This document shows, piece after piece, positions 1 through 64,000 of a stretch of 64,000 nucleotides of DNA. The notes under the pieces were generated by a model. It saw nothing but the letters and a program-made list of their open reading frames with translations. It searched no databases and was not told where the DNA came from. The DNA comes from Hymenobacter properus (GTDB taxonomy: Bacteria > Bacteroidota > Bacteroidia > Cytophagales > Hymenobacteraceae). Where the stretch lies: the NCBI RefSeq assembly GCF_015694735.1, contig NZ_JADQDP010000003.1, forward strand, positions 868,001-932,000, given 5' to 3'. The translations under genes and the position numbers were made by a program. Positions within the stretch are counted from its first letter, which is position 1. Each line of letters starts with the position of its first letter.

Positions 1-726
1 CGTGTAGAGGTAGGCCGACGCGGGCTCAAGCTGGCGCACCGGAAAGTTGGCCACCACGTCCTGAGTCAGGGACGTGGTTTTGGCCAGCAGCATCTTGGTG
101 GAGCGGGCGCTGCCCCAGCATACGGTGGGAAGCCGATTGACAATGGGCCGCACCACATTCCTATTGGGCACGTATTCCACCGACGGCTGGTAGGGCGACT
201 GAATTTCCCAGGTTTCGTTGTAGTCCCAGCGGTAGTATTGCGTGCGGTTGGTGGCGTCGTGGGCGCTCACGTAAATGTTGAGCTTGTTGCTGTTCACGTT
301 CCAGGTCACAGCGTCGATGGGCGGGGTGAGCTTGGCAGCCTCAAAGTCGGAGGCATACTCCTTGCCGCTTGTGAGGTTGAGGTGCAGGCGGTACTTGCGC
401 GTTGGGGCCAGGGTGAGAGGCAGCGAGTTGTAAGTGCCTTTCGTGCTGCTTTCCGTCAGCGGGTAGCGCGCGCCGCCCTCGTCCTCGATGTACACCACGG
501 CCCGCGTCTCCACCGGCGCCGCGCCGGCCGCGCTGATGGCGTAAGTGCGCGAGAGTTTGATGGTGCTCACGCCTGCGGCATTAATGAAGCCATCGACCAC
601 CAACTGGTTTGCGGGCGTGCTGATGACCTCCGGCAGGTAAGCGTCGGTGCAGCCCGCCAGCAGGGCCCCACCCCACACCAGAGCGGCGCAGGCTGAAGCA
701 AGGAAGCGGAGGAGGCGGGACGACAT
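1..726 (-). CDS. DUF4249 family lipoprotein (3' part beyond window)
   Basis: Fourth and most distal member of a tandem DUF4249 array; only the first 242 codons lie in the window and no stop is seen. The N-terminus is a lipoprotein signal ending in LLAGC (lipidated Cys near residue 26), so the mature protein should sit in the outer membrane or on the cell surface. The following stretch (LVVDGFINAAGV, then STIKLSRTYA and APVETRAVVYIEDEGG) matches the other three copies almost residue for residue. DUF4249 proteins commonly neighbour TonB-dependent receptors in Bacteroidota, which suggests a SusD-like accessory role; that role is inferred. Start chosen at the ATG at 726 because it gives the lipoprotein signal. 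It follows the previous copy by 58 bases, so probably the same operon. Confidence 0.9.
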   Translation of the reverse strand, partial: MSSRLLRFLASACAALVWGGALLAGCTDAYLPEVISTPANQLVVDGFINAAGVSTIKLSRTYAISAAGAAPVETRAVVYIEDEGGARYPLTESSTKGTYNSLPLTLAPTRKYRLHLNLTSGKEYASDFEAAKLTPPIDAVTWNVNSNKLNIYVSAHDATNRTQYYRWDYNETWEIQSPYQPSVEYVPNRNVVRPIVNRLPTVCWGSARSTKMLLAKTTSLTQDVVANFPVRQLEPASAYLYT

Positions 727-784
727 GAGACAAAAAGCACGCTTGTGGAAAGAGGTAGGCCTGCTGGCAACCGAAAAGGCAGGG

Positions 785-2014
785 CTACCAAAAAGAAGGC
801 CGCACCGTGGTGCCGCGCGTGCGGCAGTCCACGCAGTCGCGCACCTTGGCAGTGTAGCCCACCACGTCGCCCGCCGAATTACGCGCCCGGGTGATGGGTA
901 TCAGAATGGAATTCTGGCCGAAAGCGGCCAGCAGCACTTCTTCGGGCTTGGGCGGCGGAAACACGCCGGGCGGCGGCACAAACACGGTGTCGGCCGGCAT
1001 GCAGGCCTCGTAGCCACTCACCACCGGCCAGGTGGAGGGCAGGTCGGCGTTGCGAATGAATATGCGCTTTTCGGTGATGGAATGGGCGCTCACAAAGCCC
1101 AACACCACCTCGGTGGGGCTGCTGAGGCTGTGCACGTTGCCGGTGAGCCTGGCCGGCTGCGGGTCGAAAAGCGTGCCGATGCTTTCCGTGTTCTTGCGCA
1201 GCAGCTCCCAATAGCTGTATTCTTCCTGGGTGAGGGCGTGCTGCTGCACCAGGATGCTGTAGCGCGTGTAAAGCCGCTCCGAAGTTGGCAGCAACTGCTG
1301 CACCCGGAAACCGGACACCACGTCCTGCGTCAGGGACGTGGTTTTGGTCAGCAGCACCCGGGTGGCGCGCTCGTTGCCCCAGCACAGGGTGGGGTAGCGC
1401 ACGGTAATGTTGCGGATGGCCCCGCCAAAATATTCAATGTCAGGAGTGTAGGGCGGTCGGATTTCCCAGGTTTCGTCGGTTTCCCAGCGGTAATACTGCG
1501 TGGCATTGGCGGCGTCGTGGGTGCTCACAAGGATGTTGAGGCCGTTGCTGTCGGTGTTCCAGGTTACGGCATCGATGGGCGGGGTGAGCTTGGCGGGCAC
1601 GTAGTCGGAGGCGTATTCTTTGCCGCCGGTCGTGTTCAGGTGCAGGCGGTACTTGCGGGCCGGGTTCAGGGTGAGGGCGGCCGAGGCGTAGGTGCCCTTC
1701 ACGCTGGTTTCCGTGAGCGCATAGCGCGTCCCGCCCTCGTCCTCGATGTAGACCACGGCCCGCGTCTCCACTGGCACGGCGCTTTTCGAGGCCACCGCCT
1801 GCGTGCGCGAGAGGCGGATGGTCGTCACGCCGGCGGTGTTGATGGAGCCGTCGACCACCAGGTAGCTTGAGGGCGCGGTGATGACGTCGGGCATGTACGG
1901 GTCGGTGCACCCGGCTAGCAGGGCCAGTAGCAGGCCCAGGCTGGCCCGGGGGCGGGGCGACGCGTTTCGGAAAATATTCAATGAGCAGGAATAATAGCAG
2001 GAAAGGAAAATCAC
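785..2014 (-). CDS. DUF4249 family lipoprotein
   Basis: Full-length DUF4249 protein of up to 409 aa. Lipoprotein signal ends LLALLAGC. The body shares with its neighbours the motifs YYRWETDETWEI, a TLCWGN block, TRYSILVQQHALT and the C-terminal tail DCVDCRTRGT..RPSFW. The paired Cys of the tail (DCxDC) and the Cys of LCWGN and GYEAC are kept in all complete copies and could form disulfides. The GTG start at 2014 overlaps the upstream stop (GTGA), indicating translational coupling; a TTG at 1983 would give a shorter, more typical signal peptide. Predicted cell-surface protein working with the TonB receptor of the same operon. Substrate unknown. Confidence 0.9.
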   Translation of the reverse strand: MIFLSCYYSCSLNIFRNASPRPRASLGLLLALLAGCTDPYMPDVITAPSSYLVVDGSINTAGVTTIRLSRTQAVASKSAVPVETRAVVYIEDEGGTRYALTETSVKGTYASAALTLNPARKYRLHLNTTGGKEYASDYVPAKLTPPIDAVTWNTDSNGLNILVSTHDAANATQYYRWETDETWEIRPPYTPDIEYFGGAIRNITVRYPTLCWGNERATRVLLTKTTSLTQDVVSGFRVQQLLPTSERLYTRYSILVQQHALTQEEYSYWELLRKNTESIGTLFDPQPARLTGNVHSLSSPTEVVLGFVSAHSITEKRIFIRNADLPSTWPVVSGYEACMPADTVFVPPPGVFPPPKPEEVLLAAFGQNSILIPITRARNSAGDVVGYTAKVRDCVDCRTRGTTVRPSFW

Positions 2015-3204
2015 CAGAAGCTGGGCCGCACCACAGTGCCGCGCGTGCGGCAGTCGATGCAGTCGCGCGGCTTGGCTGAGTAGCCGTACAGGGTGAGCGT
2101 GGTGGGGTTAATCAGCTCGTCGATGGGCAGCACGGTTTGGCTGCCAAAAGCCGAGAACAGTATCGAAGCGGGATTATTGGGCGGGGGCGACCGGTAGAGG
2201 AACACCGTGTCGGGCGGCACGCAGGTTTCGTAGCCGGTGAGCACGATGCCGGGCCGCGGTAAATCGGTGCGGTTGATAAAAATGCGTTTTTCCGCAACCG
2301 AGTGCGCGCCCACGAAGCCCAGGGCCAGCTCGGCGGGGCTGGTGAGGCAGCGCACGTTGCCGGTAAGCTGGGCCGGCAACGGGTCGAAGAGTGTGCCGAT
2401 ACTCTCCGTGTTTTTCTTCAGCAAGTCCCAGTAGGCGTACTCCTCCTTGGTGAGGGCGTGCTGCTGCACCAAAATGCTGTAGCGCGCATACAGCCGCTCC
2501 GAATTAGCCGGCAGCCGCTTCACCCGAAAGTCCGCCACCACGTCTTGGCTGAGCGCCGTGGTTTTGTCGATAAGCACGCTGGTCGATTGGGCATTGCCCC
2601 AGCACAGGGTAGGGTAGGGCACCGCAATGGGACGGATTAGCCGGCTGGCCGTCACGTACTCCACCGTGGGGGCGTAGGGCGGGTGAATTTCCCAGGTTTC
2701 GTCGGTTTCCCAGCGGTAGTAACGCGTGGCGTTAGCGTCGTCGTGGGAGTTCACATAGAAATTCAGCCCATCCTGTTCGACCTGCCAGCGCAGGTTATCC
2801 ACGGCCGGCGTGATTTTGACGGGCACGAAAGCCGAAGCGTACTCCTTGCCCGCCAGCGTGATGATGCGCAGGCGGTACTGGCGGGCCGGGTTCAGTTGCT
2901 GCGCGGTCGAGGCATAGGTGCCCTTCACGCTGCTTTCCGTCAGCACATAGCGGGTGCCGGCGTTGTCTTCCATTGTCACGGCGGCCCGCGTCTCGACGGG
3001 AGCAGCCGCCTTGCTGGCCACGGCATAGGTGCGCGAAAGGCGGATGGTGGTCACGCCCTGCGCATTCAGAAAGCCGTCGACCACCAGGTAGCCCGGCGGC
3101 GACGTGACAACCTCGGGCATGTACGCCTCCGTGCACCCGGCCAGCAACGCCAGGAGCATCAGGCTGATGCCTTGTCGGATAAGACGCAGGGAGGTGGAAA
3201 ACAT
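2011..3204 (-). CDS. DUF4249 family lipoprotein
   Basis: 397-aa DUF4249 protein with a lipoprotein signal (LMLLALLAGC, Cys at about residue 24). It shares with the next copy upstream the blocks GYLVVDGFLNAQGV, AAPVETRAAVT and EYASAFVPVKITPAVDN, so these two are the closest pair of the array. The C-terminal signature DCIDCRTRGT..RPSFW is present. The stop overlaps the GTG start of the following gene by four bases. Probably exported and lipid-anchored as a receptor accessory. The start at 3204 is an ATG directly ahead of the signal peptide; 37 bases separate it from the upstream stop. Confidence 0.92.
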   Translation of the reverse strand: MFSTSLRLIRQGISLMLLALLAGCTEAYMPEVVTSPPGYLVVDGFLNAQGVTTIRLSRTYAVASKAAAPVETRAAVTMEDNAGTRYVLTESSVKGTYASTAQQLNPARQYRLRIITLAGKEYASAFVPVKITPAVDNLRWQVEQDGLNFYVNSHDDANATRYYRWETDETWEIHPPYAPTVEYVTASRLIRPIAVPYPTLCWGNAQSTSVLIDKTTALSQDVVADFRVKRLPANSERLYARYSILVQQHALTKEEYAYWDLLKKNTESIGTLFDPLPAQLTGNVRCLTSPAELALGFVGAHSVAEKRIFINRTDLPRPGIVLTGYETCVPPDTVFLYRSPPPNNPASILFSAFGSQTVLPIDELINPTTLTLYGYSAKPRDCIDCRTRGTVVRPSFW

Positions 3205-3241
3205 AGCGGGTTGGAAAGGAAACGTTGCAGAACCGAACCGA

Positions 3242-4438
3242 CTACCAGAAGCTGGGGCGTGTGGCCGCGCCGCGCGTGCGGCAGTCCACGCAGTCGCGCG
3301 GCTTGGTTGTGTAGCCGCCCAGAAAACCGGCGATATAAATTTCCTCGATGGGCAGCATATTCTGCGGGCCGAAGGCAGTGAGCAACACTTCTTCCGGCTT
3401 AGGAGGCGGCACCATGCCTTTGGGTTTCAAAAACACCGTGTCGGGCGGCACGCAGTTTTCGTAGCCGGAAATGCGCGGCCAACCCGCGGGCAAATCGGTG
3501 CGGCTGATGAAAAGGCGCTTTTCCGAAACAGAGTGGGCACCCACAAAGCCCAGCACTACTTCGTCGGGGCTGGTGAGGCAGCGCACGTTGCCGGTAAGCT
3601 GGGCCGGCTGCGGGTCGAAGAGCGTGCCAATGCTCTCCGTGTTTTTTTTCAACAGTTCCCAATAGGCGTACTCGTCCTTGGTGAGGGCGTGCTGCTGCAC
3701 CAAGATGCTGTAGCGCGTGTAAAGCCGCTCCGAAGCCGGCAGCAGTTGCTTCACCGGAAAGTCCGACACCACGTCTTGGGTCAGGGCCGTGGTTTTGTCG
3801 ATGAGCACCGCATTGGAACGCATGTTGCCGTAGCACACCGTGGGGTAGGGCACCGCGATGGGGCGGATGGCCCGGGCGGCCGTCACGTACTCGACCACCG
3901 GGGCGTAGGGCGGCCTAATCTCCCAGGTTTCGTCGGTTTCCCAGCGGTAGTACTGGGTGGCGTTGGCGGCGTCGTGGGCGCTCACGTAAAAGTTCAGGCC
4001 GTTGCCGTTGATGCGCCAAGTCAGGTTATCCACGGCCGGCGTGATTTTGACGGGCACGAAGGCCGAGGCGTATTCCTTGCCCGCCAGTGTGATGATGCGC
4101 AGGCGGTACTGTCGGTTCAGGTTCAGTTGCTGCGAAGCCGAGGCATAGGTTCCCTTCGTGCTGGTTTCCGCCAGGAGCAGGCGCGCGCCGGTGTTGTCTT
4201 CTATGGTCACGGCGGCCCGCGTCTCGACGGGGGCGGCTGCCTTGCTGGCCACGGCGAAGGCGCGCGAGAGGCGAATGGTGGTCACGCCCTGCGCATTCAG
4301 AAAGCCGTCGACTACCAGGTAGCCCGGCGGCGTGCCGATGACGTCGGGCATGTACGCGTCGGTGCACCCGGCCAGCAACGCCAGCAGCGCGAAACAGCCC
4401 ATCAAGGCCCGGCCAACCGAAAACCCGAAGGTGTTCAT
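3242..4438 (-). CDS. DUF4249 family lipoprotein, first copy after the TonB receptor
   Basis: 398-aa DUF4249 protein with a lipoprotein signal ending LLALLAGC (Cys about residue 25). Its start lies one base after the stop of the TonB-dependent receptor gene, so receptor and lipoprotein are translated from one message. It is nearly colinear with the copy at 2011-3204, and its C-terminal tail is DCVDCRTRGA..RPSFW. In this family the receptor plus DUF4249 arrangement is common, and the lipoprotein is thought to act at the cell surface with the receptor. The ligand cannot be read from sequence. Confidence 0.93.
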   Translation of the reverse strand: MNTFGFSVGRALMGCFALLALLAGCTDAYMPDVIGTPPGYLVVDGFLNAQGVTTIRLSRAFAVASKAAAPVETRAAVTIEDNTGARLLLAETSTKGTYASASQQLNLNRQYRLRIITLAGKEYASAFVPVKITPAVDNLTWRINGNGLNFYVSAHDAANATQYYRWETDETWEIRPPYAPVVEYVTAARAIRPIAVPYPTVCYGNMRSNAVLIDKTTALTQDVVSDFPVKQLLPASERLYTRYSILVQQHALTKDEYAYWELLKKNTESIGTLFDPQPAQLTGNVRCLTSPDEVVLGFVGAHSVSEKRLFISRTDLPAGWPRISGYENCVPPDTVFLKPKGMVPPPKPEEVLLTAFGPQNMLPIEEIYIAGFLGGYTTKPRDCVDCRTRGAATRPSFW

Positions 4439-4439
4439 C

Positions 4440-7205
4440 TTAAAACTTGAAATTGTAGGTGACAGTCGGAATCGGGTTGCCGAAAATGGACAGTTGGTAG
4501 CCCTTGATTTGCCCGCCCACCGATTTGAAGTAGATGGAGTATGGGTTACGGCGGCCGGTGAGGTTGTACACGCCCACCGTCCAGGAGCTGTGGGCCAGTT
4601 TCTTCACCTTGTGGCTGCCCTCAATGTTCAGAGCCAAATCGACGCGGTAGTAGTCGGGCACGCGGTAAGCGTTGCGGTCGGAGTAGTACACGCGCAGCGA
4701 GTTGCCGAGGTAGTACTTGGCCAGCGGCAGCGTGATGGGCCGGCCCGTGCTGTAGTTGAAGTTGACCGAGGTGCTGAAGCGGCGCGAGAAGCGGTAGTTG
4801 CCCACCAGCGTCACATCATGCGGCTTGTCGAAGTTGCTGGGGTAGTACTGCCCGCCGTTCACCATGTCGGAAGTGGTGGCGGCGTTCACCTGCACCAGCG
4901 AGCGGGAGTAGGTGTAGCCCACCCAGCCGTTGAGCTTGCCGGTGAGCTTCTTCACGAAGAACTCCACGCCGTAGGCCTTGCCCTCGGCGTTGATGATGTC
5001 GGTTTCGATGTGGTGGTTGAGCACCAGCGTGGCGCCGCTCTTGTAGTCCACAAAGTCGCGCAGGGTCTTGTAGTAGGTTTCCACCGACAGCTCAATGGTG
5101 TTCGACTTGAAGTTGCGGTAGTAGCCGATGGAGTACTGGTCGCCCACCTGCGGGCGGATGTTGTTGTCGCTCAGCTTCCACACGTCCGTGGGCGACACCG
5201 AGGCCGTGTTCGTGAGCTGGTGAATGTACTGGCGTGTGCGGGTGTAGCTCGCCTTCACCGACGACCTGTCGCTGAGTGAGTAGCGCGCCGACAGCCGGTA
5301 CTCCGGCCCCTGGTACGAGGCCAGCACCTTGTTGGAGCCGTAGCGCACCGTGTCGGTAATGGTGGCTTCGGAGCGCGACTCGCCGGGGGCGTACTGGAGC
5401 ACGTCGCGCGGCCCCAGGGCCTGGAAGAACGAGTAGCGCAAGCCCGCCGAAATGGAAAACCGCGAGGTGATGTCAAACTTATCTGATACGTACAGCGCGC
5501 TTTCCAGGGCGCGCTCCTTGGCCAGCACGTCGGGCCGCACCAGCGACTTGTCGCCCTGCGGCAGGAAGCTGCCCGGCGCAATATTGTAGAGCAGCGTGCT
5601 GCCGCCGAAGTCGATGGTGTGGCGGTTGTTGGGATAGTACGTGAAGTCGGCCTTCAGGCCCGACTGGTTGATGGCGTATTTGAGCTGCGACGCCGACACC
5701 GGGTTTTTGGTGGTCGTCACGTCGTAGTCGTAGTGGCTGTAGGTGCCCGTGAGCACGCCGTAGAGTTGGTTGTTGAAGTTGTGGCGCCACTTCAGGCTGG
5801 CCGCCTGGTTGCGGTAGCTGTAGGTGGTGTCGCTGGCCAGCCGGAACCGGTCGGAGCTGAAGTAGCCCGTGGCGTAAATGGAATTCTTCTCGTTGAACTC
5901 ATGCGTCACGTGGCCCGTGATGTCATAGAACTGGGCCGAGCTTTGGGCGAAATTCTTGTCCGAGAGCTGCTTCAAAATCCAGTCGGAGTAGCTGGCCCGG
6001 CCGCTCACGATGAACGAGCTTTTCTCGTTCATAATGGGCCCTTCCAGCGTGACGCGGCTGGTGAGCGGCCCGATGCCGCCCGCTCCGCCGAACTTCTTCT
6101 TGTTGCCCTCGCGGGTCGTGATGTCGAGCACCGATGCCAGGCGCCCGCCCAGCTTGGCCGGAATGGCACTTTTGTACAGCTCCACGCCCTGCAAAATGTC
6201 GGGGTTGAAGGCGGAGAAGAAGCCGAACAAGTGCGACGGATTGTAGATGGTGGCGTCGTTGAACAGAATCAGGTTCTGGTCGGTGGCGCCGCCGCGCACG
6301 TTGAGGCCGGTGCTGCCCTCGCCCACGGTTTTCACGCCCGGCAGGGTCATGATGACGCGCAGAATATCAGTCTCGCCAAAGGCCGTGGGCACCTGGCGCA
6401 TGGTCTTGATATCCAGCTTCTCCAGGCCCATCTGCATGCCCGATACGTTCTTGTCTTTTTCGGCCTCAATCACCACTTCCTTCAGCGTCACGATGTCTTC
6501 CTCCACCTCAATCTCCAGCTTGCCGTCGCCGCGCAGCACTACCTGCCGCTTGGTGTTCTTAATGCCCAGGCCCCGGATGCGCAGGTCGTGGCGCCCGGCC
6601 GGCAGCGTGAGCGAATAGGAGCCGAACTGGTCGGTGATGGCACCCACCTTCAGCGCCTCGTCGATGATGGATGCCCCAATCACCGGCTCGCCCGACTTCT
6701 GCTCGCGGATGTGGCCGGCCAGCGTCACCTTGCCCGTGCCGCTACCCGAGCCAATCTCGTACACCTTGTATTCGGAGGCACTCACCAGGCGCGAGCGGGT
6801 GGGGGCTGCGGCAGCGGGTTCATCGTCGGCCTGGGCCACGGCGGCCGAAGCAGCCTTGGGCTCGTAGAAATCGGCCGCAGGAGCTGCCGAAATCACTGTG
6901 CCGGCCGTCACGAATACGCGGCGCTCGTCGTCGATAGCGAAGCGGAACTTCGTGTTTTGCAAGGCTTCCTGCAGCACAGTCGGCACGGGCTGGGCCTGCA
7001 CCCGCAGCGTCACAAAGAGGCTGTCCACGGCCGCGGGGTCGAAGTAGAACCGGTAGGCCGTCTGGGCTTCTACCTGGCTGGCAAACTGCTCGAAGAGCAC
7101 GTGGTTGAAGTCACCGGTCACGGTTTTTTCGGCTTGTTGCCCGTAGCTGGTCAGGCTCAGCAGTAGAAAAAACAGGCCGCAGCAAGTGGCGTAGTAATGC
7201 TTCAT
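4440..7205 (-). CDS. TonB-dependent receptor with STN and carboxypeptidase-like regulatory domains
   Basis: 921-aa outer-membrane receptor. Signal peptide at residues 1-22; an STN-like domain (about 27-102, as in FecA-type or sigma-regulating receptors); a long Ala/Pro/Glu linker (about 105-155); a carboxypeptidase D regulatory-like domain (about 160-245); a plug domain containing DILRVIMTLPGVKTVGEG and LNVRGG (about 255-365); then the beta-barrel, ending in the aromatic-rich strand VTYNFKF. TonB/ExbBD energy would drive substrate import. An STN domain often signals to an anti-sigma factor, but no sigma/anti-sigma pair is adjacent here. The gene lies between a 250-aa exported protein and the DUF4249 array, 43 bases after the former, so one operon is likely. 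Confidence 0.95.
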   Translation of the reverse strand: MKHYYATCCGLFFLLLSLTSYGQQAEKTVTGDFNHVLFEQFASQVEAQTAYRFYFDPAAVDSLFVTLRVQAQPVPTVLQEALQNTKFRFAIDDERRVFVTAGTVISAAPAADFYEPKAASAAVAQADDEPAAAAPTRSRLVSASEYKVYEIGSGSGTGKVTLAGHIREQKSGEPVIGASIIDEALKVGAITDQFGSYSLTLPAGRHDLRIRGLGIKNTKRQVVLRGDGKLEIEVEEDIVTLKEVVIEAEKDKNVSGMQMGLEKLDIKTMRQVPTAFGETDILRVIMTLPGVKTVGEGSTGLNVRGGATDQNLILFNDATIYNPSHLFGFFSAFNPDILQGVELYKSAIPAKLGGRLASVLDITTREGNKKKFGGAGGIGPLTSRVTLEGPIMNEKSSFIVSGRASYSDWILKQLSDKNFAQSSAQFYDITGHVTHEFNEKNSIYATGYFSSDRFRLASDTTYSYRNQAASLKWRHNFNNQLYGVLTGTYSHYDYDVTTTKNPVSASQLKYAINQSGLKADFTYYPNNRHTIDFGGSTLLYNIAPGSFLPQGDKSLVRPDVLAKERALESALYVSDKFDITSRFSISAGLRYSFFQALGPRDVLQYAPGESRSEATITDTVRYGSNKVLASYQGPEYRLSARYSLSDRSSVKASYTRTRQYIHQLTNTASVSPTDVWKLSDNNIRPQVGDQYSIGYYRNFKSNTIELSVETYYKTLRDFVDYKSGATLVLNHHIETDIINAEGKAYGVEFFVKKLTGKLNGWVGYTYSRSLVQVNAATTSDMVNGGQYYPSNFDKPHDVTLVGNYRFSRRFSTSVNFNYSTGRPITLPLAKYYLGNSLRVYYSDRNAYRVPDYYRVDLALNIEGSHKVKKLAHSSWTVGVYNLTGRRNPYSIYFKSVGGQIKGYQLSIFGNPIPTVTYNFKF

Positions 7206-7248
7206 GGAAAGGAATAGATAGCGCAGAAAAAAGCAGGGCGGCCGGCGC

Positions 7249-8001
7249 TTAGCGCGTCGTCAGTCCGGAATAGTAGCGGGCCAGCTGCACGAGGGAAGCC
7301 TCAAACTGCGCTTTCTTAAACGACAGCTTTTGCGCTTTCGCATAGTCCTGCATCTCCTTGCCGCGGTCGGCAAACACACGCAGCGCGGTCGATTTGCGGC
7401 TCGCTGGGTAGTAGATGCCGGCTTTTTTGATAAACAGCTCGTCCTGTGAAACAAACTCAACATCAACGCCTTGCTGCACCACCCGCTCTTGCATGCGCTT
7501 GGAGCGCCGGGCCAGCACCTGCACGGTGCTGTCGAGCAGCACTTCGTAGTACCCCGTCTGGATAACGCGGCTATTGGCGCTGTCAGCCACCAGCCGCACA
7601 AAGCGGTGATTGTTGAGCGAGAACGAACCCACGTTTTCGTTCACAAACCGCAGCGACAGCGGGCTGCGGGGCGGCGTCACCACCACCTGGTCGCGCACCA
7701 CGTCGTAGGCCAGCTGCAGGTTGGGGAAGTTGTGGCCGTTGTAGAACACGCTGCCCGGCTGCCGGGTGGGCTCGCCAAAAAATTGGTGCCCCGTTCGTTG
7801 GTGGTAGGGCCTGGCGTAGTCAATGTATTCGGGGCCGTTGTAAAGCTGCGACGACAACGCAAAACCCGTTGCATACTGCTGCTGTGCGGCCCCCACGGCC
7901 GCGGCCAGCGCCGCATCAGGGGCCGCCGCTTGGCCGGCGGCGAAGTGGCCAAACAAAGGGATGCACAGCAATGCCAGGCTGGCAGCGCGGACTAAATTCA
8001 T
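7249..8001 (-). CDS. Exported protein of unknown function, first gene of the receptor operon
   Basis: 250-aa protein with a clear signal peptide (ALLCIPLFGHFAAGQA, cleavage near residue 24). The mature part begins with an Ala-rich helix and then a mixed alpha/beta region (GSVFYNGHNFPNLQLAYDVVRDQVVV, split here only by reading) with Lys-rich helices near the C-terminus. No catalytic motif is recognised. Its position directly upstream of an STN-containing TonB receptor, same strand, suggests a periplasmic partner of the uptake system. The ATG at 8001 is the first start and gives the signal peptide. No TAnnTTTG promoter was found in the 150 bases upstream. Confidence 0.8.
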   Translation of the reverse strand: MNLVRAASLALLCIPLFGHFAAGQAAAPDAALAAAVGAAQQQYATGFALSSQLYNGPEYIDYARPYHQRTGHQFFGEPTRQPGSVFYNGHNFPNLQLAYDVVRDQVVVTPPRSPLSLRFVNENVGSFSLNNHRFVRLVADSANSRVIQTGYYEVLLDSTVQVLARRSKRMQERVVQQGVDVEFVSQDELFIKKAGIYYPASRKSTALRVFADRGKEMQDYAKAQKLSFKKAQFEASLVQLARYYSGLTTR

Positions 8002-8362
8002 GGAAAGGCGGAATGTGGCAGTAAGGAACCCCTAATCTAGGGCCTGAGCGCAATAATTCTGGTTTGGGAGCAGCGGTAAAAGCAAGACTGTGGCTTAGAA
8101 TGCAATAAACCGGCTTTTTGGAAGATAAAATTCTCGCTTAAAAGTCCTAAGGGCGTGCCATAGTGGGGCTATGCCGCCGGCAAGCCCCCGTCCCATCGGC
8201 CCAGCCGATGGATGACCGGTACCAGTCGGGATAGGTTGCCTCGTGGTCGATAATAACATGCGGCAGGATGGCCTGCGGGCTAGGTTTGCCGGCATTCCAA
8301 CCCGCTGCGCGGCCGGGCAACGCCCGGCGCCGGGGTTTTATTTTTATCCGGCTGTCTGCTTT
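8002..8362. other. Divergent intergenic region
   Basis: 361 bases between the receptor operon (minus) and the DUF4197 gene (plus); it must hold both promoters. A TATTTTTA run just upstream of 8363 is one base from the TAnnTTTG -7 consensus. No convincing gene, hairpin or riboswitch is seen. Confidence 0.4.
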
Positions 8363-9100
8363 ATGAAGAACTACTTTTTGCTGCTGGCCCTCGTGCTGGG
8401 CGCTTCCGGCCACGCTTCGGCCCAGATTTCCCTCCCCAAAATCGGCAACATCAAGCTGCCCCCAATGGGCAAAACCACCGGCGCCGCCCCCGGCAGTGTG
8501 AGCAACGCCGAAGCCGCCAATGGCCTCAAGGAAGCCCTCATCCAGGGCATCAGCAAGGGCGCCGACCAGGCCTCGCAAACCGACGGCTTCAACCTGAACT
8601 CGCTCATTCGCATTCCCTTCCCGCCCGATGCGCAGCGCGTGGCCACCAAGCTGCGCGCCCTGGGCCTGGGCAGCCAGGTCGATGCCTTCGAGCTGAGCCT
8701 GAACCGCGGGGCCGAAGACGCCGCCAAGAGCGCCAAGCCCATTTTCCTGAATGCCATCAAGAGCCTGACCTTCACGGACGTGTGGAACATTCTGAGTGGG
8801 CAGCAAGACGCTGCCACGCAGTACCTCAAGCGCACCACGACCGGCCAGCTCACCACGGCGTTTCAGCCCATCATCCAGCAAAGCCTCGATAAGGTGGGCG
8901 CCACCAAGTACTACACCCAGCTCAGCACCACCTACAACCGCATTCCGCTGGTGCAGCCCGTGCAAACCGACCTCAACCAGTACGCCACCGGCAAGGCCAT
9001 CGACGGCTTATTCACGCTCATCGCCCAAGAGGAAGCCAACATCCGCCAAAACCCCGTGGCCCGCACCACCGAGCTGCTGAAAAAGGTGTTTGGCGGTTGA
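8363..9100 (+). CDS. DUF4197 domain-containing exported protein
   Basis: 245-aa protein with a signal peptide (LLALVLGASGHASAQ). The mature protein carries the whole DUF4197 pattern: GLKEALIQGISKG, then LIRIPFPPDAQRVATKLRALGLG, KAKPIFLNAIKSLTF-like text (here SAKPIFLNAIKSLTF), and QQSLDKVGATKYY. The family is alpha-helical and periplasmic, with no known activity. The start is the ATG at 8363 because it opens the signal peptide; an in-frame extension to 8243 has no export signal. It precedes the exonuclease gene by 39 bases on the same strand; co-transcription is possible but the functions show no link. Confidence 0.93.
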   Translation: MKNYFLLLALVLGASGHASAQISLPKIGNIKLPPMGKTTGAAPGSVSNAEAANGLKEALIQGISKGADQASQTDGFNLNSLIRIPFPPDAQRVATKLRALGLGSQVDAFELSLNRGAEDAAKSAKPIFLNAIKSLTFTDVWNILSGQQDAATQYLKRTTTGQLTTAFQPIIQQSLDKVGATKYYTQLSTTYNRIPLVQPVQTDLNQYATGKAIDGLFTLIAQEEANIRQNPVARTTELLKKVFGG

Positions 9101-9139
9101 GCAAGCAGCGGCCGGCAGCCATTGCCCGTACAACCGGCC

Positions 9140-9745
9140 ATGCGCTACGTTTCCCTCGACCTCGAAACCTCCGGCTCGAACCCGCGCCGCCACCAGATTC
9201 TGGAGCTGGCGGCCGTCATTGAAGACTCGCGCCACCCGCTGCCGCTGGCCGAGCTGCCCGCCTTCCGGCGCGTGGTGCGCCACTCCGAGTACGTGGGCAC
9301 CGCCGGCGCCCTGGCCCTAAATGCCCGCCTGCTGCAGGAACTGGCCCAAAAAGAGCCCAACCCCGAGCTATGCACCCCCGAGGAACTGATGCCCCAGCTG
9401 CGCGCGTTTCTGCTGGCGCACGGCTTCCGGCCCGATGCCAAGGACTGCGTGTCGGTGACGATGGCGGGCAAAAACATCGGCGTCTTTGACCTGGGCTTTC
9501 TGAAAGAACTGCCGGGCTACGGCGCCCTCGTGCGCGCCGAACCCGCTATGCTCGACCCGGCCGTGTTCTACCTCAACTGGCACAAAGACTCGCGCCTGCC
9601 CAGCATGCGCATCTGCAAGGCCCGCGCCCGCTTCGACGACCAAGAAGTGGCCCACGAAGCCCTGGCCGACGCCCTGGACGTGGTGCGCCTGTTGCGGCCT
9701 TTTTACCAACTGCCGGTTTATCAGCAGGTGGTGGAAAAGGATTAG
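9140..9745 (+). CDS. DEDD-type 3'-5' exonuclease
   Basis: About 201 aa. The N-terminal Exo I motif YVSLDLETSG supplies the D-x-E metal ligands; the middle segment DLGFLKELPGYG fits Exo II; and the C-terminal HEALADALDVVRLL is the Exo III block with its H/D pair. The layout resembles oligoribonuclease or DnaQ-like enzymes that remove nucleotides from 3' ends of small RNAs or DNA. The length is a little above oligoribonuclease (about 180 aa). The ATG at 9140 is preferred over a TTG at 9122. The stop codon lies inside the left arm of a 20-bp hairpin. Confidence 0.85.
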   Translation: MRYVSLDLETSGSNPRRHQILELAAVIEDSRHPLPLAELPAFRRVVRHSEYVGTAGALALNARLLQELAQKEPNPELCTPEELMPQLRAFLLAHGFRPDAKDCVSVTMAGKNIGVFDLGFLKELPGYGALVRAEPAMLDPAVFYLNWHKDSRLPSMRICKARARFDDQEVAHEALADALDVVRLLRPFYQLPVYQQVVEKD

Positions 9746-9795
9746 AGCCAGTAACCAAGACAAGTGAGGGACTCCGTCTTGGTTACTGGCTCTAA
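9742..9795. terminator. 20-bp perfect hairpin between convergent genes
   Basis: Arms at 9742-9761 and 9776-9795 are exact reverse complements with a 14-base loop that can itself pair (GAG/CTC). It sits between the exonuclease (plus) and the LytTR regulator (minus) and includes the exonuclease stop codon. Best read as a bidirectional terminator; there is no long U-tract. Confidence 0.7.
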
Positions 9796-9814
9796 TATAT
9801 TGGCTCTGAAAAAT

Positions 9815-10537
9815 TTAAATCCGCTGCAGGCCCTTGTAGAAGCCATCCTGGTACGACTTGCCGATGGGCACGAAGTGGCCGCCGCGCAGGTTGGCGGTGT
9901 TGTCTTCGATGGATTCGATGTGCTGCGTGTTCAGCAAATAGCTGCGGTGCACCCGAATGAAGTTCGGGAACGGCGCCAGCCGGGTTTCGAGGGCCTTGAG
10001 CGTAGTATAGACGATGTATTTCTGCTTGGGCGTTACAATGTTGACGTAGTCGGAGAGAGCCTCCACGTATAGCACATCGTCGAAGTTGATGCGCACCATG
10101 CGGCTGTTCACCTTCACAAACAGGTCGGCGTTGGCCGGCGCTTCGGGGGCGGCGGGGGTGGCTGATGCGCTGGCGCTGTGGCTGGCGCGGGCTTGCACAC
10201 GCTGCACCGCCTGCGTGAAACGCGCAAACTCGAAGGGCTTCACCAGGTAGTCGGTCACGCGCAGTTCGAAGGCATCGACGGCAAAATCCTGCCGGGCCGT
10301 GGTGATGATGACCTCGGGCGGGTCCGTCAGCACGCGCAGCAATTCCAGGCCGCTGAGGTGCGGCATCTCAATGTCGAGAAACAGCACATCCACCTTGTTG
10401 CCCTCGCGGAAGTATGTGAGGCCGGCAATGCCGTCGCTCAAAGAGGCCACCAGCTTCAGGTCTGGCGTGAGTTCAATGTAGTGCTCAAGCGTCAGACGAT
10501 TGATTTCGTCGTCGTCAATGATGGCGCATGTTAACAT
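9815..10537 (-). CDS. LytTR-family response regulator
   Basis: About 240 aa. Receiver domain (1-120) with acidic pocket DDD at 8-10, phospho-acceptor D55 in LFLDIEMPH, and K100 in DYLVKPFEF; a short Ser/Ala/Pro linker; then a LytTR DNA-binding domain (about 135-235) with IRVHRSYLLN and the VPIGKSY end. These regulators bind direct repeats upstream of target genes after phosphorylation, normally by a LytS/AlgZ-type histidine kinase. No such kinase is encoded in this window, so it is an orphan here. The ATG at 10537 gives the canonical receiver start; longer in-frame extensions do not fit. Confidence 0.92.
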   Translation of the reverse strand: MLTCAIIDDDEINRLTLEHYIELTPDLKLVASLSDGIAGLTYFREGNKVDVLFLDIEMPHLSGLELLRVLTDPPEVIITTARQDFAVDAFELRVTDYLVKPFEFARFTQAVQRVQARASHSASASATPAAPEAPANADLFVKVNSRMVRINFDDVLYVEALSDYVNIVTPKQKYIVYTTLKALETRLAPFPNFIRVHRSYLLNTQHIESIEDNTANLRGGHFVPIGKSYQDGFYKGLQRI

Positions 10538-10658
10538 AGACAAGGAAAAGAAGAGCAAATGACGAAAGCACTGGTGCGTTCGCCGGTATAAAGTAACTAC
10601 TCGCAGAGGAAAAGCGCGCAACCAACCAGCCGCAGCAACCGCAATAAATGGCAAAGAA

Positions 10659-10666
10659 TAGCTTTG
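10659..10666 (+). promoter_or_regulatory. Bacteroidota -7 promoter motif TAGCTTTG
   Basis: Exact match to TAnnTTTG, 61 bases upstream of the ATG at 10728. It argues that the protein starts at 10728 and not at an earlier in-frame codon. Confidence 0.5.
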
Positions 10667-10727
10667 CTATTTGCAAATAACACAGAATGAGCCTGCTTTT
10701 TGGCTCTGTACTTCTGCTTTTAACTTC

Positions 10728-11147
10728 ATGCTGAAATTGCGCCCATTTGCCTGGCTGATGTTTTTGCTGGTTGGCAGCGCCTTAGAAGCGCACGCCAGCC
10801 CCCGGCCCAAACCCCTGACCACCGCCGAAACCGAGGCGCGCAACGAAGCTTTGGTGCCCAGCCTGTCGGCGCAGCTCCGCGAGGCCCGGCGCATCGCCCG
10901 GTTTCTGACGGATGCCCTCTCCCTCACCGAGGCCCAGCGCCTGGCCGTGGAGGCCACCACGGCCGCCGAGCGCCAGGTGCTGGCCTTGGTCGCCACCCCC
11001 GCCGATGCGGCCGAGGCCCGGCGTGCGTACCGCTCGGCCGTGCACGGCGTGCTCGACGCCCGCCAGCTCACCGCCTACGAGGACTTGTGCCAGCGCCTGG
11101 CTGGCACCGCCCAGGCCCTCGATGGCACCGGGCTGGCCATTCGCTAG
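10728..11147 (+). CDS. Small exported helical protein
   Basis: 139 aa. Signal peptide LMFLLVGSALEAHA, then an almost entirely helical mature protein. The segment SLTEAQRLAVEATTAAERQ (about residues 64-83) resembles the LTxxQ helices of CpxP/Spy-like periplasmic proteins, and a second one appears in LDARQLTAYEDL. It is weakly similar in style to the small Spy-like proteins common in Bacteroidota; no activity is claimed. Ends 12 bases before the convergent kynurenine 3-monooxygenase gene. Confidence 0.75.
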   Translation: MLKLRPFAWLMFLLVGSALEAHASPRPKPLTTAETEARNEALVPSLSAQLREARRIARFLTDALSLTEAQRLAVEATTAAERQVLALVATPADAAEARRAYRSAVHGVLDARQLTAYEDLCQRLAGTAQALDGTGLAIR

Positions 11148-11159
11148 CCGGCGCGGTGG

Positions 11160-12539
11160 CTAGGGCCGGGCGGCCATTTCCTGCTCTACAAGGGCCTGCA
11201 CGTCGGGCCGGTCGTAGTCGGCTTCGGCCTGAATGTGGGGCATGAGGCGGGCCATGATGGCGTCCTGGCGCTGGCCGGCGGCCCAGGCCTGGGCGTAGGG
11301 CGTGTGCGAGAACGTGACCTGTGAATAAAGCGGCGTCCAGCGGCCGGGGTATTGGGCCGAGATTTTGGCCTCAATCTTTTTCTGGAGCAGGAAGCGCGGG
11401 TCGGCCACCCGGTCGCGCATCTCCACGAAGTTGTACACGGCCAGGTCGGCCATGGCGTCGGTGTTGGGCTTGCGCTGCTGCTGAAACTCGGCAAAAATGG
11501 TAGCCCAGGCCGCGTCGCCGTGCTGGTCTAGCAGTTCGTTGAGCACGCTGCAGTCCTCGAAGCCGGCGTTCATGCCCTGCCCGTAGAAGGGCACAATGGC
11601 GTGCGAGGCGTCGCCGAGCAGCAGCACGTCGTCGTCGAACTTCCACGGAAAGCAGCGGATGGTGACCAGCGAGCCTGTGGGGTGCTCAAAAAACTCCTGC
11701 TCCAGGTCCGGCATCAGAGGCACGGCGTCGGGAAACACGCGGTTGAAAAAGGCCGTCACGTCGGCCGGCGTTTGCAGGGCCGCGAAGCTCTCGGCGCCCT
11801 CGTAGGGGAAGAAAAGCGTGCCGTTGAATGAGCCATCGAGGTTGGGCAGCGCAATCATCAGGTACTGCCCGCGCGGCCAGATGTGCAGGGCGTTTTTCTC
11901 GAGCTGCCAGCTGCCGCCGGGGCCAGCTACCAAGGTCAGTTCCTTATAGCCATAGTCGAGGTAGTCCTGCGAGTAGTCGAACCGCTCCTGCCGCTGCAGG
12001 GCCCCGCGCACGGCCGAAAACGCGCCGTCGGTGCCAAACAGGCGGGTGTAGGGCGCGGTGTGCTCCTGCTGCGTGGCCGTGTCGAGCAGGTGCAGGGCCT
12101 GCTTCTTGAGGTCGATGCCGAGGCACTGCTGGCCAAACTGCAGGCGCACGTTGGGCTGGGCCTCGGCCAGGTCAAGCAAGCGGCGGTTGAGGTGGCCGCG
12201 GTTCACGGAGTAAATGGCCTGGCCATCCTGGCCGTAAGGCTGGCGGGTGAGGTTGCCCTGCACGTCGTGCATCACGCGGCCCGTCATCGGAATGCCCACT
12301 TGGCGGATGTCGTCGGTCACGCCCACGCCCTCCAGGGCCCGCCAGCCGCGGTCCGACAGGGCGAGGTTGATGGAGCGGCCCTCTTGGAAGCCGGCCCGGC
12401 GCGGGTCGGCCCGCCGCTCAAACACCTGCACCGGGTGCCCGCGCCGGGCCAGATAAAGCGACAACAGCGAACCAACCAAGCCAGCCCCCATCACGGTGAG
12501 CGGCTCGGCAGCGGGCAACAACGGCATTTCAGCAGCCAT
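11160..12539 (-). CDS. kmo: Kynurenine 3-monooxygenase
   Basis: 459-aa FAD-dependent aromatic hydroxylase converting L-kynurenine to 3-hydroxykynurenine with NADPH and O2. FAD-binding GxGxxG is GAGLVG (18-23); EGRSINLALSDRG is the KMO signature; the second FAD motif LLGDASHAIVPFYGQGMNAGFED is nearly invariant in the family (read here in parts). The C-terminus lacks the membrane anchor of the animal enzyme, as in other bacterial KMOs. It belongs functionally with kynureninase, ACMS decarboxylase and hydroxyanthranilate dioxygenase further along the same strand, but is separated from them by unrelated genes. Confidence 0.96.
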   Translation of the reverse strand: MAAEMPLLPAAEPLTVMGAGLVGSLLSLYLARRGHPVQVFERRADPRRAGFQEGRSINLALSDRGWRALEGVGVTDDIRQVGIPMTGRVMHDVQGNLTRQPYGQDGQAIYSVNRGHLNRRLLDLAEAQPNVRLQFGQQCLGIDLKKQALHLLDTATQQEHTAPYTRLFGTDGAFSAVRGALQRQERFDYSQDYLDYGYKELTLVAGPGGSWQLEKNALHIWPRGQYLMIALPNLDGSFNGTLFFPYEGAESFAALQTPADVTAFFNRVFPDAVPLMPDLEQEFFEHPTGSLVTIRCFPWKFDDDVLLLGDASHAIVPFYGQGMNAGFEDCSVLNELLDQHGDAAWATIFAEFQQQRKPNTDAMADLAVYNFVEMRDRVADPRFLLQKKIEAKISAQYPGRWTPLYSQVTFSHTPYAQAWAAGQRQDAIMARLMPHIQAEADYDRPDVQALVEQEMAARP

Positions 12540-12744
12540 AACGAAGTAAGAAGAGGGTGGAGAGCCCCAGCGGGCGGGTGGGAGGCGAAACTACTACGCT
12601 CCGGCGCATTGCCAGTCGGGCCGCGCATTTCCATCCGCCGTTTAGTTGTACTCATCGCCTATCTGATATGACTAGTCGTAAAATTTTCGCCCCAGGCAAC
12701 CGGTGCAAGACCTTTGTCGAATTAGAACTAAATCATCATTTGTT

Positions 12745-12999
12745 ATGACTCGCTTTCGTTTTCGCTATAAGTGTATGAGCTACCAGCGGTGGCGCTGCCG
12801 GGCCGGACGCCGCCAGGCCCGGCCGCTGACCGTGTCGCTGGCTATTGCCGATTTTGACCCCCGCCCGGCTGCCTGGCGCCACCGGCTGCCCGCGCCCGCA
12901 CTGCCCTTGCCCACTCCGAAGGCCCTGCGCATCGGCGACTACGTGGTCAGCGAAGAAGGCGACCTGCGGCTATTCGGCTGCCCAGACATTCGTTATTAA
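12745..12999 (+). CDS. Small Arg-rich protein with shared C-terminal tail
   Basis: 84 aa from the ATG at 12745. The N-terminal half is very basic (Arg/Cys/Trp) and the middle is Pro-rich. The last residues, RIGDYVVSEEGDLRLFGCPDIRY (broken here as RIGDYVV then LFGCPDIRY), align with the C-terminus of the protein at 13372-13596. The pattern is R-[IV]-GDY-x-V-(6)-L-x-G-x-PDI-x-Y. The tail is the best evidence that both are real genes. Function unknown; no signal peptide or membrane segment. Confidence 0.55.
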   Translation: MTRFRFRYKCMSYQRWRCRAGRRQARPLTVSLAIADFDPRPAAWRHRLPAPALPLPTPKALRIGDYVVSEEGDLRLFGCPDIRY

Positions 13000-13371
13000 T
13001 GGACCACGCGACGGTTATTAGGTTGTATTAGCGTTATCATGTGCCAGTGAGTTTTAAAGAGGATATTCGTTAGTGTCATGCTCTTCCCGTTTCTACTGAC
13101 TTTCCTGCCCATCTCTACCGGTTGCGGTAGCTAGCCCATCACCCTATCGGCTCAAGCAGGTTTTTTCCCGGCGTGCTGCTGTTAAAGCCGCTGCTCCCGC
13201 AGGCAGCCCGGCCGGTCCCGACTGTAACACGCGCATAGCGCCCCTTTTCTGCCATGGCAGCCGGCTTTGTCGGTGCCACCCGGGCTTGGTACGTTCCTTG
13301 TAAAAGGGCACTCCTGCTATGCAAGTCGCTGAATACGGCTGAGGTTTCTTTCCACATCATCCCGTTCATTG
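13000..13371. other. Intergenic region without recognised gene
   Basis: About 370 bases between the two small paralogous genes. No promoter match to TAnnTTTG, hairpin terminator or convincing coding frame is visible. Confidence 0.4.
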
Positions 13372-13596
13372 ATGCCCCGCAAACCATCATATTCAATTCC
13401 GACAACTTCCCAGACACAGCCGCTAACCAACCAAGTGCCTGCTGACGCCCCAACTACCCCAGGGCCAGAAGCCACCGAAGCCGCGGCCGAAGCGAAGGCA
13501 ACTCCTGAAACAACGCCAACTTTCCGGGTCGGCGACTACGAGGTGGGCGACGGCTACTTTTCAGAGCTGAGTGGGCACCCCGATATAGTATACTAG
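13372..13596 (+). CDS. Small acidic protein with shared C-terminal tail
   Basis: 74 aa. The N-terminal two thirds are low-complexity Ala/Thr/Pro/Glu and probably disordered. The C-terminal 23 residues (RVGDYEV through GHPDIVY) match the tail of the protein at 12745-12999. Because the bodies differ (basic versus acidic) while the tail is kept, the tail may be a binding or degradation signal. The ATG at 13372 is used; a TTG lies three bases upstream. It ends 15 bases before the convergent AlkB gene. Confidence 0.55.
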   Translation: MPRKPSYSIPTTSQTQPLTNQVPADAPTTPGPEATEAAAEAKATPETTPTFRVGDYEVGDGYFSELSGHPDIVY

Positions 13597-13610
13597 GCTC
13601 AAAAGTCAAC

Positions 13611-14207
13611 CTACGCCTGGCCGGCTACCCAGCGAAAGGTCAGGTTCAGGCGCGGGCCCAGCAGGCGGGTGGTTTTGGGCAGGGCGTGCTGCCAGTTTTG
13701 CTGCGTAGCACCGCGCATGAGCAGCAAGCTGCCCGAGGGCAAATCGAGGGAAAGGGGTGGGTGCGCCAGCCCGGCACGGGCCCGCAGCCGGAAGCGGCGC
13801 AAGGCGCCCAGGCTGAGCGAGGCAATGATGGGCGTCGGGCCCAATTCGGGCTCGTCGTCGGCGTGCCAGCCCATGCTGTCGCGGCCGTCGCGGTACAGGT
13901 TCAGCAGCACGCTGTTGAAGCGGGCGTTGGCGGCGGCTTCTACGCGCTGGCGCAGGGCTTGTAGCGTGGGCGTCCAGGGGCGGGGCTCCCAGGTAAGGTT
14001 GGAATAAGTGTAGCGGGCCTCGGCATCGCCGTACCAGGCCGTGAGGCGCGGCTGCGGAAACTCCTGCCCAAACAGCCGGATGTTGCGCTGCTCCCAGGCT
14101 ACCCCGGCGGTGAGGCTGGCCAGCAGGGCGGCCGCCTCTGCTTCGGGCAGAAATGCGGGGTCGAACTGCAAGTCGGCACCGGGCAGCGGAATAGGAGTCA
14201 GCGGCAT
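13611..14207 (-). CDS. alkB: AlkB-like Fe(II)/2-oxoglutarate-dependent dioxygenase
   Basis: 198 aa. The double-stranded beta-helix metal triad is visible as H115 and D117 (MGWHADDE) and H174 (NWQHALPK); the 2-oxoglutarate-binding Arg is R186 or R192 (GPRLNLTFR). The N-terminal LFGQEFPQPRLTAWYG and YTYSNLTWEPRPW are typical of bacterial AlkB/ALKBH2-3-type enzymes that oxidatively demethylate 1-methyladenine and 3-methylcytosine in nucleic acid. The ATG at 14207 is used because the earlier in-frame extension is not conserved in style. It interrupts the run of kynurenine genes and has no functional link with them. Confidence 0.93.
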   Translation of the reverse strand: MPLTPIPLPGADLQFDPAFLPEAEAAALLASLTAGVAWEQRNIRLFGQEFPQPRLTAWYGDAEARYTYSNLTWEPRPWTPTLQALRQRVEAAANARFNSVLLNLYRDGRDSMGWHADDEPELGPTPIIASLSLGALRRFRLRARAGLAHPPLSLDLPSGSLLLMRGATQQNWQHALPKTTRLLGPRLNLTFRWVAGQA

Positions 14208-14257
14208 GCTTAAGCTTGGGTCAATTCGCAAAACAGAGCGGCCCGCGTTGCTAAGGC

Positions 14258-14932
14258 TTACTTCTGCATCATCTTCTCCAGTTTCTGCCGCTCCTTTTGG
14301 GGCAGGAAGGTGATGAGCTTTAAAGCACCCCAGGCAAATACAAAATAGATGAGCATGGGCAACAGAATGCTGCGGCTGCGGTAGCTGATGGGCCCCACGT
14401 AGCGCGGCCACACCCACAGCGCGTAGAGCAGTGCCGCCGGAATATTAAACAGCAGCCCGCCCAGCACGGGGCTGATGCCCAGCGCTGTCAGGAGCGGCCC
14501 CATCAGCAGGCTGCCCGCCACCAAATAAGCCAGGATGAACAGCAGCAGGCCCAGCATGGCGCCCTTCCGGCCCAGCCGATACAAGTTGATGCTGAGCAAA
14601 ATGCCGCCCATTATCATGGTGAACAGCAAGGAAAACAGCACAATGGCCGTCTGCGAATACAGCACCGGGCCGCTGGGCTCGTCAGTTGCTTCCACCGGCG
14701 GAGCAGCGCGCTGGCGCTCGGCTTCCAGAGCAGCTTCGCGGGCGGCCTGCTCGGCCGCACCAGCTTCGAGGCCGGGGCGCAGGGACGCTTCTTCGGGCGC
14801 AGTCTGGCCGCGGCGGCGCAGCTCGTCGAGGGCGGCGAGCACGGCGGCCTCGCGGTACTGGGCATGGCCGGTCACGTATTCGCGCAGGGCCGCATCAGTT
14901 TTGAGCAGCATCTTGGCGGCGTAATCTTCCAT
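14258..14932 (-). CDS. Four-helix membrane protein of unknown function
   Basis: About 224 aa from the ATG at 14932. The N-terminal cytoplasmic region (1-85) is helical and charged, with an Ala/Glu/Arg coiled-coil-like stretch. It is followed by about four to five hydrophobic segments between residues 90 and 215 (ILLSINLYRLG, LLLFILAYLVAGSLLMG, LLFNIPAALLYALWVW, LLPMLIYFVFAWGAL) and ends in a Lys/Glu-rich tail. No domain is recognised. It overlaps nothing and shares the strand with AlkB. Confidence 0.75.
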   Translation of the reverse strand: MEDYAAKMLLKTDAALREYVTGHAQYREAAVLAALDELRRRGQTAPEEASLRPGLEAGAAEQAAREAALEAERQRAAPPVEATDEPSGPVLYSQTAIVLFSLLFTMIMGGILLSINLYRLGRKGAMLGLLLFILAYLVAGSLLMGPLLTALGISPVLGGLLFNIPAALLYALWVWPRYVGPISYRSRSILLPMLIYFVFAWGALKLITFLPQKERQKLEKMMQK

Positions 14933-14936
14933 GGAA

Positions 14937-15049
14937 TTCAATTAACAGTTAACAATTAGCAATGGGCAATTAGCAGGCCGGTAGTGGGATAAGCAGAGGA
15001 AGTCATGTTGAGCAATTACTCATTCCTCATTGCTTATTGTGAATTGCCG
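14937..15049. repeat. Imperfect inverted repeat built from short AT-rich units
   Basis: The left side holds repeats of the form AATTAAC/AATTAGC; the right side (from about 15013) holds ATTACTC/ATTGCTT/ATTGTG units that are partly reverse-complementary. The right arm overlaps the end of the kynureninase gene and supplies its last codons. It resembles the octamer and heptamer palindromes at 35437 and 37730. Confidence 0.5.
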
Positions 15050-16306
15050 CAACGCTTCGCCCACCCGGTCTACGTCTTCAAACGAATTATAGAGCGGCAC
15101 GGGTGCCAGGCGGATGACGTTGGGCTCGCGCCAGTCGGCGATAATGCCTTGGTCGGCGAGGTAGTCGAACAGCTCGCGCCCGCGCTCGTGCACCAGCACC
15201 GAGAGCTGGCAGCCGCGCTGGGCCGGGTCGGCGGGCGTGATGATTTCGAGTTTATCGGCCGGCAGGTTCAGGCCGCGAATCAGGCTTTCGAGGCGGGCGG
15301 TGAGCTGCTCGCTCTTGCGGCGCATAGCGGGCATGCCACCGGCGCGGTCCACAATGGCGAGGCTGGCCCGGTGAATGGCCATCGGGAAAATCTGGGCGTT
15401 GGAAAGCTGCCAGCCGGCCGCGCCGGGCATGGGCCGGAACCCTTTTTTCATCTGGAAGCGTACGCTGGCATCGTGGCCCCACCAGCCGGCCAGGCGCACG
15501 AGGTCGGGCCGGTGAGCAAACCGCTCGTGCACAAACACGCCCGAGGTGCCGCCGGGGCCGGAGTTGAGGTACTTGTACGTGCACCAGCAGGCAAAATCCA
15601 CGTCCCAGTCGTGCAGGCGCAGGTCGAGGTTGCCGGCGGCGTGGGCCAGGTCGAAGCCCACGTAGGCACCCACGGCGTGGCCGGCTTTGGTGATGGCGGC
15701 TATGTCAAAGGCCTGCCCGGTGTAGTAGTTCACCCCGCCGATGAGGACGGTGGCCAGCGAGTCGCCCAGCCCGGCAATGGTGGCTTCAATGTCTTCGGTG
15801 CGCAGGGTGTGCTCGCCGGGGCGGGGCACCAGCTCCACAATGGCGTCGGCGGGGTCGAGGCCGTGCAGGCGGGCCTGGCTTTCGATGGCGTACTGGTCGG
15901 AAGGGAAGGCGCCGCCTTCCATCAGAATCTTGTAGCGGGTGGCCGTGGGGCGGTAAAACGACACCAGCAGCAGGTGCAGGTTCACCGTCAGGTTGTTCAT
16001 CACCACCACCTCAATGGGCTTGGCGCCTACCAGCCGGGCCGAGGCCTCGGTGAGGGTTTCGTGGAAGTGCATCCAGAACGAAGGCGCCTCGAAGTGGCCT
16101 TCCACGCCCAGCCGCGCCCAAGTGTCAAACTCGGTTTCGACGGCCGCACGGGCCGCCTTGGGCATCAGCCCCAGCGAGTTGCCGCAGAAGTAGGCCACCG
16201 GGCGGCCATCGGGGCCGGGCGGCAAATGAAACTCCTGGCGGAAGGAAGCTAAAGAATCGGCAGCGTCGAGCTCGGCGGCGGGGGTGGGGGCATGCGGGGC
16301 GGTCAT
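15020..16306 (-). CDS. kynU: Kynureninase
   Basis: 428-aa PLP enzyme that cleaves 3-hydroxykynurenine (or kynurenine) to 3-hydroxyanthranilate (or anthranilate) and alanine. PLP-binding Lys is K245 in CWCTYKYLNSGPGG; D219 in VGFDLAHAAGN pairs with the pyridinium nitrogen; the N-terminal AYFCGNSLGLMP is the family signature. Full length for bacterial KynU. The last residues (QFTISNEE) fall inside an AT-rich inverted repeat. A GACCTTTG box lies five bases ahead of the ATG, suggesting a leaderless message. It lies upstream of the AlkB and KMO genes on the same strand. Confidence 0.97.
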   Translation of the reverse strand: MTAPHAPTPAAELDAADSLASFRQEFHLPPGPDGRPVAYFCGNSLGLMPKAARAAVETEFDTWARLGVEGHFEAPSFWMHFHETLTEASARLVGAKPIEVVVMNNLTVNLHLLLVSFYRPTATRYKILMEGGAFPSDQYAIESQARLHGLDPADAIVELVPRPGEHTLRTEDIEATIAGLGDSLATVLIGGVNYYTGQAFDIAAITKAGHAVGAYVGFDLAHAAGNLDLRLHDWDVDFACWCTYKYLNSGPGGTSGVFVHERFAHRPDLVRLAGWWGHDASVRFQMKKGFRPMPGAAGWQLSNAQIFPMAIHRASLAIVDRAGGMPAMRRKSEQLTARLESLIRGLNLPADKLEIITPADPAQRGCQLSVLVHERGRELFDYLADQGIIADWREPNVIRLAPVPLYNSFEDVDRVGEALRQFTISNEE

Positions 16307-16311
16307 GGCCG

Positions 16312-16319
16312 CAAAGGTC
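16312..16319 (-). promoter_or_regulatory. Near-consensus -7 motif (GACCTTTG) immediately upstream of kynU
   Basis: One mismatch to TAnnTTTG on the minus strand. Only five bases separate it from the kynU ATG, so transcription would begin at or very near the start codon. The same geometry is seen ahead of rsmI at 57794. Confidence 0.4.
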
Positions 16320-16376
16320 GGCTTAAAGCGGTTGCCGATGCTAACAAAAGGTTATGGCCTTCGGCGGGTATGCGAG

Positions 16377-16466
16377 AACGTCATGCAGAGCGCAGCGAAG
16401 CATCTCGCTCGCGCAAGTAATCAGTTACTTCCCCGAGCGAGATGCTTCGCTGCGCGTTGCATGCAG
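16377..16466. repeat. Palindromic repeat, GTCATGCAGAGCGCAGCGAAGCATCTC family
   Basis: Two reverse-complementary arms of about 33 bases around a 20-base spacer, between kynU and the ACMS decarboxylase gene. Same family as the elements at 18287, 36557, 38842, 41748, 53589 and 59193. Confidence 0.85.
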
Positions 16467-16486
16467 GCGGCTGGCTTAAGACTTTA

Positions 16487-17527
16487 TCAACCAACAATCT
16501 TAGCCGTGTGCTGGCCAATACTGCCAAACCGCTCGGCTGCCAGTCCCAGCCAGTCCAAGGCATTCTGGCCCAGCATGCGCGCCTTGACATCATCCGAAAA
16601 TGGCATGGACTTGATGAGCTGGCCCGGTTCCAACTCGCCCAGCGGAAAGGGGTAGTCAGTGCCGAGGGTGATTTTGTCGGCTCCCAGGGTTTTCACCAAG
16701 TAGTCCAGCATCAGCGGGGCGTGCACCAGCGAGTCGACCCAGAACTTGCCCAGGTACTTGCGTGGGTTGTGCGGGTTGTCGACGGCGCAGAGGTCGGGGC
16801 GCACCTGCCAGCCGTGCTCGATGCGGCCGATGGTGCTGGCAAACGAGCCCCCGCCGTGGGCCACGGCCACGCGCAGGTTGGGCAGCCGCTCCAGCACCCC
16901 GCCGAAGATGAGCGAGCACAGGGCCAGCGTGCTTTCGGCGGGCATGCCCACCAGCCAGGGCAGCCAGTATTTGGGCATTTTGCCCTGGGCCATCATGTCC
17001 CAGGGATGCACAAACACGCAGGCGCCCAACTCCTCGGCAGCGGCGAATACCTCAAATAGCTCCGGTGCGTCGAGGTTCCAGTCGTTCACGTGCGAACCAA
17101 TCTGCACGCCGGCCAGCCCGATTTTCATGCAGCGCTCCAGTTCCCGGATGGCCAGCTGGGGCGCCTGCATCGGGATGGTTCCCAGGCCCACGAAGCGGGT
17201 GGGGTAGCGGCGCACCACGTCGGCAATGTGGTCGTTGAGCAACTGGCTCAAATCGAGGCAGTCGAGCGGCTGGGCCCAGTAGCTGAACATGACGGGCACC
17301 GTGCTCAGCACCTGCACCTGCACGCCAAAATGGTCGTACTCGCGCAGGCGCACCGCCGGGTCCCAGCAGTTGTCCTGCACCTCGCGGAAAAACTTGTCGT
17401 CCTGCATCATGCGGGCGCAGCAGGGCTTGTGGTGCTCCAGCCGGATGAAGCCGCCGTAGCCGTACCGCTCCTTGAGGTCGGGCCAGCGCTCGGGCAAAAT
17501 GTGGGTATGAATGTCGATGGAAAGCAC
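16487..17527 (-). CDS. nbaD: 2-amino-3-carboxymuconate-6-semialdehyde decarboxylase (ACMSD)
   Basis: 346-aa amidohydrolase-superfamily enzyme that decarboxylates ACMS to 2-aminomuconate semialdehyde, diverting flux from quinolinate/NAD to catabolism. Zinc ligands: H7 and H9 (DIHTHILPE), H174 (VFVHPWDM) and D291 ([12 protein letters not shown]); catalytic H224 lies in VAHGGGSFA. The motif order and length match the characterised Pseudomonas enzyme. It lies between kynU and the 3-hydroxyanthranilate dioxygenase gene, each gap being filled by a palindromic repeat. The gene symbol follows the Pseudomonas nomenclature. Confidence 0.96.
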
Positions 17528-17570
17528 GGGGTGGGCAGGCGAGGGGAGGGAAGAGAGCGGGAAGAATAGG

Positions 17571-17659
17571 CTGCCATCCTGAGCGCAGCGAAGGACCTTC
17601 TCACCAAGGAACCAGTCGTTCTTGGGTGAGAAGGTCCTTCGCTGCGCTCAGGATGGCAG
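17571..17659. repeat. Palindromic repeat, GTCATCCTGAGCGCAGCGAAGGACCTT family
   Basis: Arms of about 35 bases (CCATCCTGAGC... and ...GCTCAGGATGG) flank a short spacer. It ends four bases before the dioxygenase stop codon, so it may serve as terminator or 3' stabiliser for that gene. Second repeat family of the window, with members at 52418 and 57834. Confidence 0.85.
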
Positions 17660-17662
17660 ATG

Positions 17663-18187
17663 TTAGGCCACCGGCGCGGGGGCCTCCATGTAGGTGCCGC
17701 AGTTCTTGCAGGTGCGCAGGTCGTCGTTGGCCCAGAAGCGGTTCATGATGGGCGGCAGCTGCGCCACGATGTCGGTGATTTCGGCAAACTCCTCGTAGAG
17801 CTTGTGGCCGCAGTTTTCGCAGTACCACTGGAAGCCGTCGAGCTCGCCGCCTTCGCGGTAGCGCTCCAGCACCAGGCCCACGGTGCCGGCCGGCCGGCGC
17901 GGCGAATGCGGCACATTGGGCGGCAGCAGAAACATCTCGCCGGGCCCGATGGTGATGTCGACGGGCTGGCCGTCTTCGATGATTTTGACGGTCATCGTGC
18001 CTTCAATTTGCCAAAACAGCTCCTCGCCGGCATCCACGTGGTAGTCTTTGCGGGCGTTGGGGCCGCCCACCACCATCACAATGAAGTCCTTGTTGTCTTT
18101 GAACACCTGCTGGTTGCCCACCGGGGGCTTCAGCAAATGGCGGTGTTCGTCAATCCATTTTTGGAAATTGAAGGGGCGGGTTATCAT
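17663..18187 (-). CDS. nbaC: 3-hydroxyanthranilate 3,4-dioxygenase
   Basis: 174-aa cupin that opens the ring of 3-hydroxyanthranilate to give ACMS. Catalytic iron ligands H50, E56 and H94; substrate-binding R46 (GGPNARKDYH). The C-terminus carries the second, rubredoxin-like metal site of bacterial enzymes: C123/C126 (YCENCG) and C160/C163 (TCKNCG). Length is exactly that of the bacterial type. It is the most upstream of the kynurenine genes on this strand. A weak TAGCTTAG box lies about 30 bases upstream. Confidence 0.97.
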   Translation of the reverse strand: MITRPFNFQKWIDEHRHLLKPPVGNQQVFKDNKDFIVMVVGGPNARKDYHVDAGEELFWQIEGTMTVKIIEDGQPVDITIGPGEMFLLPPNVPHSPRRPAGTVGLVLERYREGGELDGFQWYCENCGHKLYEEFAEITDIVAQLPPIMNRFWANDDLRTCKNCGTYMEAPAPVA

Positions 18188-18286
18188 GGCAACGGCGTGG
18201 GTGGTTGGGGTTGCTAAGCTACGGCCGGGCCACGGTTTTTGCGCCAGCGGCCGACGGGGAAAGGATTGTGAACGCCTGTAAAAAGG

Positions 18287-18400
18287 AACGTCATGCTGAG
18301 CGCAGCCGAAGCATCTCGCGTGCTTCTACTAATCAATGACGTTGCAACGATTGGATTACTACCGCACGCGAGATGCTTCGGCTGCGCTCAGCATGACGTT
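18287..18400. repeat. Palindromic repeat, GTCATGCTGAGC family
   Basis: Arms of about 37 bases (AACGTCATGCTGAGCGCAGC... / ...GCTGCGCTCAGCATGACGTT) around a 40-base spacer, located in the divergent gap between the dioxygenase and the membrane glycosyltransferase-like gene. Confidence 0.9.
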
Positions 18401-18438
18401 TTGCAATGAGATTCATGTCAAGGCCTACCCTCATGCCC

Positions 18439-18446
18439 TACTTTTG
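18439..18446 (+). promoter_or_regulatory. -7 promoter motif TACTTTTG
   Basis: Exact TAnnTTTG match, 36 bases before the ATG at 18483, just outside the palindrome at 18287-18400. It excludes the longer in-frame start at 18336. Confidence 0.55.
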
Positions 18447-18482
18447 CCCACGGTGCTGTTTCGGGCGCCTGCCTTCCCTTCT

Positions 18483-20240
18483 ATGAAAAACTGGCTGCGA
18501 CTGGCGTTGCTGACGGCCTTCTACGGCGCGCTGTTCCTCGTTTTCACCTGGCCGCTGGCGGCGCATTTCACGTCGGAGTTTTTAGTGGTGCCCGGGCACG
18601 ATTCCTATACCTACCCCTGGAACGTCTGGCACTTCCGCACGGCGGTGCAAACCGGTCAGCCCATTTTTCATACCGATTGGCTGTTCTACCCGGGCGGCGC
18701 GTGGCTGCTGCTGCACACCTACACGCCTATTCTGGGCCTCATCGGCCTGCTGGTCGGCAACGACCTGCTGGCCGTCAACCTGGGTCTGCTGCTGAGCTAC
18801 GCCCTCTCGGGCGCCGGGGCCTACCTGCTGGCCCGCCGCTGGCTGCAAAGCCCGCTGCTGTCGTTGCTGGCGGGGTTCATCTTCGCCTACTCGCCCTACA
18901 AGCTGCAGCGCCTGCCCGAGCACTACAATCTGGTGCTCACGGCCACGGTGCCCTTCTACGTGCTGGCTTTTCTACAGGCGTTTGCGTTTGAGGAACGCAA
19001 ATTCCTGCCCCGGGTGCGCAGCTGGGGCGCGGTGGCCGGGTGCGTGGCGCTGGGCTTCATCACCTTGCTCAGCGACTATTACGTGCTGTTTGGGCTGCTG
19101 TATTTTTCGCTGGCCTACGCGGCGTGGTACTGGCTGGCGCTGGGACGTATCCGGTGGGGGGCGTTGCGCACTTGGGCGTGGCTGGGCGGCATCTTGGTGG
19201 TGAGCCACGTCCTCATCCGGCTGCTACGCCGCTGGGGTGTGGACGACCACGGCGCCTTCTGGTGGGGCGGCGACCTGGTCAGCTTCCTGCTGCCGCCGCC
19301 CACCAGCCGGTTTGTGTACTGGAACTGGGCCGCCCGGCTATACCACAACCCCCAGGTGTTCAACATGCCCGGCTCACTGGAGAACACGCTCTTCATCGGC
19401 TACGCGCTGCCGCTGCTGGCCATCGGGCTGTGGCTGCTGCGCCGGGTGCACCGCCGGCCGCTCTCGGCCGTGGCGCAGGATGCGCAGGGCCGCCCGCTGG
19501 CGTGGGTGCTCATCTTCTTTGCTATGCTCACGGTGCCGGCCCTGCGCATTTACGGCCACGACCGGCTGCACCTGCCCACCGCCCTGCTGCACTTCATTCC
19601 GTTTTTCAACAACATCCGCTGCCCCACGCGCTGGATTATGATGGTAGGCTTGTTCTTGCCCATCCTCACCTTCAGCGCCCTGGAGGCGGCCTGGCCGGCC
19701 CGCTTGCACGCCACGGCGCGCACGGCGCTGGGCCTGGTGCTGGTAGGCCTGGTGCTGTTTGAATACTGGCCCCGGCCTTACGACCGTAGCTCGCGGGCTG
19801 CGGTGCCGCGTGTATTTCACGAAGTGGCCAGGATGCCGGGCAAAACCCTGATTCCCGTGCCGCTGGGCGCTTCGAGTGGCAACCGACTGCTGGGCCAGAT
19901 GAAGGCCACCAGCTTGTTTTACCAAACGGTGCACCACAAGAAGATGCCCATCGGCTACCTCTCGCGGGTGTCGGACGAGCAGTTTGCGGCCCTGCAAAAC
20001 GACCCCGTGCTGGGCGGTGTGCTCCGGCGCCAGATTAAACCCGACACCGTTGCGCCCGCGCCGCCCGGCCCCGGGCAGGTGCAGGCCTTTCTGCGCCAGT
20101 ACGACCCGGCGGCCTTCGTCATCAGCCCCGAATTCCGCGAGCAGCCGGCCCACTTGTTCTTGCGCCAGCTGCTACAGCCCTACGGCTACCGCGAGCAGCT
20201 AGTGGACGGCTACGTGCTGCTCACACCGCCGGGCCAGTGA
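18483..20240 (+). CDS. Polytopic membrane protein, GT-C glycosyltransferase-like
   Basis: 585 aa. An N-terminal helix, then an external loop with VVPGHDSYTYPWN (D40), the place where GT-C enzymes keep their catalytic acidic residue. About ten further hydrophobic segments run to residue 430, followed by a C-terminal soluble domain (about 430-585). The segment YSPYKLQRLPEHYNL parallels NPQAVRLNVGHMNL in the protein at 26769-28703, so the two belong to one family. A role in transferring sugars from polyprenyl-phosphate donors is inferred from fold style and from the three neighbouring GT2 genes; no specific substrate is supported. Confidence 0.8.
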   Translation: MKNWLRLALLTAFYGALFLVFTWPLAAHFTSEFLVVPGHDSYTYPWNVWHFRTAVQTGQPIFHTDWLFYPGGAWLLLHTYTPILGLIGLLVGNDLLAVNLGLLLSYALSGAGAYLLARRWLQSPLLSLLAGFIFAYSPYKLQRLPEHYNLVLTATVPFYVLAFLQAFAFEERKFLPRVRSWGAVAGCVALGFITLLSDYYVLFGLLYFSLAYAAWYWLALGRIRWGALRTWAWLGGILVVSHVLIRLLRRWGVDDHGAFWWGGDLVSFLLPPPTSRFVYWNWAARLYHNPQVFNMPGSLENTLFIGYALPLLAIGLWLLRRVHRRPLSAVAQDAQGRPLAWVLIFFAMLTVPALRIYGHDRLHLPTALLHFIPFFNNIRCPTRWIMMVGLFLPILTFSALEAAWPARLHATARTALGLVLVGLVLFEYWPRPYDRSSRAAVPRVFHEVARMPGKTLIPVPLGASSGNRLLGQMKATSLFYQTVHHKKMPIGYLSRVSDEQFAALQNDPVLGGVLRRQIKPDTVAPAPPGPGQVQAFLRQYDPAAFVISPEFREQPAHLFLRQLLQPYGYREQLVDGYVLLTPPGQ

Positions 20241-20294
20241 GCGCGCGGGCCGCAAAAATTCAAACTCATTGCCCAACAGTACCCTCCTCTTCCT

Positions 20295-21086
20295 ATGAAT
20301 CTCTCCTTAGAAAACCGCCGCGCCCTGGTAGGTGGCAGCACCCAGGGCATCGGCCGCGCCGTGGCTGAGGCCCTGGCCGAAAATGGCTGCGCCATCACCT
20401 TGCTGGCCCGCAACGAAGACCGCCTGCGCGAGGTGGCCGCCGCCCTGCCCACGCCGGCCGGACAAGCGCACGACTACCTCGTGGCCGACTTCGACGACCC
20501 CAGCCACGTGGCCGAGGTGGTGCAGACTTACCTGGCCCAGCACCCGGTCGGTTTCCACATCCTGGTGAATAATACCGGCGGCCCGGCCGGCGGCCCGCTG
20601 CTGGAGGCATCGGTTGATGCGCTGCGGGTGGCGTTCAACCAGCACGTCATTTGCAACCACTTGCTGGCACAGGCGCTGGTGCCGGGCATGAAGGCGGCCG
20701 GTTTTGGGCGCATCGTCAACATCATCAGCACTTCGGTGAAGATTCCGCTGCCGGGCCTGGGCGTGAGCAACACCATTCGCGGGGCTGTGGCCAGCTGGGC
20801 CAAAACCCTGGCCAACGAGCTCGGCCCGCAGGGCATCACCGTGAACAACGTGCTGCCCGGCGCCACCCTCACCCAGCGCCACCACTCGCTGGTGGAGAAG
20901 AAAGCCGCCCAAACCGGCCAGCCCGCCGATGCCATCGAGGCCGACATGCTGCGCACCATCCCGGCCCGCCGCTTTGGCTTGGCCGAGGAGGTGGCTGCAG
21001 CCGTGGCGTTCCTGGCCTCGCCCGCCGCTGGCTACATCAACGGCACCAGCGTGCCCGTGGATGGCGGCCGCACCGGCAGCCTGTAG
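20295..21086 (+). CDS. Atypical short-chain dehydrogenase/reductase lacking the YxxxK motif
   Basis: 263 aa, SDR fold. Cofactor motif is GGSTQGIG (13-20) instead of the usual TGxxxGIG, and NNTGGP (92-97) replaces NNAG. The catalytic Tyr and Lys are absent: the alignment position reads L155-G-V-S-N159. S145 is kept. This matches a known SDR subgroup with imperfect NAD and catalytic motifs (BKR-like SDR-like). Homologues are often found with kynurenine-degradation genes in Bacteroidota, as far as I recall, which would fit the neighbouring dioxygenase; treat that as inference. It follows the membrane protein by 54 bases. Confidence 0.88.
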   Translation: MNLSLENRRALVGGSTQGIGRAVAEALAENGCAITLLARNEDRLREVAAALPTPAGQAHDYLVADFDDPSHVAEVVQTYLAQHPVGFHILVNNTGGPAGGPLLEASVDALRVAFNQHVICNHLLAQALVPGMKAAGFGRIVNIISTSVKIPLPGLGVSNTIRGAVASWAKTLANELGPQGITVNNVLPGATLTQRHHSLVEKKAAQTGQPADAIEADMLRTIPARRFGLAEEVAAAVAFLASPAAGYINGTSVPVDGGRTGSL

Positions 21087-21114
21087 CAATGGAATAAGAC
21101 GCAAATACTGTTAT

Positions 21115-21190
21115 CCGGCGCGCAGCCCAGTGCCTGCTCACGTCAGCCCCAAATGCTTTAGTCGTGAGCAGGCCCTGCGCTGCGCGCCGG
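21115..21190. repeat. 28-bp inverted repeat
   Basis: Arms 21115-21142 and 21163-21190 match at 26 of 28 positions, with a 20-base spacer. It lies between the SDR and GT2 genes, both plus strand. It is a different sequence family from the GTCAT palindromes. Likely a terminator or a small mobile palindrome. Confidence 0.75.
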
Positions 21191-21241
21191 ACGACAGATG
21201 TTTTCTGCTATTCCTTAATCATCAAGCGCAGCGCCAGCGTT

Positions 21242-21249
21242 TACCTTTG
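21242..21249 (+). promoter_or_regulatory. -7 promoter motif TACCTTTG
   Basis: Exact TAnnTTTG match 32 bases before the GTG at 21281. It lies downstream of the inverted repeat and supports the late start of the GT2 gene. Confidence 0.55.
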
Positions 21250-21280
21250 CTATTCATTTGCCTTGCCCAGCTTTCTTCTC

Positions 21281-22006
21281 GTGGTAAAATTCGATACACT
21301 TTCCATCGTCATTCCGGTCTATAACGAGGCCCGCACCATTCACCAGATTCTGGATTTGCTGCGTGAGCTGGAACTGGTGAATAACATCGGCAAGGAAATC
21401 ATCCTCGTCAACGACTGCTCCACCGATGCCTCGGCCGATACCATTCGGGCCTACGCCGCGCGCTACCCCGAAATGGGCCTGCGCCTGCTGGAGCATCCCG
21501 TGAACAAAGGGAAAGGCGCCGCGCTGCACACCGGCATCCGCGAGGCCACCGGCGACTACGTCATCATTCAGGACGCCGACCTGGAATACGACCCCGAGGA
21601 GTATAATCTGCTTATTCGGCCGGTGTTGAAAGGCTTCGCCGACGTGGTGTTCGGCTCGCGCTTCATGGGCGGCAACCCGCACCGGGTGTTGTTTTTCTGG
21701 CACAGCATCGGCAATGCCTGGCTCACCTTCCTCTCCAACATGTGCACCGACCTGAACCTGACGGACATGGAAACGTGCTACAAGATGTTCCGGCGCGACA
21801 TCATTCAGGGCCTGAAGCTGGAAGAAAACCGCTTCGGCTTCGAGCCCGAGGTGACCGCCAAAGTGGCCCGCGTGCCCGACGCCCGCATTTACGAGGTAGG
21901 CATCAGCTACTACGGCCGCACCTACGCCGAGGGCAAGAAGATTGGCTGGCGCGACGGTTTCCGCGCCATCTACTGCATCCTGAAATACGGCTTGCTAGGA
22001 GCCTGA
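21281..22006 (+). CDS. GT2 family glycosyltransferase (polyprenyl-phosphate sugar synthase type)
   Basis: 241 aa from the GTG at 21281. GT-A fold: [14 protein letters not shown] at the start, nucleotide-binding [23 protein letters not shown], the catalytic [14 protein letters not shown] with its D-x-D, and VFGSRFMGG. The second half carries [12 protein letters not shown] and [15 protein letters not shown], typical of dolichyl-/polyprenyl-phosphate hexose synthases without the C-terminal membrane domain. It would make a lipid-linked sugar donor for GT-C enzymes such as its neighbours. The start is set by the promoter at 21242 and by the onset of the domain. Confidence 0.9.
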
Positions 22007-22090
22007 CGCCCGCTCGCAGCCGCCCCCGTCCCGCCCGAGAGCCTTGTGCTACCACCGAGCGAAGGACACGGGCGAGGCGGGAGCAGTGCC

Positions 22091-22645
22091 TTATTTGTCA
22101 GCGTTTAGTAGCTCAATATCGTCGAGGTAGATGTCTTCGGCACCGGCGTTGGCGCCCCGCCACATGTACACCTTCAACTGGGATTCGGGCGTGATGGTAG
22201 CCGGCATATCCACGGTTTGTTCGACTTCGACCCACTTGTTATATCCACCGGCTGTCTTAGCCAATTCAAGTCCTTTCCAAAGCAAGGGTTTTTGGTCGGG
22301 CGCAGTGGTAGCGGGGTCGACCTCTACAACCAGCGTAGCAGCCGATTTGTCGTTGGGCACGTTCACCCACGCCTTTATTTTTAATTTTGAGAACCGGGTA
22401 GTGCTGAGCTTGCTGGCTACACTGCTGTAGCCCAACGAGTATTCGGCGGCCGGCCCCACTTTCACCGAATAACGCCCGGAATGGGCTTTGGAGGTGGTGA
22501 GGGAGGGCGGGACGTCGCATCCGTTTGTCCAACCCGCGACCGATTCAAAGTCATTGCCTGCCATATACCCGGCCGGTTTTTCAGACGTGGCGTGGCCACA
22601 AGCGGCAAGAACCAGGGCCAAGAAGGAGTAGTAAGTGTTTTTCAT
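22091..22645 (-). CDS. Lipoprotein with carbohydrate-binding-like beta-sandwich
   Basis: 184 aa. Lipobox LVLAAC within the first 17 residues. The mature part begins NDFESVAGW, then SKAHSGRYSVKV, LKIKAWVNVP and ends DIYLDDIELL. This order (DFE..GW, ahSG..s..v, yvDdiel) is typical of CBM-like jelly-roll modules found in Bacteroidota surface proteins. No catalytic residues are seen. The ATG at 22645 gives the lipoprotein signal and lies 34 bases after a -7 motif. Convergent with the GT2 gene. Confidence 0.78.
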   Translation of the reverse strand: MKNTYYSFLALVLAACGHATSEKPAGYMAGNDFESVAGWTNGCDVPPSLTTSKAHSGRYSVKVGPAAEYSLGYSSVASKLSTTRFSKLKIKAWVNVPNDKSAATLVVEVDPATTAPDQKPLLWKGLELAKTAGGYNKWVEVEQTVDMPATITPESQLKVYMWRGANAGAEDIYLDDIELLNADK

Positions 22646-22679
22646 GAGGAAAGCAAAACGCGTGGAATACGCCACGGTC

Positions 22680-22687
22680 CAAAAATA
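22680..22687 (-). promoter_or_regulatory. -7 promoter motif TATTTTTG (minus strand)
   Basis: Exact TAnnTTTG match on the minus strand, 34 bases upstream of the lipoprotein ATG at 22645. Confidence 0.55.
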
Positions 22688-22764
22688 CAGCAAAACTGTG
22701 GTTAGCTGGCGGTAGCTAGTGAGTCATTAAGGGCTTGTTGGCACAGCTTGCGTTGCGCGGGGGC

Positions 22765-24312
22765 TTATTGCAGCTGCCCCCACAAGGGCAGTGCACCGGG
22801 TGCTTGACGGATGTAGTCGGGCGGGTGCTGGTCGTGGTGGTCAGGGAAATACGCTATGTGCCACCCTAGCGCCTGCAGGCGTTGCACTTGTGCCTGCGAG
22901 GGCCACCACGAGTACACGGGCCGGTTGGCGTAAAACATGGCCGTAATTTCGTCGCCGCCCAGCGCATTGAACACGACGTAGCCGGCCGGCACGTCCCGGT
23001 CGAGCTGGCGGTAGATAACAGCATTGTTCAGGCGGGCGGCCCGGCCCGCCGTAGGCCAGAACGGGTGGTCGACGCCTTCGTCCAAGTGGTTGCTGTATAC
23101 CTCGGCCGGCCGCAGGCTGAATAGCACCACGGTAGCGCCCAAGAGCACGGCGCCCGCTATGCCGGCTTTGGAGGGCGCCTGGCGCAGCCACTGCCAAGCG
23201 GCAGCCACCGGCAAAGCTGCCAGTAGCAACAGTACTGAGCTTACGACATAGGTGTAGGAATACATTTTAGTGGCGGCCAGCGAAAACAGGGTGTACACCG
23301 CCAGCACTGCCACCAGCAGGGGCAGCAGCCGTAGCAGCCAGCCTCGGTAGGCAGCTATTGCAAAGCCCAGCAGCATCAGGCCCAGTAGCACCCAGCCGTA
23401 ATGAAGCGGCAGTAAGTTCAGGTGGTAGTACCACGCCGCGCTGTGGCCCTCGAGGGCTTCGCCGAAGTGGCGAGAGTTGTAGGCGCGCTCGTAGCTGCTT
23501 TCGAGCGGAAAGCGCCACGCTGTGTAAAGCTGCCAGGGCAGCGCGACGACAACCGTTATCAGCAGCGCCGCGCCCAGGCGCAGGTATTCGCTCACGCGCC
23601 GGGGCTGCTCCAACACAATTGCCGTGCCCCAGCTGGCGTAGACCAACAGCCCAACCAGCCATTTGCACAGCACGCTGGCTCCAGCCAGCACACCCACCAG
23701 CACCAGCCACTTCGTGGGGTGGCGGCTGGTGCGGTACTCGTAGTAGGCCCACAGGCTGGCCGTGATGTACACGCCAAAGGCGACGTCGTTGTGGTCCATG
23801 CCGATGAGGCCGCTCGTTTGTTCCAACTGGTAGTGGGCAACTGCCAAGAGCAAGGCCAGCGCGTACCCCGTGTCGGCGTTAAACAATAAGCGTCCTATTC
23901 GGTAAGCAGGATACAGCACCAGGGTTCCCAGCACTACGCTGGGTAGCCGGAGCGCCAGCTCGTTTGTACCAAATACGGCCATGCTCAGTGCCATTTGCCA
24001 CATAAACAGGGGCTGCTTGTGCAGCCAGATGTGATTGCAGCACCACGCCTGGTAGTCGTATGGCAACAGTTGGTCGAGCCTGAGCATGGGCGCCAAGGGG
24101 TGGCTCATCAAGTGCTTCGCTACTAAAGCGTGGTAGCGCTCATCCCAGTCGTGCAGAAAAGGGTCGAGGGCGGCCATCAGCAGCCGCAGCAAGAACGACG
24201 CCCCCATCAGGGTGACCAAGGCACTGCCTATGCGGCGGCGATACCATAGCCACAGGCTGGCCGTTAGCAACAGGCCCGCGCCGGATAACAGGAGCAGATT
24301 TAGCGTGTTCAT
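22765..24312 (-). CDS. PMT/ArnT-like GT-C glycosyltransferase
   Basis: 515 aa, about eleven to twelve hydrophobic segments. The first external loop carries LHDWDERYHALVAKHL (D57/E58), the ArnT/PMT-type catalytic acidic motif, and LHKQPLFMW follows as in the PMT_2 family. The C-terminal soluble part (about 400-515) contains VVFNALGGDEITAMFYANRPVY. Enzymes of this family move a sugar from undecaprenyl phosphate onto lipid A, protein or glycan at the periplasmic face. Acceptor and sugar are unknown. A TAGCTTTG promoter lies 93 bases upstream. Confidence 0.9.
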   Translation of the reverse strand: MNTLNLLLLSGAGLLLTASLWLWYRRRIGSALVTLMGASFLLRLLMAALDPFLHDWDERYHALVAKHLMSHPLAPMLRLDQLLPYDYQAWCCNHIWLHKQPLFMWQMALSMAVFGTNELALRLPSVVLGTLVLYPAYRIGRLLFNADTGYALALLLAVAHYQLEQTSGLIGMDHNDVAFGVYITASLWAYYEYRTSRHPTKWLVLVGVLAGASVLCKWLVGLLVYASWGTAIVLEQPRRVSEYLRLGAALLITVVVALPWQLYTAWRFPLESSYERAYNSRHFGEALEGHSAAWYYHLNLLPLHYGWVLLGLMLLGFAIAAYRGWLLRLLPLLVAVLAVYTLFSLAATKMYSYTYVVSSVLLLLAALPVAAAWQWLRQAPSKAGIAGAVLLGATVVLFSLRPAEVYSNHLDEGVDHPFWPTAGRAARLNNAVIYRQLDRDVPAGYVVFNALGGDEITAMFYANRPVYSWWPSQAQVQRLQALGWHIAYFPDHHDQHPPDYIRQAPGALPLWGQLQ

Positions 24313-24404
24313 TGATAGTAAAGGCGGTGGGTGCCGTTGCCACCGCTCAGCCGCTGAGGCAGGATGGCCTTCATTTGCTGTGCAGGCCCGTGGGCAATCC
24401 GTCG

Positions 24405-24412
24405 CAAAGCTA
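24405..24412 (-). promoter_or_regulatory. -7 promoter motif TAGCTTTG (minus strand)
   Basis: Exact TAnnTTTG match on the minus strand, giving a leader of about 85 bases for the gene starting at 24312. Confidence 0.5.
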
Positions 24413-24484
24413 CGCCCGGCCGCTGTGCGGAACGAAACGACTGCGGGCGATTCGCAAACGCTGGTTTAGGAGTCGGCATCCCCG

Positions 24485-24847
24485 GTGAAAGAGCAGTTGC
24501 TTTGGAAGCTGATTTCGCTTTTATCAAAGCCGTCTTTTCTTGTCAATCAATGGTTACACCCCCGGCGGTACTGGCTAGGGCTAGTCGGTGTAGGTGTGGT
24601 GGCCGTTGCGTGCACGGCTCTGTTGCTCTGGCCCTTGTTGGCCGCGCCCGACAACCCCTCGATTACGTCCCGGGTGATGCCTTACAAGGTTGCTGTGCGG
24701 CTGGCCAAATGCTTCGGCAGAGCGAGGTGGAGGCAGCGGTTCGATACGGGCGCAATGCGGGAATGGAAGACGGGGGCACACCGTAGTTGGGACGGGGGCG
24801 GCCGTGGCGAAAAGGGAGTAGAACCAGTGCGGCAGGCATTTTTTTGA
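24485..24847 (+). CDS. Possible small membrane protein or gene remnant
   Basis: 120-aa frame from a GTG. Residues 1-60 look like a real membrane-protein N-terminus (LLWKLISLLSKP, then a strong hydrophobic helix LGLVGVGVVAVACTALLLWPLL), but the remainder turns Arg/Gly-rich and loses protein character. This could be the 5' end of a gene whose remainder was deleted or frameshifted within the glycosyltransferase island. No promoter or partner supports it. Low confidence. Confidence 0.25.
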   Translation: MKEQLLWKLISLLSKPSFLVNQWLHPRRYWLGLVGVGVVAVACTALLLWPLLAAPDNPSITSRVMPYKVAVRLAKCFGRARWRQRFDTGAMREWKTGAHRSWDGGGRGEKGVEPVRQAFF

Positions 24848-25121
24848 CAAAAAACTTACTGTCACGGGGGCCGGCTGGGCCCCCAAAGCACTGACTGAAT
24901 TGGGCGAGGAGTTGTAAATTGCAGCGAGCTATTTATGCCCAAACGAATACCAATTTCTGATTCCCGGACACAAACCAGCGCCTAACAGCCGGTTTTCATG
25001 TTTCCGGTCCCGGCCGCAAGCCAATTGCGCAGCTACACAACGAGTCTTTATGCTAAGAATATCAGAATGGAACAGCCAAGTGGTGGCTGGTGATGATACC
25101 TACCAAACGACGGCTTACGAC
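24848..25121. other. Intergenic leader of the membrane-protein gene
   Basis: About 270 bases that are more AT-rich than the surroundings near 24840-24870. A TAAATTGC box near 24914 is close to, but not, the TAnnTTTG consensus. Nothing else recognised. Confidence 0.35.
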
Positions 25122-26624
25122 ATGAGGCTGAGGCTCGTGCTGAGCGACAAACGCGTTGCGTGGCTATTGTCCGCCATTTTGCTTGGGGTGTCGGTGCTGG
25201 TCGCGTTTCTAACCAAAAGCACGTACGACAGCGGCGACAGCATCCACCACTACCTGTTCGCCAAATCCGTCCTGCAACACCCCGAAAACCTGCTCGACTC
25301 CTGGGCCAAGCCCGTGTTTACACTGCTGGCCGCGCTGCCCGCGCAAAGCGGGTTCCTGGGCATGAAGCTTTACCAGTGCGTCGTGGTGGCCGTGTCGGCA
25401 CAGTCGGCTTACGTGGTGGCGCGGCGGCTGCGGCTGCCGTGGCCAGCCCTGGCCGTGCTGTTTTGCTACGGAGCGCCCGACTATTTCCGCATTCAGTATT
25501 CGGGGCTCACGGAGCCCACGTTTGGGCTGTTGCTGATTGGGGCGGTTGCGCTGGCGGTTACCAACCGGCCGGTCTGGTCGGCGGCCTTGCTCTCTTTTTT
25601 GCCGTTTGCACGTTCCGAAGGAGCCATGTTTCTGGCCATTTGGATGGTGTACCTCGTCTGGGGCCGCCACTGGCGGGCCTTGCCGTTTTTGCTGTTGGGC
25701 TACGTGGTATACAGCTTCGTGGGTGGGTTGATGCTGGGTGATTTTACGTGGATATTCACCAAGAACCCCTACGGCTTTCACTCGCAATACGGCCACGGCT
25801 TGTGGAGCCGCTTTGTGGAGAACCTGCCGACGCTGCTGGGCTGGCCAATACTGCTTTTCTCGATAGTGGGCGGCTTGCGGATGCTGTGGCGGGCCACCCG
25901 CCCTGCTGAGTGGCGACAGCCGTCATTCCGGGCCGAGCTGCTGCTCATTTACGGCAGCATTGTGGCGTTTATCTTCATCCAATCGGCCTTTTGGGCCTTG
26001 GGATTGTTTGGCTCTTTCGGCATGACGCGCGTGCTGACGGTGCTTACGCCCTTGTTTGCCGTGGCGGCGCTGGGCGGGCTGGCGTGGCTAAGCCAGCTGG
26101 GGCGTACCGCGCGCACGCGCAATTTGATTGCAACCGCTGGTGTAGCGGCCGTCGTGTTCCTACTCTTTACCCACGACATCAACTACTGGGCCGAAAGCGG
26201 CATCAACGTGGGTGGAAGGAGCACGTTGCACTGGCGCCGCGATTTCCAGCCAGCGCCGGATATGGTGCTGGCCGACCGCGGCGCCAATTGGCTGAAGCGC
26301 TATAACACCGGCTACAGGTGGCACCCCGTTGCGTACACGCACCCCTATTTTGCGGTGCCCATGGACGTGGACATGTTCGATAGCACGGCTTCGCCTCCCC
26401 TCACCAGAGACTGGGCCCCGTACTTAGACGGCGTGCCCATGGGCACCTATGTATATTGGGACAGCTGGTTTTGCCCCGTCGAGGCGCATTTGCCGCTCGA
26501 TATGCTGCAGAAGGACGGCCGATTCAAGCAGCTCTGGAGAGACTCTATTCCGGTTGACGCTTCAAGACCAACCGGGGACCAGTTTCGAGCTGTGCTTTTT
26601 GAAAAGGTGAAAGCCGATAAATAG
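25122..26624 (+). CDS. Polytopic membrane protein, GT-C-like, in the glycosyltransferase island
   Basis: About 500 aa from the ATG at 25122 (an in-frame ATG at 25050 adds 24 polar residues). A first transmembrane helix is followed by a loop TYDSGDSIHHYLFAK (D at the GT-C position), then about nine helices to residue 370 and a C-terminal soluble region with HPVAYTHPYFAVPMDVDMFD. The YDSGDSIxHY pattern is seen in Bacteroidota membrane proteins annotated as mannosyltransferase-like; I cannot assign a substrate. It ends four bases before a 39-bp palindrome. Confidence 0.75.
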   Translation: MRLRLVLSDKRVAWLLSAILLGVSVLVAFLTKSTYDSGDSIHHYLFAKSVLQHPENLLDSWAKPVFTLLAALPAQSGFLGMKLYQCVVVAVSAQSAYVVARRLRLPWPALAVLFCYGAPDYFRIQYSGLTEPTFGLLLIGAVALAVTNRPVWSAALLSFLPFARSEGAMFLAIWMVYLVWGRHWRALPFLLLGYVVYSFVGGLMLGDFTWIFTKNPYGFHSQYGHGLWSRFVENLPTLLGWPILLFSIVGGLRMLWRATRPAEWRQPSFRAELLLIYGSIVAFIFIQSAFWALGLFGSFGMTRVLTVLTPLFAVAALGGLAWLSQLGRTARTRNLIATAGVAAVVFLLFTHDINYWAESGINVGGRSTLHWRRDFQPAPDMVLADRGANWLKRYNTGYRWHPVAYTHPYFAVPMDVDMFDSTASPPLTRDWAPYLDGVPMGTYVYWDSWFCPVEAHLPLDMLQKDGRFKQLWRDSIPVDASRPTGDQFRAVLFEKVKADK

Positions 26625-26627
26625 CAG

Positions 26628-26714
26628 ATAGCCGTGCCATTCAACCGTTCGGCCCGATAAAACGCTCTACTTACCAGCGTTTCATCGGGCCGAACGGTTG
26701 AATGGCACGGCTAT
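26628..26714. repeat. 39-bp nearly perfect inverted repeat between convergent genes
   Basis: Arms 26628-26666 and 26676-26714 match at 38 of 39 positions around a 9-base loop. It lies between the convergent genes ending at 26624 and 26769 and could act as a bidirectional terminator. The sequence is unrelated to the GTCAT families. Confidence 0.85.
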
Positions 26715-26768
26715 GCACAGAAACCAAACTGGGAATAAGGCTTTGGTTTCTGCTGCCCACACTTGGCT

Positions 26769-28703
26769 TTAGCGTGAGGCAGGCCCAGGGGTGGGTTGGC
26801 CCTTCGGAAACCACTCGTAGAGCGACTGGCTGCCTTGGTGGGCGATGCGCACCATGTGCTGCTCCTGGATGAACGCCGGCGCGCGTTCAAACACCGCCCG
26901 CATGGTGGGCCGGTCGCGGAGCATGTCGCGGTAGTAGTTGTTGCGTCCGTCGTAGTACGCCGTGTCCAGGTACACCAGAATGGGCCGCTGGTCGAGGCGT
27001 TCCAGCAGGGCCGGCGAAGGGCCGCCGGGCTGGAAAACGGAGTACAGCGCTTCGGCCTGGCCGGTGATGGCGCGGGCAGCCTTGTGCGCCATCAGTGGCA
27101 GCCCCGACACCATCGAGAGCTGGTAGGTGGTGTTGCAGAGCGGGTCGTCGGGGTCTAGGTTGAGGTTGGTGGGTTCGTCGCTCCAGTCGGTGCCTACATG
27201 GTAGAAGGGGATGGGCAAAATGGCCTGGTACCGGCCCTTGGCGGGCCAGCCCAGCAACGTCCGCACCGGCGAGTCGTCGCTGGTGCGCAGCAGGTTGGGG
27301 GCCTGGGCCTGCGTGCGGTAGAAGTGGGTGGCATTCACCGTATCTACCACCAGCAGGGCCACCAGCACCAGCAGCGCCCAGCGCAGCCGCGGAATGAAGC
27401 GCCACCGGGCCACGTACCAGCTGAAGCACAGCACCACCGCCCACCAGAACGGCCAGATGAACCGGCCCAGCGCCCGGAACTGCGTCACGCGGTCCGTCAC
27501 CTTGTGCAGCCAGCGGAACACGTTCAGGTAGTTGTGCAGCACGTAATTGCCATTGTCGAGGTCGATGTTTTCGCCCAGCGCGATGAAAGCCATGGGCACG
27601 CAGGCCAGCAGCAGGCATTGCAGGAAGCCCTCCGTGGCATCGGCCGAAGGCTGGGGCAGGCGGGCCTCGGCCGGCAGCCGCTTTAGCAAGAGCAGCACGC
27701 CCACCAGCAACAGCCCAAACAGCACGAAGCTGGTGAGGTAGGCCGACGACTCGTAGGGCACGCCCGAAGTGCGCTCCAGCGGAAACTGGACCTTATTGTA
27801 GACGTAGCCCTTAAACAGGGCGGTGAACTGAAAGCGCCATTCTATCCAGTCGTAGCCGTTGCTGCCCACGGGCCGCTCGTGAATGCGCGGGTCCAGCGCC
27901 TGCAGCAGGCCCCAAGTGAGGGCCACCGCGCCCACGGCCACGCCCGCCATGCCCAGCAGCAGCGGGCGCCACGGGCGCCCGGCGCGCACGCTCTGGTAAA
28001 GCAGCACCAGCACGAAGAAGCCCATCGTGCCCAGCATAAGCGCCAGGTAGTAGAAGTGAATCCAGGCGGCCAGCACGATGCCCACCAGCAGCACCACAAA
28101 CTGCCGGGCCAGCGGCGCGCCGGCGCGCCAGGCGGCGTACAGCACTTGCAAGCGCCACAGTACAAACAGAATAGCTGGCGTGTATGTCAGGTTCATATGG
28201 CCCACGTTCAGGCGCACAGCCTGCGGGTTGAGCCAAGGCAGGGCCACGCTCAGCAGCACCACAAACCAGGCCGGCAAGCCCAACCGGTGCAGCATCAGCA
28301 CCAGCAGCCCGGTGCTGATAACGAGGCTGGAGAGGATAAAAAGGTCGTAGATGTAGAGGCCGTAGGGGGCCAGCGCGGGCACCGCCTGCACCAGCGCGTG
28401 CAGCGGCGCCACCACAATAGGCGCGCTGTCGGTGTAATACATATACTCGCCAAACGGGTAATTGTGCCCGCGCACCAGCATGCCGTCGCCCATGGGCTGC
28501 TGCAAAAAAGTGGCAATGGAAAAGTAGGACTTGGTGCCGTCGTAGTGGTCAGAAGTGAGGTACTTCCCCGGGTTGAACAGCAGCAGCGAATAGGTGAGCC
28601 CCAGCACAAGTGCCTGCAGAAGCACGGCCGTCAATCCAACCTTGCGTAACGAAAAGGAGGCGTTATCGACTTTCCGAAACGCGGATAGAATGGTGGCTTT
28701 CAT
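26769..28703 (-). CDS. Polytopic membrane protein, GT-C-like
   Basis: 644 aa from the ATG at 28703. One helix (residues about 22-42), then a loop YLTSDHYDGTKSYFS with the acidic residue expected of GT-C enzymes, about eleven more helices to residue 480, and a soluble C-terminal domain of about 160 residues. NPQAVRLNVGHMNLTYTPAI parallels the corresponding region of the protein at 18483-20240, marking paralogues. It is probably one of several enzymes or flippase-like partners building a surface glycan here. The longer in-frame N-terminus to 28817 is rejected because it is not hydrophobic and not needed. Confidence 0.8.
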   Translation of the reverse strand: MKATILSAFRKVDNASFSLRKVGLTAVLLQALVLGLTYSLLLFNPGKYLTSDHYDGTKSYFSIATFLQQPMGDGMLVRGHNYPFGEYMYYTDSAPIVVAPLHALVQAVPALAPYGLYIYDLFILSSLVISTGLLVLMLHRLGLPAWFVVLLSVALPWLNPQAVRLNVGHMNLTYTPAILFVLWRLQVLYAAWRAGAPLARQFVVLLVGIVLAAWIHFYYLALMLGTMGFFVLVLLYQSVRAGRPWRPLLLGMAGVAVGAVALTWGLLQALDPRIHERPVGSNGYDWIEWRFQFTALFKGYVYNKVQFPLERTSGVPYESSAYLTSFVLFGLLLVGVLLLLKRLPAEARLPQPSADATEGFLQCLLLACVPMAFIALGENIDLDNGNYVLHNYLNVFRWLHKVTDRVTQFRALGRFIWPFWWAVVLCFSWYVARWRFIPRLRWALLVLVALLVVDTVNATHFYRTQAQAPNLLRTSDDSPVRTLLGWPAKGRYQAILPIPFYHVGTDWSDEPTNLNLDPDDPLCNTTYQLSMVSGLPLMAHKAARAITGQAEALYSVFQPGGPSPALLERLDQRPILVYLDTAYYDGRNNYYRDMLRDRPTMRAVFERAPAFIQEQHMVRIAHQGSQSLYEWFPKGQPTPGPASR

Positions 28704-28862
28704 GAAAAAAAGGATGGGGCAGACGCAAACAGCCCGCAAGTTAGAACAGCCCTTGCGAATGGTTGAGGGGCCAAAAAACGTAGCAGCCCGGGGGCAGCCG
28801 CTTCCAGCCAGCTCCAACCTGCGCTTGCGTGCACAAACGCCGCTGGCGCTGGTTCCGCGCCG

Positions 28863-29705
28863 TTAGTTAGAAGGCTGCCCGCTCTTTGGGGCTGCTCCGG
28901 GCTGGGCCAGCGCCTGGCGCGTGCGGCGCAGCGCCTCGTCGTAGGCCCCGCGGGCGGCGCGGCGCCGGAGCTGATGCAGCTCCCGAAACCCGTCGAGGCC
29001 GCTGAACAGGCCCACTTTGCTACCGGCGGCGTCGTTCCAGCGCACGGGCCGCTCCAGCAGGCGCAGGCCGGCCTGGTGGGCGAGGTAAATCAGCTCCACG
29101 TCGAAACCGAACCGGTCGAGCACCGCGCCTTCAATCACGGGCCGGCAGACGGCCAGGCGGAATGCCTTGAAGCCGCACTGCGTGTCGGCGTAGGGCAGGC
29201 CGGTGGCCCACTGCATAATTTGGTTGAAGACCCGGCCGCTGTATTCGCGCAGCCAGGGCTGGTGCACGCCAATGAGGCTGCGGTCGAGAGCCCGCGAGCC
29301 AAACACCACGTCGTAGTGCCCGTCCAGAATGGGGTCGACCACCTTGTGCAACTCCTCAATGGGCGTCGAGAGGTCGGCGTCGGAAAACAGGGCCACGGTG
29401 CCGGCGGCGGCCAGCAGGCCCTGGCGCACGGCGTAGCCCTTGCCCCGGTTGGCGGGGTAGCTGATGAGGCGGGTGGCAATGGGGCCGGGGTGGGCGGCGA
29501 AGTAGCCCTCCACAATGCGGCCGGTGTCGTCCGTCGAGCCGTCGCTCACCACTATCAACTCGCTGCTGAACGGCTGCGCGTGCAGGTAAACCAGCACCTG
29601 TTCGATGGTGCGGCCCACCCGTGCGGCTTCGTTGTAGGCCGGAATGATGACGGAGAGAACGGGCAAGCGAGATGAAAAAAGCGAAACCAAAAGCGCACCG
29701 CCCAA
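28863..29705 (-). CDS. GT2 family glycosyltransferase (dolichyl-phosphate glucosyltransferase type)
   Basis: Up to 280 aa. LSVIIPAYNEAARVGRTIEQ, VVSDGSTDDT, YPANRGKGYAVRQG, ALFSDADLSTPIEEL (D-x-D) and ADTQCGFKAFR follow the pattern of dolichyl-phosphate beta-glucosyltransferase (Alg5)-like enzymes, which load a sugar onto polyprenyl phosphate. The start is uncertain: the TTG at 29705 lies about nine bases after the predicted transcription start, and another TTG at 29666 would begin right at the domain. The last 30 residues are Arg/Ala/Pro-rich. Confidence 0.88.
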   Translation of the reverse strand: MGGALLVSLFSSRLPVLSVIIPAYNEAARVGRTIEQVLVYLHAQPFSSELIVVSDGSTDDTGRIVEGYFAAHPGPIATRLISYPANRGKGYAVRQGLLAAAGTVALFSDADLSTPIEELHKVVDPILDGHYDVVFGSRALDRSLIGVHQPWLREYSGRVFNQIMQWATGLPYADTQCGFKAFRLAVCRPVIEGAVLDRFGFDVELIYLAHQAGLRLLERPVRWNDAAGSKVGLFSGLDGFRELHQLRRRAARGAYDEALRRTRQALAQPGAAPKSGQPSN

Positions 29706-29720
29706 GACAAAGCAGCGCTA

Positions 29721-29728
29721 CAAAGCTA
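29721..29728 (-). promoter_or_regulatory. -7 promoter motif TAGCTTTG (minus strand)
   Basis: Exact TAnnTTTG match on the minus strand, upstream of the GT2 gene at 28863-29705. Forms a divergent promoter region with the plus-strand motif at 29895. Confidence 0.5.
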
Positions 29729-29894
29729 GCGACTGCCCGTGCTTTTTCCTTGTTCCTTTTTTGCAAAACGCGTAGGGCTGCACAGCTCCCCAAGCCTGCC
29801 CAACGAGGCATTATCAGCGTACTTACCGGCCGGTGAGAAGCTGCGTTTTAGAATGCTGAAAAGGCAGTGCGCACCGTTATGGCCCGGGGCTGGG

Positions 29895-29902
29895 TATTTT
29901 TG
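29895..29902 (+). promoter_or_regulatory. -7 promoter motif TATTTTTG
   Basis: Exact TAnnTTTG match. It excludes the earlier in-frame starts of the downstream GT2 gene and leaves ATG 29955 or GTG 29991. Confidence 0.5.
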
Positions 29903-29954
29903 GAGCCCGGCCCGGCGCGGCCCAGGAGCAGCGCATCGGGCGCCTGCCCTTATT

Positions 29955-30941
29955 ATGGCCGTTCGCGGCCGGCATACTGCATTTATTCGCGTGGAGCTAT
30001 CCGTCGTCATTCCCCTCTACAATGAGGAAGCCAACCTGGGCGAGTTGTACCAGCGCCTGCTGCGCGTGCTGGAACCCCTGGCCCTGCCCGGCGGCTTCGA
30101 GCTGGTGTTCGTCAACGACGGCTCGCGCGACCACACGCTGCCCCTGCTGCTGGCCCTGGCCGCCCGCGACATGCGGGTGCGCTACATCGACCTGAGCCGC
30201 AACTTCGGCCACCAGATTGCCGTGACCGCTGGCCTGGACCGGGCCACGGGCGCGGCCGTTGTCATCATCGACGCCGACCTGCAGGACCCGCCCGAGCTCA
30301 TTCCGCTCCTGCGCGACAAGCTGCGCGAAGGACATGACGTAGTGTATGCCAAGCGGCGCTCGCGCCAGGGCGACAGCGCCGCCAAGCGCCTCACGGCTCG
30401 CCTGTTTTACCGGCTGCTGGCACGCATCACGCACGTTTCCATCCCGGTCGATACCGGCGACTTTCGCATCGTTTCGCGCAAGGTGGTGGAGGGGCTGCGC
30501 CAGATGCCGGAGCAGAACAAGTTCATCCGCGGCCAGATTTCCTGGATGGGCTACCGCCAAACATTCATCGAGTACGACCGCGCCGAGCGGGCCGGCGGCG
30601 CCACCGGCTACACCTACCGCAAGATGATGCGCCTGGCCCTCGACGGCATCACCGCCTTCTCCGACGTGCCGCTGAAGGTGGCCACCATTAGTGGGTTTTT
30701 AGTGTCGGGCATTGCTTTTCTGGTGGCGCTCTACACGCTGTATGCCCGCTTCATCACCCGCGACTACCAGCCGGGCTGGGCCTCGCTCATGCTGAGCATT
30801 CTGTTTTTGGGCGGCGTGCAGCTGATTTCGGTGGGAATCATCGGCGAGTACATCGCCCGGCTGTCGGCCAATGTGCGCCAGCGCCCACTGTATTTGATTT
30901 CGGACACAAACATGCCGCCGGATTTGCCGCTGGTAAAGTAG
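29955..30941 (+). CDS. GT2 glycosyltransferase with two C-terminal membrane helices (GtrB/ArnC type)
   Basis: 328 aa from ATG 29955; GTG 29991 is equally possible and begins right at ELSVVIPLYNEE. The domain includes FVNDGSRDHT, YIDLSRNFGHQ, the catalytic IDADLQDPPELI, YAKRRSRQGDS and DTGDFRIVSRKV. Two transmembrane helices near the end (FLVSGIAFLVALYTLY, LMLSILFLGGVQLISVGIIGEY) are typical of bactoprenol glucosyl-/glycosyltransferases that load a sugar onto undecaprenyl phosphate at the inner membrane. It would provide donor for the GT-C enzymes nearby. Confidence 0.92.
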   Translation: MAVRGRHTAFIRVELSVVIPLYNEEANLGELYQRLLRVLEPLALPGGFELVFVNDGSRDHTLPLLLALAARDMRVRYIDLSRNFGHQIAVTAGLDRATGAAVVIIDADLQDPPELIPLLRDKLREGHDVVYAKRRSRQGDSAAKRLTARLFYRLLARITHVSIPVDTGDFRIVSRKVVEGLRQMPEQNKFIRGQISWMGYRQTFIEYDRAERAGGATGYTYRKMMRLALDGITAFSDVPLKVATISGFLVSGIAFLVALYTLYARFITRDYQPGWASLMLSILFLGGVQLISVGIIGEYIARLSANVRQRPLYLISDTNMPPDLPLVK

Positions 30942-30970
30942 CGTCGGCGGCGTCAGTGTACGCGGGTTGT

Positions 30971-30978
30971 TAGCTTTG
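30971..30978 (+). promoter_or_regulatory. -7 promoter motif TAGCTTTG
   Basis: Exact TAnnTTTG match 20 bases before the aldehyde dehydrogenase ATG at 30999, giving a leader of about 15 bases. Confidence 0.6.
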
Positions 30979-30998
30979 CTCACCCACTCCCCTCGCTT

Positions 30999-32441
30999 AT
31001 GCTGCGCATCCAGAATTACATCAACGGCCAGCTGGTAGCCCCGCAGGCCGGCCGCTACCTCGACAACGTGGAGCCCGCCACCGGCCAGGTCTACGGCCAG
31101 ATTCCCGACTCCGGCCCCGAAGACGTGGCCGCCGCCGTGGACGCCGCCGAAGCCGCCCTGCCCGCCTGGCGCGCCCTGCCCGCCGAAGACCGGGGCCGCC
31201 TGCTGGTGCGCATCGCCGACTTCATTGACGCCAACCTGGAGCGTCTGGCCCGCGCCGAAAGCCAGGACAACGGCAAGCCGCTCAGCCTAGCCCGGGTGAT
31301 GGACATTCCGCGGGCCGCCAGCAACTTTCACTTCTTCGGCACCGCCGCGGGCCACTTCGCCACCGAAGCCCACGTGCAGGAGGGCGTGGCCGTGAACTAT
31401 ACCGTGCGCCACCCCGTGGGCGTGGTGGGCTGCATCTCGCCCTGGAATCTACCGCTCTATCTCTTCTCCTGGAAAATAGCGCCGGCCCTGGCCGTGGGCT
31501 GCTGCGTGGTTGCCAAGCCGTCGGAAATCACCCCCGCTACGGCTTTCTTACTAAGCGAGCTGTGCATCGAAGCGGGCCTGCCCGCGGGCGTGCTCAACAT
31601 CGTGCACGGCAACGGGCCAAATTGCGGGCAAGCCATTGTGGAGCATCCGGGTATCAAGGCCATCAGCTTCACGGGCGGCACGGCCACCGGGCGGCACCTG
31701 GCGGCCACGGCTGCGCCCATGTTCAAAAAGCTCAGTCTGGAACTAGGCGGTAAGAACCCCAACATCGTTTTCGCCGACTGCGACCTGGCCGCGGCCGTAG
31801 CCACCAGCATCCGCAGCAGCTTCGCCAACCAGGGCCAGATTTGCCTCTGCGGCTCCCGCATTTTCGTGGAGCGGCCCATCTACGAGGCTTTCAAAACCGA
31901 GTTTCTGAAGCAGCTCAAGGACCAGCGCATCGGCGACCCCCTCGAAGCTGACACCAAGCAGGGCGCCCTGGTCAGCGAAGCGCATCTAAACAAGGTGCTG
32001 GCCTATATCCAGCTGGCACACGAGGAAGGCGGCACGCTGCTGGCCGGTGGCCACCGCGCCACGGTGCCCGGCCGCTGCGAAAACGGCTACTTCCTGGAGC
32101 CCACCGTGTTTGAAAACCTGCCTTACGACTGCCGGGTGAACCAGGAGGAGATTTTCGGCCCCGTCGTCACCCTCACGCCCTTCGACACCGACGAGGAAGC
32201 CCTGCTGATGGCCAACAGCACCGACTACGGCCTCTCGGCCACCCTCTGGACGCGCGACCTGCAGCGCGCGCACCGCGTGGCCCACCAACTGCACTCCGGC
32301 ATCGTGTGGGTGAATACCTGGCTGCACCGTGACCTGCGCACGCCCTTCGGCGGCATGAAAAACTCCGGCGTGGGCCGCGAAGGCGGGCTAGAGGCTTTGC
32401 GTTTCTTCACCGAAGCGCAGAACGTGTGCGTGAAGCTGTGA
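30999..32441 (+). CDS. 2-aminomuconate 6-semialdehyde dehydrogenase-type aldehyde dehydrogenase
   Basis: 480-aa NAD-dependent aldehyde dehydrogenase. N150 (SPWNLPLY), general base E248 (SLELGGKNP) and nucleophile C282 (NQGQICLCGSR) are present. The C-terminal GGMKNSGVGREGG and EAQNVCVKL are typical of the ALDH8A1/AmnC/NbaE group that oxidises 2-aminomuconate semialdehyde or 2-hydroxymuconate semialdehyde. With ACMSD encoded in the window, the aminomuconate step is the likely role. It is 13 kb from the other kynurenine genes and has its own promoter. The stop overlaps the next start. Confidence 0.92.
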   Translation: MLRIQNYINGQLVAPQAGRYLDNVEPATGQVYGQIPDSGPEDVAAAVDAAEAALPAWRALPAEDRGRLLVRIADFIDANLERLARAESQDNGKPLSLARVMDIPRAASNFHFFGTAAGHFATEAHVQEGVAVNYTVRHPVGVVGCISPWNLPLYLFSWKIAPALAVGCCVVAKPSEITPATAFLLSELCIEAGLPAGVLNIVHGNGPNCGQAIVEHPGIKAISFTGGTATGRHLAATAAPMFKKLSLELGGKNPNIVFADCDLAAAVATSIRSSFANQGQICLCGSRIFVERPIYEAFKTEFLKQLKDQRIGDPLEADTKQGALVSEAHLNKVLAYIQLAHEEGGTLLAGGHRATVPGRCENGYFLEPTVFENLPYDCRVNQEEIFGPVVTLTPFDTDEEALLMANSTDYGLSATLWTRDLQRAHRVAHQLHSGIVWVNTWLHRDLRTPFGGMKNSGVGREGGLEALRFFTEAQNVCVKL

Positions 32442-32818
32442 ACCCCCTGAGCGCCCGGGTCAGCTTTGGTGAGAAAGCATTGCGTTTCGCGGCTGCGGGT
32501 GTTCTCGTGCTGTTTCTTCACTTTTGCCTGACCGCGTTTGCCGGTTGGGTACAGGAGCAAACCGTCCCGCCGAATATTTCACCAGATGCTGGCCAGAATT
32601 GGATGCAAAGGCATTACGTGCCGGCTTATCCCAACTATTCGGCTTTCTATGCCGCAGGCATTCTGCTGGCTGGAAATATCATCACTGCCATTGGGTTTTA
32701 TCTACTCGGCAGAACCCCACGGGTTCCGGAGCTTTTAGCAGTAGCCATATCGTGGGCTTTGGCTGGTTTCTGTGAGCTCGTGTACCTGTTTCTTATGTTG
32801 GCTTTCAATACGCCTTAA
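32438..32818 (+). CDS. Small membrane protein of unknown function
   Basis: 126 aa from the GTG at 32438, overlapping the aldehyde dehydrogenase stop (GTGA), so probably translationally coupled. Three hydrophobic segments: ALRFAAAGVLVLFLHFCLTAF, FYAAGILLAGNIITAIGFYLLG (split in reading) and LLAVAISWALAGFCELVYLFLML. The loop between the first two holds YVPAYPNYS. Codon use is less GC-rich than its neighbours, which hints at a more recent arrival. Convergent with the Uma2 pseudogene. No family recognised. Confidence 0.6.
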   Translation: MNPLSARVSFGEKALRFAAAGVLVLFLHFCLTAFAGWVQEQTVPPNISPDAGQNWMQRHYVPAYPNYSAFYAAGILLAGNIITAIGFYLLGRTPRVPELLAVAISWALAGFCELVYLFLMLAFNTP

Positions 32819-32828
32819 AGAACGCACG

Positions 32829-33430
32829 CTAAGACACTCCAACGCCCGCATACACCTCCGCCAGCGGCACTTGGCAGGCTATGCTGCTGAGGTCCAGCAC
32901 AGCGCTGGGTCGCGGGTTTCGGTCAGCACCCAGCGGCCCAGCTCATCCTGCGAATACAGCTCGGCGTGCACGGTCTGCGCGTCCATAATGAGGTATTGCC
33001 GCAGGATGGGAATCTGGCGGTAGTACATGAACTTCTCCCAGGTCGTTATTAGCTGTAGAGGGCGAAAGCACTTTCACCAGCAGCGTGGGGTTGAGCAGCG
33101 TATCAAACTTTTTCTCTCTTTGTTGAACTCCGGCTGGCCGCATACCACGGTCAAATCGGGGTAAACGTAGGCGCTGCCGCTCAGAATCTGGAGCCGCTGG
33201 TCGCTGCCTACGGCCGAGCAGTTTTTACCGCGCAACTGGCTGCCGATTTCGACCGTGAGGTTGGTACAAATGCGGTTATGGGCATAGCTGGCCCCGGCCA
33301 TAGCCCGAATGACGCCTTCAAAGTATTCGTGCTTGCATTCGGCCTCGCGTTCCATGCGCAGGTAATCTTCGGCTGAGACGTAGTTGGTCGGGTCAGTTTG
33401 GAACGCGGGCAGTGCCGTGAGGCAGTCGGA
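32829..33430 (-). pseudogene. Uma2 family (PD-(D/E)XK-like) endonuclease, frameshifted
   Basis: Reading the minus strand in three frames restores a whole Uma2 protein: NYVSAEDYLRMEREAE, KHEYFEGVIRAMAG, SAYVYPDLTVVCGQPEF in one frame; then LLNPTLLVKVLSPSTANNDLG in the next; then EKFMYYRQIPILRQYLIMD in a third; and finally CQVPLAEVYAGVGVS back after another shift. Breaks lie near 33115, 33037 (one G missing in the DLGEKF codons) and about 32885. No in-frame start precedes the first block. The catalytic PD and the later Glu/Lys region are all present but cannot be made as one protein. Its promoter motif at 33445 is intact. Confidence 0.85.
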
Positions 33431-33444
33431 TTGAGGGAATTACC

Positions 33445-33452
33445 CAAAAGTA
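33445..33452 (-). promoter_or_regulatory. -7 promoter motif TACTTTTG (minus strand)
   Basis: Exact TAnnTTTG match upstream of the Uma2 pseudogene. It lies back to back with the plus-strand motif at 33476. Confidence 0.5.
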
Positions 33453-33475
33453 CGAACCCAACCCCGCCCCGGGCT

Positions 33476-33483
33476 TACCTTTG
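33476..33483 (+). promoter_or_regulatory. -7 promoter motif TACCTTTG, start of the nucleotide-sugar operon
   Basis: Exact TAnnTTTG match 26 bases before the ATG at 33510; probably drives 33510-39837. Confidence 0.6.
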
Positions 33484-33509
33484 CCGGGCCAAACTCCTTG
33501 CCTGCCCGC

Positions 33510-34136
33510 ATGCCGCACGCTACGCCCGATTACTACGCCCATCCCACCGCCGTCCTCGACGAGGGCTGCCAGATAGGCCGGGGTAGCCGCGTGTGGCATT
33601 TCTGCCACATCAGCGCGGGGGCCGACATTGGCGAAGATTGCAACCTGGGCCAGAACGTTTTCGTAGCCGACGGCGTAGTGCTGGGCCGCAACGTGAAGGT
33701 GCAAAATAACGTGAGTCTCTACGGCGGTGTCATCTGCGAAGACGACGTGTTTCTGGGCCCCTCTGTGGTGTTCACCAACGTGAAAAATCCGCGCAGTGCC
33801 GTGCCCCGCAAGGGCGCTGGCCAGTACCAGACCACCTACCTGGAGCAGGGCGTCACCATTGGGGCCAATGCCACCATTGTGTGCGGCACCCGGCTGGGGC
33901 GCTACGCCTTTGTGGGCGCGGGCAGTGTGGTCACGCACGACGTACCGGCCTATGCCCTCGTATACGGCGCGCCCGCCCGGCCGCAGGGCTGGATGAGCGC
34001 CTTCGGGCACCGCCTCCAGTTCGACGCCGACCGCCGGGCCACCTGCCCCGAAAGCGGCGAACAATACGAGCTTAGCGCCGACGAACAATCGGTGCGCCCG
34101 CTCGCCAAAACCGAAAAACGAACCTCGAAAATCTAA
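33510..34136 (+). CDS. WlbB/WbpD-like sugar N-acetyltransferase (left-handed beta-helix)
   Basis: 208 aa. Hexapeptide-repeat protein: AVLDEGCQIGRGSRVWHF, ADIGEDCNLGQNVFV, VVLGRNVKVQNNVSLYGGV, VTIGANATIVCGTRLGRY. The block VFTNVKNPRSAV and the ending GAPARPQGWMS are hallmarks of UDP-2-acetamido-3-amino-2,3-dideoxy-glucuronate N-acetyltransferase (WlbB/WbpD). The catalytic His in this family would be in WHFCHI or in the central repeats. The C-terminus (CPESGEQYEL) is an added zinc-ribbon-like half. First gene of the sugar operon, four bases before the dehydrogenase gene. No 3-amino-sugar aminotransferase is seen in the window. Confidence 0.9.
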   Translation: MPHATPDYYAHPTAVLDEGCQIGRGSRVWHFCHISAGADIGEDCNLGQNVFVADGVVLGRNVKVQNNVSLYGGVICEDDVFLGPSVVFTNVKNPRSAVPRKGAGQYQTTYLEQGVTIGANATIVCGTRLGRYAFVGAGSVVTHDVPAYALVYGAPARPQGWMSAFGHRLQFDADRRATCPESGEQYELSADEQSVRPLAKTEKRTSKI

Positions 34137-34140
34137 CTAC

Positions 34141-35436
34141 GTGTACGACGAACTATTGCGCAAAGAGGCCACCCTGGCCGTTATCGGCCTCGGCTACGTG
34201 GGCTTGCCCATTGCCCTCGAATTCGCCAAGAAGCTGAAGGTCATTGGCTTCGACATCAATGCCGGCCGCGTGGCCCAGATGAAGCAAGGCATCGACCCCA
34301 GCGGCGAACTCAACAAGGAAGCCTTCGAGGGCTGCGACATTACCTTCACCGACTCGCTGGAGGTGCTGCGCCAGGCCCAGTTCTACATCGTGGCCGTGCC
34401 CACGCCCATCGACGAGCACGCCATGCCCGACCTCAAGCCGCTGCTCGGCGCGTCGTCGTCGGTGGGCAAGGTGCTGAAAAAGGGCGACTACGTGGTGTTC
34501 GAGAGCACCGTGTACCCCGGCTGCACCGAGGAAGACTGCATTCCGGTGATGGAGCGCCTGTCGGGCCTCAAATTCCCGCACGATTTCAAGGTGGGCTACT
34601 CGCCCGAGCGCATCAACCCCGGCGACAAAGAGCACACCCTCACGAGCATTGTGAAAGTGGTGGCTGGTTGCGACGAGGAAAGCCTCGATGTGATTGCCAA
34701 AGTATACGAGCTAGTGGTGCAGGCCGGCGTGCACCGCGCCAGCAGCATCCGGGTGGCCGAAGCCGCCAAAATCATCGAAAACACCCAGCGCGACGTTAAC
34801 ATCGCCCTGATGAATGAACTGTCGATGATTTTCGACCGCATGAGCATCAACACCTACGAGGTGCTGGAAGCCGCCGGTACCAAGTGGAACTTCCTCAAGT
34901 TCAGTCCCGGTCTGGTGGGCGGCCACTGCATCGGTGTGGACCCCTACTACCTGACCTACAAGGCGAAGGAGTTGGGCTACGACGCCAAGGTGATTTTGAG
35001 CGGCCGCACCACCAACGACAACATGGGGGCCTACATCGCCCGCAAAACGGTGCAGATGATGATTAAGAAGGGCAAGGACGTAGCCAAAAGCCGCGTGCTG
35101 GTAATGGGCGCCACCTTCAAGGAAAACGTGGAAGACATCCGCAACTCGAAAGTGGCCGACGTGATTCAGGAGCTGAAAAACTTCTCGGTCAACGTCGACA
35201 TCATCGACCCGCACGCCGACTCCAACGAATTGCACCACGAGTACGGCTTCCGCCTGACGCACAACGACGACGTGCGCAAAGACTACGACGCCGTGATTGT
35301 GGCTGTGAGCCACACGCCCTACGCCGAAAAGGATGAAGCCTACTTCAAATCCATCACCTCCGACAACGCCGTGCTGGTCGACATCAAAGGCCTGTACCGC
35401 GGCAAGATGAAGGACCTGCAGTACTGGAGCCTCTGA
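34141..35436 (+). CDS. UDP-N-acetylhexosamine 6-dehydrogenase (TviB/WbpO type)
   Basis: 431-aa nucleotide-sugar dehydrogenase that oxidises C6 of UDP-GalNAc or UDP-GlcNAc to the uronic acid in two NAD-dependent steps. Rossmann motif GLGYVG (16-21), VPTPIDEHAMPDL, ESTVYPGCTEE, K210/N214 in EAAKIIENTQRDVN, and catalytic C263 in LVGGHCIGVDPYYL. The similarity is to Vi-antigen TviB / WbpO rather than to UDP-glucose dehydrogenase. GTG start at 34141. With the TviC-like epimerase at 37830 it could give UDP-GalNAc uronic acid. Confidence 0.94.
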   Translation: MYDELLRKEATLAVIGLGYVGLPIALEFAKKLKVIGFDINAGRVAQMKQGIDPSGELNKEAFEGCDITFTDSLEVLRQAQFYIVAVPTPIDEHAMPDLKPLLGASSSVGKVLKKGDYVVFESTVYPGCTEEDCIPVMERLSGLKFPHDFKVGYSPERINPGDKEHTLTSIVKVVAGCDEESLDVIAKVYELVVQAGVHRASSIRVAEAAKIIENTQRDVNIALMNELSMIFDRMSINTYEVLEAAGTKWNFLKFSPGLVGGHCIGVDPYYLTYKAKELGYDAKVILSGRTTNDNMGAYIARKTVQMMIKKGKDVAKSRVLVMGATFKENVEDIRNSKVADVIQELKNFSVNVDIIDPHADSNELHHEYGFRLTHNDDVRKDYDAVIVAVSHTPYAEKDEAYFKSITSDNAVLVDIKGLYRGKMKDLQYWSL

Positions 35437-35522
35437 TTCAATGAGCGAATGAGCGAATGGCTGAATGACGCACTTATTTAAGCCAGTCAACCATTCGCCC
35501 ATTCACCCATTCACCCATTGAC
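35437..35522. repeat. Palindrome built from octamer units
   Basis: Left arm holds AATGAGCG twice then AATGGCTG; right arm holds CATTCGCC, CATTCACC, CATTCACC and CATTGAC, roughly reverse-complementary. It occupies the whole gap between the dehydrogenase stop and galE. Confidence 0.8.
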
Positions 35523-35523
35523 T

Positions 35524-36543
35524 ATGAAGATTCTCGTGACCGGCGGTGCCGGGTATATCGGCTCCCACGCGGTGGTGGAGTTGGCGCAGGCTGGCTTCCA
35601 GCCCGTTATCGTCGACGATTTCAGCAACTCGCAGGAGTCGGCCGTGGCGGGCATTGAGGCCATTCTGGGTACGAAGGTGCCCGTGCACCGCATCGACTGC
35701 GGCGATGCGGCTGCCCTGCGCCAGGTGTTCGAAACCGAAAAAGATATTAAGGGCGTTATCCACTTTGCCGCATTTAAGGCAGTGGGAGAGTCGGTGCAGA
35801 AGCCGCTGGCTTACTTCCAGAACAACGTGGGCTCGCTGCTGACGCTGCTGGAGGTGATGAAAGAAAAGGGTGTTGAAAACCTGGTGTTCTCGTCCTCGTG
35901 CACCGTGTACGGCATTCCTGATGCACTGCCCGTGACGGAGGCCACGCCCACCAAGCCGGCTTCCTCGCCCTACGGCCGCACCAAGCAGATGTGCGAAGAC
36001 ATTGTGCACGATGTAGCCGGTGCGCCCGACAACCAGATTCGCACCATTCTCCTGCGCTACTTCAACCCGATTGGGGCCCACCCCTCGGCCAAGATTGGCG
36101 AGCTTCCGCTGGGTGTACCCAACAACCTGGTGCCCTTCATCACCCAGACGGCGGCTGGCATCCGCGAGAAGCTGACCATCTACGGCAACGACTACGACAC
36201 GCCCGACGGCACCAACATCCGCGACTACATCCACGTGGTGGATTTGGCCAAGGCCCACGTGGTGGCCGTGCAGCGCCTGCTCGACCGCAAGGCCACCGAT
36301 ACCGTGGAAACCTTCAACGTGGGCACTGGCCACGGCAACTCGGTGCTGGAAGTGGTGCAGGCCTTCGAGCAAGCCAGCGGCCAGAAGCTGAACTACAGCA
36401 TCGGCCCGCGCCGCCCCGGCGACGTGCCCGCCATCTATGCCGATGCCACCAAGGCCGAGCAGGTGCTGGGCTTCAAAACCGAAACTTCGCTGGCCGATGC
36501 ATTGGCCAGCGCCTGGAAGTGGCAGCAAACTTTGGCGAAGTAA
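35524..36543 (+). CDS. galE: UDP-glucose 4-epimerase
   Basis: 339 aa. NAD motif GGAGYIGS (residues 7-14), VIHFAAFKAVGES, catalytic Ser/Tyr/Lys in SSSCTVYG and PYGRTK, LRYFNPIGAHPS, and DGTNIRDYIHVVDLA, all standard for GalE. It interconverts UDP-glucose and UDP-galactose (or the GlcNAc/GalNAc pair). The start is the ATG at 35524, directly after the octamer palindrome. Third gene of the operon. Confidence 0.96.
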   Translation: MKILVTGGAGYIGSHAVVELAQAGFQPVIVDDFSNSQESAVAGIEAILGTKVPVHRIDCGDAAALRQVFETEKDIKGVIHFAAFKAVGESVQKPLAYFQNNVGSLLTLLEVMKEKGVENLVFSSSCTVYGIPDALPVTEATPTKPASSPYGRTKQMCEDIVHDVAGAPDNQIRTILLRYFNPIGAHPSAKIGELPLGVPNNLVPFITQTAAGIREKLTIYGNDYDTPDGTNIRDYIHVVDLAKAHVVAVQRLLDRKATDTVETFNVGTGHGNSVLEVVQAFEQASGQKLNYSIGPRRPGDVPAIYADATKAEQVLGFKTETSLADALASAWKWQQTLAK

Positions 36544-36556
36544 ACACGAAAAGAAC

Positions 36557-36645
36557 GTCATGCTGAGCGCAGTCGAAGCATCTCTACTGCGAGAGTAACT
36601 AATTGCGTTGCGCGAGAGAGATGCTTCGACTGCGCTCAGCATGAC
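36557..36645. repeat. Palindromic repeat, GTCATGCTGAGC family (galE-rfbB gap)
   Basis: Arms GTCATGCTGAGCGCAGTCGAAGC... and ...GCTTCGACTGCGCTCAGCATGAC flank a spacer of about 30 bases. It fills the gap between galE and the dehydratase gene. Confidence 0.9.
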
Positions 36646-36660
36646 CAACCATCCAAACAC

Positions 36661-37716
36661 ATGAAAATCCTCATCACCGGCGGCGCCGGCTTCATCGGCT
36701 CCCACGTTGTTCGGCTGTTCGTTACAAAGTACCCCGAATACCAGATTCTCAACCTGGATGCGCTGACCTACGCCGGCAACCTGGAGAACCTGCGCGACAT
36801 CGAAAACGCCGCGAACTACAAGTTCATCAAAGGCGACATTGCCGACCAGAACTTCATCGACCAGCTGTTTGCCCACGAGGAGCCCGACGCGGTGATTCAC
36901 CTCGCGGCCGAAAGCCACGTGGACCGCAGCATCACCGACCCCATGGCGTTTGTAAAAACCAACGTCATCGGCACCGTGAATTTGCTGAACGCGGCGCGTC
37001 ATTTGTGGCAGCCCAAGGGCTACGAGGGCCATGTGTTCTACCACGTGAGCACCGACGAGGTGTACGGTTCGCTGGACTTCGGCCCCGAGATGTTCACGGA
37101 AGAAACTGCCTACGACCCCCGCTCGCCCTACTCGGCTTCTAAGGCTTCGTCGGACCACTTTGTGCGCGCCTGGCACCACACCTACGGCCTGCCCATCAAG
37201 CTGAGCAACTGCTCGAACAATTACGGCCCCAACCACTTCCCTGAGAAGCTCATTCCGCTGGCCATCCACCGCCTGCGCACCGGCCAGCCGGTGCCGGTGT
37301 ATGGCAAGGGCGAAAACGTGCGCGACTGGCTTTTTGTGAAGGACCATGCCACGGCCATCGACGCGGTGTTTCACAAGGGCAAAAACGGCGATACCTACAA
37401 CATCGGCGGCGTGAATGAGTGGCAGAACCTCAAGCTCATCGAGTTGCTCTGCGACGTGGTAGACCAGAAAACCGGCCAGGAAGTGGGCACCTCGCGCAAG
37501 CTCATCAAGTTCGTGACGGACCGCGCGGGCCACGACATGCGCTATGCCATCGACTCTTCGAAAATCATGAACGAGCTGGGCTGGAAGCCGAGCGTGACCT
37601 TCGAGCAGGGCCTGGCCCAGACTGTAGACTGGTACCTCGCCAACGAAGAGTGGCTGAACAGCGTAACGAGCGGCGCTTACCAAGAGTACAACGCCAAGCA
37701 GTACGCGGGGCGGTAG
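36661..37716 (+). CDS. rfbB: dTDP-glucose 4,6-dehydratase
   Basis: 351 aa. NAD motif GGAGFIGS (7-14), HLAAESHVDRSI, STDEVYGSL (Thr, Asp and Glu of the dehydratase), YSASKASSDHFV (catalytic Tyr/Lys), NCSNNYGPNHFPEKLIP and RDWLFVKDH. It converts dTDP-glucose to dTDP-4-keto-6-deoxyglucose. The partner thymidylyltransferase gene rfbA is two genes downstream; rfbC and rfbD are not in the window. Confidence 0.96.
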   Translation: MKILITGGAGFIGSHVVRLFVTKYPEYQILNLDALTYAGNLENLRDIENAANYKFIKGDIADQNFIDQLFAHEEPDAVIHLAAESHVDRSITDPMAFVKTNVIGTVNLLNAARHLWQPKGYEGHVFYHVSTDEVYGSLDFGPEMFTEETAYDPRSPYSASKASSDHFVRAWHHTYGLPIKLSNCSNNYGPNHFPEKLIPLAIHRLRTGQPVPVYGKGENVRDWLFVKDHATAIDAVFHKGKNGDTYNIGGVNEWQNLKLIELLCDVVDQKTGQEVGTSRKLIKFVTDRAGHDMRYAIDSSKIMNELGWKPSVTFEQGLAQTVDWYLANEEWLNSVTSGAYQEYNAKQYAGR

Positions 37717-37729
37717 CGCAGCGCTTCAG

Positions 37730-37820
37730 TTAAGAGTTAAAAGTTAGGAGTTAAGAGTTGTTGCTTAGGCCACTCAAGCTGCCAGGACTCAACTCTTAAC
37801 TCCTAACTTTTTACTCTTAA
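37730..37820. repeat. Palindrome built from heptamer GAGTTAA-like units
   Basis: Arms 37730-37760 and 37790-37820 match at 30 of 31 positions. Each arm is itself made of degenerate heptamers (GAGTTAA, AAGTTAG, GAGTTAA). It lies in the rfbB-epimerase gap. Confidence 0.88.
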
Positions 37821-37829
37821 TTCAACGAA

Positions 37830-38837
37830 GTGTACGAATCCCCCTTCCATGAGCGGCCGCTCGACAACCTGACTTTCCTCGTAACCGGCGGCGCGGGCTT
37901 CATCGGCTCCAACATCGTGGAGTATTTGCTGAAATACGGCGTCAAGAAAGTGCGGACGCTGGACAACTACTCCAACGGCTTCCGCAAAAACCTGGCGCTG
38001 TTTGCCGGTGATGACCGGCTTGAAATCCTGGACGGCGACATCCGGGACGCTGCCGTATGCGCCAACGCCTGCGAGGGCGTGGACGTGGTGCTACACGAGG
38101 CCGCCCTGGGCTCGGTGCCGCGCTCCATCAAAGACCCCGTATTGACCAACGACGTTAACGTAGGCGGCTTCGTGCAGATGCTGACGGCCGCAAAAAATGC
38201 GGGCGTGAAGCGTTTTGTGTACGCGGCCAGCAGTTCGACCTACGGCGACCACCCCGGCCTGCCCAAGGTGGAAGACCGCATCGGCAAGCCCCTCTCGCCC
38301 TATGCCGTGACCAAATACGCCAACGAGCTCTACGCCGACGTGTTTGCCCGCACCTACGGCATGGAAATCATTGGCCTGCGCTACTTCAACATCTTCGGCC
38401 CGCGCCAGGACCCGGGCGGAGCCTACGCGGCCGTGATTCCGCTGTTCATCGATGCCATTCTGCGCAACGAGGCACCCACGCTCAACGGCGACGGCGGCCA
38501 AACCCGCGACTTCACCTTCGTGGAGAATTGCGTGGAAGCTAACATCCGCGCTGCGCTGGTGGAGAACCCTGAGGCTTTGGGCCAGGTCTACAACATCGCC
38601 GTGGGCGACCGCACCTCACTGGTGCAGATGTACGACATCCTGCGCGAGGAAGCAGGCTCCGATTTGGCGCCGAAGTTTGGCCCTGACCGTGCCGGCGACA
38701 TTCGCGACTCACTGGCTGATATTTCCAAAGCGCGTAACCTGCTGGGCTACAACCCGCAGGTGCGCATCCGCGAAGGGCTGCGGAAGACGCTGGAGTGGTT
38801 CAAGGCCAACCAGAGCTTCATTCAGGAAAGAAATTAG
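37830..38837 (+). CDS. UDP-GlcNAc 4-epimerase (TviC/WbpP type)
   Basis: 335 aa extended SDR. NAD motif GGAGFIGS near residue 20 after an N-terminal extension (ESPFHERPLDNLTFLV) typical of WbpP/TviC; HEAALGSVPRSIKDP, the SSSTYG and PYAVTKYANE active-site motifs, FNIFGPRQDPGGAYAAVIPLFI and GGQTRDFTFVENC are family signatures. It would interconvert UDP-GlcNAc and UDP-GalNAc, feeding the TviB-like dehydrogenase upstream. GTG start at 37830, ten bases after the heptamer palindrome. Confidence 0.92.
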   Translation: MYESPFHERPLDNLTFLVTGGAGFIGSNIVEYLLKYGVKKVRTLDNYSNGFRKNLALFAGDDRLEILDGDIRDAAVCANACEGVDVVLHEAALGSVPRSIKDPVLTNDVNVGGFVQMLTAAKNAGVKRFVYAASSSTYGDHPGLPKVEDRIGKPLSPYAVTKYANELYADVFARTYGMEIIGLRYFNIFGPRQDPGGAYAAVIPLFIDAILRNEAPTLNGDGGQTRDFTFVENCVEANIRAALVENPEALGQVYNIAVGDRTSLVQMYDILREEAGSDLAPKFGPDRAGDIRDSLADISKARNLLGYNPQVRIREGLRKTLEWFKANQSFIQERN

Positions 38838-38841
38838 TCCG

Positions 38842-38943
38842 AACATCATGCAGAGCGCCGCGAAGCATCTCGCGTGCCGCAGTAAATCAAACCGTTGAAT
38901 CACCATTGCACGCGAGATGCTTCGCGGCGCTCTGCATGACGTT
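38842..38943. repeat. Palindromic repeat, GTCATGCAGAGC family (epimerase-rfbA gap)
   Basis: Arms of about 36 bases (CATGCAGAGCGCCGCGAAGC... / ...GCTTCGCGGCGCTCTGCATG) fill the gap before rfbA. Confidence 0.9.
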
Positions 38944-38958
38944 TTAGTACTTCAACCC

Positions 38959-39837
38959 ATGAAAGGCATTATCCTCGCCGGCGGCTCCGGCACCCGCTTG
39001 CACCCGCTCACGCTGGCCGTTTCGAAGCAGCTCATGCCTGTTTACGACAAGCCGATGATTTACTACCCGCTGTCGATTCTGTTGTCGGCCGGCATCCGGG
39101 AAGTGCTCATCATCACCACGCCGCACGACCAGGCCCAGTTCAAGAAGCTGCTGGGTGACGGCAAAAACCTAGGCTGCGATTTCCAGTACGTAGTGCAGGA
39201 GGTACCCAACGGTCTTGCCCAGGCCTTCGTGCTGGGTGCCGATTTCATCGGCAAGGACAAGGTGGCGCTGGTGCTTGGCGACAACATTTTCTACGGCGCC
39301 GGCCTCTCGGAGCTGCTGAAGGCCAACAATGACCCCCAGGGCGGCGTGGTGTTTGCTTACCACGTGCACGACCCCGAGCGCTACGGCGTGGTGGAGTTCG
39401 ACGAGAACAAGAAGGCCCTTAGCATTGAAGAAAAGCCGGCCCAGCCTAAGAGCAACTACGCCGTGCCTGGCCTGTATTTCTACGACAACGACGTGGTAGA
39501 AATCGCCAAAAACCTGGAGATGAGCCCGCGCGGCGAGTACGAAATCACCGACGTGAACAAGGAGTACCTGCGCCGCGGCACGCTGAAAGTGGGCATCCTG
39601 GGCCGCGGCACGGCTTGGCTCGACACCGGCACCTTCGAGAGCCTGATGCAGGCTGGCGAATTTGTGAAGGTGATTGAGCAGCGCCAGGGCCTGAAAGTGG
39701 GCTCCATTGAAGAAGCTGCCTACCGTCAGGGCTTCATCAATGCCGACCAGCTCCGCGCCATTGCCGCCCCGCTGCGCAAGAGCGGCTACGGCGACTACCT
39801 CATGCACCTGCCTGAGCAGCTGATGCTGGAGGAGTAG
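38959..39837 (+). CDS. rfbA: Glucose-1-phosphate thymidylyltransferase
   Basis: 292 aa. Nucleotidyltransferase motif [11 protein letters not shown] (about 8-18), [23 protein letters not shown] (metal-binding Asp), [31 protein letters not shown] and [11 protein letters not shown], all diagnostic of RmlA/RfbA. It makes dTDP-glucose from dTTP and glucose-1-phosphate. Last gene of the operon, followed by a terminator at 39926. Confidence 0.97.
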
Positions 39838-39851
39838 TAGGGAGGGGCGTC

Positions 39852-39895
39852 GTCTGTCATTGCGAGCAGAACGCAGTGAAGCGCGGCAATCCGTC
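39852..39895. repeat. Solitary arm of the GTCATTGCGAGC repeat type
   Basis: One half of a third palindromic family (GTCTGTCATTGCGAGC... GCGGCAATCC) without its partner arm; a complete small palindrome with the same core is at 39996. Confidence 0.6.
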
Positions 39896-39925
39896 CTGTC
39901 AACACCAGACACGTACTTTTACCAC

Positions 39926-39959
39926 AAAGCCCCGGCACTGCGAAGTACCGGGGCTTTTT
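39926..39959. terminator. Rho-independent terminator after rfbA
   Basis: AAAGCCCCGG stem, short loop, CCGGGGCTTTTT with a T-run. Usable from the plus strand; the complementary A-run is weaker for the minus-strand gene. Confidence 0.85.
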
Positions 39960-39995
39960 AATTGGCTTCATCACAACTCAGGGCTGGTCGCGCAT

Positions 39996-40043
39996 GGGTG
40001 TCTGTCATTGCCACGGCCTGCGGCCTCGCAATGACAGACACCC
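39996..40043. repeat. Palindrome with GGGTGTCTGTCATTGC arms
   Basis: Sixteen-base perfect arms around an inner GGCC-TGC-GGCC hairpin, close to the 3' end of the fused flavoprotein gene (stop at 40062); may terminate it. Confidence 0.75.
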
Positions 40044-40061
40044 TCCCGGCTGTCCGACACC

Positions 40062-41720
40062 TTACTCGTCCAGATACTGGTGCACGAACTTGATGGCCAT
40101 GCTGCCTTCGCCCACGGCGGAGGCCACGCGGGCCATGGCGCCGGCTCGGCTGTCGCCGGCCGAGAAGATACCGGGCACGCAGGTTTCGAGCAGGTAAGGC
40201 TCGCGGGTTTTTTTCCACGATTGGGCGTAGCGCGGGTCGGCCACCAGGTCGCGGCCGGTGAGGACGTAGCCTTTGCCGTCGCATAGGACCTGGTCGCACA
40301 CCCATTCGGTGCTGGGCTTGGCCCCGATGAAGACGAACAGGGCCCGGGCCGGGCGCTTTTCTACCGTGCCATTAATGTCGACCATCACGGCTTCGAGGTG
40401 GTCCTGCCCGCACACTTCCTTGATTTGCGAGAAGGGCATGAGGACGATGTTAGGGGTGTTGCGGATTTGCTCGATGAGGTAGGCCGACATGCTGGCGGCC
40501 AGGTTGGCCCCGCGGATGACGATGTAGACGTTGCGCGCGTAGGTGGCCAAATACATGGCCGCTTGGCCGGCCGAGTTGCCGCCGCCCACGATGTACACGT
40601 CCTGCTCGTCGCAGCTGCGGGCCTCGGTGCGGGCCGCGCCGTAGTACACGCCTGCGCCGCTGAGGCGGTCCATGCCCGGCACGTCGAGGGTGCGGTAGCT
40701 CACGCCGGTGGTGAGCACCACGGCCTTGGTTTTCACTTCGCGGCCGTCGCTAAGGGTGAGCACTTTGTAGCCGTCCTGAATGCACAAGTCGTTTACTTCC
40801 TGCGGGGCCAGGAACTCGGCCCCGAGGCGCACGGCCTGCGTCCAGGCGCGGTGGGCCAGCTCGGCCCCGCTCAGGCCGGTGGGGAAACCCAGGTAGTTTT
40901 CAATGCGTGAGCTGGTGCCGGCCTGTCCACCGGGCGTCTGGCGCTCGATGATGAGCGTGCGCAGGCCCTCGCTGGCGCCGTACACGGCCGCGGCCAGGCC
41001 GCTGGGGCCGGCGCCCACCACCACCACGTCGTACATGTCCTGCAGAGGCTGGTTGGCAATACCGAGGCTATTGGCCAAGTCGGCCTTGCTGGGGTTGGCC
41101 ACGGCCTTGCCGTCGGCGCAGATGATGACGGGCAGGTCGGTGGGCTCGAAGCCGCGGGCTTTCACCAGGGCCTGGGCTTCGGGGTTGGTTTCGTAGTCGA
41201 GCCACTGGTAGCCCACCATGTAGCCGCTCAGAAAGTCCTTGAGCTCGTGCGACAGCGGCGACCACTGAAACCCAATCAGCCGCACGCCGTCGAAGCGCGG
41301 CTTGTTGGTGACTTGCCAGGCGGCTAGTAGGTCGTGCAGGGTGGGGTAGAGCAGCTGCTCGGGTGGGTCCCAGGGCTTCATCAGGTAATGGTCGAGCCGA
41401 GCCGAATTGATGGCGCGCACGGCCGCTTCGGTGTCAGCGTAGGCGGTAAGCAGCACGCGCTTGGCGTCGGGGAAGAACTCGCGCGAGGCTGTGAGCAGCT
41501 CCACGCCTTCGAGCTGGGGCATGCGCTGGTCGGCCAGAATTAGAGCCAGCGGCTCTTCCTTGGCGTGTAGCTCCTTAATGGTTTCGAGGGCTTCGGGGCC
41601 CGAGTTGACGCGCAGAATGCGGTACTCCTGGCTGAATTCCTGGCGTAGGTCGCGGGCAATGGCGGCCAGCACCTGCGGGTCGTCGTCGACGGCGAGAATA
41701 ATCGGTTTAGCAATGGCCAT
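40062..41720 (-). CDS. Response regulator fused to thioredoxin-reductase-like flavoprotein
   Basis: 552 aa with three parts. Receiver domain (1-125): VDDD at 11-14, phospho-acceptor D64 (LILADQRMP), K115 (LMKPWDP). A thioredoxin/glutaredoxin-like middle (about 140-225) without CxxC. A thioredoxin-reductase-like module (about 228-552): FAD site [10 protein letters not shown] (236-245), [23 protein letters not shown](P) site [10 protein letters not shown] (379-388) and [11 protein letters not shown]. The redox CxxC of TrxR is missing: only C370 precedes the NAD motif. This matches the family named fused response regulator/thioredoxin-disulfide reductase. Its partner kinase lies immediately upstream on the same strand. 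Confidence 0.93.
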
Positions 41721-41747
41721 GTGTTGTTTTCAATAAGAGATGACAAG

Positions 41748-41836
41748 AACGTCATGCAGAGCGCAGCGAAGCATCTCGCGTGCTTCAGCTAATTACTACT
41801 GCTGGCGAGATGCTTCGCTGCGCTCTGCATGACGTT
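41748..41836. repeat. Palindromic repeat, GTCATGCAGAGC family (kinase-flavoprotein gap)
   Basis: Arms of about 33 bases lie between the stop of the kinase and the start of the fused flavoprotein, occupying the gap of a putative two-gene operon. Confidence 0.9.
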
Positions 41837-41840
41837 CTTT

Positions 41841-43250
41841 TTATGCTTGGCTACCCGCTACCGGCAGCCAGGCGCAAAACTCGGTACGGCCGGGCTTGGA
41901 ATCAACTTCCAGCCGGCCATCGTGCTGGTGAATGATGCGCTGCGCAATATCCAGCCCCAGGCCCGAGCCGTCGCCGGCCTGCTTGGTGGTGTAGAAGGGC
42001 TCGAAGATGTGCGGTAGCACCTCGGGCGGGATGCCGGTGCCGTTGTCAATCAGGAACACGCGCACGAAGTCGCCCTCGCGGCGGGTGCGCAGTGTGATTT
42101 CGCCGCCTTGGGCGGGCAGGGCGTCAATGGCATTGTCGAGCAGGTTGGTCCACACCTGATTAAGGCTGCTGACCTGACCGCGGATTTGAGGCAGGTCGGG
42201 AGCGTAGTCGCGGGTGAGGTGCACGTTTTTCTGGCGCAGCTGGAAGCCCAGCATGTTGAGGGTGCTTTCGAGGCCGGTGGTCACGTCGAGCAGCTCAAAG
42301 CCGCCGGCGCGGTCCATGTGCGAGTAGGTTTTCACATCGGCTACCAGTTTGCTGATGCGGCCGCCGGCCTCCTGCACGTCGTGCACCAGTTGCATGGTGG
42401 TGAGCTGGCCTTCGAGCCAGGCAAAGGCGGCCGGGCGGGCGGCAGGCGGCAGCAGGGCGGCCACCGGCGCCAAGGCTTCCACGGTCACGCCGGCTTCGAG
42501 CAGGGCCGGCGCCAGGTGGTAGCCATCGGGTGAGCCCTGGTCGGTGAGCCAGTCGGCCAGTTCGTCCTCGCGGTTGGCACGCTCCAGGGCCGAGAGGGGC
42601 GCGGGGGGCGCCTCGGCGGGCACGGCCAGGCCGGTGAGGGCGCGCATGGCCTCGGGGGAGGGGCAGTAACCCACCAGCTCCACAAACAGGGCGGGCTTGG
42701 CCGCCGCGCGCCGGGCCAGGGCCTGGCCGGCGCGGGCAATGGCGGCGGCGGGGTTGTTGAGCTCGTGGGCCAGGCCGGCCGAAAGCTTGCCTAGGGCTCG
42801 CAGCTTGTCGTCGCGCTCCTGCACGCGCACCTGGTCGCGGCTGCGGTCATTCATCACGGCCACCAGGCGCTGGGTGAGCTCGGGGCTGGCCTGCTCCAGG
42901 GCCGGAAACTGGTCGCGGTGCAGGGTGTAGAGCAGGGTGTCGCCGATGGCCACGCCCTGGCCAGCTAGCACCCGCAGCCGCGAGTAGGGTAGCACGCCCG
43001 ACACCTGCCCGGCCTCGATGCGAAACACGGGCTCGCGCTGGGCGCCCTTCACCTGGTAGAACTGGATGCCGCCCCGGATGACGGCCGTCATCAGCTCGGC
43101 CGGGGCGCCGGGCTCGAAGAGGACTTCGCCGGGGGCGAGGGCGCGGCCTTCGCCGTGGGTTAGCAGCCAAGCAATGGTTTCGGCGGGCAGGCCGGCGAAG
43201 GCGGTGACGGCGGCCAGGTCGGCGGGGGTGAGGGGAGGAGCTATAGCCAT
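41841..43250 (-). CDS. Histidine kinase with N-terminal cyclic-nucleotide-binding-like domain
   Basis: 469 aa from the ATG at 43250. Residues 1-125 form a Crp-like cNMP-binding domain (ALAPGEVLFEPGAPAELM, YSRLRVLAGQGVAIGDTLLY), though the phosphate-cassette Arg-Ser is not obvious. A short linker leads to the phospho-acceptor H162 in LSAGLAHELNNPAAAI, and then a long dimerisation/insert region (180-310). The HATPase domain has WTNLLDNAIDAL (N box), DNGTGIPP (G1) and GDGSGLGL (G2). No membrane segment, so cytoplasmic. It probably phosphorylates the receiver of the adjacent flavoprotein. An in-frame ATG-less extension to 43277 is not favoured. Confidence 0.92.
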   Translation of the reverse strand: MAIAPPLTPADLAAVTAFAGLPAETIAWLLTHGEGRALAPGEVLFEPGAPAELMTAVIRGGIQFYQVKGAQREPVFRIEAGQVSGVLPYSRLRVLAGQGVAIGDTLLYTLHRDQFPALEQASPELTQRLVAVMNDRSRDQVRVQERDDKLRALGKLSAGLAHELNNPAAAIARAGQALARRAAAKPALFVELVGYCPSPEAMRALTGLAVPAEAPPAPLSALERANREDELADWLTDQGSPDGYHLAPALLEAGVTVEALAPVAALLPPAARPAAFAWLEGQLTTMQLVHDVQEAGGRISKLVADVKTYSHMDRAGGFELLDVTTGLESTLNMLGFQLRQKNVHLTRDYAPDLPQIRGQVSSLNQVWTNLLDNAIDALPAQGGEITLRTRREGDFVRVFLIDNGTGIPPEVLPHIFEPFYTTKQAGDGSGLGLDIAQRIIHQHDGRLEVDSKPGRTEFCAWLPVAGSQA

Positions 43251-43440
43251 AGCCCTATAACCCGATGCGGGGCGCAATGTTGAGGCCGCCGGAGTGCCGG
43301 GCGAAGCGCCGGAAACGGGCGCGGCGGCACCCAGGTATTTCTACGTGTTTATATAGTTGGGATGCGGGAAGCTGTTCTCTTTCTCATACATTTAACAGGA
43401 CAAGCAGTTCCGCTTCCACTCACCAAACCCGGTCACCCCC

Positions 43441-44538
43441 ATGAAACACTTACTTACTTACTTACTTACGAGTGCCACAATCATGACCATGAGCGGCCAT
43501 GAAGCGCAAGCTCAAACAAACACTAATTACAATGGGGCAGCTGTCAACGGCGGTACGCACTTCATGAATGCCGACGCGAACAGCAACTCCAGCGCCTATC
43601 TGGAGCTAAGCTCATCGCCCAGCAAAGCCTCCATTGGTTACATAGCCGGCATGAACGCACCAGCAACTGGCGTAGCGCACTATTTTATGGTGCGTGACGC
43701 GCTGGGGTGGACCTCCCTACTGAGGATAATGAGAAATGGCCGCACAGGAATAGGCTATAACGTGGCGGAATTCCCTCGCTCCATGCTCAACGTGGGCACG
43801 GGTAATTACGCCGTTTCGATGGACGAGGTGGGCAGCGAGCGCCGCAACAATCAGGGCGCACTTATCCCCGGAGTTGCTAAAGGCGGCGCCTGCGTGGGCT
43901 TCAACGCCTCCCGCCAGCCGGACGCGGACATTGCCTGCGACGCCAACGCCGCCGGCAGCCGCAACGGCGGGGCGCTTATCTGGGCCGAGGACGAGGGCAC
44001 GCTCAACTTCACGGCGTTTCCCACCAACAAAGGCACGCAAGTCACGGGCGCCGTGGGCACGCAGTGGTATCACCCGGATGATGTGGCCAGCTATCGGGTC
44101 ATGAAAATCATGCCGGCCGCTACCGGGCAAACGGCGCAGCCCACCGGCGGGCGGGTGCAAATCGGCCGTTATGAACCCACCTATCACCCCGACTACCGCC
44201 TGGCTGTGGACGGCAAGCTGGTGGCCCAGTCCATCTTCGTGACGCAGGTTAACAACTGGGCCGACTTTGTGTTTGCCCCCACCTACGCCCTGCAACCCCT
44301 GCCCGAACTGGAAGCCTACCTAAAGCAAAACCGCCACCTGCCCGCCATCCCCTCGGCGGCCGAGGTGGAGAAGAACGGCATCGACGTGGGCGAGATGAAT
44401 GCCCGGCTGCTGCAAAGTCTGGAAGAGCTGACGCTACACGTCATCGAACTGAACAAGCAGAACGCGCGGCTGCAAGCCGAAGTAGCCGCCCTGGCGGCAA
44501 AGATGAATCAGAATGCTGCGCCAGCAGTGGGCAAGTAA
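43441..44538 (+). CDS. Exported tail-fibre-like protein with repeat-encoded signal peptide
   Basis: 365 aa. Signal peptide (LLTYLLTSATIMTMSGHEAQAQ). The body (about 25-270) is Gly/Asn/Ala-rich beta with no known domain. The C-terminal section YLKQNRHLPAIPSAAEVEKNG, GEMNARLLQSLEELTLHVIELN and a coiled coil is the ending seen in many Bacteroidota proteins labelled tail fibre or endosialidase-chaperone-like. Codons 3-9 of the signal peptide are written by five and a half copies of ACTT (43448-43469), so slippage would shift the frame. It precedes two further exported proteins on the same strand. Confidence 0.82.
   Translation: MKHLLTYLLTSATIMTMSGHEAQAQTNTNYNGAAVNGGTHFMNADANSNSSAYLELSSSPSKASIGYIAGMNAPATGVAHYFMVRDALGWTSLLRIMRNGRTGIGYNVAEFPRSMLNVGTGNYAVSMDEVGSERRNNQGALIPGVAKGGACVGFNASRQPDADIACDANAAGSRNGGALIWAEDEGTLNFTAFPTNKGTQVTGAVGTQWYHPDDVASYRVMKIMPAATGQTAQPTGGRVQIGRYEPTYHPDYRLAVDGKLVAQSIFVTQVNNWADFVFAPTYALQPLPELEAYLKQNRHLPAIPSAAEVEKNGIDVGEMNARLLQSLEELTLHVIELNKQNARLQAEVAALAAKMNQNAAPAVGK
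43448..43469 (+). repeat. Tetranucleotide repeat (ACTT x5.5) inside a signal-peptide coding sequence
   Basis: Uninterrupted ACTT units from codon 3 to codon 10 of the exported protein gene. Unit length is not a multiple of three, so gain or loss of one unit would abolish the protein. Confidence 0.9.
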
Positions 44539-44562
44539 GCAGGATTTATCATTCTTTCTGAT

Positions 44563-46329
44563 ATGAAAACGCTTCTCTTTTTGCTCGCGTTGGCCGCCAC
44601 GCTTACCCGCCCGGCCCGGGCCCAGAACCCCCAATTAGTCATCGACCAAGCCGCCACGTTGCCTTCGCTGGCCACGCCGGGCAGTGGCATCATCTACGAT
44701 TTAAGCGAATACACCGACGCGCAGGGTAACACCTATCAAGCCGGCACATTCAGCGGTACGGTTCACTTCGGTTCTTTCACCTTTGCCACCGGGACCGGCG
44801 AGATGGAGGTAGTGGTGGCCAAGCGCAACGCCACGGGCACGTACCAGTGGGCCCTTGCCGGGGGCGGGGCCGGTGACCAGCGCTGCAAGGCTTTGACCGT
44901 GGACGCGGCGGGCAACGTGTATGTGACCGGCTCCTTCCCCACGGCTACGGCCACGTTCGGGGCCACGGTGCTCACCAACCGGGCAGCGGCGGGCACGACC
45001 ACCAGCGACGTGTTCGCGGCCAAGGTGACGGCGGCTGGGGCCTGGGACTGGGCCGTGAGCGCGGGCGGGGGCACGCGCATCAATGGCGACGACTACGGCA
45101 CGGCTGTGGGCGTCGACCTGTTTGGCAACGCCTACGTGGCCGGCACGTTCACCAGTTCGGTGGCTTTCTTTGGTAGTATTCAAGTGCCCAGCCCCGACCG
45201 AAACGGGCGGGACATTGCTTTTGTGGCCAAGCTCAGTTCAGGAGGCATCTGGCAATGGGTGCGCAATAACGAGGATTTCGGCAGCAGCGCGACGGCGGTA
45301 GCGACCGACGAGGCCGGCAATACTTACCTGTCGGGGCATTTTCGCGGGCGTATCCACTACGGCCCTTTCTTGGTCACGGCCTCGAACGGCGCCCAAACCG
45401 CCTACATTGCCAAGGTCGACGCGACCGGGGCCTGGCAGTGGGCCACGGCCATCCAGGCCGGCGTGCTCACCAACGGGCATTGCCAGCAATTCGGGGTAGT
45501 GCTGGACAGGTACGGCAATGCGTATTCCACGGGCGTTTTCACGTCCGATACCCTTAAGTTTGACCGCACGACCCTGACCAACACCGGGCCGCGCCAGCCG
45601 CCGGCCTACACCAGCCGCACGTATAATGCGTTCGTGGCCAAGCTGAACGTGGCGACGGGCCGGTGGCGGTGGGCCGCGCAAAGCCGGGGCGACGGCGATG
45701 AAGGCTTGGGCGGCCCTCTCTTCGACGCGCAGGGGCAGCTATACGTGGGCGGAGGTTTCAGCCCGCCGCCGGGGGCCAGCGGGCCGGGCCCGGGCAGCCA
45801 GTTCGGCAGCACTACGCTGTTCAGCGCCGGCGGCGACGACATTGTGGTGGCGCAGCTCGACACGGCCGGCCGGTGGCTGTGGGCCCGGCGGGCCGGCGGG
45901 CCGGACAATGAAGGCGGCGCGCCACGCCGCCTCGATGCTCAAGGCCGGGTGTACGTGGCCGGGTCGTTCTATGGGAGTACGCTGCCGCTGGGCGCACTCA
46001 CTCTAACCGCGTTACCCGGGTCTTGGGGTAACGCTTCCAGTACGTATTCTCTTTTTGAGGCCCGGCTGGGCGTCAATGGCCCATTGGCCGTGCGAAACGG
46101 CCGCGACGATACATTCGACGTGTACCCCAACCCGGCTCATACGGCCGTGACCGTGGCCGGATTGCCACCGGGCCAGGTGGTGCAGGTGCTCGACATCGTG
46201 GGCCGTAAGGTGCTGGCGGGTACGGTGCCGCCGCAGGGCACGTTGCAACTGGCATTGCCGGCCGGGCTACCCCCCGGCGTGTACTTGGTACGGGCCGGAG
46301 CTCAAACCCGGCGGCTGGTGGTGGAATAG
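44563..46329 (+). CDS. SBBP-repeat surface protein with T9SS type A sorting domain
   Basis: 588 aa. Signal peptide to about residue 21. The body is a seven-ish-bladed repeat: GNVYVTGSF, GNAYVAGTF, GNTYLSGHF, GNAYSTGVF, GQLYVGGGF, GRVYVAGSF, each following an aspartate-rich strand, which is the SBBP/beta-propeller pattern. The C-terminus (about 515-588) is a Por secretion-tail-like domain: FDVYPNPAHTAVTV, VVQVLDIVGRKVL, GVYLVRAG and a basic end RRLVVE. It should be secreted by the type IX system and attached to the cell surface or released. No enzyme motif is seen. Confidence 0.9.
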   Translation: MKTLLFLLALAATLTRPARAQNPQLVIDQAATLPSLATPGSGIIYDLSEYTDAQGNTYQAGTFSGTVHFGSFTFATGTGEMEVVVAKRNATGTYQWALAGGGAGDQRCKALTVDAAGNVYVTGSFPTATATFGATVLTNRAAAGTTTSDVFAAKVTAAGAWDWAVSAGGGTRINGDDYGTAVGVDLFGNAYVAGTFTSSVAFFGSIQVPSPDRNGRDIAFVAKLSSGGIWQWVRNNEDFGSSATAVATDEAGNTYLSGHFRGRIHYGPFLVTASNGAQTAYIAKVDATGAWQWATAIQAGVLTNGHCQQFGVVLDRYGNAYSTGVFTSDTLKFDRTTLTNTGPRQPPAYTSRTYNAFVAKLNVATGRWRWAAQSRGDGDEGLGGPLFDAQGQLYVGGGFSPPPGASGPGPGSQFGSTTLFSAGGDDIVVAQLDTAGRWLWARRAGGPDNEGGAPRRLDAQGRVYVAGSFYGSTLPLGALTLTALPGSWGNASSTYSLFEARLGVNGPLAVRNGRDDTFDVYPNPAHTAVTVAGLPPGQVVQVLDIVGRKVLAGTVPPQGTLQLALPAGLPPGVYLVRAGAQTRRLVVE

Positions 46330-46377
46330 CGGAGAAAAACCGCATAAACTAAACAAACACTCTAGGGTCATTTCACC

Positions 46378-48564
46378 ATGTACAAACTTTTACTAATCAT
46401 CGGCTGCTGGGCCCTGGCCCAGCCCGGCTGGGGGCAAAGCTGTACGTTCTCCAACACGATTGGCCGCACCCAGCCCGTGCGCGACGCGAACTGCATCGAG
46501 CTGGGCGACAACTTCTCCAGCACGAGCGAGATTGACATCACTATCACGACAAACCGCGGTTTAGCCGGCTGGTGGCGGAAGGCCTCGTGGGGGTTTGAGG
46601 GCCAGGACACGACTCAGCTTGAACGTGTTTTTATCGGTATTCATACCAGCGTGCTGCCCAACGGGATAGTGCTTTCCTGGCAAGGGCATAACGACAATCA
46701 GTTTTCTACTCCAGGTGCTTCTCATCCTGGAACCGATATCTACCGTTGGGAGCCCAATCTTAACCACCTCTCTTCAACAATATTTCATGTCCGTTGGACT
46801 AACGCTTTTTGCACCGGCCACAGCTTCCTCGCCGATGGAAAGCTGTTGATGACTGGTGGGCATGACGAAACAATTGCCGAGGTGAAGGATGATAGAAATA
46901 CTCCACAGAATGAATATGTGCCCGAATACATCAAAGGGCTGAACCATGCCAATACCTACGATTACAGAATTAACCCTACTGCCATTAGGCCAGGAACCGT
47001 AGAGGACCCAGTAAGCTGGAACAGGGAGCATGAAATGACCCGTAACCGCTGGTACCCCACCAACACTACGCTTTATAATGGCGATGTGCTGACCACGGCC
47101 GGCGAAACCGAACCTACCCAAATACTAAAAAACGAAGAACGATTTCCAGAGCTCTGGCACAATGGCAACTGGACCGAGCTGCGGGGTGTGTTGCGGAGCA
47201 TACCATACACAGCAGACTTCCGACCGTTCCCAACCTATCCCTGGACGTTTGCCGCGCCCAATGGCAAGGTGTTCTATGCGGGCCCAGACCCCTACATTGG
47301 TTATATCGACCCCGCAGGCAGTAGCCCGCCGCTGCCCGGCAGCGGCAGTACGACGCCCCGGGCAGGCGCTTGGACGGCAGCCGATGCGCAAACACGCAAT
47401 TATGGTCTCCGGGGCCAGGGCACGGCGGCCATGTTCTGGCCCGGCCGCATTCTGCTAGCGGGCGGTTCTGATGGCCAGACGGTGACCAATACCGCCGAAG
47501 TCATCGACCTGACCAGCGGGGCCAACGGCACGATAACCAATTCGAGCTTCCTCCAGCCCGTCATCACGCCGGCCGCGCCCATGCGCAACGCCCGGCACCA
47601 CGTCAACTCCACCATTCTGCCCGACGGCTCGGTGCTCATCACCGGCGGCTCACGCGTAACAGGCAGCAGCGACCGGGCACAGGCCGTGCTCGATGCCGAA
47701 ATCTGGACGCCCACGCCCGGCCCCAACGGCCCTACCGGCCCGGGCACCTGGACCACGGTGGCACCCATGAAGGAAGCACGCATGTACCACTCCACCGCCG
47801 TGCTGCTGCCCGACGGGCGCGTGCTTTCGGCCGGGGGCGAGGAAGTTATTAATTACGTGCCACGTTTCGTCCCTAACCAGGACAACCACTGCACGGCCGA
47901 AATCTACAGCCCGCCCTACCTGTTCGACGCCGCCGGCAACTTGCGGGCGCGGCCCACCATCACGGGAGCGCCGGCGCACGTGGGCTACGGGCAGCCCTTC
48001 ACGGTGGTGGCCCGGGCGGGCAGCGGCACGGTGGCCCGCGTCACGCTGGTGCGCCTCTCCTCGGTCACGCACTCCTTCAACATGAACCAGCGCTTTCTGG
48101 AACTGAACAAAAGCGGCCTGACCACGGCGCAGGGGGCCACATCGGTGGCCCTCACGGCCCCGGCCGACGGCACCGTGTGCCCGCCGGGCCACTACTGGCT
48201 GTTCGTACTCAACAGCCAGGGCGTGCCCTCGGAGGGGCAGGTGGTGCAGATTGGGCCCAGCGCCTGCGCCGGCACCCCCGACCTGGCCACGGCCTACGCC
48301 GTGGACGACGACTGCAACGCCACGGCCACGGCGTCGGTGTCGGGACCGAACCTGGGCACCGACTACAAGTGGACCGTCGACGGGGTGTACGATTCGAGTT
48401 TTGACGGCCAGTATTCCGTGAGCGTGGCGCTGAACCGCTGCCGGCCCCAGGCCACGCTGGGCGTGCGCGTGACGCCGAGCTGCGGCGGCGACCCGGTGGA
48501 AAACTTCGTGAGCGTGAGCCGCACCTTCTTGCCTAGCAAGTGCCCCGCCTGCGGCAATTTGTAG
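46378..48564 (+). CDS. Galactose oxidase/glyoxal oxidase-like copper radical oxidase
   Basis: 728 aa. Signal peptide to about residue 20; Kelch-like propeller (about 85-510) with DGKLLMTGG, NGDVLTTAGE, GRILLAGGSD, DGSVLITGGS and DGRVLSAGGE blades; then a DUF1929-type beta-domain (about 525-628). All residues of the copper-radical site are in place by motif: C145 (AFCTGHS) and Y226 (RWYPTNT) for the thioether crosslink, Y470 (MYHST), H565 (VTHSFN) and H605 (PPGHYW). A Cys-rich C-terminal extension (about 630-728, ending CPACGNL) follows. It likely oxidises an alcohol or aldehyde with O2, releasing H2O2. Substrate unknown. Confidence 0.9.
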   Translation: MYKLLLIIGCWALAQPGWGQSCTFSNTIGRTQPVRDANCIELGDNFSSTSEIDITITTNRGLAGWWRKASWGFEGQDTTQLERVFIGIHTSVLPNGIVLSWQGHNDNQFSTPGASHPGTDIYRWEPNLNHLSSTIFHVRWTNAFCTGHSFLADGKLLMTGGHDETIAEVKDDRNTPQNEYVPEYIKGLNHANTYDYRINPTAIRPGTVEDPVSWNREHEMTRNRWYPTNTTLYNGDVLTTAGETEPTQILKNEERFPELWHNGNWTELRGVLRSIPYTADFRPFPTYPWTFAAPNGKVFYAGPDPYIGYIDPAGSSPPLPGSGSTTPRAGAWTAADAQTRNYGLRGQGTAAMFWPGRILLAGGSDGQTVTNTAEVIDLTSGANGTITNSSFLQPVITPAAPMRNARHHVNSTILPDGSVLITGGSRVTGSSDRAQAVLDAEIWTPTPGPNGPTGPGTWTTVAPMKEARMYHSTAVLLPDGRVLSAGGEEVINYVPRFVPNQDNHCTAEIYSPPYLFDAAGNLRARPTITGAPAHVGYGQPFTVVARAGSGTVARVTLVRLSSVTHSFNMNQRFLELNKSGLTTAQGATSVALTAPADGTVCPPGHYWLFVLNSQGVPSEGQVVQIGPSACAGTPDLATAYAVDDDCNATATASVSGPNLGTDYKWTVDGVYDSSFDGQYSVSVALNRCRPQATLGVRVTPSCGGDPVENFVSVSRTFLPSKCPACGNL

Positions 48565-48662
48565 CCGGGCGAATCGAGAGCCGCTAAGCAGCGCAACTCC
48601 AAACGCGTGGCTACCGCCCAAAACCAGGCCCGAGCGTGGTTCCCTGCCCTTGCCAAACCCCG

Positions 48663-48696
48663 AAAAGCCCATCGGACGCCGGTCCGGTGGGCTTTT
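48663..48696 (+). terminator. Hairpin terminator after the copper radical oxidase gene
   Basis: AAAAGCCCATCGGAC arm pairs with GTCCGGTGGGCTTTT across a four-base loop (one G-T pair), ending in a T-run. Confidence 0.8.
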
Positions 48697-48746
48697 GGTT
48701 ATCCGGAGCCGGGTCGTGGCGGGTAGTGGGGCTGCGGGGAAAGCCC

Positions 48747-48879
48747 GCTGGCGCGCGTCTCCGACGCGAGCCGACCGGCACCGAGCCTGCGGCTCGGGCT
48801 TTGAACGACTTTGCTGCCACTACCCTATGGCGAGCCGCAGGCTCGACCCCAGCCGGCACGCGTCGGACACGCGCGCCAG
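48747..48879. repeat. Nested GC-rich palindrome (fourth repeat family)
   Basis: Outer arms 48747-48773 and 48853-48879 match at 24 of 27 bases; an inner pair (GAGCCTGCGGCTCG and CGAGCCGCAGGCTC) nests inside, so the element can fold into a cruciform-like double hairpin. It lies in the 415-base gap before radA. Confidence 0.8.
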
Positions 48880-48978
48880 CAGCGCCCCCGCCTTACCTTG
48901 CCGCCCCCGTTTCCGAGGCAACTTTTTTGCCCCCGCTGGCCTTATAAATCACACCCCCATCTCCCTATAAAAACCAGC

Positions 48979-50376
48979 ATGGCCAAAGCCAAAACCGTCT
49001 TTTTCTGCCAGAACTGCGGCGCCCAGAGCGCCAAATGGATAGGCCGCTGCCCGGCCTGCGGCGAGTGGAACACCTACGTCGAAGAAGTCGTCCAGAAAGA
49101 AACCGCGGCCACCACCACCGGCCAGTGGAAGCCCGCCAGCACCGTGCCCGGCGGCAACCTGACCAAAGCCGCCCGGCCCGTGGCCCTGGGCGACATCCTG
49201 GTGGAAGACGAACCCCGCATCATCACCCCCGACGGCGAGCTGAACCGCGTGCTTGGCGGCGGGTTGGTGCCGGGCTCTATGGTGCTCATCGGCGGCGAGC
49301 CGGGCATCGGCAAGAGCACACTCATGCTGCAAATTGCCCTCAGCCTGCGCAATATGAAAGTGCTCTACGTGAGCGGCGAGGAAAGCGAGGCCCAGATTAA
49401 GATGCGCGCCGAGCGCATGGCCGAGGGCCGGCAGTCGGGCTGCTACATCCTGACGGAGACGAACACCCAGAACATCTTCCGCCAAATCGACCAGGTGCAG
49501 CCCAACATCCTCGTGGTCGATTCCATCCAGACCATGCATTCCACGCTGGTGGAAAGCGGCGCCGGCAGCGTGAGCCAGGTGCGCGAGTGCACCGCCGAGT
49601 TTCTCAAGTTTGCCAAGGAAACCAGCACGCCCGTGCTGCTCATCGGCCACATCACCAAGGACGGCAGCATTGCCGGCCCCAAAATCCTGGAGCACATGGT
49701 GGATACCGTGCTGCAGTTCGAAGGCGACCGGCACCTGAGCTACCGCATCCTGCGCACCACTAAAAACCGCTTCGGCAGCACCTCCGAGCTGGGCATCTAC
49801 GAGATGCAGGGCGACGGCCTGCGCCAGGTGAGCAACCCCAGCGAAATCCTGCTCTCGCAGCGCGGCGAAAGCCTGAGCGGCATGGCCATCGGCGCCACCC
49901 TAGAGGGCAACCGCCCCCTGCTGGTGGAAGTGCAGGCCCTCGTGACGCCCGCCACCTACGGCACCCCGCAGCGCAGCAGCACCGGCTTCGACGCCAAGCG
50001 CCTGCAAATGCTGCTGGCCGTGCTCGAAAAGCGCGCCGGCCTGCGCCTGGGCCAGTCCGACGTGTTCCTCAACATCGCCGGCGGCCTGCGCCTGGATGAC
50101 CCCGCGCTGGACCTGGCCGTGTGCGCGGCCGTGGTGTCGTCGCTCAACGACCTGCCCATTCCCGGCAACGTGGCCCTGGCCGCCGAGGTGGGCCTGAGCG
50201 GCGAAATCCGCGCCGTGAGCCGCCTCGACCAGCGCCTGGCCGAAGCCGAGAAGCTGGGCTTCCGGGAGATGTACGTGTCGCAATTCAACGGCAAGGGACT
50301 CGACATGGCCCGTTTCGGCCTCAAGGTGCAGCCCGTGAGCAGGCTCGACGAGGTGCTGAATGGACTTTTTGGGTAA
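48979..50376 (+). CDS. radA: DNA repair protein RadA
   Basis: 465 aa. N-terminal zinc finger C10/C13/C24/C27 (FFCQNCG, RCPACGEW), Walker A GGEPGIGKST, LYVSGEESEAQIKMRAERM, the RadA-specific KNRFGST motif, and a Lon-like C-terminal domain (LDDPALDLAVCAAVVSSLNDLPI, VGLSGEIRAVSR). RadA promotes branch migration of recombination intermediates. The ATG at 48979 starts directly before the zinc finger; longer frames run through the upstream palindrome. Confidence 0.98.
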   Translation: MAKAKTVFFCQNCGAQSAKWIGRCPACGEWNTYVEEVVQKETAATTTGQWKPASTVPGGNLTKAARPVALGDILVEDEPRIITPDGELNRVLGGGLVPGSMVLIGGEPGIGKSTLMLQIALSLRNMKVLYVSGEESEAQIKMRAERMAEGRQSGCYILTETNTQNIFRQIDQVQPNILVVDSIQTMHSTLVESGAGSVSQVRECTAEFLKFAKETSTPVLLIGHITKDGSIAGPKILEHMVDTVLQFEGDRHLSYRILRTTKNRFGSTSELGIYEMQGDGLRQVSNPSEILLSQRGESLSGMAIGATLEGNRPLLVEVQALVTPATYGTPQRSSTGFDAKRLQMLLAVLEKRAGLRLGQSDVFLNIAGGLRLDDPALDLAVCAAVVSSLNDLPIPGNVALAAEVGLSGEIRAVSRLDQRLAEAEKLGFREMYVSQFNGKGLDMARFGLKVQPVSRLDEVLNGLFG

Positions 50377-50380
50377 CGGC

Positions 50381-50419
50381 CAATGGTGAAGGGGCGGGGC
50401 CCACCCCCGCCCGCCATTG
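50381..50419 (+). terminator. GC-rich hairpin after radA
   Basis: CAATGG...GGGGCGGG stem pairs with CCCGCCCGCCATTG. No strong T-run. Confidence 0.6.
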
Positions 50420-50780
50420 AACGATATGAGTGCAGGCCGTTTGCAGCGGCCGGCCACGAAACCGCGCTGGATGGGTAAACAAGCTGCTTTAACGAACATA
50501 GCGCAACCTTATTGTCCTTCTATTCGAGGTTAATGACTCGAAAAGTGCTCTGATAATCAGCCGGCCCGGAACCGATATAGCAGCCTGCGTCGAGTACTGC
50601 CCCGGTAAAGGCAATAAGAATTATGAAACCATTTTTGGACTTTATAAATTAAAAAGCCGTATCTTCGGAGTGCTGATAGGCTTTTACCGCGAATGACTAG
50701 GTAAGACGGCCCCAAGCAAGTGCTGGTTTAGTCGATTTTAGCAATTGCCGGCAGCTGTCGGCAGCTGGTTATTATTAGAT
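50420..50780. other. AT-rich promoter region upstream of the thioredoxin-like gene
   Basis: About 360 bases, clearly more AT-rich at 50600-50680 (TTTATAAATTAAAAAG). A TATCTTCG box in this stretch is one base from TAnnTTTG. No gene recognised. Confidence 0.4.
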
Positions 50781-52400
50781 ATGACATCTACTTTCCTTTT
50801 ACATGCGCGTCGGTTGTTGGGCGTGGCGCTGGTGCTGGGGCCCCTGTTGGGCCACGGGCAAGGGCGCATGACAACCACCGTGGTGGGCGCCGCCGCCCGC
50901 AAAGCCCCGGCCGAAACTGGGGCCACCGGCGGCACGGCCACGCTCACCGGCCGCATCAGCAACCCCACCACCGATTCCGTTGCCGTGTCGCTGCGCGAAA
51001 ACCCGCTCGACCCTAAAGAGAAGCTGTATCGGGCTAAAATCGGTGAGAAAGGAGAGTTCAAGCTGACTATACCCGTGAGCGGACCCACTAAGGCCGACCT
51101 GGTGTACGGCGACGACGTGGCCCCGCTCTACCTCGACCCCGGCACCGACATTGAGGCCCGTTTCAAGGGCAACGACATGTCGGGCACGCTGCGCTTCAAG
51201 GCCAACGACGTGCCCACCGGCTTGGCCACCAAACTGCGCAACGGCAACAACCTAACCGACGAGCAGCGCCACCGCCAGCAGGGCGCCAATGCCAACAACT
51301 ACCTGGTGGAAGCCGATGCCCAGTTCGTGGAAAACGACGGTTTCCAGGTACTGCCCGACAACATTCAGCTCTACGAGGCGCCGTTTCTGTCCTTTCTGGA
51401 GTACCGCCGCAAGCACGAGTTTGAGTTTCTGGAAGACCACGCGGCCAAGCAGTCGTTCACGCAGGACTTCTACAACTACGCCCACGCCGAAGTGGTATAT
51501 GCCTACGCCAACGACAAGCTGACCTTCCAGGACCTGCGCGAGCAGGTGGTGAACACCGAAGGTCGCCTGAAAATGGCACCCGACTACTACAACTTCCTGC
51601 GTGAGCCCGGGCTGCTGAACGACCCCAACGCGGCCATGAGCGAGCTATACCACGAGTTCCTGCTCAACTACGTGCACTTCGCCGTGGCCCAGGACCACCA
51701 CCAGCGCACCGACCCCGACTTCTATCCCGCCTCCTACGCCCTGGCCAGCAAGAAGCTTACCGGCCCCACGCGCGCCATCATCCTGGGCCGCATCCTGCAG
51801 GAGTCGTTCCGTTTTGGGCACGTGAAGCAGTCGGCCGCCATGCTGGCCGATTTCCGCAACTACGACCCCAAAAACCAGTATTTCCCCATTCTGCAGTCCG
51901 ATTTCGACCAGCACAAGGAGTTTGCCATCGGCGCACCGGCGCCCGATTTCAAGCTGCCCACCGCCAGCGGCGACACGGTGCACCTGCACGACTTTGCCGG
52001 CAAGCTGGTCTACCTCAACTTCTGGAAAACCACCAACGGCCTTTGCCTGCGCGACCTGGCGTATGCCCAGGAAATGATGCGCAAGTTTGAGGGCAAAAAC
52101 ATCGCCTTCATCAACATCGCCCTCGATGAAAACGAGCAGGCCTGGAAGTCGCTGGTAACGGTGAAAAAGCTGCCCGGCGTGCAGGCGCGCGTGCCCGGCG
52201 GCGGGCTGCGTTCGGCCCTGGCCAAGGAATACGCCCTGCAGGAAGTGCCCACCTACATGCTGGTGGGCGAAGACGGCACCTTCCTCAACACCAAGCCCAA
52301 GCGCCTGAGCAGCCGCGCCGCTATCGACGAAATCAACCAGTCGTTTGGCAAGGCCAGCACCTACACCAGCGCCATTGATTTCCCGGCCACGAAAAAGTAG
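50781..52400 (+). CDS. TlpA-like thioredoxin-fold protein with incomplete CxxC
   Basis: 539 aa from ATG 50781. Signal peptide LGVALVLGPLLGHGQG; a DUF4369-like beta domain (about 50-140, ATLTGRISNPTTDSVAV, APLYLDPGTDI); a long helical middle (150-380); and a thioredoxin/AhpC-TSA domain (about 385-520; GAPAPDFKLPTASGDTVHLHDFAGK, VYLNFWKT). Where the family has WCxxC this protein reads WKTTNGLC, so only the second Cys remains. VPTYMLVGEDG carries the cis-Pro. Periplasmic or outer-membrane-associated; classical disulfide exchange is unlikely without the first Cys. Confidence 0.88.
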   Translation: MTSTFLLHARRLLGVALVLGPLLGHGQGRMTTTVVGAAARKAPAETGATGGTATLTGRISNPTTDSVAVSLRENPLDPKEKLYRAKIGEKGEFKLTIPVSGPTKADLVYGDDVAPLYLDPGTDIEARFKGNDMSGTLRFKANDVPTGLATKLRNGNNLTDEQRHRQQGANANNYLVEADAQFVENDGFQVLPDNIQLYEAPFLSFLEYRRKHEFEFLEDHAAKQSFTQDFYNYAHAEVVYAYANDKLTFQDLREQVVNTEGRLKMAPDYYNFLREPGLLNDPNAAMSELYHEFLLNYVHFAVAQDHHQRTDPDFYPASYALASKKLTGPTRAIILGRILQESFRFGHVKQSAAMLADFRNYDPKNQYFPILQSDFDQHKEFAIGAPAPDFKLPTASGDTVHLHDFAGKLVYLNFWKTTNGLCLRDLAYAQEMMRKFEGKNIAFINIALDENEQAWKSLVTVKKLPGVQARVPGGGLRSALAKEYALQEVPTYMLVGEDGTFLNTKPKRLSSRAAIDEINQSFGKASTYTSAIDFPATKK

Positions 52401-52417
52401 CCAACCAGGAGTTATCT

Positions 52418-52525
52418 GTCATCCTGAGCCCAGCGAAGGACCTTATTACGCAAGAGCAGCCGCTAGAACATTCCTGGCGTTAGTTGTTCAGACGTGATAA
52501 GGTCCTTCGCTGCGCTCAGGATGAC
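52418..52525. repeat. Palindromic repeat, GTCATCCTGAGC family
   Basis: Arms GTCATCCTGAGCCCAGCGAAGG... and ...CCTTCGCTGCGCTCAGGATGAC around a spacer of about 50 bases. The right end abuts the promoter at 52527. Confidence 0.88.
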
Positions 52526-52526
52526 G

Positions 52527-52534
52527 TATTTTTG
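52527..52534 (+). promoter_or_regulatory. -7 promoter motif TATTTTTG abutting a palindrome
   Basis: Exact TAnnTTTG match one base after the palindrome end, 17 bases before the ATG at 52552. Any -33 element must lie inside the repeat arm. Confidence 0.55.
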
Positions 52535-52551
52535 GCCTTCCTCATTTGCCC

Positions 52552-53571
52552 ATGTCTACGCTCACCGATAGCCTCAACCTCCTCTCCAAAGCCACGCCGC
52601 TGCGTGTGTGGAATACCGTGCAGGTGGTGGGCTCCTACATCCTGAGCAAGATTACAGGCAAGGCCCGGCTGCGCGGCCTGCCCATGGCCCTGAGCTTTGA
52701 GCCCACCACGAGCTGCAACCTGCGTTGCCCCGAGTGCCCCAGCGGCCTGCGCTCCTTCACGCGCCCCACGGGCATGCTGCAAGGGGATTTGTTCAAGCGT
52801 ACCATCGACGAGGTGGCCAGTCGGCTGTGGTACCTGATTTTCTACTTCCAAGGCGAGCCCTACCTGCACCCGCAGTTTCTGGAGCTGGTGAAATACGCGG
52901 CTAGCAAGGGCATCTACACCGCCACCAGCACCAACGCCCACTACCTCAACGACCAAAACGCCCGCAAAACCGTGGAGAGCGGCCTCGACCGCCTCATCAT
53001 TTCCCTCGATGGCACCACGCAGGACGTGTACCAGCAGTACCGCGTGGGTGGTAAGCTGGAGAAGGTGCTCGAAGGCACCCGCAACGTGGTGAAGTGGCGC
53101 AAGGAACTGAAGTCGGCCACGCCGCGCATCATCTTCCAATTTCTGGTGGTGCGGCCCAACGAGCACCAGATTGATGACGCTCGGCAGCTGGCCGATGCCC
53201 TGGGCGTGGACGACGTGTGGTTTAAAACCGCCCAGATTTACGACCACCAGCACGGCTCGCCACTCATTCCTACCATCGATTACTACTCGCGCTACCAGAA
53301 CAACGGCAACGGCACCTGGAGCCTGAAAAACAAGCTGGTGGACCACTGCTGGAAAATGTGGCACTCCTGCGTCATCACCTGGGATGGGCTGGTGGTACCC
53401 TGCTGCTTTGATAAAGACGCCGAGTACCGGCAGGGCGACCTCAAAACCGAAACCTTCGCGCAGCTCTGGCGCGGCCCTAAGTACCAGCGCTTCCGCAGCA
53501 GCCTCCTCAAAGGCCGCGACCAGATTGAGATGTGCCGCAACTGCTCGGAAGGCACGAAAGTGTGGGGATGA
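52552..53571 (+). CDS. Radical SAM/SPASM domain protein
   Basis: 339 aa. Radical SAM cluster C55, C59, C62 (TTSCNLRCPECPSG) within a TIM-barrel; YFQGEPYLHP is the GGE-like SAM-binding strand; ISLDGTTQDVYQQYR follows. The C-terminal SPASM region has CWKMWHSCVITWDGLVVPCC and MCRNCSE, enough Cys for one or two auxiliary 4Fe-4S clusters. Relatives act on peptides or on sugar/nucleotide precursors; the substrate here is unknown and no precursor-peptide gene is adjacent. Confidence 0.93.
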   Translation: MSTLTDSLNLLSKATPLRVWNTVQVVGSYILSKITGKARLRGLPMALSFEPTTSCNLRCPECPSGLRSFTRPTGMLQGDLFKRTIDEVASRLWYLIFYFQGEPYLHPQFLELVKYAASKGIYTATSTNAHYLNDQNARKTVESGLDRLIISLDGTTQDVYQQYRVGGKLEKVLEGTRNVVKWRKELKSATPRIIFQFLVVRPNEHQIDDARQLADALGVDDVWFKTAQIYDHQHGSPLIPTIDYYSRYQNNGNGTWSLKNKLVDHCWKMWHSCVITWDGLVVPCCFDKDAEYRQGDLKTETFAQLWRGPKYQRFRSSLLKGRDQIEMCRNCSEGTKVWG

Positions 53572-53588
53572 AGCATCAGCAATAAAAA

Positions 53589-53682
53589 AACGTCATGCTG
53601 AGCGCAGTCGAAGCATTTCTCCCGCAATAGTAAATGATTACTGCTGCTGTAGAGATGCTTCGACTACGCTCAGCATGACGTT
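53589..53682. repeat. Palindromic repeat, GTCATGCTGAGC family
   Basis: AACGTCATGCTGAGCGCAGTCGAAGC... and ...GCTTCGACTACGCTCAGCATGACGTT flank a spacer; lies between convergent genes ending at 53571 and 53704. Confidence 0.9.
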
Positions 53683-53703
53683 CTTGCTAGGCCAACGTCC
53701 GGA

Positions 53704-54045
53704 CTACTTGTCCTTCTTGTCCAGGTTCTTGCCGAGGTCTTCCACTTGCTTGAGGAAGTCGTCGGTGTCGGAATCGGCGTAGGTGCCGTAGGCCGAGGAG
53801 ATGGTGCCCTTCACGCCGTCGTTGGCTTGGATGGCGTAGAGGATGGACATGTCGTCGGGGTTGCTTTCGCCCTCAAAGCGGTAGAAGTCCACGATGGTTA
53901 CTTCGTCGGGGGTGTAGCTTTTCGGCGAGGCCGAGTCGAGGGTGTGGAGGCGGCCATCAGTTACTTTAAAATCGTGGGTGAAGCCGTCCTTGGTCAGTCG
54001 GTTCTCAACGTTGACAAGCGACCGTTCTTCTTCTTTGTCCTGCAT
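53704..54045 (-). CDS. Small conserved hydrophilic protein
   Basis: 113 aa, acidic and Lys/Asp-rich, no signal peptide or membrane segment. Sequence order NVENRLTKDGFTHDF, VTIVDFYRFEGESNPDD, ILYAIQANDGVKGTISSAYG, YADSDTDDFLK. I recall close homologues in Bacteroidota databases under the misleading label phosphoribosylpyrophosphate synthetase; at 113 aa and without a PRPP motif this cannot be that enzyme. Function unknown, apparently cytoplasmic. Confidence 0.8.
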   Translation of the reverse strand: MQDKEEERSLVNVENRLTKDGFTHDFKVTDGRLHTLDSASPKSYTPDEVTIVDFYRFEGESNPDDMSILYAIQANDGVKGTISSAYGTYADSDTDDFLKQVEDLGKNLDKKDK

Positions 54046-54094
54046 GGCGGTGGGGTGTTTTGGGGTAATGGAAGGAAGCGCGGAACGGGGCTAA

Positions 54095-54142
54095 AACCGC
54101 CGCCCCCGCCTCGGCTATACGGAGCCGGGGCGGGGGCGGGTT
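54095..54142. terminator. Strong GC-rich hairpin between two minus-strand genes
   Basis: AACCGCCGCCCCCGCC-TCGGCT arm pairs with AGCCG-GGGCGGGGGCGGGTT around a six-base loop; terminator of the gene at 54171-54392. Confidence 0.75.
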
Positions 54143-54170
54143 ATGCAGGCTAAGCAGAAAGTTTAGCGGC

Positions 54171-54392
54171 TCAGACGGCTGCCTTTTCGCGGGCCGCCCG
54201 CGCCTCAATGGTGGCTTGCAACCGGTCCACGTCCAACTGCCCGCAAGCGCCGCCGCAGCCCTTGGCGCAGCCCGCCGCCGTGCGGCTAAAGAAGGCGCGC
54301 CAGAAGATGCGTCCCACGTAAAACGCCGCCGCTAGGAAGGCAGCGGCAATCAGGAAGTACTGAATTTCGACGGAGGTGAGGGCGAGCAGCAT
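54171..54392 (-). CDS. Small membrane protein with Cys-rich motif (FeoB-associated-like)
   Basis: 73 aa. One N-terminal transmembrane helix (IQYFLIAAAFLAAAFYVGRIFW), then a Cys cluster GCAKGCGGACG and a basic helix. Helix plus CxxxCxxxC resembles the FeoB-associated Cys-rich membrane protein family, but no feoA/feoB gene is in the window, so the link to iron transport is unproven. The ATG at 54392 is used because it begins the helix. Confidence 0.7.
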   Translation of the reverse strand: MLLALTSVEIQYFLIAAAFLAAAFYVGRIFWRAFFSRTAAGCAKGCGGACGQLDVDRLQATIEARAAREKAAV

Positions 54393-54440
54393 GTGAGGAA
54401 AACTACGTTGTGCGGGAAATAGTTTGCCGTGGCACACGGC

Positions 54441-55247
54441 CTATTGCTGCCAGAACTCCCCAATCACTCCCTGAATCTGCGCATGTAAATGCCCGTTGCT
54501 GGCCACCACTTCGCGTCCGAACAGCGGGTCGCCGTCGGTCAGAAATTGGGTGACGTGGCCACCGGCCTCGCGCACCAGCAGGATGCCCGCTGCCACGTCG
54601 TAGGAATTAAGGTTAAACTCAAAGAAGGCCTCACAGCGCCCGGCGGCCACGTAGGCCAGGTCGACGGCCGCGGAGCCGAGGCGGCGTACGCCGTGGGTAC
54701 GCGTCATGAAGGCGCCGAGGATTTGCAGGAAGCCGTCGAGCTTGCCGAAGTCTTTATAGGGAAAGCCAGTAGCAATGAGTGAGCCGCTCAGCTCAGCCAC
54801 GTCGGTAACACGGATAGGCCGCTCGTTGCAGAAAGCGCCGCCGCCGCGCACGGCCCGGAAGCTTTCGTCGCGGCTTACCTCGTGCACCACGCCAACGGCC
54901 AGTTCGGCTCCGTGCAGCAGCCCCACGCTGATGGAGTATACCGGCAGGCCGTGCACAAAGTTGGTGGTGCCATCGAGGGGGTCGATTATCCAGGTAAACT
55001 CCTCGGTCTGGGAGTCGGGCCCGGCGGTGCCTTCCTCGGTGATGAAGCCGGCCTGGGGTAGCAACTCGCGCAGGCCGGCCACGAGGCGGCGCTCGGTTTC
55101 CTGGTCCACGTAGCTCACAAGGTCGTGCAGGCCCTTGTGCTCAATCCTGGCGCGGTCGAAGGAGGTAGCTTCCTGGCGAATGAACTCGGCTGTGCGGCGG
55201 CACAGGGCGGCTACGTCGTGAGAGAGTTGAGTGAGGTCGATGGGCAT
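54441..55247 (-). CDS. Inositol monophosphatase family protein
   Basis: 268 aa. Metal-binding motif IIDPLDGTTNFVHGLP (about 85-100), EEGTAG upstream (E of motif 1), and the C-terminal SYDVAAGILLVREAGG motif. Such enzymes (SuhB/CysQ type) dephosphorylate inositol phosphates or similar compounds with Mg2+. The C-terminal motif has Tyr instead of the usual Trp before DVAAG, a mild change. ATG at 55247. Confidence 0.95.
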   Translation of the reverse strand: MPIDLTQLSHDVAALCRRTAEFIRQEATSFDRARIEHKGLHDLVSYVDQETERRLVAGLRELLPQAGFITEEGTAGPDSQTEEFTWIIDPLDGTTNFVHGLPVYSISVGLLHGAELAVGVVHEVSRDESFRAVRGGGAFCNERPIRVTDVAELSGSLIATGFPYKDFGKLDGFLQILGAFMTRTHGVRRLGSAAVDLAYVAAGRCEAFFEFNLNSYDVAAGILLVREAGGHVTQFLTDGDPLFGREVVASNGHLHAQIQGVIGEFWQQ

Positions 55248-55382
55248 AATCAAGATGTAGACACACAACAAGTTGCGTCTCGTTGTCAGCTTCGCTGAAC
55301 TTCGTTAGCTGATGTTATTTAAGCGTTTGTGCGAACGACGCGGCACCGGACGTTCAACTGCAAGCCGCACACTATTGGGTCT

Positions 55383-57044
55383 CTACGCTGGCAGCTGCTT
55401 GCGGCGCCAGCCCACTACCACAGCCACCACCAGCAGAAGCACCGCCGCAATCTGCGCCCCGCGCCCAATCAGCTCGCCGAAGCGGACGTAGAAGGTCGTC
55501 TCCGTATTGAGGTGCACGGCGGCGCGACTGGAGGTAGGAATCCAGGCGGTTTCGCGCTGAGTGATTTCGCCTTTCTGGTTGATGAAGCCGGTGAAGCCGG
55601 TGTTGGCCGAGCGGGCCAGGTCGCGGCGCGTTTCGATGCAGCGCAGCTGGCCGTAGCTCAGCAGCTGCCGGTAGCCGGGCGAGTCGTGCCACCAGGCATC
55701 GTTCGTGACGAGGCCCAGCAGCGTGGCGCTGTTGCGCGCGTATTCGCCCACAAAGTCGCCGTAGATGGATTCGTAGCAGATGATAGGGGCTACGCGCAAC
55801 GCCGGGGCGTTGGCCGGGGCGGCAAATACCGTGCGCTCGGCTTGGCTGCCCACGCTGCCCACGGTGCCGCCCAGGTCGATGTGCGACACGATGGACACCA
55901 GCACGGGCGGAATCTTCTCCACGCCGGGCACCAGGCGCGACTTATGGTAGAGGGCCACAGGGGCCGTAGCGTTGGCAAAGTAGGCAGCGGTGTTGAAGAA
56001 GTCGTAGTAGCCGAGGTCGTCGCGGTAGCGGGCTGTTTCGCTGGCCGCTTCCTTGTTGGGGTAGGAGCCCAGGGTGGTAATACCCGTGAGCAGGGCTACG
56101 CCGGGGTGCTGCGCCAGCCAGGCCCGCACGCGGCGGATTTTGGGGTGGCTTTCAATCGTATTTTCCCAATAAGGCTCTTCCAACGCCGTTTCGGGCCAGA
56201 GGATGAGGCGAGTCTCGGGCGTCAGCTTTTGCTCCGAGAGCTTCAGCAGGCGCGTCAGCTGCTCGTCGTAGGGCACAAACTGGGCGCCGCCCTCAAACTT
56301 CTCTACGTAGGGGTCGAGGTTGGGCTGCACCACGATGACTTCGGCCTTCGGTCCTTTTTCCTCATAGCTGCGGCCGATGAGCGCCGAAACGAACAGCGGC
56401 ATGGCTACTGTCAGCACCGGCGCCGCCCAACGGAAGCGGGCCGGCCCTTCCACCGCCCAGGGGCCCACGCCGCCGCGGCCAAACCACGCCCAGAACGCCA
56501 GCAGGTTCACCGCCCACACCCACACCGAGCCGCCCAGAAAGCCCGTGTACTCGTACCACTGCACCCACTGCGGCGCGGCCGCGAAGCCGTTGCCGAGCGT
56601 GAGCCAGGGCCAGGTGATGTCCCAGTGCAAATGCACTTGCTCGAAGGCAATCCAGTACACGGGTAGGGAGAGGTAGCCCCAGCGGTTGCCCAGGCGCTTC
56701 TTGGTCTGGCGGAAGGCCATAAGCGGCAGGCACATCAGCAGCGCATTCAGCACTACGGCGGCAATGCCGGCGGCTAGCTCGGCGTAGCTCACCCACCAGG
56801 TGGTGAGGGCGTTCCAAAGCACCAGCATGAGGTAGGTGCTGGCAAACACGCGGCCCTTGCGGGCGCCTTCCAGCGTGAGCTTGCGCTCCATGACGAGGTA
56901 GGGCAGCCAGCCGACGAACAGCAGCGGCACCAGCCAGGCCGTGGGCCAGGGGGCCCAGCCGCCGCTCAGCAGCAGGGCGCCCAGCACGGCCAGCACTGGC
57001 GTGCGCAGGCGCAGCAGGCTAGTCGTCGCCGTCGGGCTCGTCAT
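55383..57044 (-). CDS. lnt: Apolipoprotein N-acyltransferase
   Basis: 553 aa from ATG 57044. Six to seven N-terminal transmembrane segments (about 10-220), then a periplasmic nitrilase domain with the catalytic Glu (ILWPETALEEP), Lys (YHKSRLVPGVEKIP) and Cys (PIICYESIYGDF), plus NDAWWHDSPG and a final helix. It adds the third acyl chain to lipoproteins. The frame overlaps the end of rsmI by 26 bases; earlier in-frame starts would run deep into rsmI and lack hydrophobic character. Confidence 0.96.
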   Translation of the reverse strand: MTSPTATTSLLRLRTPVLAVLGALLLSGGWAPWPTAWLVPLLFVGWLPYLVMERKLTLEGARKGRVFASTYLMLVLWNALTTWWVSYAELAAGIAAVVLNALLMCLPLMAFRQTKKRLGNRWGYLSLPVYWIAFEQVHLHWDITWPWLTLGNGFAAAPQWVQWYEYTGFLGGSVWVWAVNLLAFWAWFGRGGVGPWAVEGPARFRWAAPVLTVAMPLFVSALIGRSYEEKGPKAEVIVVQPNLDPYVEKFEGGAQFVPYDEQLTRLLKLSEQKLTPETRLILWPETALEEPYWENTIESHPKIRRVRAWLAQHPGVALLTGITTLGSYPNKEAASETARYRDDLGYYDFFNTAAYFANATAPVALYHKSRLVPGVEKIPPVLVSIVSHIDLGGTVGSVGSQAERTVFAAPANAPALRVAPIICYESIYGDFVGEYARNSATLLGLVTNDAWWHDSPGYRQLLSYGQLRCIETRRDLARSANTGFTGFINQKGEITQRETAWIPTSSRAAVHLNTETTFYVRFGELIGRGAQIAAVLLLVVAVVVGWRRKQLPA

Positions 57045-57789
57045 CGTCGGCGTCGGCGAAGCGGCGGGTTCGGTCTTCGCGGCCGGGGCGGGGCTCGCGG
57101 GCGGGCGGGGCAAGGTTTCCTTCGACGACAACGACAATTTCTCCTTTAATAGCGGGCCGGGCGGCGAAGTCAGCCTCAAGGCTGGCCAGCGTACCGGTCA
57201 CGGTTTCTTCAAACAATTTAGTGAGCTCCCGGCTGACCGAAGCCGGGCGCGACGGCCCCAGTACTTTGGCTAACTGGCCCAAGGTCTTCACAATGCGGTG
57301 CGGCGACTCGTAAAAAATCATGGTGCGCGTCTCGGCGGCCAGTTGCTGCAAGCGCGTTTGCCGCCCCTTCTTCACCGGCAAAAAGCCTTCGAATGTGAAC
57401 CGCTCGGCCCCGAAGCCCGACTTCAGCAAGGCCGGGACGAAGGCGGTGGCGCCGGGCAGGCACTCCACGCCCAGGCCTTTGGCTAGGCACTCGCGCACCA
57501 ACAGAAACCCGGGGTCGGAAATTCCGGGCGTGCCGGCGTCCGATACCAGGGCCATGGTTTCGCCTTGCTCCAGGCGGGCCAGCAGGCGCGGCACTTGCTG
57601 GTGCTCGTTGTGCAGGTGGTAGGAGAGAAGCGGCTTTTTCAAGCCCAGGTGCTGCATCAGGCGGCCGCTGGTGCGGGTGTCCTCGCAGAGCACGGTGCCC
57701 ACCTCACCCAGAACGCGGATAGCGCGCAGGGTAATATCCTCCAGATTGCCGATGGGCGTGGGCACGAGGTACAGAACCGTGTTGGGCAT
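57019..57789 (-). CDS. rsmI: 16S rRNA (cytidine-1402-2'-O)-methyltransferase
   Basis: 256 aa. N-terminus LYLVPTPIGNLEDITLRAIRVL, ALVSDAGTPGISDPGFLLV and FYESPHRIVKTL are diagnostic of RsmI, which methylates C1402 of 16S rRNA using SAM. The C-terminus adds an Arg/Asp-rich tail (REDRTRRFADADDDE) that overlaps the lnt start and is not part of the catalytic fold. A TACCTTTG box four bases upstream of the ATG suggests a leaderless transcript. Confidence 0.96.
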   Translation of the reverse strand: MPNTVLYLVPTPIGNLEDITLRAIRVLGEVGTVLCEDTRTSGRLMQHLGLKKPLLSYHLHNEHQQVPRLLARLEQGETMALVSDAGTPGISDPGFLLVRECLAKGLGVECLPGATAFVPALLKSGFGAERFTFEGFLPVKKGRQTRLQQLAAETRTMIFYESPHRIVKTLGQLAKVLGPSRPASVSRELTKLFEETVTGTLASLEADFAARPAIKGEIVVVVEGNLAPPAREPRPGREDRTRRFADADDDEPDGDD

Positions 57790-57793
57790 GGGG

Positions 57794-57801
57794 CAAAGGT
57801 A
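57794..57801 (-). promoter_or_regulatory. -7 promoter motif TACCTTTG (minus strand), leaderless rsmI
   Basis: Exact TAnnTTTG match on the minus strand, only four bases before the rsmI ATG at 57789. Confidence 0.5.
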
Positions 57802-57833
57802 GCCTGTGAGGCGGTGGAATGAGGAACCGGGAG

Positions 57834-57953
57834 CGTCTGTCATCCTGAGCGTAGCGAAGGACCTTATCCCAATGCAGGGGGGCACAGCGTGTCAGACGGT
57901 CGCAAATCGTTCTTCGGTGAAAAGGTCCTTCGCTTTGCTCAGGATGACAGACG
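57834..57953. repeat. Palindromic repeat, GTCATCCTGAGC family
   Basis: CGTCTGTCATCCTGAGC... and ...GCTCAGGATGACAGACG arms (with AAGGACC/GGTCCTT) around a spacer of about 60 bases, between the rsmI promoter and the pterin dehydratase gene. Confidence 0.9.
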
Positions 57954-57967
57954 TTTCTGGTTCCTCA

Positions 57968-58225
57968 TTATTCATTGAGCAAACCCCCATACCGCGCTGC
58001 CACGGCATCAATAGCCGCGGCCAGGCGGTGGTCGCGTCGGGTCACGGTGTTGCCGGCGTCGTGGGTGCGCAGGCGGAATTCCACCACGTTGTACTCGTTG
58101 CTGAACCAGGGATGATGGTCGAGGCGCTCGGCCTCGGCGGCCACGTCGGTGAGAAAGGCGAAGGCCGTTTTGAAATCTGCGAAGCGGAAGCTGCGGCAAA
58201 GGCTGTTAGCGGTTTCGGTCCACAT
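57968..58225 (-). CDS. phhB: 4a-hydroxytetrahydrobiopterin dehydratase
   Basis: 85 aa from ATG 58225. Active-site motif ERLDHHPWFSNEYN (H37, H38, P39), RLRTHDAG (H55) and RRDHRLA (D65) match the PCD/DCoH family. It regenerates the pterin cofactor after aromatic amino-acid hydroxylation. No phenylalanine hydroxylase gene lies in the window. The length is slightly short for the family (about 95-110 aa) at the N-terminus; no better upstream start is evident. Confidence 0.92.
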   Translation of the reverse strand: MWTETANSLCRSFRFADFKTAFAFLTDVAAEAERLDHHPWFSNEYNVVEFRLRTHDAGNTVTRRDHRLAAAIDAVAARYGGLLNE

Positions 58226-58365
58226 GGGCTTGGAGCGGGAGGGTGTGGGGGATAGGAGAGACACAAACCGGACGGAAGGCAAAGCACAACCCAAACGCCC
58301 AAACCAAAGTAAACCTTTCCTACGCACTTCCCACCCTCATTTCCCTTACCCTCATCCCTAAACAA

Positions 58366-58869
58366 ATGGCCATCGACCCCAACAACCGCCCCATCCGCGT
58401 CATCAACGACGACACTACCAATGAAGAAATGGAGGCCGGCCACCACATTCCCAACGCCGACCCCCCCAAGAACGAGGCGGCCCGCGGCGGCTTCGGCAAC
58501 CGCGAGGGCAAGGAGGGCTACGGCTCCGACACGGCCGGTGGCGAAACCGCCCTCGGCGTGAACGAAACCGCCGACAACATGAGCCCGCCCAAAGACAACA
58601 TCCGCTCGAACGACGAGGGCCGCGCCGGCCGCGAAAACCAAGACCTGCCCGCCGACGACGAACTCACCGCCACCATTGAGCCCAGCGGCCGCCCGGTCGA
58701 CGATTTGGACCTGCACGACCGTCGCCCCGGCGTCGACGAGATGCTCAACCCCAACTCCCGCGTGGGCATGGGCCAGATGGAGCCCCGCCCCATCAAGCCC
58801 ATCACCGGCACCGATACCAACGCCGAACTCAACGACCCCAACGCTTCCGACACGGCTATCGACCAATAA
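58366..58869 (+). CDS. Disordered hydrophilic protein
   Basis: 167 aa, very rich in Asn, Asp, Glu, Gly and Pro with almost no hydrophobic residues; no signal peptide. It contains GGFGNREGKEGYGSD and the repeated style ADPPKNEAA / SPPKDNIRS, then DDLDLHDRRPGVDEMLN. It is likely intrinsically disordered and cytoplasmic. Similar to the smaller protein directly downstream in composition, and both could belong to a stress or desiccation response; that is inference from composition. ATG 58366 opens the hydrophilic sequence. Confidence 0.7.
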   Translation: MAIDPNNRPIRVINDDTTNEEMEAGHHIPNADPPKNEAARGGFGNREGKEGYGSDTAGGETALGVNETADNMSPPKDNIRSNDEGRAGRENQDLPADDELTATIEPSGRPVDDLDLHDRRPGVDEMLNPNSRVGMGQMEPRPIKPITGTDTNAELNDPNASDTAIDQ

Positions 58870-58943
58870 CGGCCGCCCCGCTTGGTAGCACGGGATTGAA
58901 GTAAGAAACCTTCCACATTTTCCACTTTCTAACTTCCTTCATC

Positions 58944-59168
58944 ATGCCGTACAAGAGCAATAACACCAACCAACAGTCTGGCGAAAACCACGGCGCGCCT
59001 GCTGGCGAAGGCCTGCCCAAAGGCACCGGCGACCTCCCCGTAAACGACCTGGACGAGGCCACTCAGGCCCGCCTCGAGCAAGAGGCCCTCGACGCCGGCC
59101 AGCGCCACCCCAACCGCAACACCGACAAGCCGGAACTCGACCGGCCATCGTACGGCGGCGGGCATTAG
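58944..59168 (+). CDS. Small disordered hydrophilic protein
   Basis: 74 aa, again Asn/Gly/Pro/Glu-rich (NNTNQQSGENHG, GLPKGTGDLPVNDLDE, then an Arg/Glu helix LEQEALDAGQRHP and a GGGH end). It lies 75 bases after the protein at 58366-58869 and has the same strand and composition, so the two are probably one unit. No domain recognised. Confidence 0.65.
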   Translation: MPYKSNNTNQQSGENHGAPAGEGLPKGTGDLPVNDLDEATQARLEQEALDAGQRHPNRNTDKPELDRPSYGGGH

Positions 59169-59192
59169 GCCTTAGAATTAGAACAACACCAG

Positions 59193-59297
59193 AACGTCAT
59201 GCTGAGCGAAGTCGAAGCATCTCTACTACTGCAGTAATCCAATCGTCAAGATTTAGTTACGCAGTAGAGATGCTTCGGCTTCGCTTAGCATGACGTT
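59193..59297. repeat. Palindromic repeat, GTCATGCTGAGC family
   Basis: AACGTCATGCTGAGCGAAGTCGAAGC... and ...GCTTCGGCTTCGCTTAGCATGACGTT, slightly diverged arms, between the small disordered protein and the phosphatase gene. Confidence 0.88.
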
Positions 59298-59328
59298 TCT
59301 CTTTGCTCTAAACGCACTACCTCAACCT

Positions 59329-60027
59329 ATGCGCCGCTTTGCCACCACCGACCTGCACGGCTGCCTGCACACCTTCCGCCGCTTAGTAGAAGAAGAGCTG
59401 CGCCTGACGCCCCAAGACGAGCTTTACCTTCTTGGCGACTATGTGAACAAAGGCCCCGACAGCCGCGGCGTGCTCGACTACCTCATGCAGCTGCAGGCCC
59501 GCGGCTACCGCGTGCGCTGCCTGCGCGGCAACCACGACCAGGCCCTGCTCGATGCCGCCCGCAAGCGCTGGCGCTGGGATTGGCTGGGCCCGCGCGGGCG
59601 GCAGCCCACGCTGCGCAGCTTTGGCGTGCGGCGCATGGCCGACATCCCGGCCACCTATCTCAACTGGCTGGCCGCCATGCCCTTCGAAATTGAACTGCCC
59701 GATTTCGTGCTCGTGCACGCGGGCTACAACTTCGCCCTGCCGCCGGATGAGATGCGCCAGGACCACGACACCATGATGAACACCAAGAAATTTGTGTACG
59801 ACGCCTCGCGGCTGGGTGGGCGGCGCCTGCTGCACGGCCACGTGCCCACGCCCGCGGCCCAGGTACGCAGCAAAGCCGCCACGCACCCCGGCGCGCTGGG
59901 CCTCGACACCGGCTGCGTGTACCGTCACAACCCCGAACTAGCCCACCTCGCTGCCTTGAATCTGAACAGTTGGGAATTGACCTTGGTTCCGAACTGCGAG
60001 CCTGCCTACGCTATTGGCAAACGCTAA
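59329..60027 (+). CDS. Metallophosphatase (PP2A-like serine/threonine phosphatase family)
   Basis: 232 aa. Complete metallophosphoesterase signature: TDLHGC (metal), LLGDYVNKGPDS, LRGNHDQALL, LVHAGYN and LLHGHVPTP. This places it with bacterial PrpA/ApaH-like or symmetrical phosphatases that use a dimetal centre to hydrolyse phosphoesters of proteins or dinucleoside polyphosphates. The ATG at 59329 directly precedes the first metal motif. A terminator follows. Confidence 0.94.
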   Translation: MRRFATTDLHGCLHTFRRLVEEELRLTPQDELYLLGDYVNKGPDSRGVLDYLMQLQARGYRVRCLRGNHDQALLDAARKRWRWDWLGPRGRQPTLRSFGVRRMADIPATYLNWLAAMPFEIELPDFVLVHAGYNFALPPDEMRQDHDTMMNTKKFVYDASRLGGRRLLHGHVPTPAAQVRSKAATHPGALGLDTGCVYRHNPELAHLAALNLNSWELTLVPNCEPAYAIGKR

Positions 60028-60050
60028 TTGCGGCTGGAGCTTAAATGCAC

Positions 60051-60090
60051 AAAGCCCGAACCCTTCCTGTCAGGAAAGGTTCGGGCTTTT
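60051..60090 (+). terminator. Rho-independent terminator after the metallophosphatase gene
   Basis: AAAGCCCGAACCC arm pairs with GGTTCGGGCTTTT (one unpaired base), the TTCCTG/CAGGAA inner stem adds length, and a T-run follows. Confidence 0.88.
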
Positions 60091-60552
60091 GAATTATTAC
60101 AAGGGCTGTTTTTGGAAAAGCTTAACAGTTTTAAAATTGAATTATATTTTGTGCGGTAGATTTATTGTTAAAGTTATATATGCGCTTCTGCTTTGGTAGT
60201 TATTTTTGAATTAATAGGGCGTTATTAAAAATTAAATAAATTATTCCGTTTACTAAAAATTTAATTGTAAGATAGTTAGAAAAGTATAGAAACGTGCAAA
60301 CAAAATAGCGGATTTATAGGATTGTGCTGATAAGTCATTGACAGTGCTATTGCGCTTCGGATGGGTAAGGGGATAGGTTTGATAAATGCTATTTGTTCGG
60401 TTTGCCGAAATCGGCAGACAAAGCTGTCAGGACAGACGAATCAGGGTATAAATTGAATTATACCTGGTTGGCTGGATGCTTGGCAAGCAGCAGATAGTAG
60501 GCTGGCTTTTCAAAGCCGAGCTGCCATCGTCAAACTCTTTTTGTTAATTGTC
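60091..60552. promoter_or_regulatory. AT-rich leader and promoter of the beta-helix protein
   Basis: About 460 bases with strikingly low GC at 60130-60300, in a window of high GC. A TAGGTTTG -7 motif at 60374-60381 has a TTG at 60350-60352 (21-base gap), matching the Bacteroidota -33/-7 layout, giving a leader of about 165 bases to ATG 60553. No gene or riboswitch recognised. Confidence 0.5.
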
Positions 60553-63102
60553 ATGAAACACTCCTTACCCTCAACCACTCACTCTTTCGGGCCGCTGCCA
60601 GCCCTGCCTTGGTGGGAGCGGCGGCGCTGGCAAGTAGTGGCGCTATTGCTGACGGTGCTGTTGCTGCTGGGCATCCGCACCCAAGCGGCAGTCATTATCA
60701 CGGTGGGCAACGGGCAGGCCGACTACTCCACCATTACGCAGGCGCTGGCGGCAATTCCCTCGCCGCTCACGCAGGCCTACGAGGTGCAGCTACTCAGCGG
60801 CTCCTATAGCGAGAATGTGCTGATAAACAAAACCGGCACGGCCACCAACACCCTCACCATCAAGCCGGCAACTGGCGTGACGCCGATTATCAACGGTACG
60901 TTTACGTTCGGAGCGGGCAGTGCTTACGTCACGCTCAGCGGCAACAACGGCAGCACGCGTGCCCTCACCCTGCGCCAAAACAGCCAGCTGGCGCCCACAC
61001 TGGTGTTCAGCGACGATGCCACCCACAACACGGCCAGCGAAATCCTGGTGCGCGGTGCGGCTTCCTCGTTCACCAGCGGCGTGGTGGTCATTGGCGACGG
61101 CGCCAGCGCCGGCAACGATTACAACACCCTCACCCAAAGCTGGGTTTATAATGCCAACCCCTCGCAGCTGCCCGCCAACCTGGTGTATGCGGCCAACGCG
61201 GCCGGCGGCGCCAACGATGCCTTCACGCTGACGCGCAACGAGTTGTTCAACTTCACCCGCACCGGCGTGCTGGTAAGCGGTGGCAACGGCGACGGCTGGA
61301 ATATCAGCAACAACAGCATCTACTACAACGCCTCGGCCACGCCCACCAGCGCCCAAACGGGCATCGACTTTGGCCCCGGCTCCGGTGCCAACGATGCGTT
61401 GGTGTCGAACAACGCCATTGGTGGGCAGGCGGCGGGCGCCACGGGTGGCACCTGGGTGAATGCCGGCACGCAAAACTTCCGCGGCATCGTGATGAGCTGC
61501 GGCAGCAGCACCAGCCTCACCAACGAGGTGATGGGCAACACGGTGAGCAACGTGAGCCTGACGGGCACAAGCTCGGCGGCCCTCACCGCCTTCGGCGTAG
61601 ATGCCGGGCGCAACGAGCTGAGCGGCAACACCGTGTCGGGCGTGAGCAACACGGGCACCAGCGGCGTAAACAGCCTGGTGAGCCGGGCCACCACCGTGCT
61701 GGGCTCGTTCACGGTGAGCAGCGGGCAGCTGATGGTGGTAGAAAACGGCCTGACCGTGGTGCAGGGCAACCTCACCAACGCGGGCATTCTCAACCACACC
61801 GGCGGCGACATGCTCATCACCGGCAACTTCGTTAATTCCGGCACCTTTGCCCAGACACTGGGCGATATCGAAATCAAGGGCAACATGACCAACACGGGCC
61901 AGTTCACCTGCTCCACGGGCAAGGTGAAGCTGACCGGCAACGGCCCCCAGACTGTGAGCGGCGGCCTCTACTTCAACCTGGAGGTGAACGGCACGGGCAC
62001 CAAAACCCTCACCAACAACGCCACCATCTACAACGGCGTGCAAATGCTAGCTGGCGTGCTGGCCACCGGCCGCTACGCCCTCACCCTCGACCGCCTGGCA
62101 AACCTGAGCGAAACCGACGCCAGCTACGTGCTGGGCCGGGTGGAAGTGAACCGCACGCCCTCAGCCGGCACCGTGGAGGACTTCGGCGGCGTGGGCCTCG
62201 AAATGCTGCCCGCCGCCAACTCGACCCTGCCCGGCAGCACCTTCGTGACGCGCATCACGGGCACGGCGCCGGTGGGCGCAGGCGGCCGCCAGGGCATCCT
62301 ACGCTATTTCGACATCGACGCCGACGTGCTCACCGGCCTCGACCTGGCCCTGACCCTGCGCTACCTCGACCACGAGCTCAACGGCATTAGCCGCGCCAAC
62401 CTGCGCTTCTTCAAGTCGAGCAACGGCGGCGTTACCTGGGTGAACAAAGGCGTGAGTAGCGCCGGCGCAGGCAGCCCCGCCGGCACCGGCTACGCCGTGC
62501 TCGACCGCGTGGACGGCTTCTCGCGCTGGACGCTGGGCGATATCAACGCCCCGCTGCCGGTAGGCCTCACCGCCTTCCAGGCCGTGCGCGAGGGCCAAAA
62601 CGCGGTGCTCACCTGGGCCACCGCCACCGAGCAGGACAACCGCGGCTTCGGCATCGAAGTCTCGACGGACGGACAGAACTTCCGCGAAATCGGCTTCGTG
62701 GCAGCCGAGGCGGGCAACAGCAGCACCGCGCGCCACTACCGCTTCGTGGACGCCAGCGCGGGCAAAGCAGGCCTGCGCTACTACCGCCTCCGCCAAGACG
62801 ACCGCACCCCCGGTGAGGCGCACTACTTCGGCCCGCAAAAGCTGGTGTTCGAAGCCGCTGCTCCCACCTTCGCCGCCTACCCCACGCAGTTCGGCTCCGA
62901 CCTGACCGTTGCCCTGGCGCACCCCACGGCCACCACCGCCACCCTGCGCCTGCTCGACGGCCTGGGTCGCGAGGTGTGGCGCCAGGAAGTGGCCCCCGGC
63001 GCGGCCCCGCAGCAAGTGCAGCCCGTGGCCCCGGCCGGCGCCTACACCCTCACCGCCACCGTGGCCGGCCAGGTGATGCGCCAGCGCGTGGTGAAAAACT
63101 GA
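60553..63102 (+). CDS. Large exported right-handed beta-helix-like protein with T9SS-type C-terminus
   Basis: 849 aa. N-terminal basic segment plus a strong hydrophobic stretch (VVALLLTVLLLLGIRTQA) as signal peptide, then a parallel beta-helix-like region: YSTITQALAAIPSPLTQAYEV, then repeated NxxxN/GNxxx turns up to residue about 520. A further beta-region (520-680) and a fibronectin-like stretch (VGLTAFQAVREGQNAVLTWATATEQDNRGF, ~670-765) lead to a C-terminal sorting-like domain (AAYPTQFGSDLTV, LRLLDGLGREVWRQEV, GAYTLTATVAGQVMRQRVV). The ATG at 60553 is preferred. Likely surface-attached or secreted; possible adhesin or polysaccharide-binding protein. Confidence 0.88.
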   Translation: MKHSLPSTTHSFGPLPALPWWERRRWQVVALLLTVLLLLGIRTQAAVIITVGNGQADYSTITQALAAIPSPLTQAYEVQLLSGSYSENVLINKTGTATNTLTIKPATGVTPIINGTFTFGAGSAYVTLSGNNGSTRALTLRQNSQLAPTLVFSDDATHNTASEILVRGAASSFTSGVVVIGDGASAGNDYNTLTQSWVYNANPSQLPANLVYAANAAGGANDAFTLTRNELFNFTRTGVLVSGGNGDGWNISNNSIYYNASATPTSAQTGIDFGPGSGANDALVSNNAIGGQAAGATGGTWVNAGTQNFRGIVMSCGSSTSLTNEVMGNTVSNVSLTGTSSAALTAFGVDAGRNELSGNTVSGVSNTGTSGVNSLVSRATTVLGSFTVSSGQLMVVENGLTVVQGNLTNAGILNHTGGDMLITGNFVNSGTFAQTLGDIEIKGNMTNTGQFTCSTGKVKLTGNGPQTVSGGLYFNLEVNGTGTKTLTNNATIYNGVQMLAGVLATGRYALTLDRLANLSETDASYVLGRVEVNRTPSAGTVEDFGGVGLEMLPAANSTLPGSTFVTRITGTAPVGAGGRQGILRYFDIDADVLTGLDLALTLRYLDHELNGISRANLRFFKSSNGGVTWVNKGVSSAGAGSPAGTGYAVLDRVDGFSRWTLGDINAPLPVGLTAFQAVREGQNAVLTWATATEQDNRGFGIEVSTDGQNFREIGFVAAEAGNSSTARHYRFVDASAGKAGLRYYRLRQDDRTPGEAHYFGPQKLVFEAAAPTFAAYPTQFGSDLTVALAHPTATTATLRLLDGLGREVWRQEVAPGAAPQQVQPVAPAGAYTLTATVAGQVMRQRVVKN

Positions 63103-63141
63103 GGCCGAGGACCGCGCGTCCGCGCCGCCCCGCCTGATGGA

Positions 63142-63174
63142 GAAGCCCCGGCTACGAGAGTGGCTGGGGCTTCT
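63142..63174 (+). terminator. Hairpin after the beta-helix gene
   Basis: GAAGCCCCGGC pairs with GCTGGGGCTTC (one G-T), T-rich tail TTCTTGTG. Functions as a plus-strand terminator. Confidence 0.7.
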
Positions 63175-63240
63175 TGTGTAGGGGAGTAGTCTGAAACCGG
63201 TCTCGACCGGTTCTAACCATTTTAGACCAGTTCCGAACCC

Positions 63241-63284
63241 AAACACAACGCCCCGGCTACGCGCGTAGCCGGGGCGTTGTGTTT
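63241..63284. terminator. 44-base perfect palindrome, bidirectional terminator
   Basis: AAACACAACGCCCCGGCTACGC is followed directly by its exact reverse complement, with no spacer. Between convergent genes ending at 63102 and 63313. Confidence 0.8.
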
Positions 63285-63312
63285 GATGGTATCAGGCCAT
63301 AGCCATATGCAG

Positions 63313-64000
63313 CTACCGCCCTTCAAGCACACCGGCGGCCACGGCCCGGCGGGCGGTAGTGCGGTAGGGGTTGAGCGAGTCGGCGGCCACGGCGCGCAGC
63401 TCAGCCAGGGCGGGCGCCCACTCCCGGGCCTGCCAATATGCCATGCCCAGGTGGTAGCGGGCGCGGCGGGGCAGCTCGCCGATGCCGCTGTCTTCGGCCA
63501 CGCGGCGTAGGTAGAGCTGGGCGGCGCTGCCCTGGCCCTGGCGCAGCAAGATGAGGCCGCGCAGGTACTGCAGGGTGTCGGCTCCCACGCTGGGCGGCGA
63601 GAGCCGGCCCAGCGAGTGCAGCGCCGCCGGGTAGTGGCCCGACTGGTACTGGTCGAGGGCTTCGGCCAGCAGGGGGCGGTCTTGGAGCAGCGCGGGCGTT
63701 ACCAGCGGCCCCGGGTCGGGTTGGTAGTAGGCTTCCCAGCTGCGGGCGGGGCGGGCGGCACTGGGGCGGCTCAGGTACCAGGCGGCCACCCCGGCAGCCA
63801 GCAGCACCAGCACCCCCACGGCGGTGAGGATGGTGCCGCGGCGCTGGCGCAGCTTGGTGCGCTGCTCGGTGCGGGCTAGGGCGTTGCCGCGCTCGTTCAT
63901 GCGCTCGTCGAGGGCTTGCAGGCGCAGGCGCAGGGTGTCGTGCCCGGCGGCCCAGCGCAGGTCGGCGGTGAGCTGCTCGTAGGCGGCATGGGCTTCGGCC
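63313..64000 (-). CDS. Anti-sigma/TPR-like membrane protein (5' part beyond window)
   Basis: C-terminal 229 residues; the frame stays open to the window end, so the real start is upstream. The visible order is a charged helical region (AYEQLTADLRWAAGHDTLRLRLQALDER), a single transmembrane helix (ILTAVGVLVLLAAGVAAWYLS) and a periplasmic tail of tetratricopeptide-like helices (YQSGHYPAALHSLGRLSPP, RARYHLGMAYWQAREWAPALAELRAV). This fits Bacteroidota proteins in which a short cytoplasmic anti-sigma-like part is joined by one helix to TPRs. An internal Met at 63900 is therefore not the start. Confidence 0.75.
   Translation of the reverse strand, partial: AEAHAAYEQLTADLRWAAGHDTLRLRLQALDERMNERGNALARTEQRTKLRQRRGTILTAVGVLVLLAAGVAAWYLSRPSAARPARSWEAYYQPDPGPLVTPALLQDRPLLAEALDQYQSGHYPAALHSLGRLSPPSVGADTLQYLRGLILLRQGQGSAAQLYLRRVAEDSGIGELPRRARYHLGMAYWQAREWAPALAELRAVAADSLNPYRTTARRAVAAGVLEGR

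Follow-up and report, generated by a model that had tools for sequence, protein, structure and literature searches.

The putative oxidase gene and its neighbours

The window, by which we mean the whole 64,000-nucleotide stretch of Hymenobacter properus DNA analysed here (from a genome of 5.54 Mb in 9 contigs), contains a cassette of three genes transcribed from one strand in the order A, B and C, with gaps of 24 and 48 nt, the last of which encodes a putative copper radical oxidase (Table 1). Gene A had no match in Pfam or among the PHROGs, and its NCBIfam matches were all under the cut-off. In NCBIfam, where the cut-off is 23, the T9SS type A tail of the gene B product scored 28.5 bits; in Pfam it remained under the cut-off. 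The terminator-like hairpin beyond the oxidase gene was equalled by none of 200 shuffled sequences, and its run of four T sits in the 3' arm of the stem. A scan of positions 43250-48960 found no promoter (1.2 expected) and eight terminators (5.8 expected), an uninformative outcome; the oxidase is presumably co-expressed with genes A and B. Outside the cassette, positions 40062-41720 of the minus strand encode a response-regulator receiver domain fused to a part resembling pyridine-nucleotide-disulphide oxidoreductases, adjoined by a histidine-kinase-like gene (41841-43277) whose product gave a sub-threshold match to a cNMP-binding domain.

The first-pass annotation of this DNA had proposed a Kelch propeller combined with a DUF1929-type domain, and this architecture was recovered: Pfam searches of the 728-aa open reading frame identified Kelch motifs and a GO-like E-set domain (PF09118, E = 9e-29), the latter formerly named DUF1929. 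The Glyoxal_oxid_N family also matched (E = 1.8e-10), its 41 bits lying over the cut-off of 37.5; no stretch passed by itself, and the best one covered only part of the profile.

Table 1. Features of the cassette and of the predicted oxidase, in window positions
Feature	Position	Strand	Basis
Gene A, unknown family, 365 aa, signal-like N terminus	43441..44538	+	
(ACTT)5.5 tandem repeat in the signal-peptide codons of gene A	43448..43469	+	
Gene B, SBBP beta-propeller and T9SS type A tail, 588 aa	44563..46329	+	Pfam, NCBIfam
Gene C, predicted copper radical oxidase, 728 aa	46378..48564	+	ORF, domain matches, predicted fold
Oxidase layout: signal-like N terminus, Kelch-type propeller, GO-like E-set, Ig-like C-terminal domain	46378..48564	+	
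Signal-peptide-like segment, about residues 1-20	46378..46437	+	read from sequence
C145, putative thioether partner (C450 of FgrAldOx)	46810..46812	+	alignments
W225-Y226, second-shell Trp directly before the putative cross-linked Tyr (W509-Y510 of FgrAldOx)	47050..47055	+	alignments
Y470-H471, putative axial Tyr and first His ligand (Y738-H739 of FgrAldOx)	47785..47790	+	alignments
GO-like E-set domain, residues 525-625	47950..48252	+	Pfam PF09118
H565, putative second His ligand (H826 of FgrAldOx), within VTHSFNMNQ	48070..48072	+	alignments
C-terminal Ig-like domain, residues 628-728, conserved cysteines	48259..48561	+	
Terminator-like hairpin 3' of the oxidase gene	48660..48698	+	-29.5 kcal/mol, z -5.8

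Predicted fold, copper site and substrate class

A single-sequence phmmer search against solved structures retrieved 22 distinct sequences, all of them galactose oxidases or their kin, with a best E-value of 2e-38 to the entry 9g43. When a profile built from a 14-row alignment (A1) was used instead, the E-values reached 3e-104 for 9g8h and 9g43, and 4e-89 for the galactose oxidase 1gof. At the level of sequence comparison, the homology of the window protein to AA5 enzymes is far beyond chance. An AlphaFold2 model built from 14 rows, which is of moderate confidence (mean pLDDT 75, pTM 0.77), places the Kelch propeller and the E-set domain in the AA5 fold; Foldseek put AA5 structures at the top of its list (TM-scores 0.52-0.58 for the full model of 728 residues), and VIA-align listed 25 AA5 entries at Z 35.7-44.0, the next fold following at Z 21.8. 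The superposition on galactose oxidase that had been suggested as a check gave 463 aligned residues at 2.2 Å (1gof, Z 42.4).

In the alignments, C145, Y226, Y470, H471 and H565 fall in register with the Cys-Tyr pair, the second (axial) Tyr and the two His of crystallised AA5 enzymes. The corresponding residues of the fungal enzyme FgrAldOx are Y738, H739, H826 and the Y510 linked to C450, in the same order as in the window protein (PMC13094651). The complete five-residue set was found in 40 of 42 aligned rows, and its residues are conserved down to about 30% identity; the two exceptions are L013, a 3' fragment, and L056, which has His in place of Tyr470. A first residue table held 44 rows, of which two actinobacterial ones (L073 and L074), where the full set was not seen, were removed as short and lacking matching columns before the tree and the final table were made, so that the count including them is 40 of 44. 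Locus L042, which a pattern had cut short, was re-trimmed in this row set, from which eight duplicate loci (L047-L053 and L055), the 5' fragment of L013, and L036 stand apart; the matches from the phylum of G598, a metagenome-assembled genome (MAG) titled Mycobacterium, entered it only where they had a locus.

The first-pass annotation had claimed every active-site residue, naming C145, Y226, Y470, H565 and H605. The first four hold their positions, and H605 does not, its column (within PPGHYWLF) being His in 11 of the 42 rows, Tyr in 14 (among them 6ryw), Trp in 10, Phe in two, Arg, Asp, Pro and Ala in one each (Ala in 9g43), and a gap in the remaining one. The partner of H565 that had been overlooked is H471, and once it replaces H605 the first shell is complete, which leaves the assignment as a copper radical oxidase supported by sequence and predicted fold. 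The gene is real and, as judged by sequence, predicted fold and active site, its predicted product is an AA5-type copper radical oxidase.

The residues surrounding this site point to a narrower assignment. The residue stacking on the cofactor is W290 in galactose oxidase; in FgrAldOx it is W509, which directly precedes the cross-linked Y510, and W288 of the Streptomyces protein GlxA adopts the same flipped orientation as W509 (PMC13094651). In the window protein, W225 precedes Y226, and T244 aligns at the position of W290, in agreement with the glyoxal/aldehyde-oxidase type, which combines a Trp before the cross-linked Tyr with a non-aromatic residue at the W290 position, and at variance with the aromatic residue found there in galactose oxidases of the AA5_2 type. 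Trp occupies position 225 in 36 of the 42 rows, together with a non-aromatic residue at 244 in 34 of them and with Phe in two (L018 and L020), whereas Gly at 225, found in five rows (9g43 and 6ryw among them), always goes with an aromatic residue at 244; one row lacks the region. From this pattern an aldehyde-oxidase-type site is predicted, an arrangement that would make small aldehydes likelier substrates than galactose. Judging from the aligned residues, the most likely substrate class is small aldehydes such as methylglyoxal, glyceraldehyde and glycolaldehyde, and this prediction is sharper than that of the first-pass annotation. D-glyceraldehyde and methylglyoxal are the preferred substrates of FgrAldOx and CgrAldOx, and glyoxal is a poor one (PMC13094651); glycolaldehyde is described in a 2016 paper as the best known substrate of GlxA (PMC4736821). 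The row L020 belongs to a Chitinophagia-titled MAG in which one open frame (3073-7017) joins an alpha-amylase-like part, under the cut-offs of the models, to the copper radical oxidase domain.

The fungal AA5_1 aldehyde oxidases, represented by FgrAldOx (9n3u), share with the window protein the five first-shell residues, the Trp-Tyr pair and the non-aromatic W290 position, yet the identity is low (24% over 459 residues, Z 35.7), and the WSC domain reported for FgrAldOx (PMC13094651) was not found in the window protein. By structure, the top-scoring entry (Z 44.0; 460 residues aligned, 32% identical) is the bacterial AA5 enzyme 9g43, the galactose oxidase of Pseudoarthrobacter siccitolerans, and the best matches in both sequence and structure are named galactose oxidase, as would be expected of an AA5_2-type enzyme oxidising galactose or another alcohol. 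These matches also reflect the predominance of that type among the solved AA5 structures. Unlike the window protein, 9g43 has Gly before the Tyr and Trp at 290; it groups with 6ryw and three rows from the genome G451 in a clade (100/99 support) that excludes the window protein, which lacks the Gly-Tyr and aromatic-290 arrangement of those five rows. We regard an AA5_2-type activity as quite improbable.

Streptomyces GlxA (4unm, Z 39.6) is bacterial and has the same first shell and, by the description in PMC13094651, the same type of second-shell Trp; that source does not place GlxA in AA5_1. The shared Trp type and a match to the NCBIfam GlxA equivalog model NF052501 (E = 4e-48) would fit a GlxA-like role in modifying cell-surface glycans together with a glycan synthase. 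The match, however, scored 164.2 bits against a curated cut-off of 800, and no cslA partner or other cellulose-synthase-like gene was found among the twelve window proteins scanned, the oxidase included. The window does contain sugar-nucleotide genes, at 37821-39834, beyond the limits of the cassette; one belongs to the flank common to locus L013. We consider a GlxA-like role unlikely.

We conclude that the gene probably encodes an exported mononuclear AA5-type copper radical oxidase, with small aldehydes as its most likely substrates, a function predicted from sequence and model. Copper would be bound by Y226 (putatively cross-linked to C145), Y470, H471 and H565, with W225 stacking on the cofactor as in GlxA and the fungal aldehyde ('glyoxal') oxidases. 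The Cys-Tyr radical and the copper would together transfer two electrons to O2 from a substrate that is either a primary alcohol or a hydrated aldehyde, presumably with release of H2O2.

Probable export, the C-terminal domain and copper-related neighbours

The N terminus of the protein looks like a Sec signal, which suggests export, and the enzyme would then reside in the periplasm or on the cell surface. A Cys-containing C-terminal extension had been described earlier, and it is present as the domain of residues 628-728. Modelled alone, this domain folds into six strands (mean pLDDT 90); its model had no match in the PDB better than E 0.01, and so it is designated only as Ig-like. The same type of domain ends the proteins of L013, L014 and L015, and similar domains precede T9SS type A tails in four proteins from three other genomes of the genus, while no further copy was detected in its own genome at E 0.01. 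Neither a T9SS type A nor a CHU_C sorting domain was found in the oxidase with Pfam and NCBIfam, which leaves its surface location unproven. The indications of a surface oxidase are only indirect, namely the signal-like N terminus, the T9SS-tailed product of the adjoining gene and the orthologue L016, which carries a T9SS type A match. The proximity to a T9SS cargo protein pointed out in the first-pass annotation is correct, since gene B adjoins with its type A tail, but it says little because the same genome encodes at least 150 such tails.

Maturation of GlxA in Streptomyces lividans requires Sco and the peroxidase DtpA, and is restored by added copper (PMC4736821). Of the relatives of the window oxidase, one has a Sco gene beside it and another a haem-peroxidase gene. 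In L043, from the Hymenobacter genome G139 (7098-10814), a SCO1/SenC gene and then an SBBP T9SS-cargo gene come after the oxidase gene, with gaps of 24 and 9 nt; in L024, from a planctomycete MAG (5129-8441), a gene for an animal-type haem peroxidase precedes the oxidase gene and overlaps its first listed start. Each neighbour is a single case outside the clade of the window protein, and together they are a hint that the GlxA-Sco-peroxidase logic is not confined to Streptomyces. A phmmer search with the L043 Sco protein over open reading frames of at least 90 aa in the loci and the window retrieved only L043 and two duplicates of its locus, and among ten open reading frames near the oxidase in seven other loci there was one haem peroxidase and no Sco. 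Neither gene adjoins the window oxidase; two Sco matches over the cut-off lie elsewhere in its genome, and these may serve cytochrome oxidase.

Distribution and divergence of the cassette

The closest named relatives of the oxidase are from Hymenobacter. Of 120 genomes of the genus, 7 had E-set matches, and a sample of 395 genomes across the phylum had PF09118 in 5, both counts including the genome of the window itself; in the phylum of G598, E-set matches occurred in 29 of 296 genomes. Twelve related loci comprised five Hymenobacter records, two planctomycete records, three Lautropia loci, and MAGs titled Mycobacterium and Chitinophagia. In the 42-row tree, which contains no row known as GlxA (some actinobacterial rows are of GlxA length), the window protein falls in a clade of seven Hymenobacter rows (100/99); L043, from the same genus, lies outside it and groups with two planctomycete and two MAG rows (96/90). 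Two further loci, L037 and L038, belong to G451, a genome of the same class with three galactose-oxidase-type copies bearing Gly-Tyr and Trp at 290, which lie in open frames of 892-1574 aa, with a polysaccharide-export gene between two of them.

The earlier expectation that such an oxidase would be notable in this group holds as regards its rarity in the phylum; as regards bacteria at large, copper radical oxidases are already known, and the window protein represents an uncharacterised branch of a known family. Known bacterial cases include GlxA, the Pseudoarthrobacter enzyme and the galactose-oxidase-like FbfB of Stigmatella aurantiaca, needed for fruiting-body formation and likened here by description only (PMC3543389). 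The text of that 2013 survey lists Ascomycota, Proteobacteria and Actinobacteria, along with Deinococcus-Thermus (1), Planctomycetes (1) and Cyanobacteria (2), and does not mention Bacteroidetes (PMC3543389). A search of literature titles gave no report of a copper radical oxidase from Bacteroidota or Hymenobacter among the matches listed. Few bacteria have had their copper radical oxidases studied, and this separate Hymenobacter branch provides a testable substrate prediction from two positions, W225 and T244.

A single in-frame stop interrupts two of the nine Hymenobacter copies examined, TAA in L013 (10733-10735) and TAG in L036 (minus strand), through either decay or draft error; at some loci, then, the gene may be undergoing decay or may not be required. 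Such stops, like the adjoining T9SS-tailed propeller protein, would suit a non-catalytic Kelch/E-set protein with a binding or structural role, its copper site no longer working. We consider this very improbable given that the five first-shell residues persist across nearly all rows, and a Sco gene and a peroxidase gene each adjoin a relative; an active aldehyde-type oxidase remains the preferred reading.

The A-B-C order recurred in four of the seven other Hymenobacter loci compared, namely L013, L014, L015 (with two copies of B) and L042. L016 has genes A and C, L043 has the B-like gene on the opposite side of C, after the Sco gene, and L017 begins at a contig end, which makes its upstream gene order uninformative; in G582, two B-like matches lie on the contig of the oxidase. 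Relatives of gene A (E 1e-15) were found in 11 of 120 genomes, including six of the seven with the oxidase, while B-like proteins (E 1e-20) are so common (75 of 120) that gene B alone is weak evidence. The flanking genes match those of the window only in L013, so the A-B-C block occupies other sites in the remaining loci.

Between the window and L013, synonymous divergence, calculated by one simple method on stop-to-stop frames, was 0.29-0.64 for seven flanking genes, against 1.32 for gene A and 1.74 for gene B; in gene C it was saturated over about the first third and 0.60 for the remainder. This pattern implies that a block reaching into gene C differs in history from its flanks and would, by these sequence comparisons, have been either replaced or acquired separately. 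G+C is also lower in the 5' part of gene C (0.53 against 0.67), a property found likewise in L013, L014 and L015 and therefore, by itself, common to the branch.

The (ACTT)5.5 repeat in gene A is the sole tract of the window with at least four copies of a 4-5-base unit or at least three of a 6-8-base unit. The tract at the corresponding place is (ACTT)3.5 in L013 and, in L042, 5.5 copies of another unit, TTGC. The ATG before the tract is in frame with the rest of gene A in the window and out of frame in L013 and L042, as judged from that ATG, other start codons being possible. No 4-, 5- or 7-base tract of at least three copies was found in L014, L015, L016 or the oxidase stretch of G582, nor in 13 stretches with gene A relatives away from an oxidase. 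A 4.5-copy ACTT pattern occurred at four places in 3 of the 120 genomes and the reversed control in 4 of 120; the control being as common, the case rests on position and frame, and rarity proves nothing. The tract suggests slipped-strand phase variation of gene A, although the out-of-frame tracts may be draft-assembly errors, and a literature search on Hymenobacter and phase variation returned no paper. Together with the block-wise divergence, the repeat suggests a cassette under changing selection. More speculatively, and in our view doubtfully, the cassette could be a phase-variable surface system in which slippage of the repeat in gene A would switch the cassette and a peroxide-making oxidase would be delivered with the T9SS propeller, against competitors, predators or hosts or in cross-linking of surface glycans, the block being exchanged between Hymenobacter strains. 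A tetranucleotide tract is also present in L043, where its five copies end 4 nt before the ATG of the oxidase gene.
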